A stretch of 64,000 nucleotides of DNA from Parietichytrium sp. I65-24A (Eukaryota > Sar > Bigyra > Thraustochytrida > Thraustochytriidae): the NCBI GenBank assembly GCA_012862575.1, contig BLSF01000020.1:62001-126000 (forward strand), written 5' to 3'. Below are positions 1 through 64,000 of the stretch, piece after piece. How positions within the stretch are numbered: position 1 is the first letter of the stretch; every line of letters begins with the position of its first letter. The notes below the pieces were generated by a model, which worked only from the letters and a program-made list of their open reading frames with translations, was not told the DNA's origin and made no database searches. The position numbers and the translations under genes were made by a program.

Positions 1-1778
1 AGAAGGGCTTTTTCCACACGATAAACATCGATAAACCCTCCAATTCCAGCCCTCCAGGAGGAGGAAAGAATATGCTCAGAAAAGCATTGGTCATCTGCAG
101 AGGATGGACCCTCCAAGTGTTGTATTCCAAGTCGTATCTTCTGGCTTGCAAAATGAATAACGGCGAAGCGCGAAGGCTCTCTTCTCACTCTTCAATTCTG
201 TGAGTGCTCGCAACGAGGGATTCTTTTTACGTTTGCTTTTTCGTTGTGAATAATGTAGATGGCGTTGGCCGTAAGTCCCTCAGTTTGAGTTGCTCACCAA
301 CAGAGTTACAAGTTTCTTTCGTGAGCGCGCTGTTAGTAGGAGATCTAGGCCGTCTACGCTGCGGCCAGCATTTCATAAGCCCTCTCATCAGCGAGAAGGT
401 ACGAGCACATTTTAGCAGAAGAGCAGGGCCAACAATTAAATATTGCCGATCTTGCATGGTAGTTCGAAAACTCGTAGAACGCCCTTCTTTCTACCAAAGG
501 CGCTGCCCTCTCTCTCCCACGCTGCCCACTTGATCGAGTTGAGATGTCCATCTGGACGACAGAAGATGCGTCAGAGTTCCAGCTGCGTCTGTCTGCACGC
601 TCGTGTCAGTCTGGCTGAAATGAAAATCGAGAAGAAATGTACCATCGGTACTCCGCATGCTAACTATAATTTGTATCAATTTTAAGGCTTTAAGTTTGGA
701 CGGGCGCACCGCCATCGACGAGGCGTTTTGCGCGCTTGGGATAAGCAAGGTGTCCCGCACTAGCCAATTTTAACATGTTGTGGAAAAACGTAAGGGCAGT
801 TGGACAAATTCTTCGTAAAAATGGATCAGATCTCTGGAGCATGGCAATAATGGCAATAGGTCTGATGTGCTACATGCGCGGGATTGGGGCGGGGTTGGAA
901 ATTTTGCCTTCGGCCCTTTATCTCTGTACTCTTGTGCCCCAACCACAGTTTACAACTTCACATCCGTCCGCTTAAAGCTCCTAAATGCCGCGTCGCCACA
1001 TAAATATGAAACCTCCTTCCCAAAGTTTGCGTTGACGTAATTCGTTCGTGGTTTCCCCTCTCAGTCTCAGTCTCAGTCTCAGTCTCGGTCACTCTCAATC
1101 CCAACCTGAAACTTCAAGCTCGTCAGGAAATTACAAACTCCTATTCCATAAAAAGAGGTTGCGCGCGCGACTGCGCTCAGAATCGGATTCTTCCACACAC
1201 CAAGACCTCACAGCGCAACCACCGTCGCTCCTATCCGAGCATATCTGAGCCAAAAGTCCAGCTTTTGTCTTCTTGTCATTTTGTCTTCGGGCGAACAGAG
1301 AAGAGCAAACATTGAACATTGAAAGCGCCTAGTTTAGCGAGTGGCATAGCCATGCATAACCAATAAATTTGCCAGTGCCACCTCTCTCACTGCCGCACGG
1401 TTGACTGAACAGTCCAGTTTCATCTGCTTCAACTGATCATCGATGGACCGATTTTGTCAATTTTTATTTTCTTGTTTTGTGGACTATATACAATTCCTAC
1501 AGGTGCAGTAGGACTGTGGTGAAGCCGCTACCTAACCCATAAACTGACACTAAGCTTACTTAGAGAGAGTCTTCTTGACTGAGCAATCCAAATTGCACTT
1601 CAGTTTCTGTGCATAAATAGCTAATACTATAGGACCCTTTGGAAATGCATAAGACCTGATGAGAGGATTGTCCAGCGTACCGCTCCTTCTCTTCCTGCAG
1701 TAAGTAGTTGCTTACCTCCGAGGGTTGTGAGGGAAGAAGAGTCGTCTTACTACACTATTAAGCTCATGGTACGATGAG
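1..1778. other. Gene-free stretch with a TCAGTC repeat
   Basis: No convincing coding frame is seen on either strand. Short frames here have no shared codon pattern and no recognisable motif. A hexamer tandem (TCAGTC) lies at about 1059-1089. The right part may contain upstream exons or the promoter of the split gene that follows. Confidence 0.5.
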
Positions 1779-2620
1779 TTTATCGTGTCTCACTGTACGT
1801 GTACATTGCTGATTTCTTCCTCCTCCTCGCTGCGAGCCAAGATTCGTAGGACACGATAACTCGCTTCAAAATTTGCAGTGATGAACGTTCTGAATTTAAG
1901 GATCGCGAAGGGCAGTACACAGAGAGTACTCAGCTGCTAAAGAGTGTCGGCGGAATCAGGAAGACTATGAAAGAAAGAGGCAAGGCTCTGAAGGCCCTGA
2001 AGGCCCTGGAGGGGCCGATACTTTTGTCGGAAGAAGGATCGAAGGTAATACGAAAGACGCAATGAACGGAGGTAAATCTGAAATATATCATGATTTTATA
2101 ATGACACAGTTTGCCATAGTACAGCAAAGCGAGTTCATTTCTTGCCATCGGTACCAGAGTGGTGGAGGGCTATACAAGAGCTGCAAAAAAGTTTAAGAGC
2201 TGTGAGGGCAGCTGATAATTTCCTTTTTCGTGCCCCAAAAGCCCCGAATCCAACAAGCAATCTTTTGCCTTTTCTTCTTCGCCCTCACTCAGCATATGTG
2301 CAAAAGAAAACTGGCATTGTCCCCTCGGGCATGCGTGTTGACGGAGAAGCTGGAGGAGTTCCAGCTTCCACCTCCACCATTTCTTTTTAAAGGAGGTGAC
2401 AGCCTACGCAGAGTGAAGTGCAAAAAGTCAATCGTTCATGAGTTTCACGAGGCCGTATTGGACTTCAAGGTGAGCTAATCGTATCGTGAACACAGAAAGG
2501 CTGTCCGTGAGCTCACTGGGTTCCTACAAGAGGTGTGCCAAAGTGAAGAAGAAGAAGGCAAGACCGGGACTTTAGTTTTCGAGTCAATCTCCGAGGACCG
2601 AAGGCAACACTTTCTGCGCT
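1779..2620 (+). CDS. Probable intron-containing gene, product unknown
   Basis: No frame is long, but a run of open segments joins cleanly at GT...AG borders. Apparent exons are about 1779-1845, 1879-2044, 2130-2201, 2293-2469 and from 2500. The apparent introns are 33, 85, 91 and 30 bases, and the last three junctions all fall between codons. The joined product would be charged and mostly helical, with segments such as KALKALEGPILLSEEGSK, LPSVPEWWRAIQELQKSLRA and KSIVHEFHEAVLDFK. A later piece (LVFESISEDRRQHFL) faintly recalls an R3H domain, too weakly to name. A further open segment follows a pyrimidine-rich AG near 2852 and ends at 3018, so the gene may run on. Both ends are unknown and the model is by eye. 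It contrasts with the intron-free neighbours. The alternative is a decayed gene or chance. Confidence 0.35.
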
Positions 2621-3018
2621 AGACGAGCTTATGGTACCTGGCACATGCATATCCGCTTAGAGCGAGCGACACCTCCTTTCTTTCTTGTAGGCGTGAGAAG
2701 AAGTAGTTGTGCGGTCTGAAAGTTGTGAATTTTGAAGACGGATCGATGTTGATGAGAGAGGTGCTCGTAGTGGTACAAATGGCCATGCACTTCTTTTCCC
2801 GCGCGAGTGAGCTTATCCCGAATTGACCCTCTCTTTCTCCCGCAGCTCGATGGTTTGAAGCAACTCATGGATTCGATTTTGCGAGCGTGGTGCGCTTGCA
2901 AATTCTGGGTGATTGTCATGCACTGACTGATAGATTTGATTTCGTCCAGAAGAAAGAAACCTTGCGGCTTTTGATGTCACAACAAGATTGTGCCTCAGCA
3001 GTCAATGGTCCATTGTGA

Positions 3019-6000
3019 CTTGCATTCCTCTCATGAGCGAGACGTTGACAGTCGCCAATATCAGATCTCGACATATCTCGACTTGTCTTTGTACAAGAAC
3101 TTTGAGAGGCTGTGCGTCTAAGAGATTGTCTGAAGCGTAGGCAGAGGAGCTGTTTGTTCGAAGTTAAGCTCGCTCACACTCTCTTCTTGGCACCTGACGC
3201 CGAGAATTTGATTGCTCCTGCAGCTACTTGATGAGCACAAGAAAATGACCGCAACTCCACCTCGCCGTTCGTGGCAGGCGAGTCCCTGCAAGCATTGAAG
3301 CTTTGTGTACTGTGAGTTGCGTGCCATAAAGTAAGTTCTCCAAGTGTAACGAGGCTCTTGTCGCTACGCAGGGAATTGCTTAGAAGCCCAAGACGTTTGG
3401 ACAGATCCCGACGATCATCATGGTATCCAAGATCGCTTTCCGCAAGCTCACGCGTTGAGTAAACGTTCGCTGTGAGTGCGACGACGAGTGATACTAAAAG
3501 TGAGCTTCTCAGAAAAGACTGGGTCCAAGTCTAGGTTTGGTTTCCTAAAGGTAGCGGCTGGAATTTTGCGCAGTTTCTTGGCGTGAAAGTTGTTTTCTTT
3601 CTTTTCCTTTCTCGTGGATGAACGAAACGTTTGGTGTGAGATCTTGGCTCTTACTTCAATCTTCTTTTTCTAGCTAGGTCTTGGTTCCGAATCATGAGGT
3701 TGTAGTGTCGTCAGACTAAACGAAGCGTTTATTGCTCTGCACTCACAGTACCGGTACCGTACCGGTACTCGAGTACCGATATCATAACTGAGACCGTGCC
3801 TGCAGGGCTGTGCCTTGGTCGACGACCTAGTGCAGATGGAAGACTCATCGGTCGTGAATCAGGCATAGTCTCTGCTCACTGGTTAATTAGTTGTGCCCAA
3901 ATTTTTCTGCACGAGGGAGTGAAGAGAAAGGAGGCACTTCACTGTGATTGGCCATTTTGTCTTGGCTTCGTCTGGTTCATAAAGGTTCAAGGGTCTCTGA
4001 ACTAGCACTTGGTTTTATTCATTCTAACCAACCAGAGCTGAGGCGGTGACAAAAGTTTTCTTCTGAAATAGCCTGATTCTTTTGCCTTCATTCTGAATAA
4101 ACAATGGCCACTTGCGAATCTGCTGAATTTTCTGCAGTTCTGCTCTCTCACTCTTCCACCCACTAACAGTAAAGTTTCACTCGCACGCGTTGGCATGGCC
4201 AACGTTGACAATCACTCCACAGCCACGTTCGTCCACCTCTTTCTAGCTCTCCGGTCACAAGCCCCACAAGGAACGCGCCCAAATTCACTACATGTGGTCA
4301 CTCCCTCCAAGTGCACTTGCAGAATATAACGTTTGCCTTCATCGCCTCCGTTCGCTCGCTCTTTCCAACTCTCGCTCTTTCCGCTCTCCACGTGTGTTGG
4401 AAGACGTGATCTGAACTCTGAACTATGAACTCCGAATCCTTGAAATTTTTGAAATCATATTCAAATTAGGAATGATAGAAACTCTGGCTACCACTGCTTG
4501 CTAGACCTCGTCTTCACACAAAAGCAACCCATCTGCCACCGTCTTCGTCAACCTGACTGTGAATGCAAAGACTGAGAATACAGTATTCAGAAGACAGATT
4601 TCACGACCGTCTCTGCACAAGTAACGAAACTGTCGCTTGCCACGTTGCGGGGCCGGTTGCCACACTTGTTTTAGCTTTGCTCTTGTAACTCGCCTGTCCT
4701 TCACATGTCTATGTCTATGTCTATGTATGAGCAATACTTCCACACAAAGACACAATCGACTCAATCGACATAGGGAAACCACACGCTTCCCGCAAGATCT
4801 CGTGTCAGATTCATCCTTGCTTACTTTTTGGGAACAAGCTTTTCGAATCACAATGGTGTGCTTCAATTTGACAAGTTCAAAAAACTGAAAAACTGAATAA
4901 TTTTATTTTTTAACTATTAAAACTGCTCCTTCTTGTCTTCTCGTCTTCTTTGCGTTTTGTCGTTGTTCAATGAAATAAAACAGCATGAAATATACTGTGA
5001 AATGAAATGTAAATGCAATGAAAAGGGAAGGAAGAGCTGGTGTTGAGAAGATTAGGAATAATGCCTAATTAGCAGCAGTGATTAGTGATAGAGTCATTGC
5101 CGCGACAGTTTTGATCCTACTTTGCAAACCCATCGGCGCTTCGCACGTCTTCTGACGTCTTTCCAGTCTTTCCCTTATTCTCTTACTTTCCTCCGCACGT
5201 GCTTGCGCATGCAGTGACACATTGCGCAGAAATTGACCCTACCGTGTTTCGTCAATGGACGGACCATTGCGGGCGGACTTCATTCTCCGCCAACTCGTAC
5301 GCCAACCTCTAATAAAAGCCTTAATGCTCGAATTGACTGGAAGAAGTGTCTACAGATGTCTGGAGAGCTGTGGAGCCTCACTAGAGGATTGTAGTAGTTG
5401 CATGTAGTTCCACCATCTCAACACGTGAGGATTGCAAGTCTTTCGCGCTAAGGCAGCCTATAGCATATCCTACACCGGCTCGGTAGTGCCTCGTAGAGAG
5501 ACTGTAGTCGACAATGGTTGGCAGATTCTTATAGATATTTGGTTAGACCACTTACTCAATGCGACATCCTCAGACTCTAGGGTCAGTAAGGGTGAATAAA
5601 CAACCTAACTTGTAGGACTGAATAGTTGCTGGCTAAGTAGCTTTGTTAACCACAAGTGGACGAAACTTTTCAAAGCTACGAGTAGCTACGGAATAGGTAC
5701 CCCCTTTCAATAGCTCTACACCACAGTTCTCTCGTAACCCAAATTAGCACAAAGAGGGCCTCTTAAAATTATAAGCGTTATATAAGACCTACTGTACGCC
5801 ACGGGGAGTGCTATACAGGTCAGTAGCCACGATAGGGGTTTGGTAATGTGAGGAGAAACTACTCGGCTGGTAAGCTTGATTGGCCAACTCTACACAGTCG
5901 AAGACTAGTACCTTTAATGAAAGAAGGAACAGAATACAGAAGAAGAATACAACAGCTCGAATGAAAGAAGAAGCATCATGATCTTCAGCCAAGAGAGAGA

Positions 6001-7093
6001 GGACGTTGATAATAAAGAGGTTGCAAAACATTGCAAATCATTGAGTTCTTGATTGAACACTCACTGTTGGACTGATGATGCTTGCATGGCTTTGGCCCCC
6101 CGTTCTCCAAAAGCTCTTCTAGCGCAATTTCTGCGCTACTACCGCGATTCCTGGCGCACGTCTAAGAGCTGGGCCCTAAGAAAAGTCGGCAGTGGACTAA
6201 CTTTATTGCGCAGTTCTCTTTTGACACAGGGACAATTTTCCTGTTTTGTGGACTAGTTGATTCCTTTTATCGGCTCGAGATTGCTAAAATCAATGATTCC
6301 AAAGTTCTAATTCTAAAAACGGATCATGACGTTTTGCACTGCGATAGGGATGCTAGATTTGCAAGCTAAAGCGCTCGATTTTTCAGAATAGCAGAAAAAT
6401 ACTCAGAGAAGAAAGAAGCAAGACTGGGTGTGGAGTATCGATTTTCCCGTGGCGCCAATCCCACTCGAGCGGCTACCACCTCCTAGCACTTACCTTACCA
6501 CTCTCCCGCACAAGGAGGCCTCCTCACAACAGACAACCCAACAGTCGCTCCTCCTTTACTCCTACTCTTTCCCGCAAGAAGCTCCCGCTAACAGCCCCCA
6601 TCTACCAGGCTATCACCTTCTTACCACAAATCATAAGAGAGCCAATTTTTCCTTGTGAGGAGAAAAGAGAAAGGGTCTCTCTAGGCCGTCCGTGGGGCGT
6701 AGCGGCGGCTAGTCTAAACTGGTGATCCATCCGGGTCGCTGATTACTCGAGATGATAGCAGTAGGCTAATGCGAACGGAAGAAGACAGAAAAAGACTGAA
6801 AGAAACACAGAAAAGGAAAGGAAAAGCCAACACCAGAATCAGATTCCAGAGTAGCGTTTGATAGGGTAAACGATACGACTTGCGAGCAGAGCAATCCGTA
6901 CGCGGGCACACATTTCATGCGCAATACATACGTAGACGTACGTGTATTTGGGTAGTGTTAACGTATTAGAGCGTACATACGCGGGCGGTGTAGGAGTGTG
7001 TACGTACATAGCTCCGGCCGCGGCGAAAGTGTACACCGGTGCAAGTGAAAGTGAAAGTGAAAGCGAACGAGAAAGTGTGTCGACTGCTGTAGT

Positions 7094-7126
<33 letters not shown>

Positions 7127-7551
7127 ACTTGTTAGTGTTGTAGTTGTTGTACTTGTTCTTGTTGCAAGGAGTTGCAAGAGAGATTGGCCTGCGCTGCAGT
7201 GCGATTTGCGTTGTTGCTTTGTGTCATTGTGTCATTGTGTTGGTGTGGCTCGAGCACTGCCAAGTTCGAGAGACGTTGAGTGCGTGTTGAGGCGGAAGAG
7301 GCTGGCAGCTCACCAAGTCGAAAGGGACTTTGGCTCAGCTGCCTCGGCGCATAGGGGCTAGATCTGCGGCGGTCTGATTGCAAGGGCTGGCAATCGTTTG
7401 GATTGTGTTCGCGAAGCTCTGTGGTCCGGGATTTGATATCGGCGCTCTGGTTCATTAGAGAGTGAGGTCATTCGGGTGCATTGGTGTTCAAGCGCGAGGC
7501 AGTTAATCAGAAAACGGCCAGGCCAGCTACAAGACCGGGGCGAAATAGAGG
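3019..7551. other. Gene-poor stretch upstream of the first bZIP gene
   Basis: No supported gene is seen. It contains a cluster of TACCGGTACC palindromes (3748-3778), a GTGAAA tandem near 7044-7065 and a GTT-rich tract at 7091-7165. The GTT tract opens long frames in both directions that translate to homopolymer-like runs and are not taken as genes. About 7165-7551 is GC-richer and probably contains the promoter and 5' untranslated region of the bZIP gene. Confidence 0.5.
7091..7165. repeat. GTT-rich microsatellite
   Basis: Imperfect trinucleotide tandem of GTT with GTC and CTT variants, about 75 bases. It lies some 390 bases before the bZIP start codon, directly after a GTGAAA repeat. Confidence 0.8.
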
Positions 7552-9246
7552 ATGGAGTTCGGGGACTACGACCAGCAGCAGTATCACAACCCCCACGAGC
7601 AACATGGGCAACATGGGCACGGCCACCACGCTCAGGTTACCTTTATGGACGTGCCGCAGCAGCGATTCACGTACCACGCGCCGCCACCTTTACCTCCCAG
7701 TGCGGGAGGCGATGACATTTGGGATGTGCCGGGCACCATCAGCTCCAGCGGAATGTGGATGGAGATGACGCAAGCAGCCATGTCGCACATATTTCCTGCA
7801 AACAAAGGGATGTCGGTCGCACCGAGCCTCGACGGGTCCCAATCTGCGCCGAGAACGTCTAAATATGTATACCACGCCCCTGCCGAGGTTGACGCAGAGG
7901 CGGTTTCCAACTCGTTCGGCACGAGAATGAAACGCGAACCATCAATCTCCTCATCCACATCAAGCGGAAGCAGCACCAAAGATGGCGACAAGTCCACTGG
8001 GCTGCCAGACAGCTACGATGAGAGAGGCTCGAACGCAGGCAAGTCGCGACGGCGAAAGAAGACCAAACCCAGAGACAAGAACATCGTCGCGTGTCGCGCG
8101 TATCGGGAGCGCGAGAAACGTAAACGACAGGAGCTCGAAGACGCAAACAATATTTTAGAAAACGAGAAGACAATGTACATGGAAAAGATCTCCCATCTCA
8201 AGAAGCAGGCCGACGAGCTTCGCCTGGGTGGACAAGTCAGTCTCTCCGTCGAGAATGAGCTACTACGAGCGGAAATTAGGAAGCACAAGGCGTTTGTGCA
8301 GTCAATCATCACTTTGGCCAACTCTTCCAGTACCAACGAGGAAGAGAGAAATCGCGTTCTGACCGAAGGTATTGATGCGGGAGTGGGCCAGACGATCGGC
8401 TTGGCCATCACAAGCGCGGTCGACGATGATTGGCTCACCGCGCAGCCCATCAAAGTTGGGGACTACTTGCTTCCCGTTAAGTATTGCTATTTGCCGAAAG
8501 ACGTGCCTCGCGAGAGGGCGGTGCGTCTCAATATAAGGTTTGAGCTCGAGAACTTTCCTCTAACCATGGAAAATTTTAATGCTCGCGTCATCGTATTCCA
8601 CACGGATACGAAAATTTTAAACCGAGTATACGATTCTTTTCGTGAGGAAGCCTCCCGAACACGCGTTGTGCAGCAAGTCTATCCGAATGAAGGGGAAAAC
8701 GCGTCTTTGAAATCGGAGCAATTCACCGGCACGAGCGACATCCTCGGCTTCACCAACGAAGTTGCAGAGCAACAAGATATTCGAGTTTGCAGGTTAGTTT
8801 CCAATGCCACCAACGAGCTGGAGCTGACCGACCGCGACTCGCCAGCCTCGGAACACTCGCCGACTTTTGAAGCTTTGTACATAACGGCGTACAAACAGAC
8901 CAAGATCAACTCGTCTGCACTGTGGAAGTCCGCGGGATTTAGCGGCGATCCCGCTCCAGCATTGGTGAGCGTCCAGACGTCTTCTGCTTCAGACATGTTG
9001 TTCCCGTCAGATTCCAGCGACAACGGAGTTCGTGTTGAAGCCCAGCAGATAATCGGGACCATCGCACAACGAAGTGAGAGTGACCCGTCCCGCTGCAATG
9101 CGGTGGTCGTTGGGTCGTATCCGATTAGCGACTCAAATTTTCTAGCTCTCTCTGGAAGGCAGATTCCGAGTTTTGATGAAAACGGTCGGATGGACAAATT
9201 CTACGCTGAGAAGCTTGATCGGCAGTTTCGGATGGTGTTCATGTAA
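7552..9246 (+). CDS. bZIP transcription factor with conserved C-terminal domain (paralogue A)
   Basis: Predicted nuclear DNA-binding protein of 564 residues. The N-terminal 150 residues are low in complexity (Gln, His, Pro, Ser). A basic cluster near residue 163 (KSRRRKKTK) precedes a bZIP basic region with the N-x7-R signature (NIVACRAYR, about 177-185). A heptad coiled coil follows to about residue 245, giving a dimerising zipper. The remaining 300 residues form a globular region that is clearly related to the same region of the bZIP gene facing it. Shared features include a G-x-G-Q/T-x-IGL motif, a YLP motif followed by R-LN-R, and an end with DENG and a final F-x-x-F/VF block. The start is an ATG, and in-frame upstream sequence is not protein-like. 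The two genes are tail to tail, 580 bases apart. Target genes cannot be inferred. Confidence 0.9.
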   Translation: MEFGDYDQQQYHNPHEQHGQHGHGHHAQVTFMDVPQQRFTYHAPPPLPPSAGGDDIWDVPGTISSSGMWMEMTQAAMSHIFPANKGMSVAPSLDGSQSAPRTSKYVYHAPAEVDAEAVSNSFGTRMKREPSISSSTSSGSSTKDGDKSTGLPDSYDERGSNAGKSRRRKKTKPRDKNIVACRAYREREKRKRQELEDANNILENEKTMYMEKISHLKKQADELRLGGQVSLSVENELLRAEIRKHKAFVQSIITLANSSSTNEEERNRVLTEGIDAGVGQTIGLAITSAVDDDWLTAQPIKVGDYLLPVKYCYLPKDVPRERAVRLNIRFELENFPLTMENFNARVIVFHTDTKILNRVYDSFREEASRTRVVQQVYPNEGENASLKSEQFTGTSDILGFTNEVAEQQDIRVCRLVSNATNELELTDRDSPASEHSPTFEALYITAYKQTKINSSALWKSAGFSGDPAPALVSVQTSSASDMLFPSDSSDNGVRVEAQQIIGTIAQRSESDPSRCNAVVVGSYPISDSNFLALSGRQIPSFDENGRMDKFYAEKLDRQFRMVFM

Positions 9247-9826
9247 TTAAGAATACTCGCGAATAGTTGTGTAATGCAAAGACTGGTGTACGTTAATTTC
9301 TTCAAAACGAGAAGGGTTTTACCTTTTTATGCCAAACAAAATCTGTTGTGAGCGCGACCCGATTGTTCGAGAGGCCCCACTCATGTATTTGAATCGTGTA
9401 AATGTTAAATTCACACAAGTCCGTGCCTCTCGAACGTGCAGTTATGATTGATGTGAACACGGGAAAATGATAAGGGATGCATATAAAATACTTCAAGTTA
9501 AGATCCTTACGAATTCCCGTTCCCATCTCGCGACTGGTGAGTCGCACTAGGGGCTTTTCTCTTCATCGAAGTGGTTTAGAAAAACACAAGGCCAAAATAA
9601 GCAAACAAGAGGTGCATCGGGCCGCACCTCCAGACTTGGTTGCGTTTAGATATACTTGCGCAACACCATCCTATTTTATATTTCATTTACACATACTCCA
9701 CACCAACACCCGCTCCAAATCGTCAACAAAATGTGGGCGTAAAGAACAAGGAAAGCGAAGACACCACAAAATATGCCCCCTTCCTCAACTGGCTATAAAG
9801 CATGTGCAACCAAATTTGCAACGCTA
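9247..9826. other. Intergenic space between convergent bZIP genes
   Basis: Holds the 3' ends of both genes. No coding frame or structured RNA is recognised. It is AT-richer than its flanks. Confidence 0.6.
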
Positions 9827-11836
9827 TCAAAGATCCGCAAAAACTGCTTGAAAACCCACTTGAATGTCAGTCAGGAGAGTTCCTTGGAACACACCATTTT
9901 CGTCGACTAAGAGGTCATCCTCGGTTTTCAGCTTCTGAACCTTGCGAAAAATCTCATCACCGATGGGGTTGCTGCTCACCATCGTCAAATCGCACAACTC
10001 CGCTCCATTTGCATCCCTGCCCTCCCGGCAGATACAAGCTACCAAGTAAGGGGCGTCAGCACGAATGGTATCATCATCGACCTTGGCGAGCATTTCTTTA
10101 AGGCTAACGTGTTCGTCGGTCTCTGTCGAGCAGGTAGAGCTGATGCAGATCCAAGCTTTCGACGGAATATCTCGCCTATCAGAGCAAGGAACGATGCCTT
10201 GCTCTATAAGCAGGTCGTATGCGCAATCATAAAGCTGCGTCTCCTTATGCGAAGAAACAAAGATTATCTCGGCTTGTTGGGTCCTTTTCCCATTTTCCAC
10301 CTCCTCAAACCCCCACTTGATAATCTTAATATCGCCCATGCCTTGCTCCCTCAAGAGATTGACTATGCTCGGAGGAAGATCGATTTCTTTCGATGAACGG
10401 TTTGTGGTGCCAGTGTCCACTTCACGGAAGTACTTGGCCACTTTTGTGGGGCATGAAAAGAGCTTCCAAACCTGCTCACATACCCGCTCGCACGAGTATG
10501 GAAGTTGTAAAGCATCCACTCGAACATTGAGTCTCTGGCACGTCTTATACGACATTTGCCGCGGAAGATATTGGAACGCAGTTTTAATATCAATCCCAGA
10601 AATTGCCAAAGGTACACCGCGCTTCCAACTCGGGTCACGCTGCGAAGAGTAGGAGAGTCCGATCCCTTGAGCAGCGCCGCTATCTAGAACGTGCCGAAGA
10701 ACTCTGAACTGCTCCTCCGGGCTCGGCTTGGTGGCTCGACTCGTCAGACTCACCAACTCACGTACATATCTTCGGTGACTCTCAATCTCCGTACGCAGCA
10801 ACTCGTTCTCTTTGAGATAGTCAAATTGCTCCCCACCTTGAAGTGCGACTGCCTCAGTTTCCAGCAACGCAATTTTTGAGAGCAAGAGTTTGCGCTCCAT
10901 TTCCAGCTGCTCATTCTTCTCGCGCAAGAGGTTCTCTTCACGACGGCGCTTTTCTCGGTGTCTCTTGCAGTGCTCCGCGTTGCGCGTAATCTTGCGCCTT
11001 TTGTCCTTCGATTGGTCATCAGAATCGCTCTTTTTGTCCGAGCTAACTCTGGACATGGCCATCATGGCGTCAGCATCTGTAGGATTCTCCACTTCCTTCT
11101 GCTTCTTTTCTTTCCCCTTGGAATACGTAACCGAATCGTTTGCTTTTACTGACTGACTGTGAATGCTCGGGTTGCTGGAAGTGCGGCGCGTTGAGGTAAA
11201 AGCCCGTGCGTATGGCTGAGCTTTAGCGTTGGGTGGAGCGCTATGTGGCTCAGGGTGATGGAGTAGGTGTTGAGGCTGCCGGGGGGCAAATTGCTGCACT
11301 GGCGCTAGTCCGGCTGGCAAGAACGACTGCTGGGCCTGCTGCTGCCGGTCAACTCGACCCACATGATCAAATGTGGCATTCTTGACATCGGCAACAGGAC
11401 CGCCATAGGTATTTTGCCCAAGAGCAGCGCTTGGTGGGGTCATACGAATATTTGGGTTAGTTTGTGGGACAGCTTGGGCCTTGCCTGTGAATGATCCACC
11501 GCTGTCGAAGATCTGCTGCCCGCGTGCGATCACTTGAATCTGCTCTGGGGCCAGAGCAGAGACCTCTTGAAAGCTGTGTGTCTTGGTTTCGGAATTATAA
11601 GTATACATTTGAGAGTGCGAAGCACTTACGCCAGGGGGCGAAAAGTATCCCCTCGTCACTGTTCCGTACTGTTGAAGTGGGTGAGGGTGATGATGCAGAG
11701 GCTGTGACTGTGATTGTGGCTGAGGTGAGACTACCACTGGCGCTCCCGCCCGCCCGCTTCGAGACCGCTTATGGCTCTCCACCGCGGGCGCTTCATGACT
11801 GTGGCTTTCATTCTTCTTCGGCTTGCCACGCGGCAT
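9827..11836 (-). CDS. bZIP transcription factor with conserved C-terminal domain (paralogue B)
   Basis: Predicted nuclear DNA-binding protein of 669 residues. The N-terminal 200 residues are rich in Gln, Pro, Ser and His (QPQSQSQPLHHHPH), typical of an activation region. A Lys/Arg-rich stretch leads to the bZIP basic region (NAEHCKRHREKRRR, about residue 286). N-x7-R is kept, but the usual alanine of the NxxA core is replaced by histidine. The leucine zipper runs to about residue 350. The C-terminal 310 residues match the same region of the facing bZIP gene, including IGL, YLPRQMS, RLNVR and the DENGVF end. Both genes therefore descend from one ancestor and were inverted relative to each other. 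Start ATG at 11836; one ambiguous base lies 90 bases upstream. Confidence 0.9.
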   Translation of the reverse strand: MPRGKPKKNESHSHEAPAVESHKRSRSGRAGAPVVVSPQPQSQSQPLHHHPHPLQQYGTVTRGYFSPPGVSASHSQMYTYNSETKTHSFQEVSALAPEQIQVIARGQQIFDSGGSFTGKAQAVPQTNPNIRMTPPSAALGQNTYGGPVADVKNATFDHVGRVDRQQQAQQSFLPAGLAPVQQFAPRQPQHLLHHPEPHSAPPNAKAQPYARAFTSTRRTSSNPSIHSQSVKANDSVTYSKGKEKKQKEVENPTDADAMMAMSRVSSDKKSDSDDQSKDKRRKITRNAEHCKRHREKRRREENLLREKNEQLEMERKLLLSKIALLETEAVALQGGEQFDYLKENELLRTEIESHRRYVRELVSLTSRATKPSPEEQFRVLRHVLDSGAAQGIGLSYSSQRDPSWKRGVPLAISGIDIKTAFQYLPRQMSYKTCQRLNVRVDALQLPYSCERVCEQVWKLFSCPTKVAKYFREVDTGTTNRSSKEIDLPPSIVNLLREQGMGDIKIIKWGFEEVENGKRTQQAEIIFVSSHKETQLYDCAYDLLIEQGIVPCSDRRDIPSKAWICISSTCSTETDEHVSLKEMLAKVDDDTIRADAPYLVACICREGRDANGAELCDLTMVSSNPIGDEIFRKVQKLKTEDDLLVDENGVFQGTLLTDIQVGFQAVFADL

Positions 11837-12136
11837 ACTCGTTCCCGTAGACGAAGCGTCTTCGCTCGCGGATGCTCTTCAAAAGAGGGCAATCAACCAA
11901 CCAATCAACCGAACGGATAACAAACNTCAACCAACAAGCCAGCCGGCCAGCTAGCCACTCAATCCAAACTGAATCAAACAACAATCGAATTACTGTTGCA
12001 TAGCTCCTTCCTCCGCACAACTCCTCAAACTCAACACCAACTCCTTCCCGCCCCTCGACCAACTACGGCGCTGCGTGCGCCAACACGCATATACACACAC
12101 ACGCACACCTCGTTGCGTCCTGCGCTTCACCACCGC

Positions 12137-12157
12137 AGGCAGGCAGACAGACAGACA

Positions 12158-12188
<31 letters not shown>
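12137..12188. repeat. GACA/GACT tetranucleotide repeat
   Basis: Run of GACA units passing into GACT units, about 50 bases, about 300 bases upstream of the minus-strand bZIP start. The same GACT unit recurs through the intergenic DNA of this window. Confidence 0.85.
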
Positions 12189-12440
12189 GAACCCTTGTGT
12201 GCTTCTCGCTTCGCCCCGAGTCTTGCTCGCAGCTTTCCTTCGCACTGCCGTCCGCCCTCGTTGTCGTTGTCGTTGTCGTTGTGGCTGTCGTTGTTGTTTG
12301 CGGTCTTCGATGGCGCGAACTATTTGGTGTGTTTGCAGTTCGATTGTCAGACTGGCAGGTACTGCGTGGAGGTGGCCTTTCCCAAAGACCCTATATGTCT
12401 CTGCCTTTGCCTGTCTTGTTTTGTTGTAATCGCGTGAAAA

Positions 12441-12478
12441 CGATCGATCGATCAATCAATCAATCAATCAATCAATCA
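12441..12478. repeat. GATC/AATC tetranucleotide repeat
   Basis: Three GATC units followed by about seven AATC units. On the other strand this is the GATT repeat seen beside several other genes here (20.1, 20.3 and 62.3 kb). Confidence 0.85.
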
Positions 12479-13147
12479 GTTGACTGCTTTGTCTTCTTCT
12501 TGCTCTCGGTGGGGCTCTGCGAGCGTATTTTCTATTTTGTATTGTGAATTTCGTGTTGGTGAAGATTGACTCTTACCTCCTTGGCCACTTGTCTGTTTGC
12601 AGCCGAGCTTCCTAGTAGAGTAGCGTTGGTGTCATCTGTTCATTGCTTATCGTTTGTGCATGTTTAAGTATTTAAAAGTCAGTTCGCGGTCCATTGCCAA
12701 TTGTGACTTTTGCTGTTATGGATAATCCATCTGAATTCTGAACTTACGTGCTTTCACTCATTCCGCTCTTTCACTCTCCATCAAAACACTACAATCTCTC
12801 AACTTGGCGCTGGTCTCTTGCCCAATTCTTCAAACCATTCCTCCCATCTTAAGCCGACGAAAGAGATTTGATCCCACTGTCGCAGCGCACTCCTATCTCA
12901 CGCCCCGCCACGCGAAACAATAGTACTCGCTACCCCTTCCTCTTCCTCGTCCCCACCGCCTCTCCCTGGTATCGTGCCTACTACCCTTCACAATAGCGTT
13001 GATCATATGATAGGCCCGGGAAGGGGGAAGAGGAAGGAGCCTCCCAAGCGTAGAGGGGAAGAGAAATAGGAGAGGGAGGAGGAAGGGAGAGAGGAAGGGA
13101 GGGAGGGAGGTGCTGATCTGTTCTGCAAATTGCGCAGTATAAATTAC

Positions 13148-13199
13148 CATCAACATCAACATCAACACCATCATCATCATCATCATCATTATCATCATC
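13148..13199. repeat. ATC trinucleotide repeat
   Basis: Imperfect (ATC)n/(AAC-ATC) tract of about 50 bases in gene-free DNA. It opens frames that translate to Met and Asp/His runs and have no other support. Confidence 0.8.
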
Positions 13200-16100
13200 T
13201 CTATTTGTTCATTTGTTTGTTTGCTTTCATAGAATTGACTGAACAGTAAAACCAAAGTTCAAAATTCAAAATGAAGCATTTGGCATTTAGTATTTAGAAT
13301 TCAGAATTCGCGGTCAGGTGAGTGAGAGGGCCGAAGAATTATTGCTTCAAAGCTAGGGCTCCGACAGTGCCCTCGGAATTCAGGTTTTGTTCGCACGGAA
13401 CGGAACTGACTCGCTCTTCTTCCATATTTTCATAGAAAACGTGACGAGCTAAGGGTGGCGCGAGGTCGGGTGAGAATATTTTGGGGGTAGAAGACGTGGA
13501 AGGGCACCCTTTTCTGGGTTCTCAGGGTGCCATACAACTCATTGTTCAATGAAGGTAAAGAGATGAAAATAGAACTGGAAGCTGTTTTAAAACTTCGAGG
13601 TTTCGATCTCTACCCGACTGCCTCTCTGAACAATGATTATGGACTTGTACTTTGCCCTTTTCATGTACACACCGCACAGGATGCAAGTCAGTGCCTGGTT
13701 GTGCAAGGCGCATTAAAAAGGGCAGGAAGCTGAATTTTCGTTTCATTGATTGATTGAAATAGTTCCACTGTTCCTAGCAGTTACGGCGCACAAATTGAAT
13801 AAGAAAGGTACTCGAAATTCAAGCATAGGGACTCGAATGTATGTGCACTATTGCTTTTTAACTGTGATTACTTGCAGAGCCCTGCTGTAAAGTTCGAGTT
13901 CAAAGTCTTAAGACTTGGCCAGAAGTGAATAACTTATTTTATCAGCTGTGACTCACAGACCAGTTGGTGCGTGTGTAAAACAATGACGAACTTGTCCGAA
14001 GAGCTTATCCTCTATCTATTCGCTACTATAGAACCCGATTACTCCGAAACTCTTTCCTCCCACCGCCATTTCCAAACTTCAAAACTAAAAATATTGCTCT
14101 TGTTAAAGCTCTGCCGGGTCTTGTAAGCCACGTGGTCTCCCAGTAGTTCATCCATGGAGTGAGTCAAAAGAGTCAAAAGACAAGAGTCGGGTTTTGGAAA
14201 AAAGTGACGAGAAGGGACGAATTGTAACTGCCTCGTGATTGGAAATGGGGGTGAGTATGACTTGCGTAATGCTCATGTCAAGTTCATATGTAAAAAAAGG
14301 AATCAAGTTTGCGACGTTGACGAAGTTTTTGTTCGATGAATTAACTACTCTGATGGCACGACATTTTCTTTTAACAAAATACATTTCTCGGGGAGAAAGA
14401 AACTCTTTCCGGTATTTAGTTCTCGATACTCGGTACTCAGTACCTCGTAGGATTTCATTCCCCCATACAAGACTTGCTAACGTGGTTCCCGCAACGCCAG
14501 GAAACTATACTCTGCGATAACACCTCAATAACATTACTATAACAGTATATTTTCCTATGCACTAGGGATTAAATTCCCGGGCGACGACTGGCTACTTTTA
14601 GGTCTTAGCACAGTCCGGGAAGGGATATCAGTAAAGTCTAATTGGACAGGTACAGCACTGGGAGGCGATTAGTGACCAGTAGTTTGTTGTTCCGCCGAGG
14701 CGGAGGACTGTTTGTACAAATGTTGCAGAAGAAGTTCTACTTTGCACTAACTTGTATGCATAGCATAAGTTGTGGTCTTGAAGGTTCTGCCCTTCCACAC
14801 CACCACACGTCTTGCGTAGATCAAGTATAACTTACAGTTAGTTGAGTGAGTTGATTTGCTTTTGCTTTTCTCATTCTGTCGCAGCCTCGAGTTTGCGCCA
14901 ATGCAACTCATTGCCGTCTTGAACACAGGCACGATGCCCCTTTGAAGAAATGACACGGCGGTACAAAGTGGCAGTTGACCCTCAGGTTCATTCTTGAGTT
15001 TCGCCAACGCAGGAATCTTAGGGTTAGTGTTTCGAGGAAAATCGTGTACGATCTGTACGATGGGTGGCTCACTGACCGCCTCACCAGGTCTTGTCCCGAC
15101 CCCTGCTGTTGCTCTTAAGGCCCCGCGTTATCTGGAAGCGTCCTCAGGCGAAACTAAACCTGGATTTGAAGCCAAATAAACCAGCTCGAGAAACTTCACT
15201 CGTTGACCTCGGGGGTGCCTCAGGATATGAGATCAATAAGTCAATAGGCTACAAGTCGCAGCATTGAGACTGTTCACGTGAAGCTTTGGGAGGACACGAT
15301 TGCCCGAATTTATTAAAATTTTAAAATCGTTCAACAAAACATTTCAAAAAAGTCCATCATCGTGCATCGTGGCTTTGCTTTTTAGTGAAAGGGTGAAATC
15401 GCTTCTCTAGCTGAATGATTAGAAGTCTTCAATTTGTCTAAGATAGGTTCCTATAGGAATTGATAATGAACTTGCTGGAGCGCGAATATTAGAAACCCAG
15501 GTGTTTTCAAAAGGTTATGAAGGCTTAGTCGCTGGAGAGGGAAGAGACAACTCAAAACGGACTGGAGAGCCCAATGATTAGGCTGCGATTGGCCTTTGAT
15601 TCGAGAACCAATTGAACGGTTACTAAGCACTGGAACCATTTCCGAGAATTTCTCGTGACGAGCGTCATAGAACAAAGGTGATGAGAAGACTCATTCCAGT
15701 CAGCACGTGAGTTTTAAATACCATGTTCTGAAGCTAAAGCCATCTATGAAGATTGATACTTCTAACGTAGTGCGTGCGCACTTCCGTTGTCATAGAAATT
15801 CTGTCTAGTTTTGAAGCCGTGAATGCTACAGTACTTTACCGAATCAAAACCTTAATGTGAAGTCCATCCTTCGCGTGTGATGAAGAACGTTGTCCAAGTT
15901 TGTCCATCTATTTGAACCTTTTTTGGAACACATGTCATACAAAAAACGCGCGAGAACAAGTGCAGTACTTGTACCTTCGCGCTGCGAGGAGGAGATGAGA
16001 AATGGCGCGGTGTAATTGAACGCGAGCGGGACTGCAATGAGTTCTTTCGTCAGTGTATGTTCATGAAAGTTGTCAACAACGATTTTGTTCGATGGAGGTG

Positions 16101-19048
16101 AATGAATGAATGGATGAAGTGCGAGAGGAAAAAGTTCAATTCCAGTGCAGCGTGGGGCGGTGAACTTCGGAGAACGGGAAGCGGTTGTCAGCTTGTCCGG
16201 TTTGAGCTCCCTGTCAAATCAGTTGATTTGTAAGATGTTCTTAAAAATAAAGGAATTGGCGCCGAGTTCCGAGTCTTGTTATTCTTGTTTTTGATGCACC
16301 GTGTTGTCATTGTTGTTGTTGTTATTTTTGTTGTTAAACAGAAAAAGAGAAAACCATTGTTCAGATTTGAGATGACGCGGGAGTCGCAAGCACATGATTT
16401 CTTAGGAAAGAAAAGTCGCAACGTTTCTCCAAAGTATCGCGGACTGGCGCGTTGGGAAATAAGGAGCCAAGCTAGGTTGCGAGTCAGAGAGCAATTGAGC
16501 TCAACTCGGCTTCTTCAGACCACAGTCAACTGAACTCTCGAAAAAAAGCGGCTGTCACAGCCATTTCAAAACGCTTTTCAGAGATTTCGGAGGGTAAAAC
16601 GAATGTAAGAAGAAGAGAAGAGAGAGAGAGCATGAGCAGTCCAGCGCCGTGCCGTGTGCTGTGGAAGGAATTTGAACCTTCAAGTTGTGAAGGCCAGAGC
16701 TTGTCCATGGCTCTCAAAAGCAAGCCAGCACCTCCCGATGCCCGCAAGATGATCCCACAACCAAAGCGAATGACTGTAAATCCTTCACATTCGCATTCAC
16801 ATTCACGAACTCACCAACCGCGAAAGCTTTGACTTCCTTCTGGCCGGGTCCGGAGGGCTCGAGCCAATACTTTCCAACAGCAGTATGACACGCTAACTCG
16901 CAGAGGCTCGGAGAGAAAAACCTCAACATGCTCACTGGAGGTCGGAGGCCGGAGGTGCTTGATTGTTCCCGAGTTCGTGCGACGCCATAACTTAGCGGGT
17001 GGCGTAAGGGCAGCCGGACTTGTTGGAAGCACCTTAGGGTACGCTTGCACGACTCAAGACTTGCACTCCTACAACTCCTACATCTCCTAGACGAGCTGCG
17101 CCTCGGACCTCGGTGATCCAAGATTCCATCGTTAAAAGGAGCGCTCTCTCTCGTGTCTGTCTGACTCAGGCAGCATGCTCCCAGCGCTCCTCTCGCGACG
17201 TTAGATGGGGGAAAGGAAGGCGAGTATTTGTACTTGTACTTGTGCTTGTGTGGGAGCGCGGTCGGAGGCTTGGGAGATCTTGGGAGAATGAAAGCTCGCC
17301 TCAATGACACGATTGTCAACAGCAAGTACGCCTGAACCATGTCCCTTGGCGCATTCTGAACACAATCTTTCGAGAGAAAGAAAGAAAGAAAATGAAATGA
17401 ATGAATGAATGAATGGAGAGCAAAAATCTCTATTTATCCCCAGCCTACCTGTGTGGTGTGTGGGTGTGGGGACACAGAGCTGAAGAGCAGGTGGAACGGA
17501 AAGAATTGCGACACCCGAAGCGAAGAGGTCGTCCAAGACATTGCTCCGACATCCGTTCTACTTTGCCTCCTTGTCCAGTGCTGACAGTGCTGTTTTGGCA
17601 ACAACATTCTAAGGAGTTTGCAAAGATTCTAAGGAGCGGAGAGAGAGAGCTCAAAAAAGATCGATTGCCAGCTTTGCTCTGACGAATCGCCGCTGCAGTT
17701 GCGTGTCGAAGTTGCAGATCGGATTGACAACCGCGCTTTCACTGTCGTTGCCATGATGGTTGCGGCTTGCTTGCACTCTCTCAGGTTAATCAACACCAAA
17801 CATCTCTGAATCCGAACCTATGTCGTGTACCACCTCAAGAAAAGTCCCAAACGAGCCAAATAATCTCGCCGCTCGTATGAGTAATTGCTGATCTGTTTGT
17901 ATTATTCACTGTCCTGACACCGATCAAGCAAACCGAAGTTGTCGTTGATTGAGATTTATCGGGACAGAACAATTGTGGTCTGATACCAGTACCGGTTCTG
18001 CAACCCTTGAGATTGACTGACTGTGAGGCCACAGTCAGGATGGACTGATTGAGTGATTGATTGACCGACTGATATGATCATCATGTCCTCAACTTTCTGC
18101 GCGCTGGCCAAAGCACGAAGTAAAAAAGACTTATTGCAGTGATTCCAGTTGCATGTACACACAAAATGTCCCTGATTTGAAGCTTTTGAATTTTCGCCAA
18201 TACGGCGGGGAACAAGATCACAAGGATGTCCGAGCTCTCGGGATGAGGAGGGGTATAAGACTAAGTCGAGTCTCGGCGTATTGTTTGTTTGTTTGTTCTA
18301 AAGAGATACGAGCCCTTCAGTATATTCTTCTGCGCGCTGGCCAAAGCACGCAGAACGCTGCAAGGAGAGCGAACAACATGGTTCGGATCGACTGGACCCG
18401 ACTTCGCTCTCTTCTAATCAGAGTCTATCTTGCGCTCTTCGTTTTTACTTTTACTAGGCTCCCCAGATAACTCCACAAGCCAAGGCAGTTCTCCGAGACT
18501 GTGATTTATTCCGGCCAATCGTGGGCCGCTCGCAAACACATGACCGTTGACTTCGCGTGGATCTAAGTTGATCAAGTCAGGTTTGACACAGAAACTCGCT
18601 GCGAGATTTGTGGGCAACACCTGGACAGCCATCGCATGAGGCCTCGCTTAACACAGTGTCCGTCTGGGCGTTGCTGCGCCTGCTGAGCCTGCTGGCTGGG
18701 ATTGCTTTTGGATCTACTTTGATTCCCACAACAGAAGATGAGGATACTACAACAAGTCGTCAAGAGTCGATTGCCGCCGTGCCTTCAAGGGCCAGTTCAG
18801 AACTAGTTTTGCTACTGCACCAACGCAAACGCACAGGCGCAATAAAGTTCTCGCTTAGATTTTCAAAGACCAAGGCGGACTCGACGGTGTGCGGAGGTGT
18901 TTTGCTTTGCCAAAATAGCTGCATGAACTCTCTCTTTGTGTGTGTTTTTGTACAGACGCAAAATGCCTCAGCTTGGAAACGGGATAGATATGAAAAACGA
19001 GAGAATATGTATTTGTGGGATTGTATCTTAGGAGAGAGTGTGACAGGA

Positions 19049-20014
19049 TCAGCCGAAAAGTAAGTCGTCCAACTTGTTGCCAACCATCTCCAAATTCTTT
19101 TCGAAGTACCCTGGTTGGCAAATGTTGTCTTTCTTTTCGTATTCGCACGAGTACTTGCAACGGCCGCAAGCGCAATGGATTGCCGCGTCACAAAGCTCAA
19201 TAAAAGGGCTAACGGATGTGAACATATTCGAGAGACTCTCAGCGATACTAAATGCAATACCGTCGCATAGACCAGGAATCCTATCAAGAGCATTGTAAAC
19301 GCTGCACGTCACAATCTGTTTAAACACAGCCTTGTTCACGAGATTTATGACTTTCTTGATGAGCGCTGCACTAGGGTTGCACCATGGCAAAGTTCCAGCG
19401 CTGGCTGCACATACCGCTGCCGTCGAAGCCGCGGCACATGTAGTCGACATGATAGTTCGGGAGCCTGGAAGTTTGCACACAAGGTCCCACGCCTTCAACA
19501 TGCGCTTGCCAATCCACTTCAAGTCATCCAGAAATTGCTCCTTGAAGTATCTTGTGATGGTTCCGAATCCGTCCAGCAATATTTCCCAGGCATCTTCGGC
19601 GCCGTCCACAATGAAGTCAAACAAGTCCTCCGTTCGCTCCTTGAAAGGCCGCGCCAAGTGATCCACAAGCGCCTCGGCCACATCGAGGAAGACGTCATCC
19701 ACGTTTCCGAGGACCTTTCCGATGTTTTTCACCGCCTTCTTGGACAACTTGCCCACAGACTTCACCACCTTCTTGACGAAACCCCACGGATCCCACCGCG
19801 TCGTGCCCGTGAGCTCTTGCATCAAGAGCGAATGATCGCTCTGCGACATGCCTTGCCCGAGGGCCACGTCTTCGCGGCTGGACTGCGCCTCAAGTGCATG
19901 GCTGTCCAAGTTCTGACGAAGTCGCTGCACCAGAAGGTTCCTCTCGCACGTCACGCACGACAGCAGCGCCGCGACCACCACCAACAACAGCAAATTTACA
20001 CGCACGCCTTTCAT
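19049..20014 (-). CDS. Secreted amphipathic, cysteine-bearing protein of unknown function
   Basis: I do not recognise the family. The frame could extend upstream to 20188, but that part translates the GATT repeat (NQSIDRSID...). The ATG at 20014 instead begins a textbook signal peptide (MKGVRVNLLLLVVVAALLS), so I place the start there, giving 321 residues. After about 70 residues of propeptide-like sequence comes a long Lys/Asp-rich amphipathic helical region (WDPWGFVKKVVKSVGKLSKK onward, roughly 75-190) with no cysteine. Next is an Ala/Cys segment (TTCAAASTAAVCAAS), then a helical part, and last a cluster of eight cysteines within about 45 residues (including CDAAIHCACGRCKYSCEYEKK). The pattern fits an exported protein with a helical membrane-active or lipid-binding part and a disulphide-rich tail. 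That function is inference only. No near paralogue is seen in the window. Confidence 0.75.
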   Translation of the reverse strand: MKGVRVNLLLLVVVAALLSCVTCERNLLVQRLRQNLDSHALEAQSSREDVALGQGMSQSDHSLLMQELTGTTRWDPWGFVKKVVKSVGKLSKKAVKNIGKVLGNVDDVFLDVAEALVDHLARPFKERTEDLFDFIVDGAEDAWEILLDGFGTITRYFKEQFLDDLKWIGKRMLKAWDLVCKLPGSRTIMSTTCAAASTAAVCAASAGTLPWCNPSAALIKKVINLVNKAVFKQIVTCSVYNALDRIPGLCDGIAFSIAESLSNMFTSVSPFIELCDAAIHCACGRCKYSCEYEKKDNICQPGYFEKNLEMVGNKLDDLLFG

Positions 20015-20080
20015 CTCCTCTGCGACCAATGCGACCTCTCTTTGCAATGCTTCTTGCGCCCAATTTGGGGTTTGCCAATG

Positions 20081-20140
20081 GATTGATTGACTGTGGAGAT
20101 CGATCGATCGATCGATTGATTGATTGTTTGATTGACTATG
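20081..20140. repeat. GATC/GATT tetranucleotide repeat
   Basis: Sits 67 bases upstream of the signal-peptide ATG of the secreted protein and accounts for the spurious upstream extension of its frame. It is flanked by TGACTGTG on the left and GGATGGATTGACAGTGAG on the right. Confidence 0.85.
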
Positions 20141-20336
20141 AATGATGGATGGATTGACAGTGAGCACACGTAATGTTAAAACACTCACTCACAGTCAGCT
20201 CAGCCATCTCTTTTCTCTTTTTCTCTTCTTTGTTACCTTCACACTCATTCACTCACTCGCTCATCGCATTCTACTCCAATTGACTGACTGCGAATGAATG
20301 AATACTCATAGACAATCTATTTCTATTTTGTTTGTG

Positions 20337-20366
20337 TGATTGATTGATTGATTGATTGATTGATTC
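20337..20366. repeat. GATT tetranucleotide repeat
   Basis: About seven perfect GATT units, followed within 35 bases by a TGACTGTGAA motif (20400-20409). Confidence 0.9.
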
Positions 20367-20552
20367 CAAGATTGATCATGGATTGAGCGACTGAGTGAGT
20401 GACTGTGAATGATCGATCAAGACTGGCTGTGAATTGTGAACTTTTCGCTCCAAAAATAGCTTTCGAATAGGTCTCGCAAAGCATCCAAAGAAAGGAGTTC
20501 AGCCTGATCTAAACTGCGTTGCTGCCCGCAACTCCATTTGAAAATTAAAAAA

Positions 20553-20578
20553 TCCTCTCTCTCTCTCTCTCTCTCTCC
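20553..20578. repeat. CT dinucleotide repeat
   Basis: About thirteen CT units in gene-free DNA. Confidence 0.9.
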
Positions 20579-22822
20579 CTGTCAATTTCAATTTCAATTG
20601 GATCTCAATCAACAAGAAAAAAGAATAATTTAATTCGAAGTTCTTAATTTGGTTCATACTCACTGTTAGTACCCACATCTCTTCTCCCTCTCTCTCACAC
20701 TCTGTTGGTTGGCCACACACACAACACACGAGCTCTGCGTCCACAATGTCTACAACCAATCTCCAACACTTTTGGGACACTTTCGCTCGAATCTATTTGC
20801 TACCGGAGGGGTAGCTGGAGGCGTAGTTGCAACACTCCAGTTACTCAAGTGCGCGAGCAGCAGTTACTCGCTCACTCTTTGGGATTCTTGGGAAGCTTTG
20901 CAGTCTTGAGCACTTTTCTTTTCCCTCGTATTTTTGTGAGGGACAAGTTCTCCTGGATTTATTTCGACAAGGCGAAAAAAATAATTAATTGAAAATCAAG
21001 TCAAAGTGAACGCTCGGATTGGTGCGAGCATACTAGCCTTTCCACTATCTACACGCTATGCCCAGCATGTATCGCTTGTAACTTACAGGAAAAAGATTCA
21101 TACGGATCCACGTAGCCCTGCCTATGTATCAGCTAATGGGAAGCTCTCGAGGAGGACCCCGAGAACTCGCTCGTAGCGACTTGTAGACTTTGGACTATGG
21201 AGATGGTAGTGGTGGCGGCCATCGACAGTCGCCTCCAAAAGCGAAGAGAGAGAATCTCTTGACTCTTTTTCTGTTTTTCTCGGTTCTTTTTTTTAGAGGG
21301 GAAAAAAAAGAAGAGGAAGAAAAATGGAAACATTTGTATGCAATTCCTGAGAGGGGCCGCAAGTCCGAGTGAAAGTGGGCTCTAAGTTTGATTACCGTTT
21401 ACAGTAGTTGATACCACACCTCCTTCCCACTTCCCCCTCTCCCCCTACCAGCCCTTAGTAGAAAACAAAACGATTCCGTGAGTGGGGTGAGCACTCCAAA
21501 TTGGAGAGAGCAGCTCTCAGGACTAGCTTTACCCTGTATATGGCAGTACCAGTGGCGTGCGGCATAGGCAGGCGCTAGGGTATCTACGCTGTTGGGTGAG
21601 AGTGCTATCCAGATCCTAGTGTCGTCTGGCACGATTGGTTTTTAAGTCAGAGTAGAGGTCTGTTAATGTACTCCTAATACGTGTTTCGTGAGTTTGTTTT
21701 GCGAGTTGGGTCTCTTCGGATTAAGGTCTGGCTATGCTGTGTGGTAGTATGACTTTCTCGGAGTCATTTTCATCCTTGTCTTCAGTACTTCCTGTCAACG
21801 CGCGCGATTTCAATGGATGGGAAACGCCAGACTATTAATTCCGACAGTAACTACTCCACTAGCAGCATGGATTCAGGAGGAACAGAAAACTGTCAAGAAG
21901 GCGATCTTTGCACGTCTTTTGGGCCACACATAAAGCAATGGAAGTTACAGAATTTGGCCCACATTCTAACCCACAATCATTCCAAGTCTCTGTGGCGCCA
22001 GAGTTGTCGAGAGCGCTCCTTGTAGAGCGCGAATCGAGGGTGGTAGAGGGCGAATCGAGGGGACGAATCTGGGTACGTGAAATGCCATTGCGTTCCGCAG
22101 TCGGATTGGTTCGTCACGTCAGAGTAGGCACGCCATATCCTCGGAGTACCCTGTGAGCAAATGATTCACAAGGTGGGGAATTTGATTACGAAAGCTTTTC
22201 TTTTTTTTTAATCACGTGAACATTGATTTGATTGATTGATTGAACAATTGAAACACAACAAACAAAGAATGCTTGACATGCATCGACACGTCGTCTCAAC
22301 AATCCGCAACAACGTATATTCCAATCCAAATGCCTCAGATTTTATTGCAAGATACGAGGCTACCGTCGTCGTTTGGTGCCTGCAAATACTGCAAATGCAA
22401 TGTTATACAAGCTTTTGGCGCGCAAAGATTGCGAATGCATGGGAGCAGCAGCGAAAGGCAGGTTCCGTAGTGGACAAAGATCGGTGCAGAATAGCAGACG
22501 AAGAGGGAGAAGATAGCTGGTGTTGAACCGAGGGAGATGGTGCATTGACGTTTCCACCCAAAACTGCGGAAACCCATGCGCATGGGTTGCGACCTTGGCG
22601 CAGTGTCCTTGCCAGAGAGGAGCTCTGGAGAAACGCCGGTCGAGCTCGGTCAAAACGTCTCTCTTCTCAGCATTTGAGCTCGACTACCTCGACGCAATGT
22701 TCTCTTTGCTGTGGAAAAAGGTTCCCTACCGTGAACGCAGCCACCAAACAAATTCAATGCAAGCATTCCATGTAAGAGACTGAAAATGGCGCGAGTGAAT
22801 GGGGAAATGGTCAACTGTTTAG

Positions 22823-23116
22823 CTCTGTTTAGCTTCACGAGGTTCGAGCGCCGCTCGCGTGCTGCCGGTGTACAAGAGTACTGGAGCCGCGGCAAGTGTC
22901 GATGTCATTCGCTTCGAAGTGTTGATGCGAGGCAGGTCCGGCTGCTGGGATGCTGCCCTATCGCCTGGTTGCCAAGAGTACACCTGCATTGCCGCTGGCC
23001 TGGTCCTGGAGGAATGCCATGGGAGGTGGAGGAACGTGGCTTATGACAGCAGGTGTGGATCGATGCAATCGTTGGGCGCAGAAGCGTTTTGCACCTTTAG
23101 GCTGTGTTCTTTTTGA
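22823..23116 (+). CDS. Possible last exon of a cysteine-rich protein
   Basis: An open segment of 97 codons follows an AG (TTTAG) and ends at a stop 15 bases before the ARMC2 stop on the other strand. Codon choice is GC-rich at third positions, like the real genes here. The product carries seven or eight spaced cysteines (CWDAALSPGCQEYTC, LEECHGRW, SRCGSM, FCTFRLC). There is no ATG at its start. A GTAAGA donor at about 22769 would join it to an upstream open segment with a CxxC-like pair (CSLCCGK). No family is recognised. It may equally be chance or the 3' untranslated region of another transcript. Confidence 0.25.
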   Translation, partial: LCLASRGSSAARVLPVYKSTGAAASVDVIRFEVLMRGRSGCWDAALSPGCQEYTCIAAGLVLEECHGRWRNVAYDSRCGSMQSLGAEAFCTFRLCSF

Positions 23117-23130
23117 AATGATCCAATTGC

Positions 23131-25605
23131 TCATTTGTGGCTGGCAGAGGACTTTTTGAGCTCGGCCAGCAGCCCGCTCGCAACTTGAATGAACTGCCCA
23201 AGAGCGTCGCGCTCCAATTCGGCCCTTTCCGCCTCGGACTCTGACAAATCTTGCCCGCCCGATCCGGCTTCCTCTTGTTCGAGGTCCGTGGCGATGTCCA
23301 CGAGCTCGTCCAAAGTGCGCTCCAAACGAGTGCGCAGGGAAGAATCCAGGAAAGCTTCTTTCCGCTGCTCTGGAGTGGCCTGTGAGCAAAAGTTGTGAAC
23401 CACCATACATGCCCTAATCGAAAGCTCTGTGTCAGACACCCCAGCTCTTCGGACCATCGCCACCAGTTTGCTCATCGTTCCCAGGCGCAACAATACCTCC
23501 CGAGTGAGCGAAAAGGACACGAGATTTGTGAGGACGCCGCTCGACGCAAGAACGATATCTCGGGTCGTGTGATCCAGCAAGATCGTCATCGCCTCGTCTA
23601 CTCGAAATTTGTGCATACAGCCTTGCATGAACTCGCTCCGAGAAAAGTTTCCAAATGCTCTCACCGCCTCCAGCGCAGTTTCAAAGTTACCGGAAAACAT
23701 GTACGGCAACAGCACCTGCACCGTCTCACGCCTCTGCAGGATACCATCATTCTCGCCAGGATCCTCATAAAAGCTCAAATTTGTGATGAACGCGATCGCG
23801 TTGAGGGCGAGCTCCTCTTGCTTGGCGGAAAGCTGCTGGTCTTTCTCCAGTTCGCCGTCTTCCGCAACTCGATGAAGCACCTCGCCGATCATTGGAATGG
23901 CTTTGTGTGTAATTAAATTCGTGCCCAGTTCCTCGTCGATGGAAAGATTCGCAATCAGACGCACCGCCTTGATCAAAAAATCCTCACGCTCCTTGTCCTT
24001 CCGCGAAGAAGCACCTTGCTTCGCTTCCACATACTGCCTCGCATGATAACCAAAAACCTTGGTTAGCAGATGCAGGCCCTCCATATCGTCACATGCGACG
24101 CGCTGTCTGTTTGTATTGCTGCTATGCGAGGTCGTCATGTTGCCAAGAATGAACATTGCCCGAATACAGGCTGCCATGTGTGACTTGTAATGGTACTTGA
24201 TAACAGATAGCAACGGCCGCACACTAATGAGGCCCCTGCCCTTCGATGATGTAGATACTTTTGATAAGATGCGAACACAGTTAAATGCGACCTCAGGCTC
24301 CGAAGCATGCTTTGACAAAACCCTTCCGATCAGTTCTGGCACTCCGTTGCTGTACACCTGTTGAACCCTACGTTTGTCATCCATCATGCATCTGAAAATT
24401 GCACTGGACTCTATCAAAAGCTGCACCACCACGGTATGCTCTGCCCTCGGTGCTCCAGCGCCATCGCCATCACCGTCGTCATCGCTGCCAACCGCGGCAC
24501 CCTCTCCGAGCAAATAAGACACAAACCCAGACAAACGCGACACGATCCCATAAGTTGCGAGGGCCTGCTGGTTGTCCGTGTTTTCCTGCGAAATAAACTT
24601 TAAAGAACCCAATGCGAATATCATTGCGCGCCGAATCTTGTCCCGGTGGTAAAACTCTGCCGCTTTCGCGTCCTGCGATAAAGACATGGGCAAGAGAAAC
24701 ACAATTATTGCCTCAACTAGCTGCTCCTTGCGGAAAGCGTCGTCGAAGGCTTTCTCACTTGCAATCGAATACATTATTTCACAAACCTCTTCCAAGTTGA
24801 GATCGCTCTTTCCACTTCTATCGCAGACCCCCAAGCGGATGCAGATCCTGCAAAGTTTGATGACTCCGAGAAAATCATTCTCCTGTTGAGCTCGTCGGAT
24901 TGCTCCCTTCAGCTCCTCAAGTCCGTACCGGCAGAGCACCTCCACATCAGAACTATGAGCCCAATTTGCTCGCTCGGTAAATGAACAAACCTGATCCAGT
25001 TTGGGCCACAAGTCACTACATTCTTCTCCATCAAAGGAGGAACAATGGCTCAAAGCAGCGAGCTTCTCTCGCACTTCACGAAGCACCTCATTCGCGGTGT
25101 TCTCTCCAAGCAGCGCGCGAGCAGAGCCAACAACTTCCGATTCGTCACCTGGCGTGCCGTCCTGTTGAATTGTCGAGTCTCCAACTTTCTCCTCCTCCTC
25201 CTTCGACTCGTTGCACTTGGCTTCCGCGATATGTGCAGAGCGCTCCTCTCCTGCACGTGGTCTGGATTTGCTGCTGGACTGCTTCGCCCGTGAGGTTCTC
25301 GCCTTGGATTCCTCGCCGGCGCGTGATTTGCATTCCTGAAGAGTCTGTGCTTTCTCTGCCTCGTCGTCCTCCGCCCTTGAGTCCCTGAAAAGCTTGTGCC
25401 TCAGCGAGCTCCGAGAAGACGGCGTGGTTTGTCCGGCGCTTTTCGTGGTTGACCGGTTTGACTGTGTGGCATCAAAGTCGAAGCGCCTTCTGGTCGTCTG
25501 CAACGGCGTGTGTGGCCTAGATGGATTTAACAAAGATGCCCTTGCCTCCGAGAGCACCACGCTCGGCCGGCTGGCCATGATAAGGCTTCGCAGATCGGAA
25601 TCCAT
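23131..25605 (-). CDS. ARMC2: ARMC2-like armadillo-repeat protein (flagellar assembly)
   Basis: 824 residues, close to the length of animal ARMC2. The N-terminus carries the family's short signature, SEARASLL...RPHTPLQTTRRRF (about residues 18-43), matching the SEARNALR...RPFTP motif as I recall it. A charged, disordered segment to about residue 190 comes next, then helical ARM repeats to about 790. The C-terminal repeats fit the family best (LLPYMFSGNFETALEAVRAF, FGNFSRSEF, SSGVLTNLVSF, CMVVHNF). In Chlamydomonas and mammals ARMC2 is an adaptor that carries radial spokes into the flagellum on intraflagellar transport trains, so the protein is expected in the cytoplasm and flagellar base. The gene is head to head with the TPR co-chaperone, 1.8 kb apart. 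Family membership is by remembered motif only; another ARM-repeat protein remains possible. Confidence 0.75.
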   Translation of the reverse strand: MDSDLRSLIMASRPSVVLSEARASLLNPSRPHTPLQTTRRRFDFDATQSNRSTTKSAGQTTPSSRSSLRHKLFRDSRAEDDEAEKAQTLQECKSRAGEESKARTSRAKQSSSKSRPRAGEERSAHIAEAKCNESKEEEEKVGDSTIQQDGTPGDESEVVGSARALLGENTANEVLREVREKLAALSHCSSFDGEECSDLWPKLDQVCSFTERANWAHSSDVEVLCRYGLEELKGAIRRAQQENDFLGVIKLCRICIRLGVCDRSGKSDLNLEEVCEIMYSIASEKAFDDAFRKEQLVEAIIVFLLPMSLSQDAKAAEFYHRDKIRRAMIFALGSLKFISQENTDNQQALATYGIVSRLSGFVSYLLGEGAAVGSDDDGDGDGAGAPRAEHTVVVQLLIESSAIFRCMMDDKRRVQQVYSNGVPELIGRVLSKHASEPEVAFNCVRILSKVSTSSKGRGLISVRPLLSVIKYHYKSHMAACIRAMFILGNMTTSHSSNTNRQRVACDDMEGLHLLTKVFGYHARQYVEAKQGASSRKDKEREDFLIKAVRLIANLSIDEELGTNLITHKAIPMIGEVLHRVAEDGELEKDQQLSAKQEELALNAIAFITNLSFYEDPGENDGILQRRETVQVLLPYMFSGNFETALEAVRAFGNFSRSEFMQGCMHKFRVDEAMTILLDHTTRDIVLASSGVLTNLVSFSLTREVLLRLGTMSKLVAMVRRAGVSDTELSIRACMVVHNFCSQATPEQRKEAFLDSSLRTRLERTLDELVDIATDLEQEEAGSGGQDLSESEAERAELERDALGQFIQVASGLLAELKKSSASHK

Positions 25606-27405
25606 TTCGTCCTGCGGCCGCTCAACAGCTCAACAACTCAACAACTCAACACTCCGCCCGGCAGCCAGACCAGCAGCAACGGGCGATGAACAAACGCTCA
25701 ATCGATCGACAAGAACTACTCGAAGCAAAATCTTCAACCGACAACCCAGAAGAAGGACCCCGCCGAGACTTCCAAACTCCGACCCTTCTTCCAATGCCAA
25801 GGCCAACAGCAAGGCCACGTTCCTGGCCTTTGTTCAAGCACTGACGAATGACGAAAGCGGTTCAGGCTCAGCTCTTTCACGCCATCCAGTGCCGGCACTG
25901 CTGCTGCGACTCCTTCTTCTTCGACTTCCGTTTAACACCTTCCGCTTTCCAGTGCAAGCAGCCGTTTTGGCGGACGCACGCAGCGGCTGGCAGGAGCAAG
26001 GCGTGACTCGTCCTCGCTTGCCTGTATACCAGCAAAGCAGGAATTGGCAGCTGCTCGTTGGAGTGGACTTACTGTTAAGCAGAACAGAGCAGAGCACCGT
26101 GCTTGCTTTGGCTGGGGAGATAGGTAAGCAATTGCCTCGCGCCAAGGCACAATTAGCTAGAGCAATGGCGCCTTCAGGTACTGAGTCTTGCAATCATAAC
26201 CTTTCCAATGGACGAATGCACGAATGAATGCATGAATGAATGAATGGAGATAGATAGGTATGTATGTCTTTGGTCAATAAGCTCCTTGGCTCGCTGCCTG
26301 CTGCTGCTGCTGCTACTTTCTTCACTGTCAATTCAACATCTGTCTCTTTCCTTCCGTCGTCGGTTCGAGGGGAAGACTGCATCCACGACTCGCGTGTGTG
26401 GCATGTCTCGAGTCAATCTTCGTTCGTTACGTTCGTTCGTTCGTTCATTTATTCACTCACTGTCAATGCAAATCTTTCGCACTCGGGCTCTTCTTCGCTT
26501 GGACTCTTGCTTCACATTCATCGCAAGTAAACATGTCAATCAATCAAAATCAACAACAATCAATCAACAATATTACCGTTGAAACGCGTCTCTCCGCGCC
26601 GTTTATCGTCACGAGGTCCTTTCCGTTGCTTCATTCCACGGTCAATTCGCATCATTTCGCGTCACACCGCGTCTCTCGTTACGCACAGGGCGTATTTCCG
26701 AATATAAATCGTACTCGCAAATACGATCCGACGTACGGCTGGGATATTGGGCGGCAGCCACAACTTTTTTAGCTTCCAGAGCATTCAAGTTAGCTTTCTT
26801 TCTTGTGAGACGCACGAAGCTTTGGCATTTTGCGGTGCACAGGCGGGTGGCGCGGAGTACTAGGCCGCGGCTAGAAGAGGGTGTAAGTGAACGCAGTGCG
26901 CGCGCATGCGAAAGAGTTCCGCAGTGGCGGCGAGGATTTTGTGGAGGTTGTGGGGATGGATGGATGAATGGATGAATGGAAGAGACAGATATATATATAT
27001 ATAGAGAGAGAGAGAGAATGTGAAAATGAATGTGAAAGTGTTTGTGTTTGTGCTTGCGTGAGCGAAATGCGAAATGCGAAATGCAAAATGCGAAATGCAA
27101 AATGTAAAATGCGAAAAGCGTTCAATGAAAGTGACGGAGACGTGGACGTTGAATGGCGAGTTGTTGGACAAGGAGATCGATCATGTGCACGTCTTGCGTC
27201 AAGCGTTCAGCCACTCTCTGGTTGATTGATCATTTGATCGGGAGCTGCGTCCATGTTGAGGCTGGTGTTGTGGGTGTGGGTGTTGATGTTGATGTGTAAA
27301 AGTGCTCAAGGTGCGAGAACGACGAGCTGACCGAGTGATTTTCCTTTGATGTGTGCTTGCTTGGTTTTGCGCATAATAGTGCGTTGTAGATTGTAGATTG
27401 CAAAG
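25606..27405. other. Divergent intergenic region between ARMC2 and the TPR gene
   Basis: Contains the promoters of both genes. The left third is GC-rich and opens a long plus-strand frame (25394-26227) that overlaps ARMC2 antisense and has no motif, so it is not called. It also contains a GAAT tandem (26219-26247), a short AT run (26993-27002) with a GA run, and a GAAATGC heptamer tandem (27061-27118) ending about 290 bases before the TPR start. Confidence 0.6.
27061..27118. repeat. GAAATGC heptamer tandem repeat
   Basis: About eight units of seven bases (GAAATGC with AAAATGC and TAAAATGC variants), 290 bases upstream of the TPR gene start codon. Confidence 0.85.
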
Positions 27406-28704
27406 ATGTCTCAGAGTGACAAGGATCGCGCGACAGAGCTCAAAGACCAGGGCAACAAGTTTTTCACCAGTGGAAAACCGGAGCAGGCAGTGGATGCGTA
27501 CACGGAGGGCCTCGGATTGGACCCAGCAAACCACGTGCTGTTTTCCAACCGCGCTGCAGCATACTTGAAGCTCAACAATGTGGACAGGGCTGTGAAAGAT
27601 GCGCGAAAGTGTGTGACTCTTGCGCCCGAGTGGGCCAAGGGGTACACCAGGCTTGCACAGGCCTTGTACCGAGCTGGGAAATATGACGAGTTCGAAGAGG
27701 CCATCAAGAAGCTGGAGGAACTGGAGCCTGACAACCACAACATTGCACCTCTCCGCAACTCGGTCAAGCTGAAGCGTGTTTTCGCAACGCTCAAGGGCAA
27801 GTGGCATGGGAGCGTCTCCGCGGAGCTTGGAGGATACATTCAGGAATTCGACTTCCAGTCAGAGTCCCAGGTGCTCATCTCTGTCTTCGGAAACACAATG
27901 CTTGCTCGTCTCAAGCTTGACGTTTCTCAGGATCCTGGATACCTCGACATTCTTGTTGTGCAGCCAGGCGCAGAGATGCAGTCGCCTGAGGTCAAGCACA
28001 TCTTCAAAATTGAAGATGATATTCTGCACTTGTGCTCTCCTCATATGGCACCGCCAAACGAGCGCCCATCTTCCTTCGACGGACCTGCTTATGTAAAGAT
28101 GTATCGCGGCCCTGCCGGAGAAGACGCTTCCGTCAAGGAGGCGCGCTCCCAGATTGCCTCAATGTCGATGAGCGAAAAGTGCATCGCCTTCGCCAATGAC
28201 GTTGCCCGTATTGTGCCTGCTCACAAGATGCCGGACAACATCGCCACTCTGTCAGACACCTCTGCTGAGTCCCAGGCTGCTGTGCTGACGAGTGTCAGAT
28301 TTCAGAACGAATACTTCAAGATCAAGACCTTGTACGGTGGATCGGTCGAGGAAAAGCTTCAGAGATATCTCGGCCGTGAGGAGAAATGCCCCAATGACAA
28401 GGTTTCCGCCGCTGTGGAAAACCTTAGAAAGGAAATGCAGGACGCCAATATGCTTCCGCGTGAAGATGAAATTGCAAGCATGAACGTAGACACCAGTAAC
28501 ATTGTCCCAAAAGACCTCGCACAAGCGGCAACTCCTGCATCTGTCCCTGAAGTCCCGGTTGCAACAACCGCTCAGGCCGTGAAAAAGGTTGTGGAAGCTG
28601 AAGCCAAGGCTTCATCCGACAACACCACCCTTCTCATAGCCGTCGGAGTTGCTGCAATTGCTGCGGGCACGTTAGCTTTCTATCTTCTCCGGAACAAGAA
28701 CTAA
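27406..28704 (+). CDS. Tail-anchored TPR co-chaperone
   Basis: 432 residues. Three TPR units fill residues 5-115 and keep the five carboxylate-clamp positions of Hop/STI1-type domains (K13, N17, N48, K78, R82 in LKDQGN, SNRAAAY and KGYTR). The domain should therefore hold the EEVD tails of Hsp70 or Hsp90. Residues 120-330 form a folded middle part that I do not recognise (GKWHGSVSAELGGYIQEFDF). A Pro/Ala/Val-rich linker follows, and the protein ends with one hydrophobic helix (LLIAVGVAAIAAGTLAFYLL) and RNKN. This is the layout of a tail-anchored receptor on the cytosolic face of the ER, mitochondrion or peroxisome, where it would dock chaperones that deliver membrane clients. The organelle cannot be decided; the short, weakly basic tail does not settle it. 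ATG start with purine-rich context. Confidence 0.9.
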   Translation: MSQSDKDRATELKDQGNKFFTSGKPEQAVDAYTEGLGLDPANHVLFSNRAAAYLKLNNVDRAVKDARKCVTLAPEWAKGYTRLAQALYRAGKYDEFEEAIKKLEELEPDNHNIAPLRNSVKLKRVFATLKGKWHGSVSAELGGYIQEFDFQSESQVLISVFGNTMLARLKLDVSQDPGYLDILVVQPGAEMQSPEVKHIFKIEDDILHLCSPHMAPPNERPSSFDGPAYVKMYRGPAGEDASVKEARSQIASMSMSEKCIAFANDVARIVPAHKMPDNIATLSDTSAESQAAVLTSVRFQNEYFKIKTLYGGSVEEKLQRYLGREEKCPNDKVSAAVENLRKEMQDANMLPREDEIASMNVDTSNIVPKDLAQAATPASVPEVPVATTAQAVKKVVEAEAKASSDNTTLLIAVGVAAIAAGTLAFYLLRNKN

Positions 28705-28888
28705 TTGTGATAGCATCACCTCCATCAAGACTTACAAAATTACAGCGAAAAACGAAAGAAGACATGTATTCATCGCCGCCCCCAGTATTTTTCTTTTTTG
28801 GTTGGCTTCTCGCATTCGCAAGACCTGCTTGTGTCTTTTTTTTTCAAGTTTCAGTTCAGAAAACATAACAACGAAAAGCAGCTCTCCA

Positions 28889-29842
28889 TCAAGCTCGTTC
28901 GGTTGGCCGGATTTCGCTGAGCTGGCCGCTCTTGGTCGGAGTAGACGTGTCCAGGAGATCCTTCAAGATGTTCTCTGCTGTTGTCTTCAAAGCGCTAGCG
29001 TCCAATTCAACGGAACCAGCTGCGCGAAGACCCATCAAAACTACCTGGTCGATGTACACAAGGCGAAGCAAGTAACCTGGCACGCACTCTGTCTGAATGT
29101 GTGACTTCCGTTCGCTGACTCCGCGGCGAAGGACCTGCATCAGCCGAGGCTCCAGCTCTTCCAGAAGATCTAGTCTCCGGTGGCTGCAGCACGAGTATAC
29201 AAGCTCGTGAGCACTACAGCACGACTTTGATGGCCTTTCCAGCGCTCCTCGAAACAATAAAAGATTGTTCGTGGACCTCTGGAACGCTGCGCCCCATTCC
29301 CAATCGTCTGGATGAAATAACGTCCAGCTCGGGAGGTCTTCCCTGAGCGCCCTTTGAAGTTGCCGATCTCGGAATTGCTTCACTAGCACCCAAAGATCCG
29401 TGTCTTCTTGCAAGCAGCTCTCCTTTTCACTCGCAGCGCCACCTTCTACGGCGTCGCTGAACCCATAACTTTCGCAGCTTGCGAGATGCTTCGCCTTTTG
29501 CTCCATCAACACTTCTGCGAGCGGGTCACCGCCCAGAGAGAAGAAGTCTTTCAGCAGCCTGGAAGCAACGGCTACTGCTTCAAGATCGTGCGATTCTTCC
29601 CCGAGTAGGCAGCAGAGCAGATCGTCTTTTGCCACAACGTGCAGCGCTTCCGAGTGCGACACCGCCGCGCAGCCGACATACTCTGCAGCTAGCAAGGGGT
29701 CTTTGTTGGTGCCAATCTCGAGCATGCAAGCTGCCAGTCTCGCAAGACTCTGTAGGCACAATTCATCCTTGCCGACCGTGCGAGCCTGAACCCCGCAGAC
29801 CGTCGTGCCCCATGCAGTTGAGATCAATGCCAGCTGCCACAT
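28889..29842 (-). CDS. Unknown helical protein
   Basis: 317 residues from the ATG at 29842; two further codons upstream begin with TTG and are not used. I recognise no family. The chain is mostly helical with many leucines, alanines and cysteines (LARLAACMLEIG, LLCCLLGEE, VASRLLKDFFSLGG). This suggests a HEAT- or ARM-like solenoid, with an acidic loop around residues 115-140 and a charged C-terminus. No signal peptide or membrane helix is evident. It converges on the TPR gene, with only 184 bases between the stops. GC-rich sequence continues about 150 bases upstream of the ATG, so a 5' exon may be missing. Confidence 0.7.
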   Translation of the reverse strand: MWQLALISTAWGTTVCGVQARTVGKDELCLQSLARLAACMLEIGTNKDPLLAAEYVGCAAVSHSEALHVVAKDDLLCCLLGEESHDLEAVAVASRLLKDFFSLGGDPLAEVLMEQKAKHLASCESYGFSDAVEGGAASEKESCLQEDTDLWVLVKQFRDRQLQRALREDLPSWTLFHPDDWEWGAAFQRSTNNLLLFRGALERPSKSCCSAHELVYSCCSHRRLDLLEELEPRLMQVLRRGVSERKSHIQTECVPGYLLRLVYIDQVVLMGLRAAGSVELDASALKTTAENILKDLLDTSTPTKSGQLSEIRPTERA

Positions 29843-30650
29843 CGCCAATTCAAACCATCGGCCACGTGGACAGCAACCCGTCTGTTCCCAGCTTGCCGCA
29901 GGGCGTGGCGTACATAGCGCACGTCCGTGGACAGCTATCGCGGTTTCCTCAGAGTGGGCGATGCCTACTCTCTGGGTCAGTATCAGTAATGCTCCGCTGC
30001 CGTTATCTGTTTAAGTTGGCAAGAGCAATCAAATGCAAGCAAGAGCAAGAGCAAGGGCTCGAAACAAAAACTTAACAAGGTGAAAAGCTCAAAAGCAAAG
30101 CCGCTTGCTTCTCGCGAGCTTGTCTTCCTTGCTTCTCTCTGCTTCCCGATTAAAACGTATGCAATGATATGCACACGGCATGCACAAGCATCGCCTCGCA
30201 CCAATCTATCCTCATTCAATGAACATGGGAATTTGAGACGAGACTCTGCATTAACTGACTGTGAAGGAGGACTGTTTTCATTCTCTCACTATCAATCCAA
30301 TCAAGAGCGCTTTTGGCAACGGGAGTCGAGTGACGACCGGTGAAGCGTAATTTCGCAACTGGTTTTGGTCAAAGTTGAACTGTTTGTCGTTGTTTCGAAC
30401 GGTAACTATTACATTAAATCGTAGATCATTGCTACTTCCTCGGTAATTGGCGCAAATCGGAGTCCATCCGCTGCAGCGGGCTGAAGCTTGCTCGTCGATG
30501 CGCCTCGAGACCTGGGAAACGACTGCAAGTATCTGGAATATCGTTAAAATTGTTCATAGTCTGGGACATGCAATGTTGCAGACGTCGGAATTTCAAAATT
30601 TGTGGTGAGGACTTGAGACATTGGAGGAATGGGAAAGTGGGATGCTCCAG
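29843..30650. other. Intergenic region
   Basis: No supported gene. One TGACTGTGAA motif at 30256-30265. The first 150 bases are GC-rich and might hold a missed 5' exon of the unknown minus-strand gene. Confidence 0.5.
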
Positions 30651-31181
30651 TCATTTATGGTGCTTGCCCTCTCGCGATTGGCTCCACGCCTCTTGCTCTT
30701 CGTCGTCCCCATCGCCGTCGTCCTCCTCGTTGGCACCGTCTTTTGACTCGTCTTGGAGCAGCCCGTGAGTCTTTGCAAAGGACCTCCAAAAGGTTTTCAG
30801 GGCGCGAACGAACTCCTCGTACTCCAAGCACTGGAGACAGAATTGAATGTACTCCTTGGCGATGGGGTTGGCGTCGTTGGACTCCTTGAATCGCTTGAAC
30901 AGCTCCTTGGCGGTGATGTTCTCCGCCACCAGGAAAGACTCGAGCTTTTCCTCCACCTGCGCTTGGTACTCTTTGAACAGCTCGTAATATTCGTGGCTAT
31001 TCTCCTCAGTGCTCAAGTCCACCACGTGGCAATTGTCCTGAAAGAACTTCTCCAGCGACGAGTTGAACGCGTCCGAGTCGATGTGATCTGCAAAGCGCAA
31101 CACGAAGTCCAGCGAGTTGGGGTCGTGCTCCGAAGAGTCCTGCTTGGACTCCATCTCCAGGGTGCTCCTGAGTTCCGCCAT
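30651..31181 (-). CDS. BART-domain protein (ARL2BP/CFAP36-like)
   Basis: 176 residues from the ATG at 31181; an upstream GTG-begun extension of 46 codons was not used, though it is GC-rich and could be coding. Residues about 20-140 match the BART fold, an all-helical domain that binds GTP-loaded ARL2/ARL3. The matching elements are FADHIDSDAFNSSLEKFFQD, then STEENSHEYYELFKEYQ (the family's EEN..Y..I..EY block) and VEEKLESFL, then a last helix pair with LQCLEYEEFVRALKTFW. The C-terminus is acidic (EEDDGDGDDEEQE). ARL2BP and CFAP36 both act at the ciliary base and axoneme in animals and algae, which agrees with ARMC2 nearby. Which of the two is closer cannot be told by eye. Confidence 0.8.
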   Translation of the reverse strand: MAELRSTLEMESKQDSSEHDPNSLDFVLRFADHIDSDAFNSSLEKFFQDNCHVVDLSTEENSHEYYELFKEYQAQVEEKLESFLVAENITAKELFKRFKESNDANPIAKEYIQFCLQCLEYEEFVRALKTFWRSFAKTHGLLQDESKDGANEEDDGDGDDEEQEAWSQSREGKHHK

Positions 31182-33023
31182 ACCGGAAGCCCCACGCGTC
31201 ACTGGCTTCGCTTCCACGGATGCCACGCACTTGCTCGCGCTCGAACCCGCGTCTCGCTTTTGGGAACTGGAACCACTGGCCAATAACGAACGGAGAGAAG
31301 GAGGGACGGAGCGAGGCACTCATTCTCGAGTCCATCATCCCCGAATTTGAATGCACTCCCTAGAGCTCTAGAGCTCATAATCGCCGCAGCCCCGACAGCG
31401 TTAACAGCGTTTCAAGTATATTCCTCCTTAGAAACTTGCACACGCTCGCTCCGCGCCGGAACGAGCGAGCGTCTTGAGAGTTTGGCAGTCTAATCGAGAG
31501 AATCGAACGTGCCCAAAGCTTACGGCAATGATAAAAGTTTGCAGAGCACATTGTAAAATGCTGTGCACAATGTGCATTGCACAGTGCAAAAGGGAAGGGC
31601 TCTTTTTGTGAGCGTGGGGTCAAGAATTGGAAAGAAGAACGACAACCTGCCTCTGTCCTTCGCTTTCCAGTTTGCGAGACACGTGCAAAGCCTCCATTGG
31701 ACGCGCTGCCAATCCGCCCATTCCAATATATACATTCGGATGGATGGACATTTCGATTTATATATTATATCTACGAAAAAAATTCCCATCCATCCATGTA
31801 TACATTTATTCACGTGTACCTGTCCGAGAGTCTCCGCTTGCCACGACTATCGCTTTGCAACGCCAATGATCGGATGCTCGCTCGGTCACATAATCGAGAT
31901 AGTCACTGTCTTGCTTTTCGAATGAGATCCGTTAAGGTCTTCACGGCGGCGGCCGCCGCGTCTTCATTTTGACACTACTAAAGTTAGAGTAAATTCTTAA
32001 ATGCTTTCACACTCCCTCCGTCACTCACTCACTCGATCAATTAATCAGTCAATCAATTGACGTGATTCACTATCAATCAATTTTATTTATCTTCACTGTC
32101 ACATTCAGATACAGACAACGCGGATGCGAGTGTTGAATCTGTCGTTCCGAGTCTGAACCTTTATATCCATATACCGGCAATACTGGCGTGCGGAAACAGA
32201 CCAACCAATCAACCAATCAACCAATCAACCCATCAATCAATCCTTTAAACAAACAAACAAACAAACTCATGCCATTCTTTGCCTTTGACTTGAATCCGAA
32301 CGTGCATTCATCACAATGCAAAACATCGAGTCAGAAGTGCTCCCAAATGATGCAACGAGAGGCAACGCAGGTAATATCACATTCACCATAGTCTCAACTA
32401 CTGGATATTAACACTGCACCTCCACCCGGTTCTTCCCCCGAGAACCCATTTATATCCTACCGACTCATAGACGTTTCTACACGATCTTCAAACTCCCCGG
32501 GGGCGCCCGGTTCTTCGCCGGACCCTTAACATCTTCTAATAAATACCATAACGAACAAAGCGAACAACGGAACGCGATGGAAACGAAAGGAAGGTGCTGA
32601 GATACACGAGGACAGTTTGAACACAGCGAACAAAGTGTCCGCGCGTACACTTGACGACGTACGTATCAGGTAAGTACTTATCTATGGTCATAAGCGTAAG
32701 ATGCCAGTAAGAGTCAAATAGCACGACTGCGCGTTGTTGGGTCGTTGGATTTGGGAGAGAGAGAGAGAGAGAAAAGAGAGAGAGGAGCATTATAAATAAG
32801 TGTTCCCAGAGACGGACACTTTGCGATGTTTTCTAAATTCTATAATATTATAATAGCTGCGGGGAGGAAGAGCAAGAAGAATGTGAATTTTGACGACGTG
32901 CTGAGAGCTGAGAGCTGATTGCTGATTTGTGTGTGAATTGCTTTTTGTATGATGTGCATAAATTTGTCGGACTTCAGAATTTGAGAGTGTATTGAAGAAA
33001 GAAAGAAATAGATTTTTGGGAAA
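31182..33023. other. Divergent intergenic region before RAD23
   Basis: Holds the promoters of the BART gene and RAD23. AT-rich, with CAAT/CAAC tetramer runs near 32199-32242 and a GA run at 32756-32783. Frames of 80-131 codons at 31.56-31.97 kb overlap one another in three phases and look like chance. Confidence 0.5.
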
Positions 33024-34352
33024 ATGCAGCTCCGGGTTAGGCCAATGAAAGGCGATCAGTTCTCTGTGGAAGTAGAGATGGACACTCTGGTGAAGGATGT
33101 CAAAAAGCAGATCTTCGAGCTCAAGGGCTGGGACGCTGCACAGCAAAAGTTGATTTACAAGAGCAAGATCCTCGCTGATGACCAACCCCTGTCCGAGTAC
33201 AACGTGGAAACTACGAAAGGATTCTTGGTGTGCTTGGTGACCAAGCCGAAAACTGCTCCAGCTACGGAACAAGCAGCAGCTCCTGCTCCGGCTCCTGCTC
33301 CTGCAGCTACAGCTACTTCAACTCCTGCTCCCGCAGAAGCCGCAGCACCTCCTGCGCCTACTCCTAGCCAAACCTCCGCCCCAGCTCCGGCCACAACCCC
33401 TGCGGCGGCGACACCTGCTGCTCCAGCTGCAAGCGCACCAAGCACAGCACCATCTTCCACGCCGTCGCCGGCAGCTGGAGCAGCAGCTCCAGGCGGGAGT
33501 GGGTTCGCATCCGGTCCTGCATTCGATGCCTCCGTATCGCAGCTGCAGGACATGGGATTCCCCAAGGCAGAGTGCGAAGCTGCCCTTCGCGCCGCTTATG
33601 GCGACTTGCCTCGTGCCGTAGAGTATTTGATGTCCGGTATCCCGCCATCTGCGCTGGCAGACGCAGCAGGGCAGGGCCAGCAGCAGCAACAGCAGCAGCA
33701 GCAGTCACAGCAGCAGTCTGGAGGCAGCGGCGACGCTCTGGACGCACTCCGCCAGCACCCTCAGTTCAACCGCATGAGAGCGATGGTGCAAGAGAATCCA
33801 TCGGCGGTTACGACTATCTTGCAGCAGATCGGACGCAGCGACCCGGAGCTTCTCCAGCTTATCAACAACGACCAAGAAGCGTTTGTTCAGCTGATGAATG
33901 AACCACTTGCAGATGGAGAGGGCGACGACAACATGGACATGGAGGACGATGGGTTCGAAGGGTCGGGCCAGGGCGCAGAGGCAGTTCTGCAAGCGCTGCA
34001 GCAGATGCAGAATATGCCTCCTGCAATGCGCGAGCAATTGGCGCAGAGTCTCGGAGTTTCTGTGGAGCAGCAGCAAGCTCTTTCCCAGCTCATGCAGCAG
34101 ATGACTCCGCAGGACATGGCCCGCATGATGCAAATGGCGTCGCAGTCTGGAATGTCTGGAATGGGAGGAGGGGGCATGGAGCAGAATGTCATCTCGCTCA
34201 CCAGAGAAGAGGCCGCAGCAGTAGACAGATTATGCGAGCTAGGCTTTCCAAAGTCAGCTTGCGTAGAGGCCTATCTTGCGTGCGACAAGAACGAAACCCT
34301 CGCAGCCGACTACCTATTCAACAACCCCCCTGACACTAGCGACGGCAACTAG
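33024..34352 (+). CDS. RAD23: RAD23 ubiquitin-receptor / proteasome shuttle
   Basis: 442 residues with the full RAD23 order. A ubiquitin-like domain (1-76) docks on the proteasome. A Pro/Ala/Thr-rich linker leads to a first UBA (about 168-207, LQDMGFPKAECEAALRAAYG). An XPC-binding domain follows (237-293, HPQFNRMRAMVQENPSAVTT and LLQLINNDQEAFVQLMNEP). A second UBA ends the protein (about 392-437, LTREEAAAVDRLCELGFPKS). RAD23 carries ubiquitylated substrates to the proteasome, works with XPC in nucleotide-excision repair and binds peptide:N-glycanase in ER-associated degradation. Unusual is a 95-residue acidic then Met/Gln-rich insert (about 297-388) between the XPC-binding domain and the second UBA, plus a poly-Gln run before the XPC-binding domain. 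A clean ATG starts it. ENGase follows on the same strand, 618 bases downstream. Confidence 0.95.
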   Translation: MQLRVRPMKGDQFSVEVEMDTLVKDVKKQIFELKGWDAAQQKLIYKSKILADDQPLSEYNVETTKGFLVCLVTKPKTAPATEQAAAPAPAPAPAATATSTPAPAEAAAPPAPTPSQTSAPAPATTPAAATPAAPAASAPSTAPSSTPSPAAGAAAPGGSGFASGPAFDASVSQLQDMGFPKAECEAALRAAYGDLPRAVEYLMSGIPPSALADAAGQGQQQQQQQQQSQQQSGGSGDALDALRQHPQFNRMRAMVQENPSAVTTILQQIGRSDPELLQLINNDQEAFVQLMNEPLADGEGDDNMDMEDDGFEGSGQGAEAVLQALQQMQNMPPAMREQLAQSLGVSVEQQQALSQLMQQMTPQDMARMMQMASQSGMSGMGGGGMEQNVISLTREEAAAVDRLCELGFPKSACVEAYLACDKNETLAADYLFNNPPDTSDGN

Positions 34353-34736
34353 ATTTCCAAAACGCCTGCCTTCCATGCCTTCCTCTGGATTGAACCATTT
34401 AACCCTTTTATCAAAAACGCTCAAAAGTCCCTCGATAGATGAAACAACGCTCCACCACTTTTTGACAGTGAATTTGCATTTTACACTCCAACAAACATTC
34501 CATGCAGCCCTCTGTCTGTCTGTCTGTCTGTTTGTATTTTGGTTCTGGCATCATCCATTGTATCTCCAATGGACATCCATTCCACTGATGGACAATTTGT
34601 TTTAGTCAATTTTGATTGACATTGTGAACCAAAATCACTTGCATTAGGTAATATATTTACTTCCGCGGAGGTTGGAAAAACTCTCTTTTTCTTTCTTTTA
34701 ATTACTTCTTTTTCCCAATCTCTTAGAGACAGCGGA
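34353..34736. other. Intergenic space after RAD23
   Basis: 3' region of RAD23, with a CTGT tandem at about 34508-34532. No gene is seen. Confidence 0.6.
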
Positions 34737-34966
34737 GTGTCCTCGCGTACCGCAGGAACGTTCCGCGGAACTGCTCGCTCGCAAGTTCGAACGAAGGCTA
34801 CCTACCATTTCTTAGCAGCTTTCATACCTTTTCTTACGCGTGTCCTCGCACACACCTCAGGAACGTTCCGCGGAACTGCGCGCTTGACCGGGGGGACTGA
34901 GGTTGGACTGACTGCGGAGTGTCCTCGCGCACACGTCAGGAACGTTCCGCGGAACTGCCTGCTTGC
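34737..34966 (+). promoter_or_regulatory. Three ~47-bp direct repeats with heat-shock-element-like palindromes
   Basis: Near-identical copies lie at 34737-34782, 34840-34886 and 34919-34966, the last ending 5 bases before the ENGase ATG. Each has the core CAGGAACGTTCCGCGGAACT. The core combines the palindromes GGAACGTTCC and GTTCCGCGGAAC, that is GAA-nn-TTC followed by a further GAA, as in heat-shock elements. Each core is preceded by GTGTCCTCGC. The cores begin at 34755, 34860 and 34939. A diverged relative (GAAACGTTCCGCGAAACG) lies inside the coding region at about 35100. HSF binding is inference; the repeats themselves are directly visible. Confidence 0.6.
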
Positions 34967-34970
34967 AAAT

Positions 34971-37067
34971 ATGGTGTTCTCCGACGAGGACTGGCGCGCC
35001 CTCGCGCGTACGGCAGAGGGGTACGCGGGCGAAACAGTCCCGCAAGTGTGGGGCTCGCGGCGAGGACAGCTGGAATGGCGGCCGGTGGTCCTCGGCGCGG
35101 AAACGTTCCGCGAAACGTTCCCGGAAGCGCGGAGGAAATGGGTTCCCGTGGGCGAGGACGGCGAAGGAAAGATGCTGTACGCGGCGAGAGTGTGGCGGTG
35201 GAATGGGATCCACATTGGGTTCCTGAGAGAAGAACCGGAACCCACGCTGTACGCGGCGATGGTGGGGTACGCGGGCAAAGCCGTGGCGATTGAGACGACG
35301 ACGGAGAGAATGGAAGTGCTGTGCTTTGGTGAACGTGGAAACAGTGGTGAATTGAACGACCAAGATGTCAACATTGCCAATTTTACCAATGTTGCCAACA
35401 TTGCCAGTGTTGCGAATGATGCAGACCAAGATGTCAACATTGCCAATGTTACCAACGCTGCCAACATTGCCAGTGTTGCGAATGGTGCCGCAGACCAAGA
35501 TGTCAACAATGCCAATGTTACCAACGTTGCAAATGATGCGAATGATGCAAACCAAGATGTCAACATTGCCAATGTTACCAACGTTGCCAACATTGCCAAA
35601 GTTGCGAACGATGCGAATGATGCAGACATTGCAGACATTGCAGGCGTTGCAGATGGTGCAAAGGATGCAATGGATGCGAAGGATGCAATGGATGACAAGA
35701 ATGGAGATGAGGAAGATGGTGCAGGTCGCCAGGATTGTCATGCAGTACACTCGAGCGAAGATGCTGGGGAGAAAGCTGTCGCCGACGATGCAGTTCATGG
35801 AGTTAATGCCAAGGTGCCGTGGTGTTTTGGAAGCGTTCCAGGGTTGAAGTGGGTCGTGGCGCGCGACGGCGTTGTGCCGGAAGGAGCAATCGCTGGTGGA
35901 TGGGAAGCAAGCGGTGAGAAACTTTTCCTGGCAGTTGGTGTCGCCAAGGCTAAAGATGGTAAAGGAGCATTTATTCCCGGGAAACTGTGCCCGGGCTTTG
36001 GAGGGTGCAACGTGGCTGGCTTGGACGGCAACGAATTGACTTGCCGGGAGTATTGGGTCCCATGCGTTTCGACAGAGCTTGCAACCCGGTGCAAACTGGA
36101 CGAGGTGTCCCTGCTGGTGCCTTCCGCCGAAGATCTGCCTAAGGCTCCTCGATTCTTGCGTAGCATTCGAGACCTGCTTGAGTGGACTCCAGAAGCGGCC
36201 GAAGCGGCTGAATGCTTCAGCAAAGAACGGGTGAGCGACATTGGGTCCGTCTCCAATGGCCCGAAAGTGATACTGTGCCATGACATGAAGGGCGGATATT
36301 GCGAAGACGCGGACGAGAACTACTCTCAAGTGTTTGATTCGTGGGACATGATCGATACGTTCGTTTACTTTTCGCACTGCCGAATTGCGATCCCGCCAAA
36401 ACTGTGGATCGTCAAGTGCCAGGAAAAGGGCGTAGCGTGTCTGGGGACCATCATCACTGAAGGAAAAGTTGGCGAAAACGAGAATGAGCTGCTGTTCAAA
36501 AACTCTGCTCTGGCTTCCGCCAAACTCGCAAAGATTTGCAGCACTTTCGGATTTGATGGTTACCTTGTAAACATAGAAAGTGACGCAACAAGTGCTCAGG
36601 TGGTTCAAGAATTTCTCCATAATTTGACAAGTGCTTGCAAAGAGGGGCTTGGCGCAAGCGCAACCATCCTCTATTACGATTCATTGGACAGGAACGGGAA
36701 GATCTCGTACCAAAATTGTCTCAATGAGCACAATTACGATTATGCGAGCAAATGCGATGGCATTTTCACCAACTACTGGTGGGACGAGAGCACATTGATG
36801 GCCACAGAGCTTCGCTACCCCGAAGAAAAGCAGAGAGTGTACTTTGGAATTGATTGTTTTGCCCGAGGAAAGGTTCCGCACGGCCCTGGACCTGACTGCC
36901 AGTCAGCCATCAAACTAATTCAAAAGTACGGGTTCTCCATTGCCATCTTCGCCCCAGGCTGGTCCTACGAGTGTGGAGACGCCAAGATTTCGCTGTGCGG
37001 GTCTTTTTCGAAATCCAAAGAATGCGATGCTGTGTTTTGGCGACACATTTTGTCCAAACAGGAATGA
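34971..37067 (+). CDS. ENGASE: Endo-beta-N-acetylglucosaminidase (GH85) with two DM9 modules
   Basis: 698 residues. The frame opens at 34737, but that part only translates the promoter repeats, so the ATG at 34971 (MVFSDEDWRALA) is chosen. Residues about 20-110 form a DM9-like module (KWVPVGEDGEGKMLYAARVW). Residues about 132-244 are an Asn/Ala/Val tandem spacer. Residues about 285-370 form a second, better DM9 module (GLKWVVARDGVVPEGAIAGG, IPGKLCPGFGGCNVA). The GH85 catalytic domain spans about 430-695, with HDMKGGY, DTFVYFSHCRIAIPP and the catalytic Asn-x-Glu pair N534/E536 (YLVNIESD), then YYDSLDRNGK, FTNYWWD and FAPGWSYECG. ENGase cleaves between the two GlcNAc residues of N-glycans, usually in the cytosol; DM9 proteins of molluscs bind mannose. 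No signal peptide is seen, which suits a cytosolic enzyme. The fusion would place a mannose-binding module beside the catalyst. It converges on UBR1 with 83 bases between stops. Confidence 0.93.
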   Translation: MVFSDEDWRALARTAEGYAGETVPQVWGSRRGQLEWRPVVLGAETFRETFPEARRKWVPVGEDGEGKMLYAARVWRWNGIHIGFLREEPEPTLYAAMVGYAGKAVAIETTTERMEVLCFGERGNSGELNDQDVNIANFTNVANIASVANDADQDVNIANVTNAANIASVANGAADQDVNNANVTNVANDANDANQDVNIANVTNVANIAKVANDANDADIADIAGVADGAKDAMDAKDAMDDKNGDEEDGAGRQDCHAVHSSEDAGEKAVADDAVHGVNAKVPWCFGSVPGLKWVVARDGVVPEGAIAGGWEASGEKLFLAVGVAKAKDGKGAFIPGKLCPGFGGCNVAGLDGNELTCREYWVPCVSTELATRCKLDEVSLLVPSAEDLPKAPRFLRSIRDLLEWTPEAAEAAECFSKERVSDIGSVSNGPKVILCHDMKGGYCEDADENYSQVFDSWDMIDTFVYFSHCRIAIPPKLWIVKCQEKGVACLGTIITEGKVGENENELLFKNSALASAKLAKICSTFGFDGYLVNIESDATSAQVVQEFLHNLTSACKEGLGASATILYYDSLDRNGKISYQNCLNEHNYDYASKCDGIFTNYWWDESTLMATELRYPEEKQRVYFGIDCFARGKVPHGPGPDCQSAIKLIQKYGFSIAIFAPGWSYECGDAKISLCGSFSKSKECDAVFWRHILSKQE
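35361..35630 (+). repeat. In-frame coding minisatellite within ENGase
   Basis: Four units begin at about 35361, 35427, 35496 and 35553, spaced 66, 69 and 57 bases, all multiples of three. Each encodes a version of DQDVNIANVTNVANIASVAN. Length changes keep the reading frame, so the spacer can vary in length without breaking the enzyme. The same tract opens long artefact frames in other phases and on the other strand. Confidence 0.9.
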
Positions 37068-37150
37068 ATTGCCTGACAAACAAGACGGATTTTTCGAAAA
37101 ACAAAGAATTTGTGTAAAGAAAGCTAGTTTTTCCCTGCATTCTGAAATTG

Positions 37151-40100
37151 TCAAAGCAAATTCGTTGCGACGAGATTTTGCCGATAGTCGTTCTTCAGTA
37201 GTATTGATACCACCCGCTGGCAAATCTGATTGTTTGAGCATATGAACTGCAAGTTGCGATAAGCTTGCTCGTGGAACTTGAGTGGACGCCCGCGGCGCAA
37301 ATTGTCATCTGTCTCACCGTAACTATCCACGTATGGAGCACTCATGTCCACCGCAAAGCGATTGTGTACCAATACCACGACGCACTTTTGAAGCAAGAGG
37401 TACGCGCAGCTCCCTCCACCGCATGCCTGCGCATGCCAAACACCGCTACTGCACTGTGGGATTTTATTATTCAAACTTCGGCGGCAGCAATTTTGCTTTG
37501 TACAGATGACGACTCCGCAGCGCAGGCACAATGCTGGATTTCTTATCGCCATCCCAGTACTTGGACATTTTGCCGTGCGCGCCACGCTGGCGAGAAGCTG
37601 CTCATAGTGCTCTGGAAGCGGAATGAGTCCAAACCGAGTTTTGTCCAGACAGCATCTGGAGAGAGTCGTGTCTGATCGGCGCGGAACTTGAGCTACCCAG
37701 TTGTGTATAATAGGAACCAAGTTGGACTCGACGAGCACCGATACTGGGGGGATTTCTAAAAATTTGAGCCACAATACCTCTACTTCGTCCCCCTTTTCGT
37801 AGTACGAGTGCCCGGGAAACTCGCTCGAGGTCGCATGACCTTCCTCCGACAAAATGTCAAACAAAAGCACGACCACTCGAAGGTAAGCAGCTAGATCCGA
37901 AAACATCACTAGGAAAACCTTCTCGGGAGTCAAATTCGGAACAATTTGTCGAAGCGGCGTGCACCACTCCTTTGCAAGTGCGAGTCGCACGCTTGATTTT
38001 GAGCTCTCGCAAAGTTCGACTGCGCCATCTTTGGTAATTCCTTGGATCAGTATCGCGATCGCAATTGCTCGCGCGGCGTTGAGATGGTATTGCTTCGGCA
38101 AGGTGCACATCAGTCCCACAAGAACCACGGCGGGATCGGCCATATTCATAAAGATGCCGTCCGGCGTGTTTTGGCGTCGGACGGTCATGAAAGGTCTTGC
38201 GAGGGTCACCTCGTCACCAGGCAAGAGCTCAAACTCTCCGCCATCGCCATCGCTTACCACCTTTCGCTCTTGCATTATTTGCGAAGGCACCCCGCTTCCG
38301 AGGACGCTACTATCGCATGGTAAAGTCCACGTGGAGCTGTTTCCGGGAGCCAAGGTCTTCGCAATTACACAGTACGGATTGCAAGCTGCACCAGCAGAGA
38401 GCATTTGGAAGAGACTATTTTTATCATCTGACATGAATTCCTTCGCGTCGGACATTGACAGGGAGGATTGAGCACCATCCGACCCCTCGGCTGACGAATA
38501 GTCTTTACGGCCTTTTCGAAAGTTTCCGAGGAGCATGGAGAATTGATTTCGCAAGAAAGTTGAAGCAGCCAGAGTAGGCCCAGATGCTGTGCTTCGTAGC
38601 CCTGGCGGTGTGGTGGCTGCGTCTGATACTCCGCTTGCCTGACTCGACGTAGATGGAGACTCGGCAGATGACTTTGGCTCCGACATGGAACGAGACGGGT
38701 TTCTGGGAGGGGAGGAGGAGGCCGAACGTCCAGCGTTCGCTGCCCACTTCAAGCTGAGCACTTGCGCAGTGCGAAACAGCGCGAACCATTGCTTTTTGTC
38801 ATCCTCCACTAAATCCTTCAAGTCCCTAAAGCCGTTCACAGGCGTCTGCGCGCCGCACAAACTTTGCTGCATCGTGGCGCGTGCTCGCAAAGAGTACCCT
38901 ATTGAGCTCCAGATTGCCAGCATCTTTTCGTCGTCGTCGTCTTCCTCAGAGGGCTCCGCGTTGGCAGATTGGCGGACGGATCCAAGTATTGCCCGCACTG
39001 CCGTTGTTCGCGTGGCGCGAGTGGCTTCATTCTGCGCCAACACCGGAGTCGCCAAGTTCTCGCTCACGCTGAACAGTGTGTCGATTAGGGTCTGCACATC
39101 AGTTGGAGACTGCACTTGTGGAACATCCTGTAAATTCACACGAAGCAGTTCGCTCGTCAAAAAGTGCGCCACGTCGTCACAGCAGGAAAGGGATAGTCTG
39201 CGACGTTTATCCGGTGTGCGGCCCTCCGCGCTGCTGTCTTCCGACTTTGTGGAATCCATTGCACTCTGCGGAATGATCACATTGCTTAAACTTTTGCACA
39301 TGGGGCAGTGGAACTCGTTGCGGTTAATATCTGGGAATGCCGGATGCTGGAAGAGGTTGTTGTGTCGATCCTGCCGAAGAGACGCCAAATATGTTCCTAA
39401 ACACTCCATATGCATAGCGTGCGAGCAAAAGCTCACGTAAACACCTTTATCGGAGTCTTCTACAACCTCCTTGGGATCAACAGCTTCGGATTTCTGCGCC
39501 CTGGCGCCACTCGAAGTTGCCGCGAGACTCGAAGACAAGTTTGCCAGTCTTGCGAGGGGCACATCTCCCAACGCCTGTGCTGCGAGCGCAATCGCCGCAT
39601 CAAAGCCGGCTTCGTCAGCCTCCAAAAGATAACCTTCTACATCATCATCGTCATCGCCAGATTCCATCTCGTCGAACCCAAGATCCATAGCACCCATGTC
39701 AACATCATTGTCGAGATCGGCTTCATTCTCCATATGCGACAAACCCCAGTCAAGATCTCCGCTCGAGGAGCCACTTTGGAGACGACGCCGAGCCTCAGCT
39801 CCGGTCGCACCAGTTTGCTGCCATGGCTTGGTCCAGCCTGCAGGCTTTCGGTGAATACTCATTATCTTTGGCGGACAATCCTCGCCAGGGAGTAATTTCA
39901 GAGGATTTCCCCAGCTAGATTTTCGCGCAAAACCCAAAAAGGCATGCTGCTTGGTGTCAAGCCGTTCGTGACAAAGCACACAATAGTCCTCTTCGTGACA
40001 TTCCGCAGCAAAATCCCCTTCTTCGCCCATCTGAGCCATGGCCTTAGCCTGAGCTTCTCTGATCCGATCCATCGCCAAGCGCTGTGCTTCGCCAGCCTTT

Positions 40101-43100
40101 GCCTTCTTCTTTTTCGAAGACTTGGACCCCTTTGCCTTCTTCTTACTTCCAAGACCAAGAGCTTTGCGGTGATCCTCAATAGATGGGTGGAACTTTGCCA
40201 GCGCTTGATTGCACCAGGTCATGTATGTCGTTTTCTCTTCATTGTGCTCTGACGCGAACAACAGCTCGAGATTCACTGAAAGCTCCAGCAAAGAGAATCC
40301 CAGTGTCTCCTCCCCCGGTACATGAAAAACCTCATCCAACGGTGCCCGATTTGTCAAAACTGAGTCCAGCTCTTCCGTGGAGGACCCGCATGCCTTCATA
40401 CTCTCGTAGTGGTGGATGAGGATGGTGTATAGGTGCATGGCTGCATGGCACAGCCCAGCGGAGATCCGGCTGAAAATCAAATCGCGTACTCTTCCGGAGG
40501 ATTTGAAAACATTGTCAGGGTTCTGGCCGGTGATCTTCGGCAGCCCAAACGCCAATGCGTTGAAGAATGTCGGTTTCAAGATAGTGTCTATGAGCGCTGG
40601 GCAAGTGATCAATTCGCGCGTAGATTCGAAGAGCTGGATGGGAGGGCCGGGCGGAGGCGCAGTCATGGGCCACGAATTGTTGCCAAAGCGCTTCTGCTCC
40701 CGATAGAGCCTCTCAGCGATGGCATCTTCTCTTTGGCGCGGAATGTTCCAGTAGAATGGGTCAACCTCTGCCCATACTTCGGGTTTGAGAACGTACGTCC
40801 ACGACTCACTGCCGGATCCCGACATGATCGCAACTTCATCAAGAACTTTCTCCACCTCAGCAGACGGTACCCCCCCAAAGTCGTGCTCATCGTCATCGTT
40901 GCTGTAGTCCTCGCCGTCGTCAATGCCCTCACCATGATCCCCAGAATAAGAGATTCGAGCCCGGCGGACGTTTTCGCTCACGAGAGAAAAAGTCGCTGGT
41001 CCGTCGCAAGTTGCAATGGCGTGCACAACTTCTCTCCTTAAAGCAAACTTCCCGTTGTTTCGAGCCACTGGAATCTCAGTGACTATGTGAGCGATCAAAC
41101 GCAAGAGCTCATCCGCCAATTGTGCGTAATACGTATCGATAATGTGTCCCCACTTCGTGAAAAACGGAACAAGACCAAACTTGTCCAGCAGCGCAAGCAA
41201 GATGTGCTCTGGACCCAGCGCTGACACTGCTACTTGCAGAAGCGCAACGTCGCACTGGTACATGAAATGCGAGCAAGGGCCCTTGTAGTTTGTTACAATA
41301 TTGTCCATGGTGAAGCCATTTCTCCTCCAGAGCTGAGAATGGATTTGGGCACTGGCCGACAGAATCCGCAACACATCTTCGATCATCTGCATGAGGTCAA
41401 TATCGCACAGAGCGTCTCGCAGCAGTGTTTTCAACTGCAGGTTTGGTGCACGCGCGCTTGCTCGGGCTTCTAACAAGACTCCGTACGCACTGGTGAAACT
41501 GGCAAAGAAACGCTGAACTGGTAGGTGGTGCGACACAAGGTCGCCTTTGTATACGTGGCCCTCTTTCAGCTCAAAGGTTTGACTGCGGTCCCAAGGTGCT
41601 GAGGCGACTTTTGTCGGAAAGCGAAGTTTTTGCGCACCAGACACGCCGATTTCTGTGGAGTCCACGACGCTAAATGTGCACTTGTTATCTTCCGCCGTGT
41701 GCTGCAGAATCTTCACAAGTCGATCGCCTTCAACTTTCACAGTCGCCCGCTCTCCTGGGTGCCACACCAATGAATAGTCGAAACAAAGTTTCGCAACACG
41801 TTTTAGCATCAGCACCAATAATTGCCCAGGATCGTCGCTCCCCTCCAGGCATGTGATCACACTATCACTTGCGAGTTGCAATGCTCCGGGACGAGACACA
41901 ACTATCAAGTTCATGGACAAATTAAATGCAATAATCCACTGATCATCCTCCTGTTCAACATGTATCTGGCTCTGGTTCCGAAACTGTGGATTCGATCGCT
42001 GTGCCACACGTAGAAGATTCAAAAGGCTCTCCACGCGCTTTGTGCCTGTCACATCATCTTTATCAATCAATGGACGCTGCGCCATTCGAAACGTGTACCG
42101 CACATCCAATAGAAACGTCTGATACCTTTGTTGCCTCAGGAGCTTTGAATTCAGAAAATCTAATTTGTGCACCCGGGATTTTCGTGTCGTATTATTGACA
42201 CGAGAGTCTTCCTCTAGCCCCATTCGCAAGACAGCACAGACTGTGTCTAGAATACCTACTACAAGATCTCGCGACTCCGCCTCATATTTGCGCTCTAGAT
42301 TTTGAATGATGCTTGGCACACTAAGAACTTGCACCGCGAGCATCAAACTCGTCTCCGCGCCAGTACCCAGCCCGCAGCTGAAAGCGCAGGCGATACGATG
42401 ATGTGCAAACATGAAGGCCTCCCCAAGATACTGCTTGAATCTAGGGTTCGTGAGCAACGAGAGCCAGATGGACTGGAATGCTTTGATGAGTTGTTTTGGG
42501 ACCAGAGCGTCATAAGCAAGAACAGCAGAAATGAGTTGCAAGTTTGGCATGTCCTCCAAAGGCACCTCACGAGGCCAGCTCGAGTTGCCCTCACAAATGA
42601 CTCTCAAATATGCCTCTGCAAATTTGCAGTCCACGAGCACTTGGGCGCTCATGAGCTCCTCGACGATGATTTCAGACAAGCCCTGCGATATCTTTGCGAT
42701 TTCTGTCATCCACACGAGGCCAGTAATTGCCTTCTGCTCCATGCTGAGCTGATTGTCAAAGGAAACGCATACAAAGAGACCGTCATCGTCCAAAATTCTC
42801 CGCACGGGAGAGATCTTGTCTTGCATTATGGTTTCGAACGATGACGCCGAAGTAAATTGCTCCACAAGTATCGGAGCGCGGCCCTGGGAGTCCACAATAG
42901 AGGTTTTCTGGCTCATGGTTTCAAGGTCAAGTGGGGCAATGCGACTAATGTGTCGCAGAGCACTCCGGACTTCACTAAAGCTATGCACGTCCGAATTGTT
43001 GATAACAACGTTTGCGTACCTCGCTCCATTTGCTGACAGCTGCTCATAATCGTCTTCTACTGGAAGCGCCGCCTTTGAGCATCTTGCATATGACTTGAAG

Positions 43101-43732
43101 ATTTCTTCGAGTGTAGCGACTATGAAGGGCAGGATCACTTGCACGATTGCTTGGCACTGGGCCGCAACGAATGGCGGCAAGCTTTCACGAGAGTCTGCTG
43201 GGCCACCCTCGCTTGCCTTGGCTCCATGCCGATCACAGAACCCGTTCGGGTTCCATGATTCTTCGTCTCCGCAGTCGCAACAACCGCCAGGACTCGTGCG
43301 ATGAAACGTGACCTCGTGTCCAGTATGATCGCTTCGATCGAAACATTCCTGGCAAATCACGCACGTGTTGTCCACCTGGCAGGTTCGGCAATTGTAAGCA
43401 ACGTCATTTAGTCGGAAAAGCTTGCCACATCGCTCTTGTTGATTCTCCTGGCGAAGCCTCGCAAGCCCTTCGTTCCCGCTAAGAACCTGTCTACCGTCCT
43501 CGCGCACCGTACGACAAAACAAAAGCTCACTCAGAAGCGACTGCACTTGAGCGGGCTGCGTCAGCTTCAGTGCCTCTTGAGCAATTGCTTGGACAGATTC
43601 AACATCCACAGCTTTCCCTCCCATTGCGTCATTGCTAATCGCTTGGATCTGACTCCTTAAAGCGAGAAGCAGCCGCGTGTCCGCCGCGGTGGGTCCTGCT
43701 CGCCCAATGCTCGAAGATCTGCCGCGCAACAT
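37151..43732 (-). CDS. UBR1: UBR1-type N-degron E3 ubiquitin ligase
   Basis: 2193 residues from the ATG at 43732 (MLRGRSSSIG); a GTG-begun extension to 43774 was not used. The protein holds a UBR box (about 102-170) with its zinc ligands (CRTC, CVICQECF, CCDCGDEESW and FCDRHG), which binds basic N-terminal residues. A ClpS-like segment (about 235-300, VVINNSDVHSFSEVRSALRH) is suited to bulky hydrophobic N-termini. A RING-H2 begins at about 1250 (CVLCHERL) and, after an acidic insert of some 180 residues, resumes with CSHAMHMEC and FHCPMCK. The C-terminal zinc-bearing UBR autoinhibitory domain (about 2050-2193) contains CPSTGMAIRNPALCLRCG. Both substrate sites and the catalytic module are present, so the protein should be a full N-recognin working with an E2 of the RAD6 type. 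No intron is visible over 6.6 kb. It acts in cytosol and nucleus. Confidence 0.95.
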   Translation of the reverse strand: MLRGRSSSIGRAGPTAADTRLLLALRSQIQAISNDAMGGKAVDVESVQAIAQEALKLTQPAQVQSLLSELLFCRTVREDGRQVLSGNEGLARLRQENQQERCGKLFRLNDVAYNCRTCQVDNTCVICQECFDRSDHTGHEVTFHRTSPGGCCDCGDEESWNPNGFCDRHGAKASEGGPADSRESLPPFVAAQCQAIVQVILPFIVATLEEIFKSYARCSKAALPVEDDYEQLSANGARYANVVINNSDVHSFSEVRSALRHISRIAPLDLETMSQKTSIVDSQGRAPILVEQFTSASSFETIMQDKISPVRRILDDDGLFVCVSFDNQLSMEQKAITGLVWMTEIAKISQGLSEIIVEELMSAQVLVDCKFAEAYLRVICEGNSSWPREVPLEDMPNLQLISAVLAYDALVPKQLIKAFQSIWLSLLTNPRFKQYLGEAFMFAHHRIACAFSCGLGTGAETSLMLAVQVLSVPSIIQNLERKYEAESRDLVVGILDTVCAVLRMGLEEDSRVNNTTRKSRVHKLDFLNSKLLRQQRYQTFLLDVRYTFRMAQRPLIDKDDVTGTKRVESLLNLLRVAQRSNPQFRNQSQIHVEQEDDQWIIAFNLSMNLIVVSRPGALQLASDSVITCLEGSDDPGQLLVLMLKRVAKLCFDYSLVWHPGERATVKVEGDRLVKILQHTAEDNKCTFSVVDSTEIGVSGAQKLRFPTKVASAPWDRSQTFELKEGHVYKGDLVSHHLPVQRFFASFTSAYGVLLEARASARAPNLQLKTLLRDALCDIDLMQMIEDVLRILSASAQIHSQLWRRNGFTMDNIVTNYKGPCSHFMYQCDVALLQVAVSALGPEHILLALLDKFGLVPFFTKWGHIIDTYYAQLADELLRLIAHIVTEIPVARNNGKFALRREVVHAIATCDGPATFSLVSENVRRARISYSGDHGEGIDDGEDYSNDDDEHDFGGVPSAEVEKVLDEVAIMSGSGSESWTYVLKPEVWAEVDPFYWNIPRQREDAIAERLYREQKRFGNNSWPMTAPPPGPPIQLFESTRELITCPALIDTILKPTFFNALAFGLPKITGQNPDNVFKSSGRVRDLIFSRISAGLCHAAMHLYTILIHHYESMKACGSSTEELDSVLTNRAPLDEVFHVPGEETLGFSLLELSVNLELLFASEHNEEKTTYMTWCNQALAKFHPSIEDHRKALGLGSKKKAKGSKSSKKKKAKAGEAQRLAMDRIREAQAKAMAQMGEEGDFAAECHEEDYCVLCHERLDTKQHAFLGFARKSSWGNPLKLLPGEDCPPKIMSIHRKPAGWTKPWQQTGATGAEARRRLQSGSSSGDLDWGLSHMENEADLDNDVDMGAMDLGFDEMESGDDDDDVEGYLLEADEAGFDAAIALAAQALGDVPLARLANLSSSLAATSSGARAQKSEAVDPKEVVEDSDKGVYVSFCSHAMHMECLGTYLASLRQDRHNNLFQHPAFPDINRNEFHCPMCKSLSNVIIPQSAMDSTKSEDSSAEGRTPDKRRRLSLSCCDDVAHFLTSELLRVNLQDVPQVQSPTDVQTLIDTLFSVSENLATPVLAQNEATRATRTTAVRAILGSVRQSANAEPSEEDDDDEKMLAIWSSIGYSLRARATMQQSLCGAQTPVNGFRDLKDLVEDDKKQWFALFRTAQVLSLKWAANAGRSASSSPPRNPSRSMSEPKSSAESPSTSSQASGVSDAATTPPGLRSTASGPTLAASTFLRNQFSMLLGNFRKGRKDYSSAEGSDGAQSSLSMSDAKEFMSDDKNSLFQMLSAGAACNPYCVIAKTLAPGNSSTWTLPCDSSVLGSGVPSQIMQERKVVSDGDGGEFELLPGDEVTLARPFMTVRRQNTPDGIFMNMADPAVVLVGLMCTLPKQYHLNAARAIAIAILIQGITKDGAVELCESSKSSVRLALAKEWCTPLRQIVPNLTPEKVFLVMFSDLAAYLRVVVLLFDILSEEGHATSSEFPGHSYYEKGDEVEVLWLKFLEIPPVSVLVESNLVPIIHNWVAQVPRRSDTTLSRCCLDKTRFGLIPLPEHYEQLLASVARTAKCPSTGMAIRNPALCLRCGVVICTKQNCCRRSLNNKIPQCSSGVWHAQACGGGSCAYLLLQKCVVVLVHNRFAVDMSAPYVDSYGETDDNLRRGRPLKFHEQAYRNLQFICSNNQICQRVVSILLKNDYRQNLVATNLL

Positions 43733-43827
43733 GCTTTCTCCAGCAAGCACAATCGAGGATTCAGTTTCTCCCACTCGATGTGCAGAATCTCCAGACGATC
43801 CGAGTCTGAACCCACTTCAACGGGCTG

Positions 43828-43862
43828 CAATCCAATCCAATCCAATCCAATCCAATCCAAAT
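43828..43862. repeat. CAATC pentamer repeat
   Basis: About seven CAATC units, 95 bases upstream of the UBR1 start codon, probably in its 5' untranslated region or promoter. Confidence 0.9.
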
Positions 43863-45552
43863 AAGACAACAAACAAAACTCGACACCAGACCCAAATTCG
43901 CCGCAATTGCAATNCACTTCTTCTTTCAAGTACACACTCACTCTCGTGCTTTTGTTTGTGTAAATCGTCCTCGCTCGAGCCCCGCTCCCCTCATAAATTG
44001 TAAATTGCGCGCTATTCTCGGCAAATTTATCTTCTCTCTCCTGCTTTCCTGTCCTCCTTCTCCCCGCTCTGAAGCGCTTCTCGGGAGCAAAAGCCGCAGA
44101 AGAAATTCCTGATGTGCGGGGATTTCACGCGGCGCGGACAACTTCGTTAGTGAGGGGCGCGGTAAAAAAGAATATCTTTCTATGGAAACGCCGCTGCTTT
44201 CTCCTCGGCTCCCCCTGTGGCGAGCGACCTGCGTGTACTTCGCAAATTGGCGAAGCACGGCTTGTTGGGAGGGAAGGAAAGAAGGAAGGCTAGAAAAACG
44301 CGTGGAGAAACAGAGATCTTTCCAAAGTTCGCGAACTGTTCCCTATACCCACACTATAAATTACTATTTGATTCTAGGAGTACGCGTCTGCGCGTCTGAA
44401 GCTATTGGGAGTCTTAAGCCTGGTAGTAGTAGTCAACCGGGGAGAACAAAGAAGCGTTCTTTTGGGCGGATAATGTCGTTTACTATTTTGCTTTTTTTGC
44501 TTTTCTCTTGTTTATTCGGGGCATGAGCGCAAGCACGCTTCTTGTCACACTTGTCTCGACCCATCTTCGACCGAAGCTGGCATTGGTGTCTTGCCTTTGC
44601 CAGAATGATTACCACTATTTCCAGGCATGCACGATACCGACTCAACTTGCTTACTGAGCGTGAGATGAACGATTGCAAAGTGGAAAGGCTGTCCCTGAAT
44701 GTTCACAATTCACCATCCTTCCAACATGGACTGCTGTTGGATGCACAGATGCATCTTCAGCAGGAGTTTTGGGCAGTTGTCTTTCCTGAACTCGCGAAAC
44801 CGTCCCACTTTACTTACTTGCAAGTATTTTTCGTTCTCTTCCTTACCGCCCCGCAATCATCGGAGACCTTGCCTCGCCGACGAGACATGAATCGTAGCAC
44901 AGACATGAGCGGGTCGACTCTCTTTTGCGCTCGCAGTCAGAACACACCATACTTCTTGCTTATTGTCAAGGGCACTTGAGGAAGCAACTGTAAAGTTTTG
45001 TATAGCGCTGCTTTCAAATCCGTTCATTCATAGGGCATCGTTTTCTAACGCGGAAAGACTGACGTTTCCCCGTAGACATGAAAACGACAGGAAACAAAAA
45101 GAAGGAGAGGGACACAGTTGACAGTAAAAGCATGTAGAAGCATCGCATCCACTCCAGAGAAGAGCTTTCCTTCCACCGCAGCAAGGACTTCCAGTCCCTC
45201 CTCATCACACCACTCCGAAACCACCAAAACAGCATTCCCGCTTCGTTTGTGAGCGCTCCCATCGTCCTTTCTTCTCAACTCCACAACAACTTTGCACTTT
45301 GCACTTTCCACTTTCGATAAACATCAATCAACAAACTTGATCAATCAAAAATCGGAAATAAAATTCAAAGCTCATGTACTAGTACTACTCACAGTCACAC
45401 CGAGCCGTTGAAAATATTGCGCGCTTTGATATGCTTTGATAGGGAGATCATAATAGGTTTGTTGGTGATGTAGTAGTTGTTAGTTGATTGATAATGGAAA
45501 TGGATGATGATGATGAATGATCGATCATCAATGACTTGCTTTTCTGACTGTG

Positions 45553-45610
45553 AAAGTGGAAAGTGGAAAGTGGAAATGGGAGATGGGAGATGGGAGATGG
45601 GAGATGGGAA
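45553..45610. repeat. GTGGAAA / GGGAGAT tandem repeat
   Basis: Three GTGGAAA units pass into about five GGGAGAT units. It directly follows a TGACTGTGAA motif. Confidence 0.85.
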
Positions 45611-46001
45611 ACGCGAATGGGGACGAACACGAAAAATGAAAACTGGAACATGGAGCATGGAGATGATAATATGAATGATAAAGCTTCACATGCGCGCCGT
45701 GCTCTAGCCGAGTCCGACGACAACGCTGGCGCTTCGAGTCGAGACTGTGTCAGCGTCTCTCATATTCACTCATTCACTGCTTCACTATCATATTCTTTGA
45801 TGAATGAATGAATGAATGAATGAATGAAAAAAGAAGGGAGCATTACTCGATACTCCGTATCGGCATAGCCCATCCGTGTCTTTTGAGAGATGAGCCTAAA
45901 GCTTACAATGGGAAGACGGAAGGTAGAAAGTATAGTAACTCACAGACAGAAGAGAAGCACCAAACATATTTTACCGGTACTAATGGTGAGCTCCACGAGG
46001 G

Positions 46002-46238
46002 CTAAGACTCGGTGCAGAGGCGAGCAGCGCAGGCGTTCAGGACGCACTTGACGAGGGCCCTGGCCACTGTGTTCCGGCAGCTTTCCGTACAGCCGCTCAC
46101 AGCGCTGGTCTCGGACAGTCTCGGCGTTTGCCAGATTCCTTTCTCTGATCCATCTGCTCGAGGCGCTCGCGCGGGGAAACCGAGGCATGGTCGATAGCTT
46201 GGGTGGAGCAGAAGGAGTATATTCTTGTTCAAGTTCAT
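46002..46238 (-). CDS. Possible small cysteine-bearing protein or last exon
   Basis: A GC-rich island in AT-rich DNA. The last 38 or so codons look coding, with four or five cysteines in regular spacing (GCTESCRNTVARALVKCVLN, then ACAARLC) before a stop. The first part is hydrophobic (MNLNKNILLLL) but less gene-like. A second phase (MPRFPRASASSRW) is also open there, so a short intron may join the two. Head to head with the P450-lipoxygenase gene. No family recognised; could be chance. Confidence 0.22.
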   Translation of the reverse strand: MNLNKNILLLLHPSYRPCLGFPARAPRADGSEKGIWQTPRLSETSAVSGCTESCRNTVARALVKCVLNACAARLCTES

Positions 46239-46425
46239 TCACTCGCAACGACCATCTTTGGAGAGCTTGAAGCACGAAGCAGGGGTTTTGGTTGACCAGG
46301 TTTCATCGGTGACATTGGCATCGGTGGGTACGTCGACTTCGCGCTCCTGTAAAGGCGCATTTGTCTTTGGGCGAAAGTGGAAGGCGATGAGTTGCAGCTC
46401 TCGGCACTTTCAAAGCTAGCTGGTG

Positions 46426-49400
46426 ATGAACAGCAACTCCAATTTGCGGGCGGCAAGCTCGCCGCGAAGCCAGTCCAGCTTTGTCAAGGGGTTGGGCGAT
46501 TGCGCTACGTCTCCATCGCCAAGTTCTCACCAGAAAGACTTTCCCGATGATAAGAGGTCCGACATCAGAGAACCAAAGCGAGTGCAAGAATTTGAGGAGA
46601 GTAAGGAAGAGAGTGAGTCCGGCTCGGAGAGCTCGGTCAACAACAATGCAAATGAGAATGCAAACATTGTACGCATGCAGTCGAAGGCAAATCCGGTTGG
46701 TGTTGATGAGGATGGGGCCGTGCTTCCTCTCTCCAAGCTTTTGCCTGGACCGACCGTGCTGCTTGCAGGGCTGGAGCTTACCAGCAATAACATAAAAGGA
46801 TGCTGTCCGTTCAGAAAACAACACTCCACGAGGAGTGGGCGCATACGAAGCCGGCAAGAGATTTCTGGGGATAAAATTGCTGTTATAGAAGAGGATCTTG
46901 ACAGGTATGGAGACTTTATGTGGCAGCCACGCATTCACAGTGCCGTGCTATGTGGTGCTCAAAGTGACCGAGTTTTGCGTGGATTCGTCTCCCAGAAAAC
47001 AAGCCGCATGGATCCATCCACAAGCTTCAAATTCCCCTTTCTTTCATTGACCTTTCTGGAAGCGCTTCACCCATTCCTCCAGCTCGAGAATGGCGGCCTT
47101 CTGCAAGGCTATTTCAACAATTTGTACCCTATTCTCGGAACACTCGTGCGGAACCAACTTTGCTTTATCGCGACCAGGCTGGAGAGGAGCAGTATACAAA
47201 AGGTCTTTGAGGAGCTCTGTTTCGAAACATGCGCGATGAGTTTTTTTGGGAAACGGTGCAATCAAATCCGGAATATGCTTACCATCGAGGAGTTCAGGGA
47301 ATTTGCTTCGCTAATTTCGTCGCAAGATCATCCGAGACTTTTGGCCCTTCGCTCCAAACTAGAGAATGCTCTTGGAAATTTCGTGATGTCGCACATCTCG
47401 CCAGCACCTAAGAACACGTCCACTTATGATTTTGACAGCGCGGACGACGATAGCACGCTAGCTAGCTTTTGTTTGCTCAATTGGGTTCGCAAGCTCGATG
47501 GTGTCAACGGTGCGGATCGCCGCGAAGCTACTGTGACGCATTTTGTGAACTCCTTTCTGTACGGCGTTTTCGCGTGCGGGGCTTGTCTGACAAATATTCT
47601 CGAAGCCATCTACGGTGATGAGGGCGGCGAGAGTAAGGCTCTTCTTGAGCAGCTTCTTGAAGAAGCGGGTAGCAAACCCGAAGACGGAAATGTGATTCCT
47701 TCAACCCCGCTACTTGGCGCGGTGATTACCGAGTCCTTGCGTCTCAATCCCCCAGTACCATACATTTTTCGTGTCGTGGATGAGCCAAGCTTACGCCTGA
47801 ACACTGCGGACGATTCAACAGTTAGACTCCCAAACGGCACGTCTCTGTGCCTAAGCGTGATGCATGACCATCATTCCGAGGAATATTGGGCGGAACCTGA
47901 GGAATTCGATCCCAAACGCTGGCTCGCGAAAGACGAAGGAGCGGAGGAGAATGGAAAGCTTCACACGCCGCACATGTTTTGGCCATACGGAAAAGGCGGA
48001 GGGCACAAGTGTCCTGCAAAGCCATTCTCCATGTTTTGGATGCAGACGGTCTTGATCGAAATCTTGAATGGGTTTGACGTCGAATTAAGCTACGCAAACA
48101 ATTCCAACCCAGAAGAAAGAGTGTTAGTGAACAACATCTCGACAGTGCCACAGCCAGAGTTTTCACTACAGTTCAAGCCAGAGCGCATGCCTGCGACCGG
48201 CTCAGTCTTCGCAGCGGTTTTTCGCCCACAGAAATCTTTCATCAAACTTTCCCCGGATGACCAGGGACCTTCGTTGGCCTCTCGAGCTGCGAGGGCCGTT
48301 GTGAATTTTGTAGAGGAGGGGAAGCATTCGACAACAGCCAGTATCGTAGGCATTACCGAAGTGAAGAAGGATCGTGATACCGGCAGGGACAATCTCTCAC
48401 TCACCAAGCCATTGCAGACATTGAGCCGAGCAGTCAATCAAACAAAGTGCCCATCTGGGGTCGACAAGGTAATCCGATACTTTGTGACGGCCGTACAACT
48501 CTACGGGTGTAGGACAAGTACCAAGCTGGAGCCTGCGATGGTCTCAAAAGACTCCTTTTTCCCCAAGATGAGATTGCATCTTGAGAAGACTCGCCTTGGT
48601 TTGGAAGTGGCCTCTTTGGAAGAGGATGTCAACGTTCAGTGTCCTCTTCCAGGCTTTCTGAGATTTATCGAGAATACAAGACCGTACAGAAAGTCTGTGG
48701 AGATGCTGCCCCTACATCGAGAGCCGCGATGGATTAAAAACGAAAAACAGGCCAGCAAAATTTTCCGAACCACATTTGGTGTTCAACCCGAAATTGCTTT
48801 TCGGCGTCATTCTGTGGTGGACAGTCGAGTGAAGCGTGACATTGAGGAGCTCGTAAAGAATGCGTTTGAAGGGGCTGGTGTGTGGTTTATCCGTTTGACG
48901 GATTCTCGGAAAGATGCACAACCATGTCCTGGAGCATGCTACGTGTGCGATGTCTCGCGGCTAAAGAACTTTCAGGTGCGTCCTGAATTTTGTAATTATG
49001 GTGCAATGGCCTTCTTTGGGCGAAATAAGAACTTTATAGCGATTTGGACGCAACATCGCAAGGAATTGGTGTACCCAAATAGCAGGAATTGGGAGGAAGC
49101 TAGGCAGATCTTCAAATCTTCGCTGCTTGCGGACCTTCTCCTGATGCAACAACTGCGGTGGGTTCGGTTTGGCGTTTTCAACAATATCGGTTTGGCAGCG
49201 AAACAGACCTTGGCAGAAACGCATCCAATTCGGCGCTTGCTAAAGCCACACACCTACATGTCCGCAACCATCACGTCAATCACTGCGCATGCATGCCTTT
49301 CGCGCGGCGGACTTGTCCAACGTGCCCTTGCTCTTAGCTGGGACGGTCTCAAGGAGGCGTTCAAACACAGCGAACTGAATGAGAGTGAGGGTGAGAGTCG

Positions 49401-50040
49401 TCTTTTCGGCCAGGAGTTAAGATTGAAAGGATTCGTCGACCGCGGGGACTTGGAGAAGGTGCCCTATTTCAAACAGCTTTCCGAGCTTTTCAACATCGTG
49501 AGAATATATGTCTCAGCCTACGTTGGAGTTTTTTATCAGCGCGATGAGGACGTTCAAAACGATCCACAGTTAGCGTCTTTTTTCAAGTTCATGTGGAGAG
49601 CAGAGGAAAATCCGAGGCCGCCACGCAAAGTTAATGTCATTTGCGATGAGCTCGCGAACCTAATTTTTTGGTGTATCATTGGGCCAAGTCAAATGAGTGC
49701 AATTTCCTCACTCGCTGCTGATCCTTCCTTTTGTCTCAAGGTTCACCGCAAGCAAAACAGTCGCTACACAGACGTGTCTACCTATTTGTACCAGAATGCT
49801 CTTTGCTCTTTCCTATCCTTCGGCTCCAATCGTGTCAGCATGTTGGGAGACTGGTCGCACTTATTCGAAGGCGTTCGTTCTCCCGCTGGAGAGGTTTGTA
49901 CCGAAGAGCAAGCCAAGTTCGTGACCGTTGCAATCCAGCAGTTTCAACGTCGACTTGAGCGTTTGGCAGTGGCCGACCAGCAAGCCTCACCAAACAATGG
50001 GCTAACACTGCGCCGAGGAGACTTGGGGGCATCTGCTTGA
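46426..50040 (+). CDS. Cytochrome P450 fused to a lipoxygenase-like domain
   Basis: 1204 residues from the ATG at 46426. Residues 1-130 are Ser/Glu-rich without a membrane anchor. About 130-585 is a P450 domain, with the K-helix E436-x-x-R439 (ESLRLNPPVP), a DPKRWL block, and haem ligand C529 in YGKGGGHKCPAKPFS. The missing anchor, LNPPVP and the altered Cys loop resemble the CYP74 clan, which rearranges fatty-acid hydroperoxides without O2 or NADPH. About 700-1170 matches the lipoxygenase catalytic fold (LADLLLMQQLRW, HPIRRLLKPH at 933, FNIVRIYVSAYVGVFY, LANLIFWCIIG). The iron ligands are gone: no His lies at 904-920 where HWLxTH is expected, W1082 is followed by GPSQMSA in place of the HxxxN pair, and the C-terminus is Ala, not Ile. 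A natural hydroperoxide enzyme-lipoxygenase fusion is known in corals, there with a catalase-like N-terminal part. Subfamily is inference; both folds are well supported. Confidence 0.85.
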   Translation: MNSNSNLRAASSPRSQSSFVKGLGDCATSPSPSSHQKDFPDDKRSDIREPKRVQEFEESKEESESGSESSVNNNANENANIVRMQSKANPVGVDEDGAVLPLSKLLPGPTVLLAGLELTSNNIKGCCPFRKQHSTRSGRIRSRQEISGDKIAVIEEDLDRYGDFMWQPRIHSAVLCGAQSDRVLRGFVSQKTSRMDPSTSFKFPFLSLTFLEALHPFLQLENGGLLQGYFNNLYPILGTLVRNQLCFIATRLERSSIQKVFEELCFETCAMSFFGKRCNQIRNMLTIEEFREFASLISSQDHPRLLALRSKLENALGNFVMSHISPAPKNTSTYDFDSADDDSTLASFCLLNWVRKLDGVNGADRREATVTHFVNSFLYGVFACGACLTNILEAIYGDEGGESKALLEQLLEEAGSKPEDGNVIPSTPLLGAVITESLRLNPPVPYIFRVVDEPSLRLNTADDSTVRLPNGTSLCLSVMHDHHSEEYWAEPEEFDPKRWLAKDEGAEENGKLHTPHMFWPYGKGGGHKCPAKPFSMFWMQTVLIEILNGFDVELSYANNSNPEERVLVNNISTVPQPEFSLQFKPERMPATGSVFAAVFRPQKSFIKLSPDDQGPSLASRAARAVVNFVEEGKHSTTASIVGITEVKKDRDTGRDNLSLTKPLQTLSRAVNQTKCPSGVDKVIRYFVTAVQLYGCRTSTKLEPAMVSKDSFFPKMRLHLEKTRLGLEVASLEEDVNVQCPLPGFLRFIENTRPYRKSVEMLPLHREPRWIKNEKQASKIFRTTFGVQPEIAFRRHSVVDSRVKRDIEELVKNAFEGAGVWFIRLTDSRKDAQPCPGACYVCDVSRLKNFQVRPEFCNYGAMAFFGRNKNFIAIWTQHRKELVYPNSRNWEEARQIFKSSLLADLLLMQQLRWVRFGVFNNIGLAAKQTLAETHPIRRLLKPHTYMSATITSITAHACLSRGGLVQRALALSWDGLKEAFKHSELNESEGESRLFGQELRLKGFVDRGDLEKVPYFKQLSELFNIVRIYVSAYVGVFYQRDEDVQNDPQLASFFKFMWRAEENPRPPRKVNVICDELANLIFWCIIGPSQMSAISSLAADPSFCLKVHRKQNSRYTDVSTYLYQNALCSFLSFGSNRVSMLGDWSHLFEGVRSPAGEVCTEEQAKFVTVAIQQFQRRLERLAVADQQASPNNGLTLRRGDLGASA

Positions 50041-50352
50041 TGGTCAATCCGACTTCACACGAATAATCATAATCATAATAAAGAATAGAAAAAAGCTGAC
50101 AAAGAGCACGCGCAAAGGCAAGCTTCGTGTCTGAAGAAAGTAGCGCTTGCCCATAGATCCACGGTCTCGCGGAAATCGCAGTCTGCTCTGATGCTTTGCG
50201 GTTTGCCCTGAAAGACATATGGCAATGCAACCTCTGCTTGGGAACTTGGATGATGTTTGTCACTCTTGTTTCCGCTCAAGTTGCGTTGAGCTCTGTGCTG
50301 AACAACTTGGCTTAGATGAGGACTGGACCAGCACCGCAGGGGTCAGGAACCC

Positions 50353-50727
50353 ATGCTTCACTTTCCCACTCCGGGAGACATTCGGGAGGCCGCACTCAAT
50401 GACGAGGATCCGAATGAAGAGCCCACAGCCATCGGATCAAATCTATGGCTCAAGGACATTCTCACTCGTGACGACTTGGGTCAACTAATAAGTGTTAACA
50501 ACCTGGCCCAAATCACCAACGAGGGAATTTTGTTTGCGAAAACCAAACAGGACAAAGAAGACGTGCCAGTACAATTTAGATCCCTGCATGCTCGAATCTG
50601 TGCGACTGCACACTGTCGTCGAGAGCAAGCGAACCTCTTCCTCCAAATTCAGACCACTTGGTTCCACTTGGTACCCGCTGTAACTTTGCACATGAAACAG
50701 GCCTTCCATAAGGATGAGTACACGTAG
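50353..50727 (+). CDS. Small protein of unknown function
   Basis: 124 residues from an ATG, in the 0.9 kb between the P450-lipoxygenase gene and the transporter. Codon use is close to that of the neighbouring real genes. The product begins with an acidic segment (DEDPNEEPTAIG), has a helical middle (LKDILTRDDLGQLISVNNL) and two close cysteines (ICATAHCRRE). No motif or family is recognised. An open segment in another phase just upstream (from 50219, with HSCFRSSCVELC) might be an upstream exon. Confidence 0.4.
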   Translation: MLHFPTPGDIREAALNDEDPNEEPTAIGSNLWLKDILTRDDLGQLISVNNLAQITNEGILFAKTKQDKEDVPVQFRSLHARICATAHCRREQANLFLQIQTTWFHLVPAVTLHMKQAFHKDEYT

Positions 50728-50954
50728 AGCGAGATCATAGAGAGGCACACGATGAACAGAATTCAGAAAGATTATCTATAGACAGAGAGACACTTGGCCT
50801 TCTTTGACGAAGCGAAAGTCCAACTAAGAGCCGCGAAAGTCCTCGTGCGGCCAAGCAGTTTGGTTAGAGTGATCTCGCACGGTGACAGCGGTCGCGCCGC
50901 ATGTCGGACGGCGTATAGATCAAGGCTCGAAAGAAAGCGCACGCAAAGTGCAGG

Positions 50955-52442
50955 ATGAAACGTGCCGCGGCTCTCGTTTTGCTGCTCGCGGTGTACGTCA
51001 GCAACCAGTGGTCGAGATATGCGATCGTGTACCTTGGAGGCGTGGCCATCGCGGCGTGCTCATCGGAGTGCGGGCAAGGGCGCCTCGTCGACGGCGATGT
51101 GCCGCTGTGCGCGAGTTTCGAGTGCAGGACCTCGGCCTGCAGCAAGTGCCAGCAGTGCCTGAACGAGAATGATGCGAGCTGGAAGAGCCTCAAGTATGCA
51201 ACGTGCTTGTCCTCCGGGGAGTATGGCATTCTGGTGAGCTATGGATATATGGCGGTGTTTTGCACGACGGGACTCGTGGCGGGACGCGCGGCAGATACGG
51301 TGAATCGCAGAAATTTAGTACTCGCTGCAGCGTTGGGATGGTCGATGAGCATAGGAATACAGGCGATGGCGTCGTCGTTTGCGGTCCTTCTGCTTGCGAG
51401 GATTGGCATGGGCCTTTCGCATGCCTTTTCTGGCCCGGCGAGTCTCAGCATGATTGCAGATATCTTCCCGCCTGAGACAAGGGCTCGCGCGAACGGCGTG
51501 TACACGTTCGGGATCTATCTTGGCGGGGGACTCAGCTCACTCAGCCTTGCCATGGCGGACTCTTTAGGCTGGAGGGCTGCTTCGTGGCTCATCGCTGCAA
51601 TCGGTACAAGCTTCGCACTTTGCCTCCGTGTGTTTGTCCCAGAACCCCGAACGAACGAATACGAGCAGCGGGATCACACGCCGCTTCTTGAAAGCGAGAT
51701 ACAGTCTGAAGCGCGCGAGGAAACGTACGAAACAAGGGAAATGCAGTCGCATCAAGCGGAGGTGCAGCAGCAACCCCACGTCGATCGAAAAACTATGCCG
51801 CTTAAAGAGGCCCTGCGAACAATCGCGTCGGACAGAGTCATTCTGCTCCTCTTCTTGGCCGCGCCTCTCCGATTCCTTGGCGGACTTACGATTGGGTCCT
51901 TCCTGCCGCAGTTTTACGCACGAAAGTTTCCGGGCAACAACACGGCCTACAGTACATTGAATGCCGTTGTGGTCAGTTTCGGCGGATTGACGTCAGCGTA
52001 TCTTGGAGGGCTCGTCACCGATAAATGGAAGCAAAGCAATCGTTTGGCTCCGGCATTGGTTCCGGCCATCGCTTCGTTTTCAGCCATGCTGCCATTCTTC
52101 GGTGTCCTCTACGCGGACTCTTTTTATGTTTCCATTGCTTGCCTCTTGGTGGAGTACCTTCTTGCAGAAAGCTGGTTTGGCCCAGCGATCTCTATCTTGC
52201 AAGAGCGACTTCCTAATCAAGCGCGAGGCCTCTCGGTGAGCATTTATCTGTTCGTATCGGGCATCGTCGGCAGTTTTGCGCCTGCTTTGTTGGGCTATCT
52301 CGATGACGGGGCATCCTGGGGAGACCTTCGAAAATACATCCTCATCTTCGTGAGTATCTCGTATTTTGGCGCAGGGCTGGTTTTTTCGAGCATGGCTTTG
52401 TTGATGCGCGCACAACAGAGTGGATACCGAAGGCTTTCATAG
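50955..52442 (+). CDS. Major facilitator superfamily transporter
   Basis: 495 residues with about twelve membrane helices. The motif-A loop between helices 2 and 3 is clear (GRAADTVNRRN, from residue 110), and helices 4-5 carry ARIGMGLSHAFSGPASLSMI. Residues 215-290 form a long charged cytosolic loop between the two halves, ending before the seventh helix (ILLLFLAAPLRFLGG). The overall pattern is nearest the spinster-like and organic-anion branches. Substrate is unknown. Odd is the loop after helix 1, about residues 34-75, which holds eight or nine cysteines (CSSECGQGRL, CASFECRTSACSKCQQCLNE), probably disulphide-linked on the outer or lumenal side. An ATG in good context starts it. Confidence 0.88.
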   Translation: MKRAAALVLLLAVYVSNQWSRYAIVYLGGVAIAACSSECGQGRLVDGDVPLCASFECRTSACSKCQQCLNENDASWKSLKYATCLSSGEYGILVSYGYMAVFCTTGLVAGRAADTVNRRNLVLAAALGWSMSIGIQAMASSFAVLLLARIGMGLSHAFSGPASLSMIADIFPPETRARANGVYTFGIYLGGGLSSLSLAMADSLGWRAASWLIAAIGTSFALCLRVFVPEPRTNEYEQRDHTPLLESEIQSEAREETYETREMQSHQAEVQQQPHVDRKTMPLKEALRTIASDRVILLLFLAAPLRFLGGLTIGSFLPQFYARKFPGNNTAYSTLNAVVVSFGGLTSAYLGGLVTDKWKQSNRLAPALVPAIASFSAMLPFFGVLYADSFYVSIACLLVEYLLAESWFGPAISILQERLPNQARGLSVSIYLFVSGIVGSFAPALLGYLDDGASWGDLRKYILIFVSISYFGAGLVFSSMALLMRAQQSGYRRLS

Positions 52443-53663
52443 AAACAAATTACTGTGGACGGTGCTGAGAAGTTTTTCTCATTGTATTGTATTTTATTTT
52501 TAGTTACACAATCAAATTTTACAAACAATTTTATGTACAGATGAACGCATTCACCCTGTCTGTCACTATTCCAATCATTCAAATCGAGGGTTAGCAAAAA
52601 CATAAAATATAGTCAGGTCCCTCGTCTCTCTCGCTGGTCAAAATGCTCTGGTGCTCGCGGCTCGATTTCTATCGCTGATTGCAATCATCAGAGAAAAAAA
52701 TTGTACACATACAACGTTTGACATCAAAAAATTCAGTCCGCCCGTTGCATTTCTCATCAATTGAAGCGCCATCGCACAGTGCTCTCTCTATAGTGGCGCG
52801 CTCTGGCCCTCATCATCGACAGAGTTGTGCATCACCCTTTGAGAATCAGGCGTAAATTACTCATTTTATTTGGACAATCACCGGGTCATTCCCGCAAGCC
52901 ATGACGCGACCGTCGCACCTTTCGTAAGCATGCCCCCAAGCCGTTGCCTCTTTCGCAGAAAGAATCAGTAGCAGAAATACCTGTTTCAAACCAGCGACCC
53001 GCCAAATCAATGACGAATCATCTTACGGCTCTTCCTAATTTGGGCATATTCTCATCACCTTCTTCTGACCGTCGAGGGTTGTTTCCGAAGCGAGACTTGG
53101 GGCTTGTGTACTACTCGAGCGTGGAGCGATCATTCTATTATCACACTGTGGCGGCGATGGAGCTCGAAGCTTGCATTTGCGAGACAGCAGCAACAGACGA
53201 AGAGATCGAGAAACAAAGAGGAAAATATACTTACATTTCATGTACACGCTCAGTATATCTATATACACAGCAGAAAGCGAGGAGTGAGAGTCATGCCGGT
53301 CGACTTTTGACCTGAGAAACAGAACAAATCATTTTCCGTCAGCCACTTTTCAGGTGAAGATGTGAGGACGACGACAAGTTAGATGAAATGAGGGGACTGG
53401 TGGTTGACCGAGAGTTGAAACGAGCGAACAAGACATTGCAAGCGATCAGACGCCAAGACAACCCCTGGCTAAAGAAGCGTCCGGCCTTCTTAGTTAAAAT
53501 CAGTGCCGATCATACGGGGAAAGAAGGAGAATTGATTTTGTCTTCATCTCGAAAGCAAACTTGCTGCGTCGTCTCTGTCCAGGTAATACCAACCTCCTTG
53601 TCCTAACACTTCACCTTCCGCCATCGAGAACAAACAACATCAAACGCAAAACGTACCACAGAG
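52443..53663. other. Intergenic region
   Basis: AT-rich 3' region of the transporter, then mixed sequence. A 123-codon frame (52944-53315) and a 72-codon frame (53388-53606) start with ATG, but neither shows motifs or consistent codon choice. Confidence 0.5.
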
Positions 53664-53963
53664 CTATGTCTCCTTCTTGGTCATCTCAGGCTTCAGCCCT
53701 TTGGCCACCAGTTCCAGAAACATCTTGTCCGTAAAGCTAATCTCCATGAACTTGAGTTCTGTCAACTTGGTGCTCTCCAAGCCGCCATCTTCTTCCCGGA
53801 TGGCAAACTCTCGCTGGCGACCTTCCACGCCGGCAAGCAAGCCGGACCGTTCCGCGACAGCGCCGCTCTCCACCTTCAGCAGGGAGCATTTGCGCTCGGC
53901 CAGCGAAGCCACGCGCCAAAAGTCCAAAGCCCGCCGTCGATTGGCGGTGGCGTTGCTTTCCAT
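53664..53963 (-). CDS. Small protein, 99 residues, unknown
   Basis: The start is the ATG at 53963; 13 upstream codons begin with GTG. Codon choice is strongly GC-ending, like the large genes here, so I take it as real. The product starts with a basic helix (NRRRALDFWRVASLAERK), then alternates strand-like segments (CSLLKVESGAVAERSGLLAG, REFAIREEDGG, TELKFMEISFTDKM) and ends with a Lys-rich tail. The strand order loosely recalls a small Sm-like or OB fold, but I cannot assign it. Surrounded by repeat-bearing DNA. Confidence 0.55.
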   Translation of the reverse strand: MESNATANRRRALDFWRVASLAERKCSLLKVESGAVAERSGLLAGVEGRQREFAIREEDGGLESTKLTELKFMEISFTDKMFLELVAKGLKPEMTKKET

Positions 53964-55013
53964 CGCGATAACGCAAATCAAATCCGCATCTCTCCGTTTC
54001 ACGGGCCCGAGTTAGGGGTTTGCTGCGTCCTGAATCGATGCCATCGCCTACATCAAAGACATCAAAGCCAGACAGCCCCATTAAGCGGATGGTCCATGTG
54101 CTGATAAGGATTTTCAAGGCTAATGGATGGCTGCGATACTGCGATGATAGATGGATGGATAGTTATTGATTGATATCCTTTGCTTCTCTGTGCATCTCTG
54201 TGCGAACGAGATGGATGGATGGACGAATGGACGAATGAATGAATGGATGGCACAGCGCTTAGCGTAGTTGCCACCCATCCCTGTACAATTGGTGGACATC
54301 GAACAACTATCCTTCGCGAACAGCTCTCGTTCGTGAGCAGACGAGCTTTCGCTCACGATCATTCGTTGATCATGAGCAATGATGGTTCGAGAACGAACGA
54401 AGAGCTCGGTGTCCGGTCAAAGGAATATGTTCAAGTTGATAAGTTGACGAGTTCAAAACTTCAATGGGAAGTGGACTGGATGTATGGCCAAGGTGATCGA
54501 CATGTTTATTGCAAAAACTCTTCTGATGCTTCGCAGAGTTTGGTTGTTTTGGTTTTGAACTCTGATCCGTGCAGGCAATCATGGCAGAGGATAGTGCCAT
54601 CCGAGGGTTTAGAGGCGAGTCGGCAACTGCGACGAAACTTCAACATGGAGAGGAGAGCAATGCGAAACAGACAATGGGTTTGTGCGCTAGTCGCGCTACG
54701 TGAGGAAGCTGTGCTGTGAGCACACTGTGGCTTTTACACGATAAGGACAGGTTGTTTGTGGCCCGAAAGAAGCTAAAACAACGGAACGTGAGCACTAAAA
54801 GAGGGAGCAGATCCGTATTCTAAACTGGGAAAGTTCTAGCTGGATGCGGGCAAGCAGGAGTATTTGGAGCGAATCAAGTTTCTCAGTAGGAGTGTTGCAA
54901 TTACAAAATTCAAGCAAGTGCAAACAGTTATGTGACTGGATGTGGAGTACTCCGCCCTCATAAATAGAGTCTTTGCGATTGCGCGATTCGTTCCCAAGCG
55001 CTCGCAAGTGCGA
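53964..55013. other. Intergenic region with a doubtful 158-codon frame
   Basis: GGAT/GAAT repeats at about 54208-54249 overlap the start of a plus-strand ATG frame (54243-54719, 158 codons). Its codon use is AT-richer than in the real genes and it has no motif. It is left uncalled, at about one chance in five of being a gene. The 72 bases before 55014 are open in frame with the hydrolase but lack an ATG. Confidence 0.5.
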
Positions 55014-56429
55014 ATGGGGCGACCCAGAAATGGGCGCAGGGCTTTCAGCAAGGGGACATCGAAGCGCGAGCTCTGCCAACTGCATGCTGGCTCTGACGAA
55101 TTCGTAAAACGAAGCAGTGACGACGAAGTATTGTACCGAATCCCTGCTGTGTCGGAGCAGACCGCGGTGGACGAAATCACCTTCGATGAGTACCCGGAAT
55201 GGGGACAAGCATTTCCATTGCATCATACTCTGGAGCAGGGGCTCCAGCAGGACTGCTTTCCTGGCGTGCTCTGGGAGCGCGTTCCAGTGAGTCACTATGG
55301 CGAGGGCCTTGCGAAGCCGGAGCGAGATGAGCTGACAAGCTTGGTCACCGAGTATTTCAAGGAGAATAAACTTCCTGGCGGGGCGCAGCTCCACGTTATA
55401 CGCGACGGCGTTACGGTATACAATGCTTGCTTCGGAATGGCGTGTCTCTTGAGCGGAGAAGCGATTACTCCCGACCACTTCTTTCACTTTGCCAGCGTCT
55501 CCAAGGCCATCACGGCCTTTGCGATCATGCAGCTGATAGAACAGAATGCGCTCTCGCCAAAGACTCTGTTGATCGAGATCTTAAGTAGAGACGACGCCCA
55601 AAATTTGTCCCGACTGTCCGATGAACGGGTTGGTCATATAACTATTGAGCACGTCCTTCGTCACAGGGCGGGCTTTTCTGATGGAAACGGCTTGGGGTGC
55701 AAAGCAACGTATATGCCGGAGCTGGCGGAGGCTATCACGTTCTTGGAGAATATCGTGCTGACAAGCGTCCCCGGGGCGACTTATGAATACTGCAATATTG
55801 GCTACAATCTGTTGGGCAGGGTTGTAGAGGTTGTTTCTGGAACTAGTTTCCAGGCTTTTGTTGAGCAAAACGTTTGGCATGCACTTGCAAGACCGGGCAC
55901 AGCATCACCTCAACTGGCGTCACATTATCGTCGGGCGACAATGGACGCAGTCATGTACACCCCAACAAGGCCCTCGGGAGAAAATCACGGCCCCAACGGG
56001 CACTGGAAATATCTCTTTGGAGGGCGCGATGGGGGCGCATCCAATCTGGAGCTCGGCATGGAAGGCGCCGGTGGGTGGAAAGGGTCTGCAGAACACTTGG
56101 CGCGCCTGGGCTATGAATTGCTTCGATCACTCCGAGAGGAATCTGGGGCGTTACTAAAGCGCGCAAGTGTCGAAGAGATGTTGGAACCTTACCCAGGCGA
56201 CGCAGACTCGCGCAACTGGTATGGTCTGGGCTTCTTCGTCGCCAGCTCCAAGGCTGGCAGTCACGCGTTTGAGCGCCATCACGTCTCATTCGGCCACAGC
56301 GGTTCCTACGGAGCAGGAATGTACGTGGAGGCAAACCAGAACATATCTTGGGCATATTGCGTCAGCGCTCACCATGATCACCTGCGTTTGCAAAATCGAC
56401 TGCGCAGATTCATCCAGAAAACATTATAA
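55014..56429 (+). CDS. Serine beta-lactamase-like hydrolase (class C / LACTB type)
   Basis: 471 residues from the first in-frame ATG (MGRPRNGRRAF); a GTG-begun extension to 54942 was rejected. All three active-site motifs of the penicillin-binding/class C fold are intact: S161-V-S-K164 (FASVSKAITAF), Y259-C-N261 (TYEYCNIGYNLLG) and H428-S-G430 (FGHSGSYG). The N-terminal 100 residues are basic and then acidic, with no clear signal peptide. Eukaryotic members of this group act as esterases, peptidases or filament-forming mitochondrial LACTB, not as drug resistance enzymes. Substrate is unknown. A basic N-terminus could be a targeting presequence, though that is weak. Confidence 0.88.
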   Translation: MGRPRNGRRAFSKGTSKRELCQLHAGSDEFVKRSSDDEVLYRIPAVSEQTAVDEITFDEYPEWGQAFPLHHTLEQGLQQDCFPGVLWERVPVSHYGEGLAKPERDELTSLVTEYFKENKLPGGAQLHVIRDGVTVYNACFGMACLLSGEAITPDHFFHFASVSKAITAFAIMQLIEQNALSPKTLLIEILSRDDAQNLSRLSDERVGHITIEHVLRHRAGFSDGNGLGCKATYMPELAEAITFLENIVLTSVPGATYEYCNIGYNLLGRVVEVVSGTSFQAFVEQNVWHALARPGTASPQLASHYRRATMDAVMYTPTRPSGENHGPNGHWKYLFGGRDGGASNLELGMEGAGGWKGSAEHLARLGYELLRSLREESGALLKRASVEEMLEPYPGDADSRNWYGLGFFVASSKAGSHAFERHHVSFGHSGSYGAGMYVEANQNISWAYCVSAHHDHLRLQNRLRRFIQKTL

Positions 56430-57301
56430 TCCTGCTTCCTCAACAGTCTTCCCCTGGACTTGAAATTTGCAATATCTCACGGCAAAGATTCGTTATCTCT
56501 TTCAAAATTTATTCACCCTGGCGAACTGCTCGGCTGACCGACTGATCGCGTTTGGTTCCATCAATTTTTCTTATCCGGCAAGCCTTAACTCGCAGTCCAC
56601 CGCATCGCGATCTCCTGCTGGGATGAAAGCAGGTATTTGACTAAAGTGCATCACCAGATTTCTCCAGTTGTTCAACGCATAATCTGTACAAACTAATTCC
56701 GCCAACTCTCTTTTGCTCTGTTTGACCAACGAGGCGTTTCATTTCCGAAGCCTTCCGAAGCCTTCAAAACAACACTTCGTATCCATAATTTTGCTCTCAA
56801 CTTGCGAGTTCCGAAACCTACAGAATTTACGGTTACAGTTTTGGCTTCCTGAGACTAGCAGAAAAAATTTCATGCTAAGTTTGCTAAGTTGGAACAAGTA
56901 TGTTTCCTCAACTTAAATCTTTGTGGGCCGGTGTCCGCGAGTACTGAGTACTGTTTCATTGATTGATTGATGGTAAAGAAGTCGAAACTGCCTACGGCCA
57001 CTGGCAGAATCATAGAGAGAGAAAGAGAGAAGAAAGCGAATAAACTTGTTGCCTCTTCTCTTCATGAAGGGAGTGGTGCGAGCAGGGAAGGACTTGGAGC
57101 ACACAACGTGTCTGGAGGAGTGACTTTGGCAGCGGATAGTTCAAGTTGCAACAAAGTTGTTTGAAGTTAACCTTCGTCGTGCAAGAAAGGCAAGGGTTCT
57201 GACTGCGAGTGGCAACCAACTTTCGAGCAAGTCAAAGTCGAAACAGGTATCGATACAGTGACCACTGTGCACAGAGGCAGAAGCAAGGGAGAGCGAAAGA
57301 G
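56430..57301. other. Intergenic region
   Basis: AT-rich, with a GATT run near 56957-56969. The last 90 bases are open in frame with the dehydrogenase but lack an ATG and read as Arg/Tyr-rich noncoding sequence. No gene is seen. Confidence 0.55.
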
Positions 57302-58228
57302 ATGGTGGTCTTGCGAGATGGTACAGTGTCTTCATGGACGCTGGTGAGACTGGCCAGAGCATCACTGTTCCAAAAGTCCAACATGAAGGAAGTTGGGTTG
57401 GAGGAGGTCGGACCGTACGATTTGGCTGGGAAAGTGGCGCTCGTCACTGGGACAACGGGGATTGGCATCGGGCTGGAGAGCGCGAAGAAGCTTGCGGAGT
57501 GGGGTGCGCATGTGGTTTTGGCGTCGCGCAGACCAGACGCAAATGAAGATGCTAGAGCCGAGATTGAGAAGGCCGTGCCTGGAGCGAAGCTCAGCGCGAT
57601 GACGCTGGATTTGGCCGATCTGGCCAGTGTGAAAAACGTCGCGGGCAAAATTAAAGAACTTGGTTTGAAACTAGATATCCTTCTCTTGAACGCCGCAATC
57701 ATGCTTACCAACTCGGCAACATCCTCGCGAGGCCACGAGTTGTGTTTTGCAGTGAACACGCTCGGGAACTTTGCCCTCGTCAAGGAGTGCATCAAGGGTG
57801 GGCTTTTGCAAAAGCAAGCGCGAATCGTTGCTGTTACAGGAGATATATACTGCACAGCGAATGACTGCACACCGACATGGAACGGCTCGGCGCACAACGC
57901 GTACTCGCGCAGCAAGCTTGGTCTAAACTGGATCATTTTCGAACTACAACGTCGGTACCCAGAGTTTGTGACGGTGCTGGTGCATCCTGGCGTGATCGAC
58001 AGCAATCTTGTACCTCTTTTCAAAGCTTTTAAGTCGGCGTTTTTTTTGTCTGCTGCAGATGGTGCCAAAACGTCTCTGTACGCATGCTGCGACCCAGACG
58101 TCAAGTCTGGCTCGTATTTTCACAATGCTGTGGGCTTGGTGCATTTGCCAGAATCAGACCTCGCTATGGACCAACAAAAAGCTGCCAAGATGTGGGAGGT
58201 TTGCGAGGACCTTGCACAAGGGGAATGA
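57302..58228 (+). CDS. Short-chain dehydrogenase/reductase
   Basis: 308 residues from the ATG at 57302; a second ATG at 57383 (MKEVGLEEV) is also possible. The classical Rossmann fold is clear, with the cofactor motif TGTTGIGIG (49-57) and ASRRP after strand 2, suggesting NADP(H). Next come DLADLASV, the LLLNAA motif in place of NNAG, and the active-site Y201-SRS-K205. The residue expected to be the catalytic serine lies in VAVTGDIYC, where Ser is not evident, so activity may be altered or the subgroup may use another residue. VHPGVIDSNL follows as usual. Nearest in style to the retinol-dehydrogenase/WWOX-like group. Substrate unknown. Its stop lies 174 bases from that of the convergent phytanoyl-CoA hydroxylase gene. 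Confidence 0.88.
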   Translation: MVVLRDGTVSSWTLVRLARASLFQKSNMKEVGLEEVGPYDLAGKVALVTGTTGIGIGLESAKKLAEWGAHVVLASRRPDANEDARAEIEKAVPGAKLSAMTLDLADLASVKNVAGKIKELGLKLDILLLNAAIMLTNSATSSRGHELCFAVNTLGNFALVKECIKGGLLQKQARIVAVTGDIYCTANDCTPTWNGSAHNAYSRSKLGLNWIIFELQRRYPEFVTVLVHPGVIDSNLVPLFKAFKSAFFLSAADGAKTSLYACCDPDVKSGSYFHNAVGLVHLPESDLAMDQQKAAKMWEVCEDLAQGE

Positions 58229-58402
58229 AGAAAAGGGTGGCGTGTCAAGCCCACGCCAGCAAGCGAACACAGCAGAGAGTCTATGCTCAAAAAGGGAATG
58301 CTTTGAGTCACCGGACTTCACTTCTTTTTGTTTTGACTGAAAAAACTAAATAGGATTGTATAAAAAGCAAGCGGGCGTGAGGCCACAAGGCAATCAGCAA
58401 TT

Positions 58403-59524
58403 TCATTGCTTGTCCTCATATTCCTTGGCAAGGACTTCGAACATCTCCTCATCAACCTTAGGGTTGGGCACCCAGTGGCTGAGGACAGGCCCGCAAATTT
58501 GCCTGCTCTTGAGCTTCCAGCTCTCGCGGTACGATCTCTGCTTGAGCGAGTAGGGGATGATGTCAGGATTGATCTTTTTGATCTGAAAGCCCTCGTCAAG
58601 GATCACTTGTGGAACAGGGTAAAATTGACAATGGCCGCTTGCATAGTGCGCAGAAATAGCCTTTCGGAAGCCATTGGTCTCATTCCGTCCGCTGCCATGA
58701 TAGATGAGCGGGTGAAAGAAGATGCAATCCCCCATCTCCATGTCAACGTGAATACGATTGTCAAGATTGATGTCGGTGGTGATGCCATGGTACAGAGCGT
58801 TAGCGCCGCCTTCCCAGTTTGGGTAGCCGTGAGGAAGCAGCATCTGTGCCCGGTGCGAGCCCGGGACCACAGAGAGGCCACCATTGTCGCGGTTAATCTT
58901 TTCTTCCATCGCGACCCATGTTCCAACAATTCGGTTGGCGCTTCTGAGCGGAAAGTAGTACAAGTCCTGATGCATTGGGTGCCTTGAACTTCCCTTTCCG
59001 AGGTCGGCTGGTTTATTGATGAGCATGGTGTGAATGCTGCGGAAGTTGTCGCCGCAGAAGGCCTTCACCCACTCGACCACTTTTGGGTGGTCCACAAAGC
59101 TGAAGAGTCCTGGTTCGTCCTCAAAAGCCTGAACTTTGGTGACGGTTTCCGGAGAAAACTTTTTCGTGATGCCTTTCTGTTTGGCGAGGGCAATGTCGCG
59201 CATCACAAGCAAGTTGGTTGGCATATCCACTTTGCCATTGCAAATGTCGTCAAAGCGTTGTTTCCAGGTCATGATTTCTTCTCGCGAGAACAATTTTCGA
59301 ACGATGATGAACCCATCGCGCTCGTACTGCTCTCGCTGTTCTTTGGTGAGGATTTTCTCGGCTTCTGGCGGCAAGATTGATTCACCCATGTCTGCTTTGT
59401 GGGCGAACGGGTCCAAGGGAACGTGTTTGCTGTCATAAATCCAATCGTCGTCATTTTTGTTCGCAGCAGCCTGCGAGCCCGCGGCGCTGCAAAGCTGCGT
59501 TGTGAGTTTTTCCACGCGCCTCAT
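58403..59524 (-). CDS. PHYH: Phytanoyl-CoA 2-hydroxylase (PhyH family), PTS2-tagged
   Basis: 373 residues from the ATG at 59524; a longer TTG-begun frame to 59653 is not used. The Fe(II)/2-oxoglutarate site is complete. Metal ligands H185 and D187 (MHQDLYYF) and H276 (HPLIYHGSGRN) are present, and R287 (GFRKAIS) is the 2-oxoglutarate anchor eleven residues on, the same spacing as in human PHYH. The chosen start uncovers a peroxisomal PTS2 signal at residues 3-11, RVEKLTTQL, matching R-[LVI]-x5-[HQ]-[LA]. This supports both the start and a peroxisomal location. The enzyme hydroxylates 3-methyl-branched acyl-CoAs such as phytanoyl-CoA, the first step of alpha-oxidation, which degrades the chlorophyll side chain. 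That fits an organism that eats or recycles algal material. Confidence 0.92.
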   Translation of the reverse strand: MRRVEKLTTQLCSAAGSQAAANKNDDDWIYDSKHVPLDPFAHKADMGESILPPEAEKILTKEQREQYERDGFIIVRKLFSREEIMTWKQRFDDICNGKVDMPTNLLVMRDIALAKQKGITKKFSPETVTKVQAFEDEPGLFSFVDHPKVVEWVKAFCGDNFRSIHTMLINKPADLGKGSSRHPMHQDLYYFPLRSANRIVGTWVAMEEKINRDNGGLSVVPGSHRAQMLLPHGYPNWEGGANALYHGITTDINLDNRIHVDMEMGDCIFFHPLIYHGSGRNETNGFRKAISAHYASGHCQFYPVPQVILDEGFQIKKINPDIIPYSLKQRSYRESWKLKSRQICGPVLSHWVPNPKVDEEMFEVLAKEYEDKQ

Positions 59525-61459
59525 CTTGGCAACTAGCGATGCAGTCCAGGCGCACGAGCTTTCAAGCTCCCGTTTCTTTTCTTGCCGTATCTGACCTCGG
59601 AGATCACGATAACCGCCGTTTTGGAGTTTTGGGATTGATGACCTTCGCAGCAAACTAGGGAAAGCTGACTCTCAGAGTAGACTGGCCCTAACCGTACGCG
59701 ATGCAATGTGGCTGGGGTTTGCGAAACGACACTGGAGCAAAGGGGCGGACGGGACGGCCTATGCCTTTCCTAATCTGGCGATTGGTCTTTACACTGCGCA
59801 AAGCTCACAGGGCCGCGGCGTTGCGTGTTTGGAGTACGAGGCAGAAATTATGCCAGGAACCCCAAGAATTTTCGTCACTGCTCTCAGTTTTCAGAATTCA
59901 GTTTCCAAGGCTCTGACAGTGTCGCCAGCACGCTCGCTCGAGAACTCCTCTAGAGTCTTTAGCTTCCAGCCTTCCGTTGCAAGACTTGCCGGGACTGACA
60001 ATAATTAACCGAGTAAGTTACTCCAAAATATCGCACAATCTCAACAATCACTCTCTATGTTATTGATCGAAATGCTCTCAACGCAGCACAGCTGTGGCGG
60101 ACTCAGGAGACTTGACTTGAGGTGCATCCGCCAAGTCGGCCAGTAACGTAGCCGTACCTGGTACAGTACCGATACCTGCTCCTTCTCAAACTGCCGAGTC
60201 TCAGTCCCTCACTCGCACTGTCCACCACGCAAGCACACGCACACACACGAGCCTCCCAGCTCTCCCAGCTCTCCCAGCTTTCCGAGCTTCTAGTGAACTT
60301 GCCGCCTGCGAATGCCTGCGAGCTCGGAGGTGCTGTGGCCTGTGATGAGTGCAGGTAAGCGGTGTGTAGGCTAAAAGAAAGGAAATGTGTCCGTCCACCA
60401 CCTCGTTTCCCTTTTGCTTGCTTCGCAAAGAGATGGTAGGCAGGTGCTCTGTCAGTGCTGTACCGGTACCGGAAGCGAGCTCAGAAATCTCAGAAAGCTG
60501 AAACTTTGAACAAAGTAAAATAGAAACTAAACTTCAAAAACTTTGGTCGTGCGGATTCTCTTTTCTTATTCATTTGATTTTGACAAAGCTGCAAGTGGAA
60601 GGTAGAGGAAAACTCGATTCTAACGTTTGCAGAACAACGCTTTCGCACACGGCGTGGCATGTTGTTCAAAGTACGACTCAGAATCTTGATCAAGAAAGCA
60701 AGTCAATCTACTCATCGCGCGATGAAGAGTTTTGTAAAGTTATGTTTCGATTGACCGTAAATGGCATTTGGATTGATGATTGGTCTGATTGGGCTTTCAA
60801 AAGATCCTCTCTCTCTCTATCATTCTCCCACGCATTCACTTTCTTTTTTTCGTTTCAGACATGTGCACTTTCCAAAGTAGTACTAGTGCCCGTATCTAGT
60901 CTTATCCTACGCAATCGCATCCTGTGATATCCAGTGCATGGGACTTCAGAGAGAGGAGGATTAGCTTACTGTAAATAGTAGTAAAGGTACTACTGGTAGA
61001 CCCTCTCACTGCACAAGTGTCGGACAAGAAAGCGTTCCGCAACTTCTTTCCCGAGTAGATTGAGCTAGTGATGCCTGGGTTGCTTAGGTATTAGTGTACA
61101 AATTCTTATACTCTTCTTATGTTAGTGATGTAGATTGCTTTGGCATTAACGTGTTTTATAGGGTTCATAAGTACTTTAGAAGATCGTACAGCTTCCTAGT
61201 GTTTATTTCAATCTTTGTGTAAAGTCAGTTTGCTTTTGATGCTTTTGACTATTTTAGACTTTGACATTGAAGTGCTCACCGAGACGGGGCAAAAAGTCCT
61301 TTCTAGAATCAACTTTCAATTGAGTGTAACAGCGAGAAGATGATTTTCAAAAGTTTTATAGGTACAGAGGGTTTTGCGTGTTTTTTGGACGATCATCCGG
61401 CGCGAGTCAGCAAATAGTTCAATTAAGTGTCTGTCTCACGGCCGATGTTGAGTTCGGGT
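59525..61459. other. Intergenic region
   Basis: Mostly without features. It includes a small possible gene (given separately), TACCGGTACC-type sites near 60161-60175 and 60462-60472, and AT-rich DNA from 60.5 kb on. A 117-codon frame at 60574-60927 begins with TTG or a similar codon and has no motif. Confidence 0.5.
59706..60008 (+). CDS. Possible small protein of unknown function
   Basis: 100 residues from an ATG, head to head with the phytanoyl-CoA hydroxylase gene, 181 bases apart. The sequence has ordinary protein texture (FPNLAIGLYTAQSSQGRG, CLEYEAEIMPGTPRIFVTAL) and fair codon use, but no motif. It could be an exon or a chance frame in the GC-rich promoter region. Confidence 0.33.
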   Translation: MWLGFAKRHWSKGADGTAYAFPNLAIGLYTAQSSQGRGVACLEYEAEIMPGTPRIFVTALSFQNSVSKALTVSPARSLENSSRVFSFQPSVARLAGTDNN

Positions 61460-62101
61460 TTAGTCCAACGGCAAGCATCCGCGAAGAGGCTTGAGGAGAA
61501 CTTTGAGAGGAAAGCCGCGGTGATGATGGTGGTGCGCCATGTGAGGTTGCAAAGTTTGAATGTGCTCGGAGGACTCTGGTTCCGAAGACTTGGCTTCCGG
61601 GCACGTTGTATCCAGTTCAGATTCGCAGGTCCTCTCTTTAACGAGATCCTCCTCTGAAGTTTCTTCCGGTCCAGCATGCTCTGCGGCAGCGGATTTAGGC
61701 GCCTCGACCTCCTCTGCGCTCTCGTCCATCTCTTCCAAAAAGTCGGACAGGTATTCTTCACTGGTCATTGTAGTCTCCGAGGACGCGTCGTCGTCCTCCG
61801 TTGAGTCGAACTCGATCAGCTCCGGGACGACACTGTCGTCTTGAAGCAAGAGCTCGCTCTCATCGGTTTCGTAGGTGATAAGTTTCGGGGCCTCCGAATC
61901 CTCCAGCCGGGGCCGCGGCGTCTCGTCCTTGATCTTCTTGTGCTTGTCCTTGGGCAAGAGGAATCCGGGAACGGTTTTGCGTGCGGACTCCGTCGTCATC
62001 CGCAGCGCGTCGCGGTAAAACACCCCGCGCTTGCGCGAGAACATGGCCCCCGCGAGGCCCACGTAGAAGACCGCTTGGGGTTGCTCTTCTGTGCCGCCCA
62101 T
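61460..62101 (-). CDS. Acidic protein with C-terminal histidine cluster, unknown
   Basis: 213 residues from an ATG. Codon choice is strongly GC-ending, so it is very likely a real gene. The N-terminal 50 residues are basic and partly hydrophobic (AVFYVGLAGAMFSRKRGVFY). The middle 110 residues are Glu/Asp/Ser-rich and probably disordered (FDSTEDDDASSETTMTSEEY). The C-terminus carries MAHHHHHRG and a basic-hydrophobic end (FPLKVLLKPLRGCLPLD). No domain or family is recognised. Two basic ends around an acidic centre would suit a binding scaffold, which is speculation. Confidence 0.7.
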   Translation of the reverse strand: MGGTEEQPQAVFYVGLAGAMFSRKRGVFYRDALRMTTESARKTVPGFLLPKDKHKKIKDETPRPRLEDSEAPKLITYETDESELLLQDDSVVPELIEFDSTEDDDASSETTMTSEEYLSDFLEEMDESAEEVEAPKSAAAEHAGPEETSEEDLVKERTCESELDTTCPEAKSSEPESSEHIQTLQPHMAHHHHHRGFPLKVLLKPLRGCLPLD

Positions 62102-62998
62102 TTTGTAAATTTCAATCTGTCTTCAATCCTCGGCTGAGGTTTGCTCGAGTGCTTTCAATTGTCGCAATCAGATGATCTGTCTGTCTGTCTGTCTGTCTGG
62201 TCGCATTCGGTGATTGCTCGTCCGACTCGCAAGCTCTTGGCTCTTCCAAGTTGGTTCTAGCTAACTTTGATCTTAGTTTCTTTCATTGAAAGTAGTTGAT
62301 TGATTGATTGATTGACTCAAAGTTAACGCCTTTTTGGCGGTACCCAGTACTCACTGTCAGTACAGTAACCTCGAAAAGTTGGGCTGGCTGTGCTGGCTGA
62401 CTGACACCCCATCCCAAAACCTTGTGTTCCAGGAAACTTCGCCCAGAATTGGACCTCGTTCCTGTGTCACAACTTGTAGCAGTTGTTGTTTCTTCACGAG
62501 AGCTTTCATGCTCGCAACTAACAGTTCACAGATCGCACTTCACAGTTGAGCTAATTCATACAAACCAATCGCGCCGCTTTGTTCGAGTTGGCCCAAAAAT
62601 TTCCAGCGCTAAATTGATCAATCAAACAAACTCATTTTTCAGTTCCGTTTTGAGTGTGCTTTCTCTCAAACATCAGTTTCAGAGACTCGGAAGGAGGAGG
62701 AGGCAGGAGGAGGCGATGTTCCAAAGCGCCGTCAGGCTATCCTTTGTCTTAAATCTCGACTAAGACTGGTGTGCACCGTTTGCGGGAACCTTCCTGCCAT
62801 TCCGCCGAGCTGCGTAGAATGAATAGAGTGGAATAGGTAAACAGTGGAATAGGCAAATAGGTAGGGAGAGGGACTGTTATAGTTTGTTCTAAAATGGATC
62901 GCACGATTTCGTGCGCTGATGGTTTTGTGGTTTGGCACTTGCGACGTTGCGACGAAAAAAGGAGAAGTATAATTATAATTCACTTTTGATCAATCAAG

Positions 62999-63277
62999 AT
63001 GAAAGGAACAGATTGGCTGGTTCTGATGAGTTACATAGGTATCAATTCGTTTTTCACGATGGAAGAAATGTATCATTTGATCGCGCGCGCCCCTGCTGCT
63101 TTTCGTTGCTTCTGTTCCGGGCCGGTTGCAGCTAAGCTTAGTCCAAGAGGCGCCGGAACGTTTCTCCATCTTTTATATTTGGGCCTCATCATGGTCCAAT
63201 TTCTTCGCCAGCTTCCGTCGAAGAAATTCTTTTCAAAACAATCCCACGTTGTAGATTCTAGGGAAAATCATTTCTAA
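62999..63277 (+). CDS. Doubtful small protein
   Basis: 92 residues from an ATG with a purine-rich context (CAAGATGAAAG). The product has one hydrophobic stretch (FLHLLYLGLIMVQFL) followed by basic residues. Codon use is mixed and no family is recognised. Confidence 0.25.
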   Translation: MKGTDWLVLMSYIGINSFFTMEEMYHLIARAPAAFRCFCSGPVAAKLSPRGAGTFLHLLYLGLIMVQFLRQLPSKKFFSKQSHVVDSRENHF

Positions 63278-63885
63278 AGAATAGTAAATTCTTTGTTTCG
63301 CAGTCAGTTCGCGCGATGCTCTGCTCTTCCACTTCACTCCCCACAGTCACGAGAGACATTCCTTGCTGTTTCCCAATACTTAGAACCTACCTACCATCCA
63401 CTAGTAGCTATTCTCGCATTGCTAGTAGACACTAACGATCGTTGAGACAAGCTGGAGCAACATTCTCCGCAGAAAAGTGCTAGCGATAGCGCCTACTGTG
63501 TTCTGGGGTTCTTAGATTGCGTTCCGCAGGTCTTCGAACCCTTAACTGTGGGGTGGTCCCACAGTGTTCTGCTCTGAAGGAGCCTTTATGCTTCTAGTTT
63601 TTCTTCATCTTTTCTTCTGTTTGTGCTGTTTCTCTTTTCTTTTCTTTCTTGTGCAGAATCGTTCCGGAGTCAATCATTCCATTTCAAAATTCGATTGATT
63701 TGCTTTCTTGATTGAAAATCAATTATTAAATGACTGTGGATTTTCGAGTCTGTCTTTACGTTACCGGTATTGTTTCTGTTCTGAAAGAACTTCTTCTGAT
63801 TCTGGATGATTCTTTGTTTGGCTTTTCATTGAACAACAATTCATCTTTTCTACTTTCTTTTCAATTCTCGATTTTGACTTTGTTT

Positions 63886-63916
63886 TGATTTTGGTTTTGG
63901 TTTTGGTTTTGGTTTG
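63886..63916. repeat. GGTTTT hexamer repeat
   Basis: About five units of GGTTTT. It lies inside the window and is not continued to its end. Confidence 0.85.
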
Positions 63917-64000
63917 CACGAGAGCGTTGCCAGAGTTGACAGAGTTGACGATTATCTCTAAAACGTTGTGGTGGCAGACGGCGTGTGTTTTGGTGGCCTT

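Follow-up and report, generated by a model that had tools for sequence, protein, structure and literature searches.

A single gene in Parietichytrium sp. I65-24A joins a P450-type haem domain to a lipoxygenase-fold domain with substitutions at all five iron-ligand positions

Known haem-dioxygenase fusions and the gene in Parietichytrium

Haem enzymes fused to a fatty-acid dioxygenase module are known from corals and fungi, where they are built of different parts and show the coupling of two oxylipin steps. The cited passages describe the octocoral AOS-LOX as a catalase-related haem domain joined to an active lipoxygenase (PMC5617202, PMC3925239). In fungi the P450 is joined to a COX-like dioxygenase, and in Aspergillus 10R-DOX-1 the fused part is described as having no haem-thiolate ligand, which makes it a known example of a dead partner (passages of PMC13049297).

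A further version of this arrangement is found in the thraustochytrid Parietichytrium sp. I65-24A, where one gene combines a P450-type haem domain with a C-terminal lipoxygenase-fold domain. The gene lies in a stretch of 64,000 nucleotides of contig BLSF01000020.1, which was analysed as a whole and is referred to below as the window. As in octocoral AOS-LOX (Plexaura homomalla 3dy5 and relatives), a putatively hydroperoxide-handling haem domain comes first and the lipoxygenase part last in one chain. However, the haem domain here is a P450 and the lipoxygenase part has no iron site, whereas the coral proteins, as described in those passages, combine a catalase-related haem domain with an active lipoxygenase. 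A first-pass annotation of the sequence had already set the gene apart from the coral fusions, and the Pfam results bear this out: the P450 and lipoxygenase families are the only ones matched by the fusion protein at E up to 1, and no redox domain is fused. The fungal DOX-CYP proteins (linoleate diol, epoxyalcohol and allene oxide synthases) likewise pair a fatty-acid dioxygenase module with a self-sufficient P450 in the passages that describe them, but their dioxygenase is a COX-like haem enzyme, for which the fusion protein has no Pfam match, whereas here the part is lipoxygenase-derived and placed last. According to the same passages the dead part of 10R-DOX-1 is its P450, whereas here it is the lipoxygenase-derived one.

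We found no P450-lipoxygenase fusion in the open-access literature at the level of titles, abstract openings and passages, a depth at which a mention further into a text could escape, and six exact peptide patterns retrieved no close relatives of the whole fusion from IMG/VR. Nor was a bacterial fusion of this kind present among 80 lipoxygenase loci kept of 110 confirmed, whose frames of at least 120 residues were scanned with a profile of the P450s of the Parietichytrium genome. At four of these 80 loci (L115, L099, L121 and L123) a P450-type frame lies near the lipoxygenase, so bacteria appear at times to place such genes side by side. At L115 (Gloeocapsa) the P450 (E 1.7e-72) lies upstream of the lipoxygenase, about 200 bases away and on the same strand. 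The other three loci have frames of 458-467 residues that match the P450 profile at E 2.6e-9 to 4.3e-6 but no Pfam family at E up to 0.1; the best match of the L121 frame in the PDB is a P450 (E 0.005).

The fusion gene occupies positions 46426..50040 (+) of the window as a single open frame of 1204 codons followed by TGA, the sole stop being the frame end. Judged by codon usage, the forward frame outscores the other five in 12 of 12 segments of 100 residues, by a narrow margin in residues 101-200 (the last four codons formed a row of their own, in which it is not the best), in keeping with the earlier proposal of one frame free of introns. An AATAAA located 37 bases 3' of the stop (50077..50082, +) is a possible polyadenylation signal. 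The N-terminal extension (residues 1-85; 46426..46680, +) is rich in Ser, Glu and Asn and, judging from the sequence and a hydropathy scan, is probably disordered. In agreement with the first reading of the gene, the scan of the fusion protein revealed no clear membrane anchor: the most hydrophobic 19-residue stretch is the I-helix (mean 1.62), followed by residues 98-116 (1.45). The upstream neighbour in the window encodes a UBR-type protein (37154-43732, -) and the downstream neighbours a transporter, a beta-lactamase-fold protein, a short-chain dehydrogenase and a phytanoyl-CoA dioxygenase; none of these neighbours points to a pathway.

The lipoxygenase-fold domain and its iron-ligand positions

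Homology to lipoxygenases is detected in residues 830-1182 (48913..49971, +) by hhalign (E 5.4e-12), PF00305, an AF2 model, Foldseek and VIA-align. The PF00305 score of 26.3 bits, or 28.8 bits with residues 659-1204 alone, is above the curated cut-off of 23.6 bits, yet the match must be called weak because a whole-genome PF00305 scan listed three other lipoxygenases and omitted the fusion gene. The top PDB sequence match of this half is the coral AOS-LOX (E 2e-8), and its model has the lipoxygenase fold at modest confidence, with lipoxygenase rows present in the underlying alignment. Both the PF00305 score and the modelled fold came out on the side of the first-pass annotation, which had named them as checks. 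The lipoxygenase region had originally been drawn at residues 650-1204; the C-terminal homology stood, and its detectable start moved to about residue 830. The preceding residues 590-829 (48193..48912, +), which comprise the linker and the N-terminal part of the lipoxygenase half, show no detectable homology alone, are modelled at low confidence and can be aligned only weakly to the lipoxygenases of the same genome.

The best sequence relatives found are three mini-lipoxygenases of the same genome, L002, L003 and L004 (E 6e-20 to 2e-14; tree support 99). They are free-standing proteins of about 560 residues, whereas in the fusion the lipoxygenase fold is joined to a P450. That tree comes from a quick search, with the own-genome sequences aligned together first, and it places the lipoxygenase half of the fusion on an extremely long branch of 7.6 changes per column. 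The genome has no match to the light-harvesting (PF00504) or phycobilisome (PF00502) families in a scan whose positive control matched, and no PfaA-type match above the cut-off.

All five iron-ligand positions are replaced in the lipoxygenase-fold domain (0/5 kept). The ligands of soybean LOX-1, His499, His504, His690 and Asn694 in a numbering that agrees with the first-pass annotation, have given way to Q909 (49150..49152, +) and R914 (49165..49167, +), on which several alignments agree, S1091 (49696..49698, +; P1087 or M1090 with other aligners) and S1095 (49708..49710, +; S1094 in another alignment), respectively. In place of the carboxylate ligand of the terminal Ile, the alignments show the C-terminal A1204 (50035..50037, +). 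The set of iron ligands considered here follows the description of a red-algal lipoxygenase model (passages of PMC11507377). The first-pass annotation had recognised both the loss of the iron site and the absence of the terminal Ile, although the replacing residues it named (L910, F915, S1088 and A1092) were one to three positions off. L002, L003 and L004, in contrast, retain the three His and the terminal Ile or Val, and have Gly at the Asn position.

The motif HPIRRLLKPH is retained (residues 933-942; 49222..49251, +). Of 112 columns with a conservation of 90% or more across 34 bacterial lipoxygenases, 35 are kept in the fusion and 46, 45 and 45 in its three own-genome paralogs. At this overall rate of column loss, simple arithmetic gives a chance of about 0.15 that all five ligands would be lost, and the 5/5 loss was therefore dropped as an independent indication that the metal was selected against. 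We infer that the lipoxygenase half cannot act as an iron dioxygenase. Because the metal site that defines lipoxygenase enzymes was looked for and is missing, the fusion is not classed among them.

The P450 half

The recognisable P450 core comprises residues 425-565 (47698..48120, +) and is detected by PF00067 (E 2.6e-20; 73.1 bits vs a curated cut-off of 22.8) and hhalign (E 1.2e-20). Alignment with 25 P450s of the same genome locates the ExxR motif E436-S-L-R439 (47731..47742, +), a retained PERF-like FDPKRW and the haem-ligand Cys529 (48010..48012, +) in YGKGGGHKCPAK, which is one residue longer than in the other own-genome P450s aligned. The earlier assignments of E436, R439, C529, LNPPVP (440-445) and HPIRRLLKPH were all correct in position. 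The genome search for P450s gave 33 matches, some of which are exons of one gene, and the split or broken L034 and L036/L039 were not used.

The description of this P450 as complete-looking is not supported by its sequence. Residues 99-399 (46720..47622, +) are not recognised by P450 profiles and score 0.6 bits, which is noise, whereas the N-terminal ~300 residues of 20/20 other own-genome P450s tested score 20-139 bits, a comparison that favours the other P450s over the fusion because close paralogs of the tested proteins stayed in the leave-one-out profiles. The 20 were taken from the 25, the short or incomplete L012, L016, L017, L021 and L038 being left out. Similarly, hhalign found no P450 match for residues 99-399. 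The fold match of the P450 half is of low confidence and comes mostly from about residue 209 onwards, and the model (pLDDT 39) lends weak support to the P450 resemblance. By its sequence, the P450 thus appears strongly altered in its N-terminal half.

Most of the 25 P450s aligned keep an AGxDT-like I-helix. In the equivalent stretch of the fusion, NSFLYGVFACGACLT (residues 375-389; 47548..47592, +), F382-A383 replaces the acid-alcohol pair. As read from the alignment, these residues resemble those of some peroxide-rearranging P450s, but the loss of the pair would fit a dead enzyme equally well. In the passages cited, thromboxane synthase and the fungal 8S/9S-AOS carry a nonpolar residue beside the haem, and P450s that rearrange peroxides (prostacyclin and thromboxane synthases, fungal DOX-fused P450s, CYP74) need no redox partner (PMC13049297, PMC10813956). 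Our alignment with the own-genome P450s would place A383 at that haem-side position.

The proposed likeness to CYP74 is not established. Features of the CYP74 clan include an I-helix groove and a long Cys loop, and the Cys loop of the fusion has one extra residue. LNPPVP was rejected as evidence of CYP74 kinship because L021, an own-genome P450 with an ordinary AGRDTT I-helix, carries the same motif. A weakly supported tree (70/79) puts the fusion P450 elsewhere, beside L023 and CYP7-like P450s, and no CYP74 is present among the best 60 of 159 PDB matches of the P450 half. No specific sequence kinship was found with the clan (plant AOS/HPL, algal and animal epoxyalcohol synthases), for which the literature passages mention no fusion to a lipoxygenase. 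By eye, N375 could be read as the counterpart of the AOS Asn.

Possible function and significance

Our leading reading, itself tentative but plausible in the light of the literature, is that the fusion is a haem-only oxylipin enzyme, the P450 of which rearranges hydroperoxides made by separate lipoxygenases while the metal-free fold binds a lipid or a partner. Because its I-helix has no acid-alcohol pair, the P450 would not be an ordinary monooxygenase. By analogy with thromboxane and prostacyclin synthases, CYP74 and the fungal DOX-fused P450s, it may cleave and rearrange a fatty-acid (hydro)peroxide with no need of a redox partner. The hydroperoxide could be supplied by separate lipoxygenases, at least three of which are encoded in the genome. 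The dead lipoxygenase fold would then bind lipid or act as a docking module, bringing either the substrate or the partner lipoxygenase to the haem. A role of the fold as a substrate holder for the P450, as first suggested, is possible. The ancestor was probably a bifunctional fusion, from which the dioxygenase step was lost later. It is also conceivable, if rather doubtful, that the metal-stripped fold serves as a built-in carrier of lipid or hydroperoxide for a fused P450 independent of redox partners, which would be a third coupling solution beside the coral catalase-LOX and the fungal COX-like DOX-P450.

The main rival to the haem-only enzyme is that both halves are catalytically dead, which would leave either a pseudoenzyme scaffold or the decaying remnant of a bifunctional lipoxygenase-P450 whose frame is still intact. 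We consider this unlikely, but it has to be weighed. The P450 may be inactive too because its N-terminal half is unrecognisable, alone among 21 tested, and its model is poor; both the I-helix pair and the metal ligands are gone, and the lipoxygenase branch is extremely long. The synonymous codon preference of the gene (~0.02, mean over segments) is near the bottom of the range of 0.019-0.174 spanned by the 29 genes of the training set, which are mostly P450s of this genome and were scored on themselves. On the other hand, the frame is intact and protein-like, contrary to simple decay. With the base composition of the window, 1204 stop-free codons have a probability of 5.7e-26 by chance, and their persistence at such deep divergence argues for selection on the protein. 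Furthermore, ExxR, Cys529 and FDPKRW are retained.

That the P450 is an ordinary monooxygenase fed by a reductase, with the lipoxygenase fold merely binding its lipid substrate, is distinctly less probable. The AGxDT-like I-helix of most of the own-genome P450s would be in line with such chemistry, as would the links of P450s in this genome to cytochrome b5 (L020, L023, L029) and to flavin/NAD reductase domains (L016), but in the fusion F382-A383 stands where oxygen activation needs the acid-alcohol pair and no redox domain is attached. An artefact of the gene model or assembly, in which a hidden in-frame intron or a misjoin has fused two genes, is very unlikely: although some P450s in the genome (C75, C31) look exon-split with short gaps and the coding signal is weak in residues 101-200, the junction (residues 560-830) has neither a stop nor a drop in coding signal, and the full-length match falls at one place in the 42.5-Mb genome, on a 595-kb contig. 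Least credible of all is a lipoxygenase half still active as a metalloenzyme via other ligands, since residues 590-1204 hold 11 His, two of them in HPIRRLLKPH, but none at the five ligand positions and none between residues 982 and 1106 of the fusion protein.

A haem P450 combined with a lipoxygenase shape stripped of its iron-holding residues is an unusual build for a fatty-acid-processing protein. We know of no earlier non-catalytic use of the lipoxygenase fold, and if the reading as a built-in carrier is true, this would be the first. Aspergillus 10R-DOX-1 mirrors this situation, in that the cited passages describe a living dioxygenase joined to a dead P450 part. A P450-lipoxygenase fusion with a metal-free half would be an example of such a fusion surviving the loss of one of its activities, and would raise a directly testable question, namely, what role a lipoxygenase fold plays without iron.

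Free-standing lipoxygenases and P450 fusions of the same genome

In addition to the P450–lipoxygenase-fold fusion at 46426-50040 (+), the genome of Parietichytrium sp. I65-24A carries three separate mini-lipoxygenases, of which L002 and L003 form a tandem pair on contig C122 with 92% identity and L004 lies on contig C51. All three have HNHAGN at the usual lipoxygenase HxxxN site. The position of the soybean LOX-1 iron ligand Asn694 is occupied by Gly in each of them, and an Asn is found one residue further on.

P450s joined to other domains are also present in this genome. A cytochrome b5 domain is located C-terminal to the P450 in three genes (L020 on contig C10, L023 on C52 and L029 on C12), and in L016 (contig C31) the P450 is joined to flavin- and NAD-binding reductase domains.

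Other features of the window and the genome

According to Pfam, the frame at 34737-37064 (+) contains a DM9 repeat followed by a glycosyl hydrolase family 85 domain, which is a strange combination. For four long open frames of the window (317-669 codons; 7552-9243 (+), 9830-11836 (-), 19052-20014 (-) and 28892-29842 (-)), a Pfam search with an E-value limit of 0.001 found no family.

On contig C66, locus L043 is a single uninterrupted open frame of 5583 codons, which matched one region of the PfaA model four times and another region once; we take it for a putative giant polyketide-synthase-like gene. Six tandem 5S rRNA genes, spaced by ~630-670 bases, are found on contig C29 (178026-181372) and belong to the 30 matches scored across the genome.

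P450-like neighbours of bacterial lipoxygenases

At four bacterial loci, L115 (146-3301), L099, L121 and L123, the lipoxygenase gene is adjoined by a P450 or weakly P450-like gene. The frames of 458-467 residues in L099, L121 and L123, among which L121 alone was compared with the PDB, matched no Pfam family and may represent a P450-like group so far undescribed.
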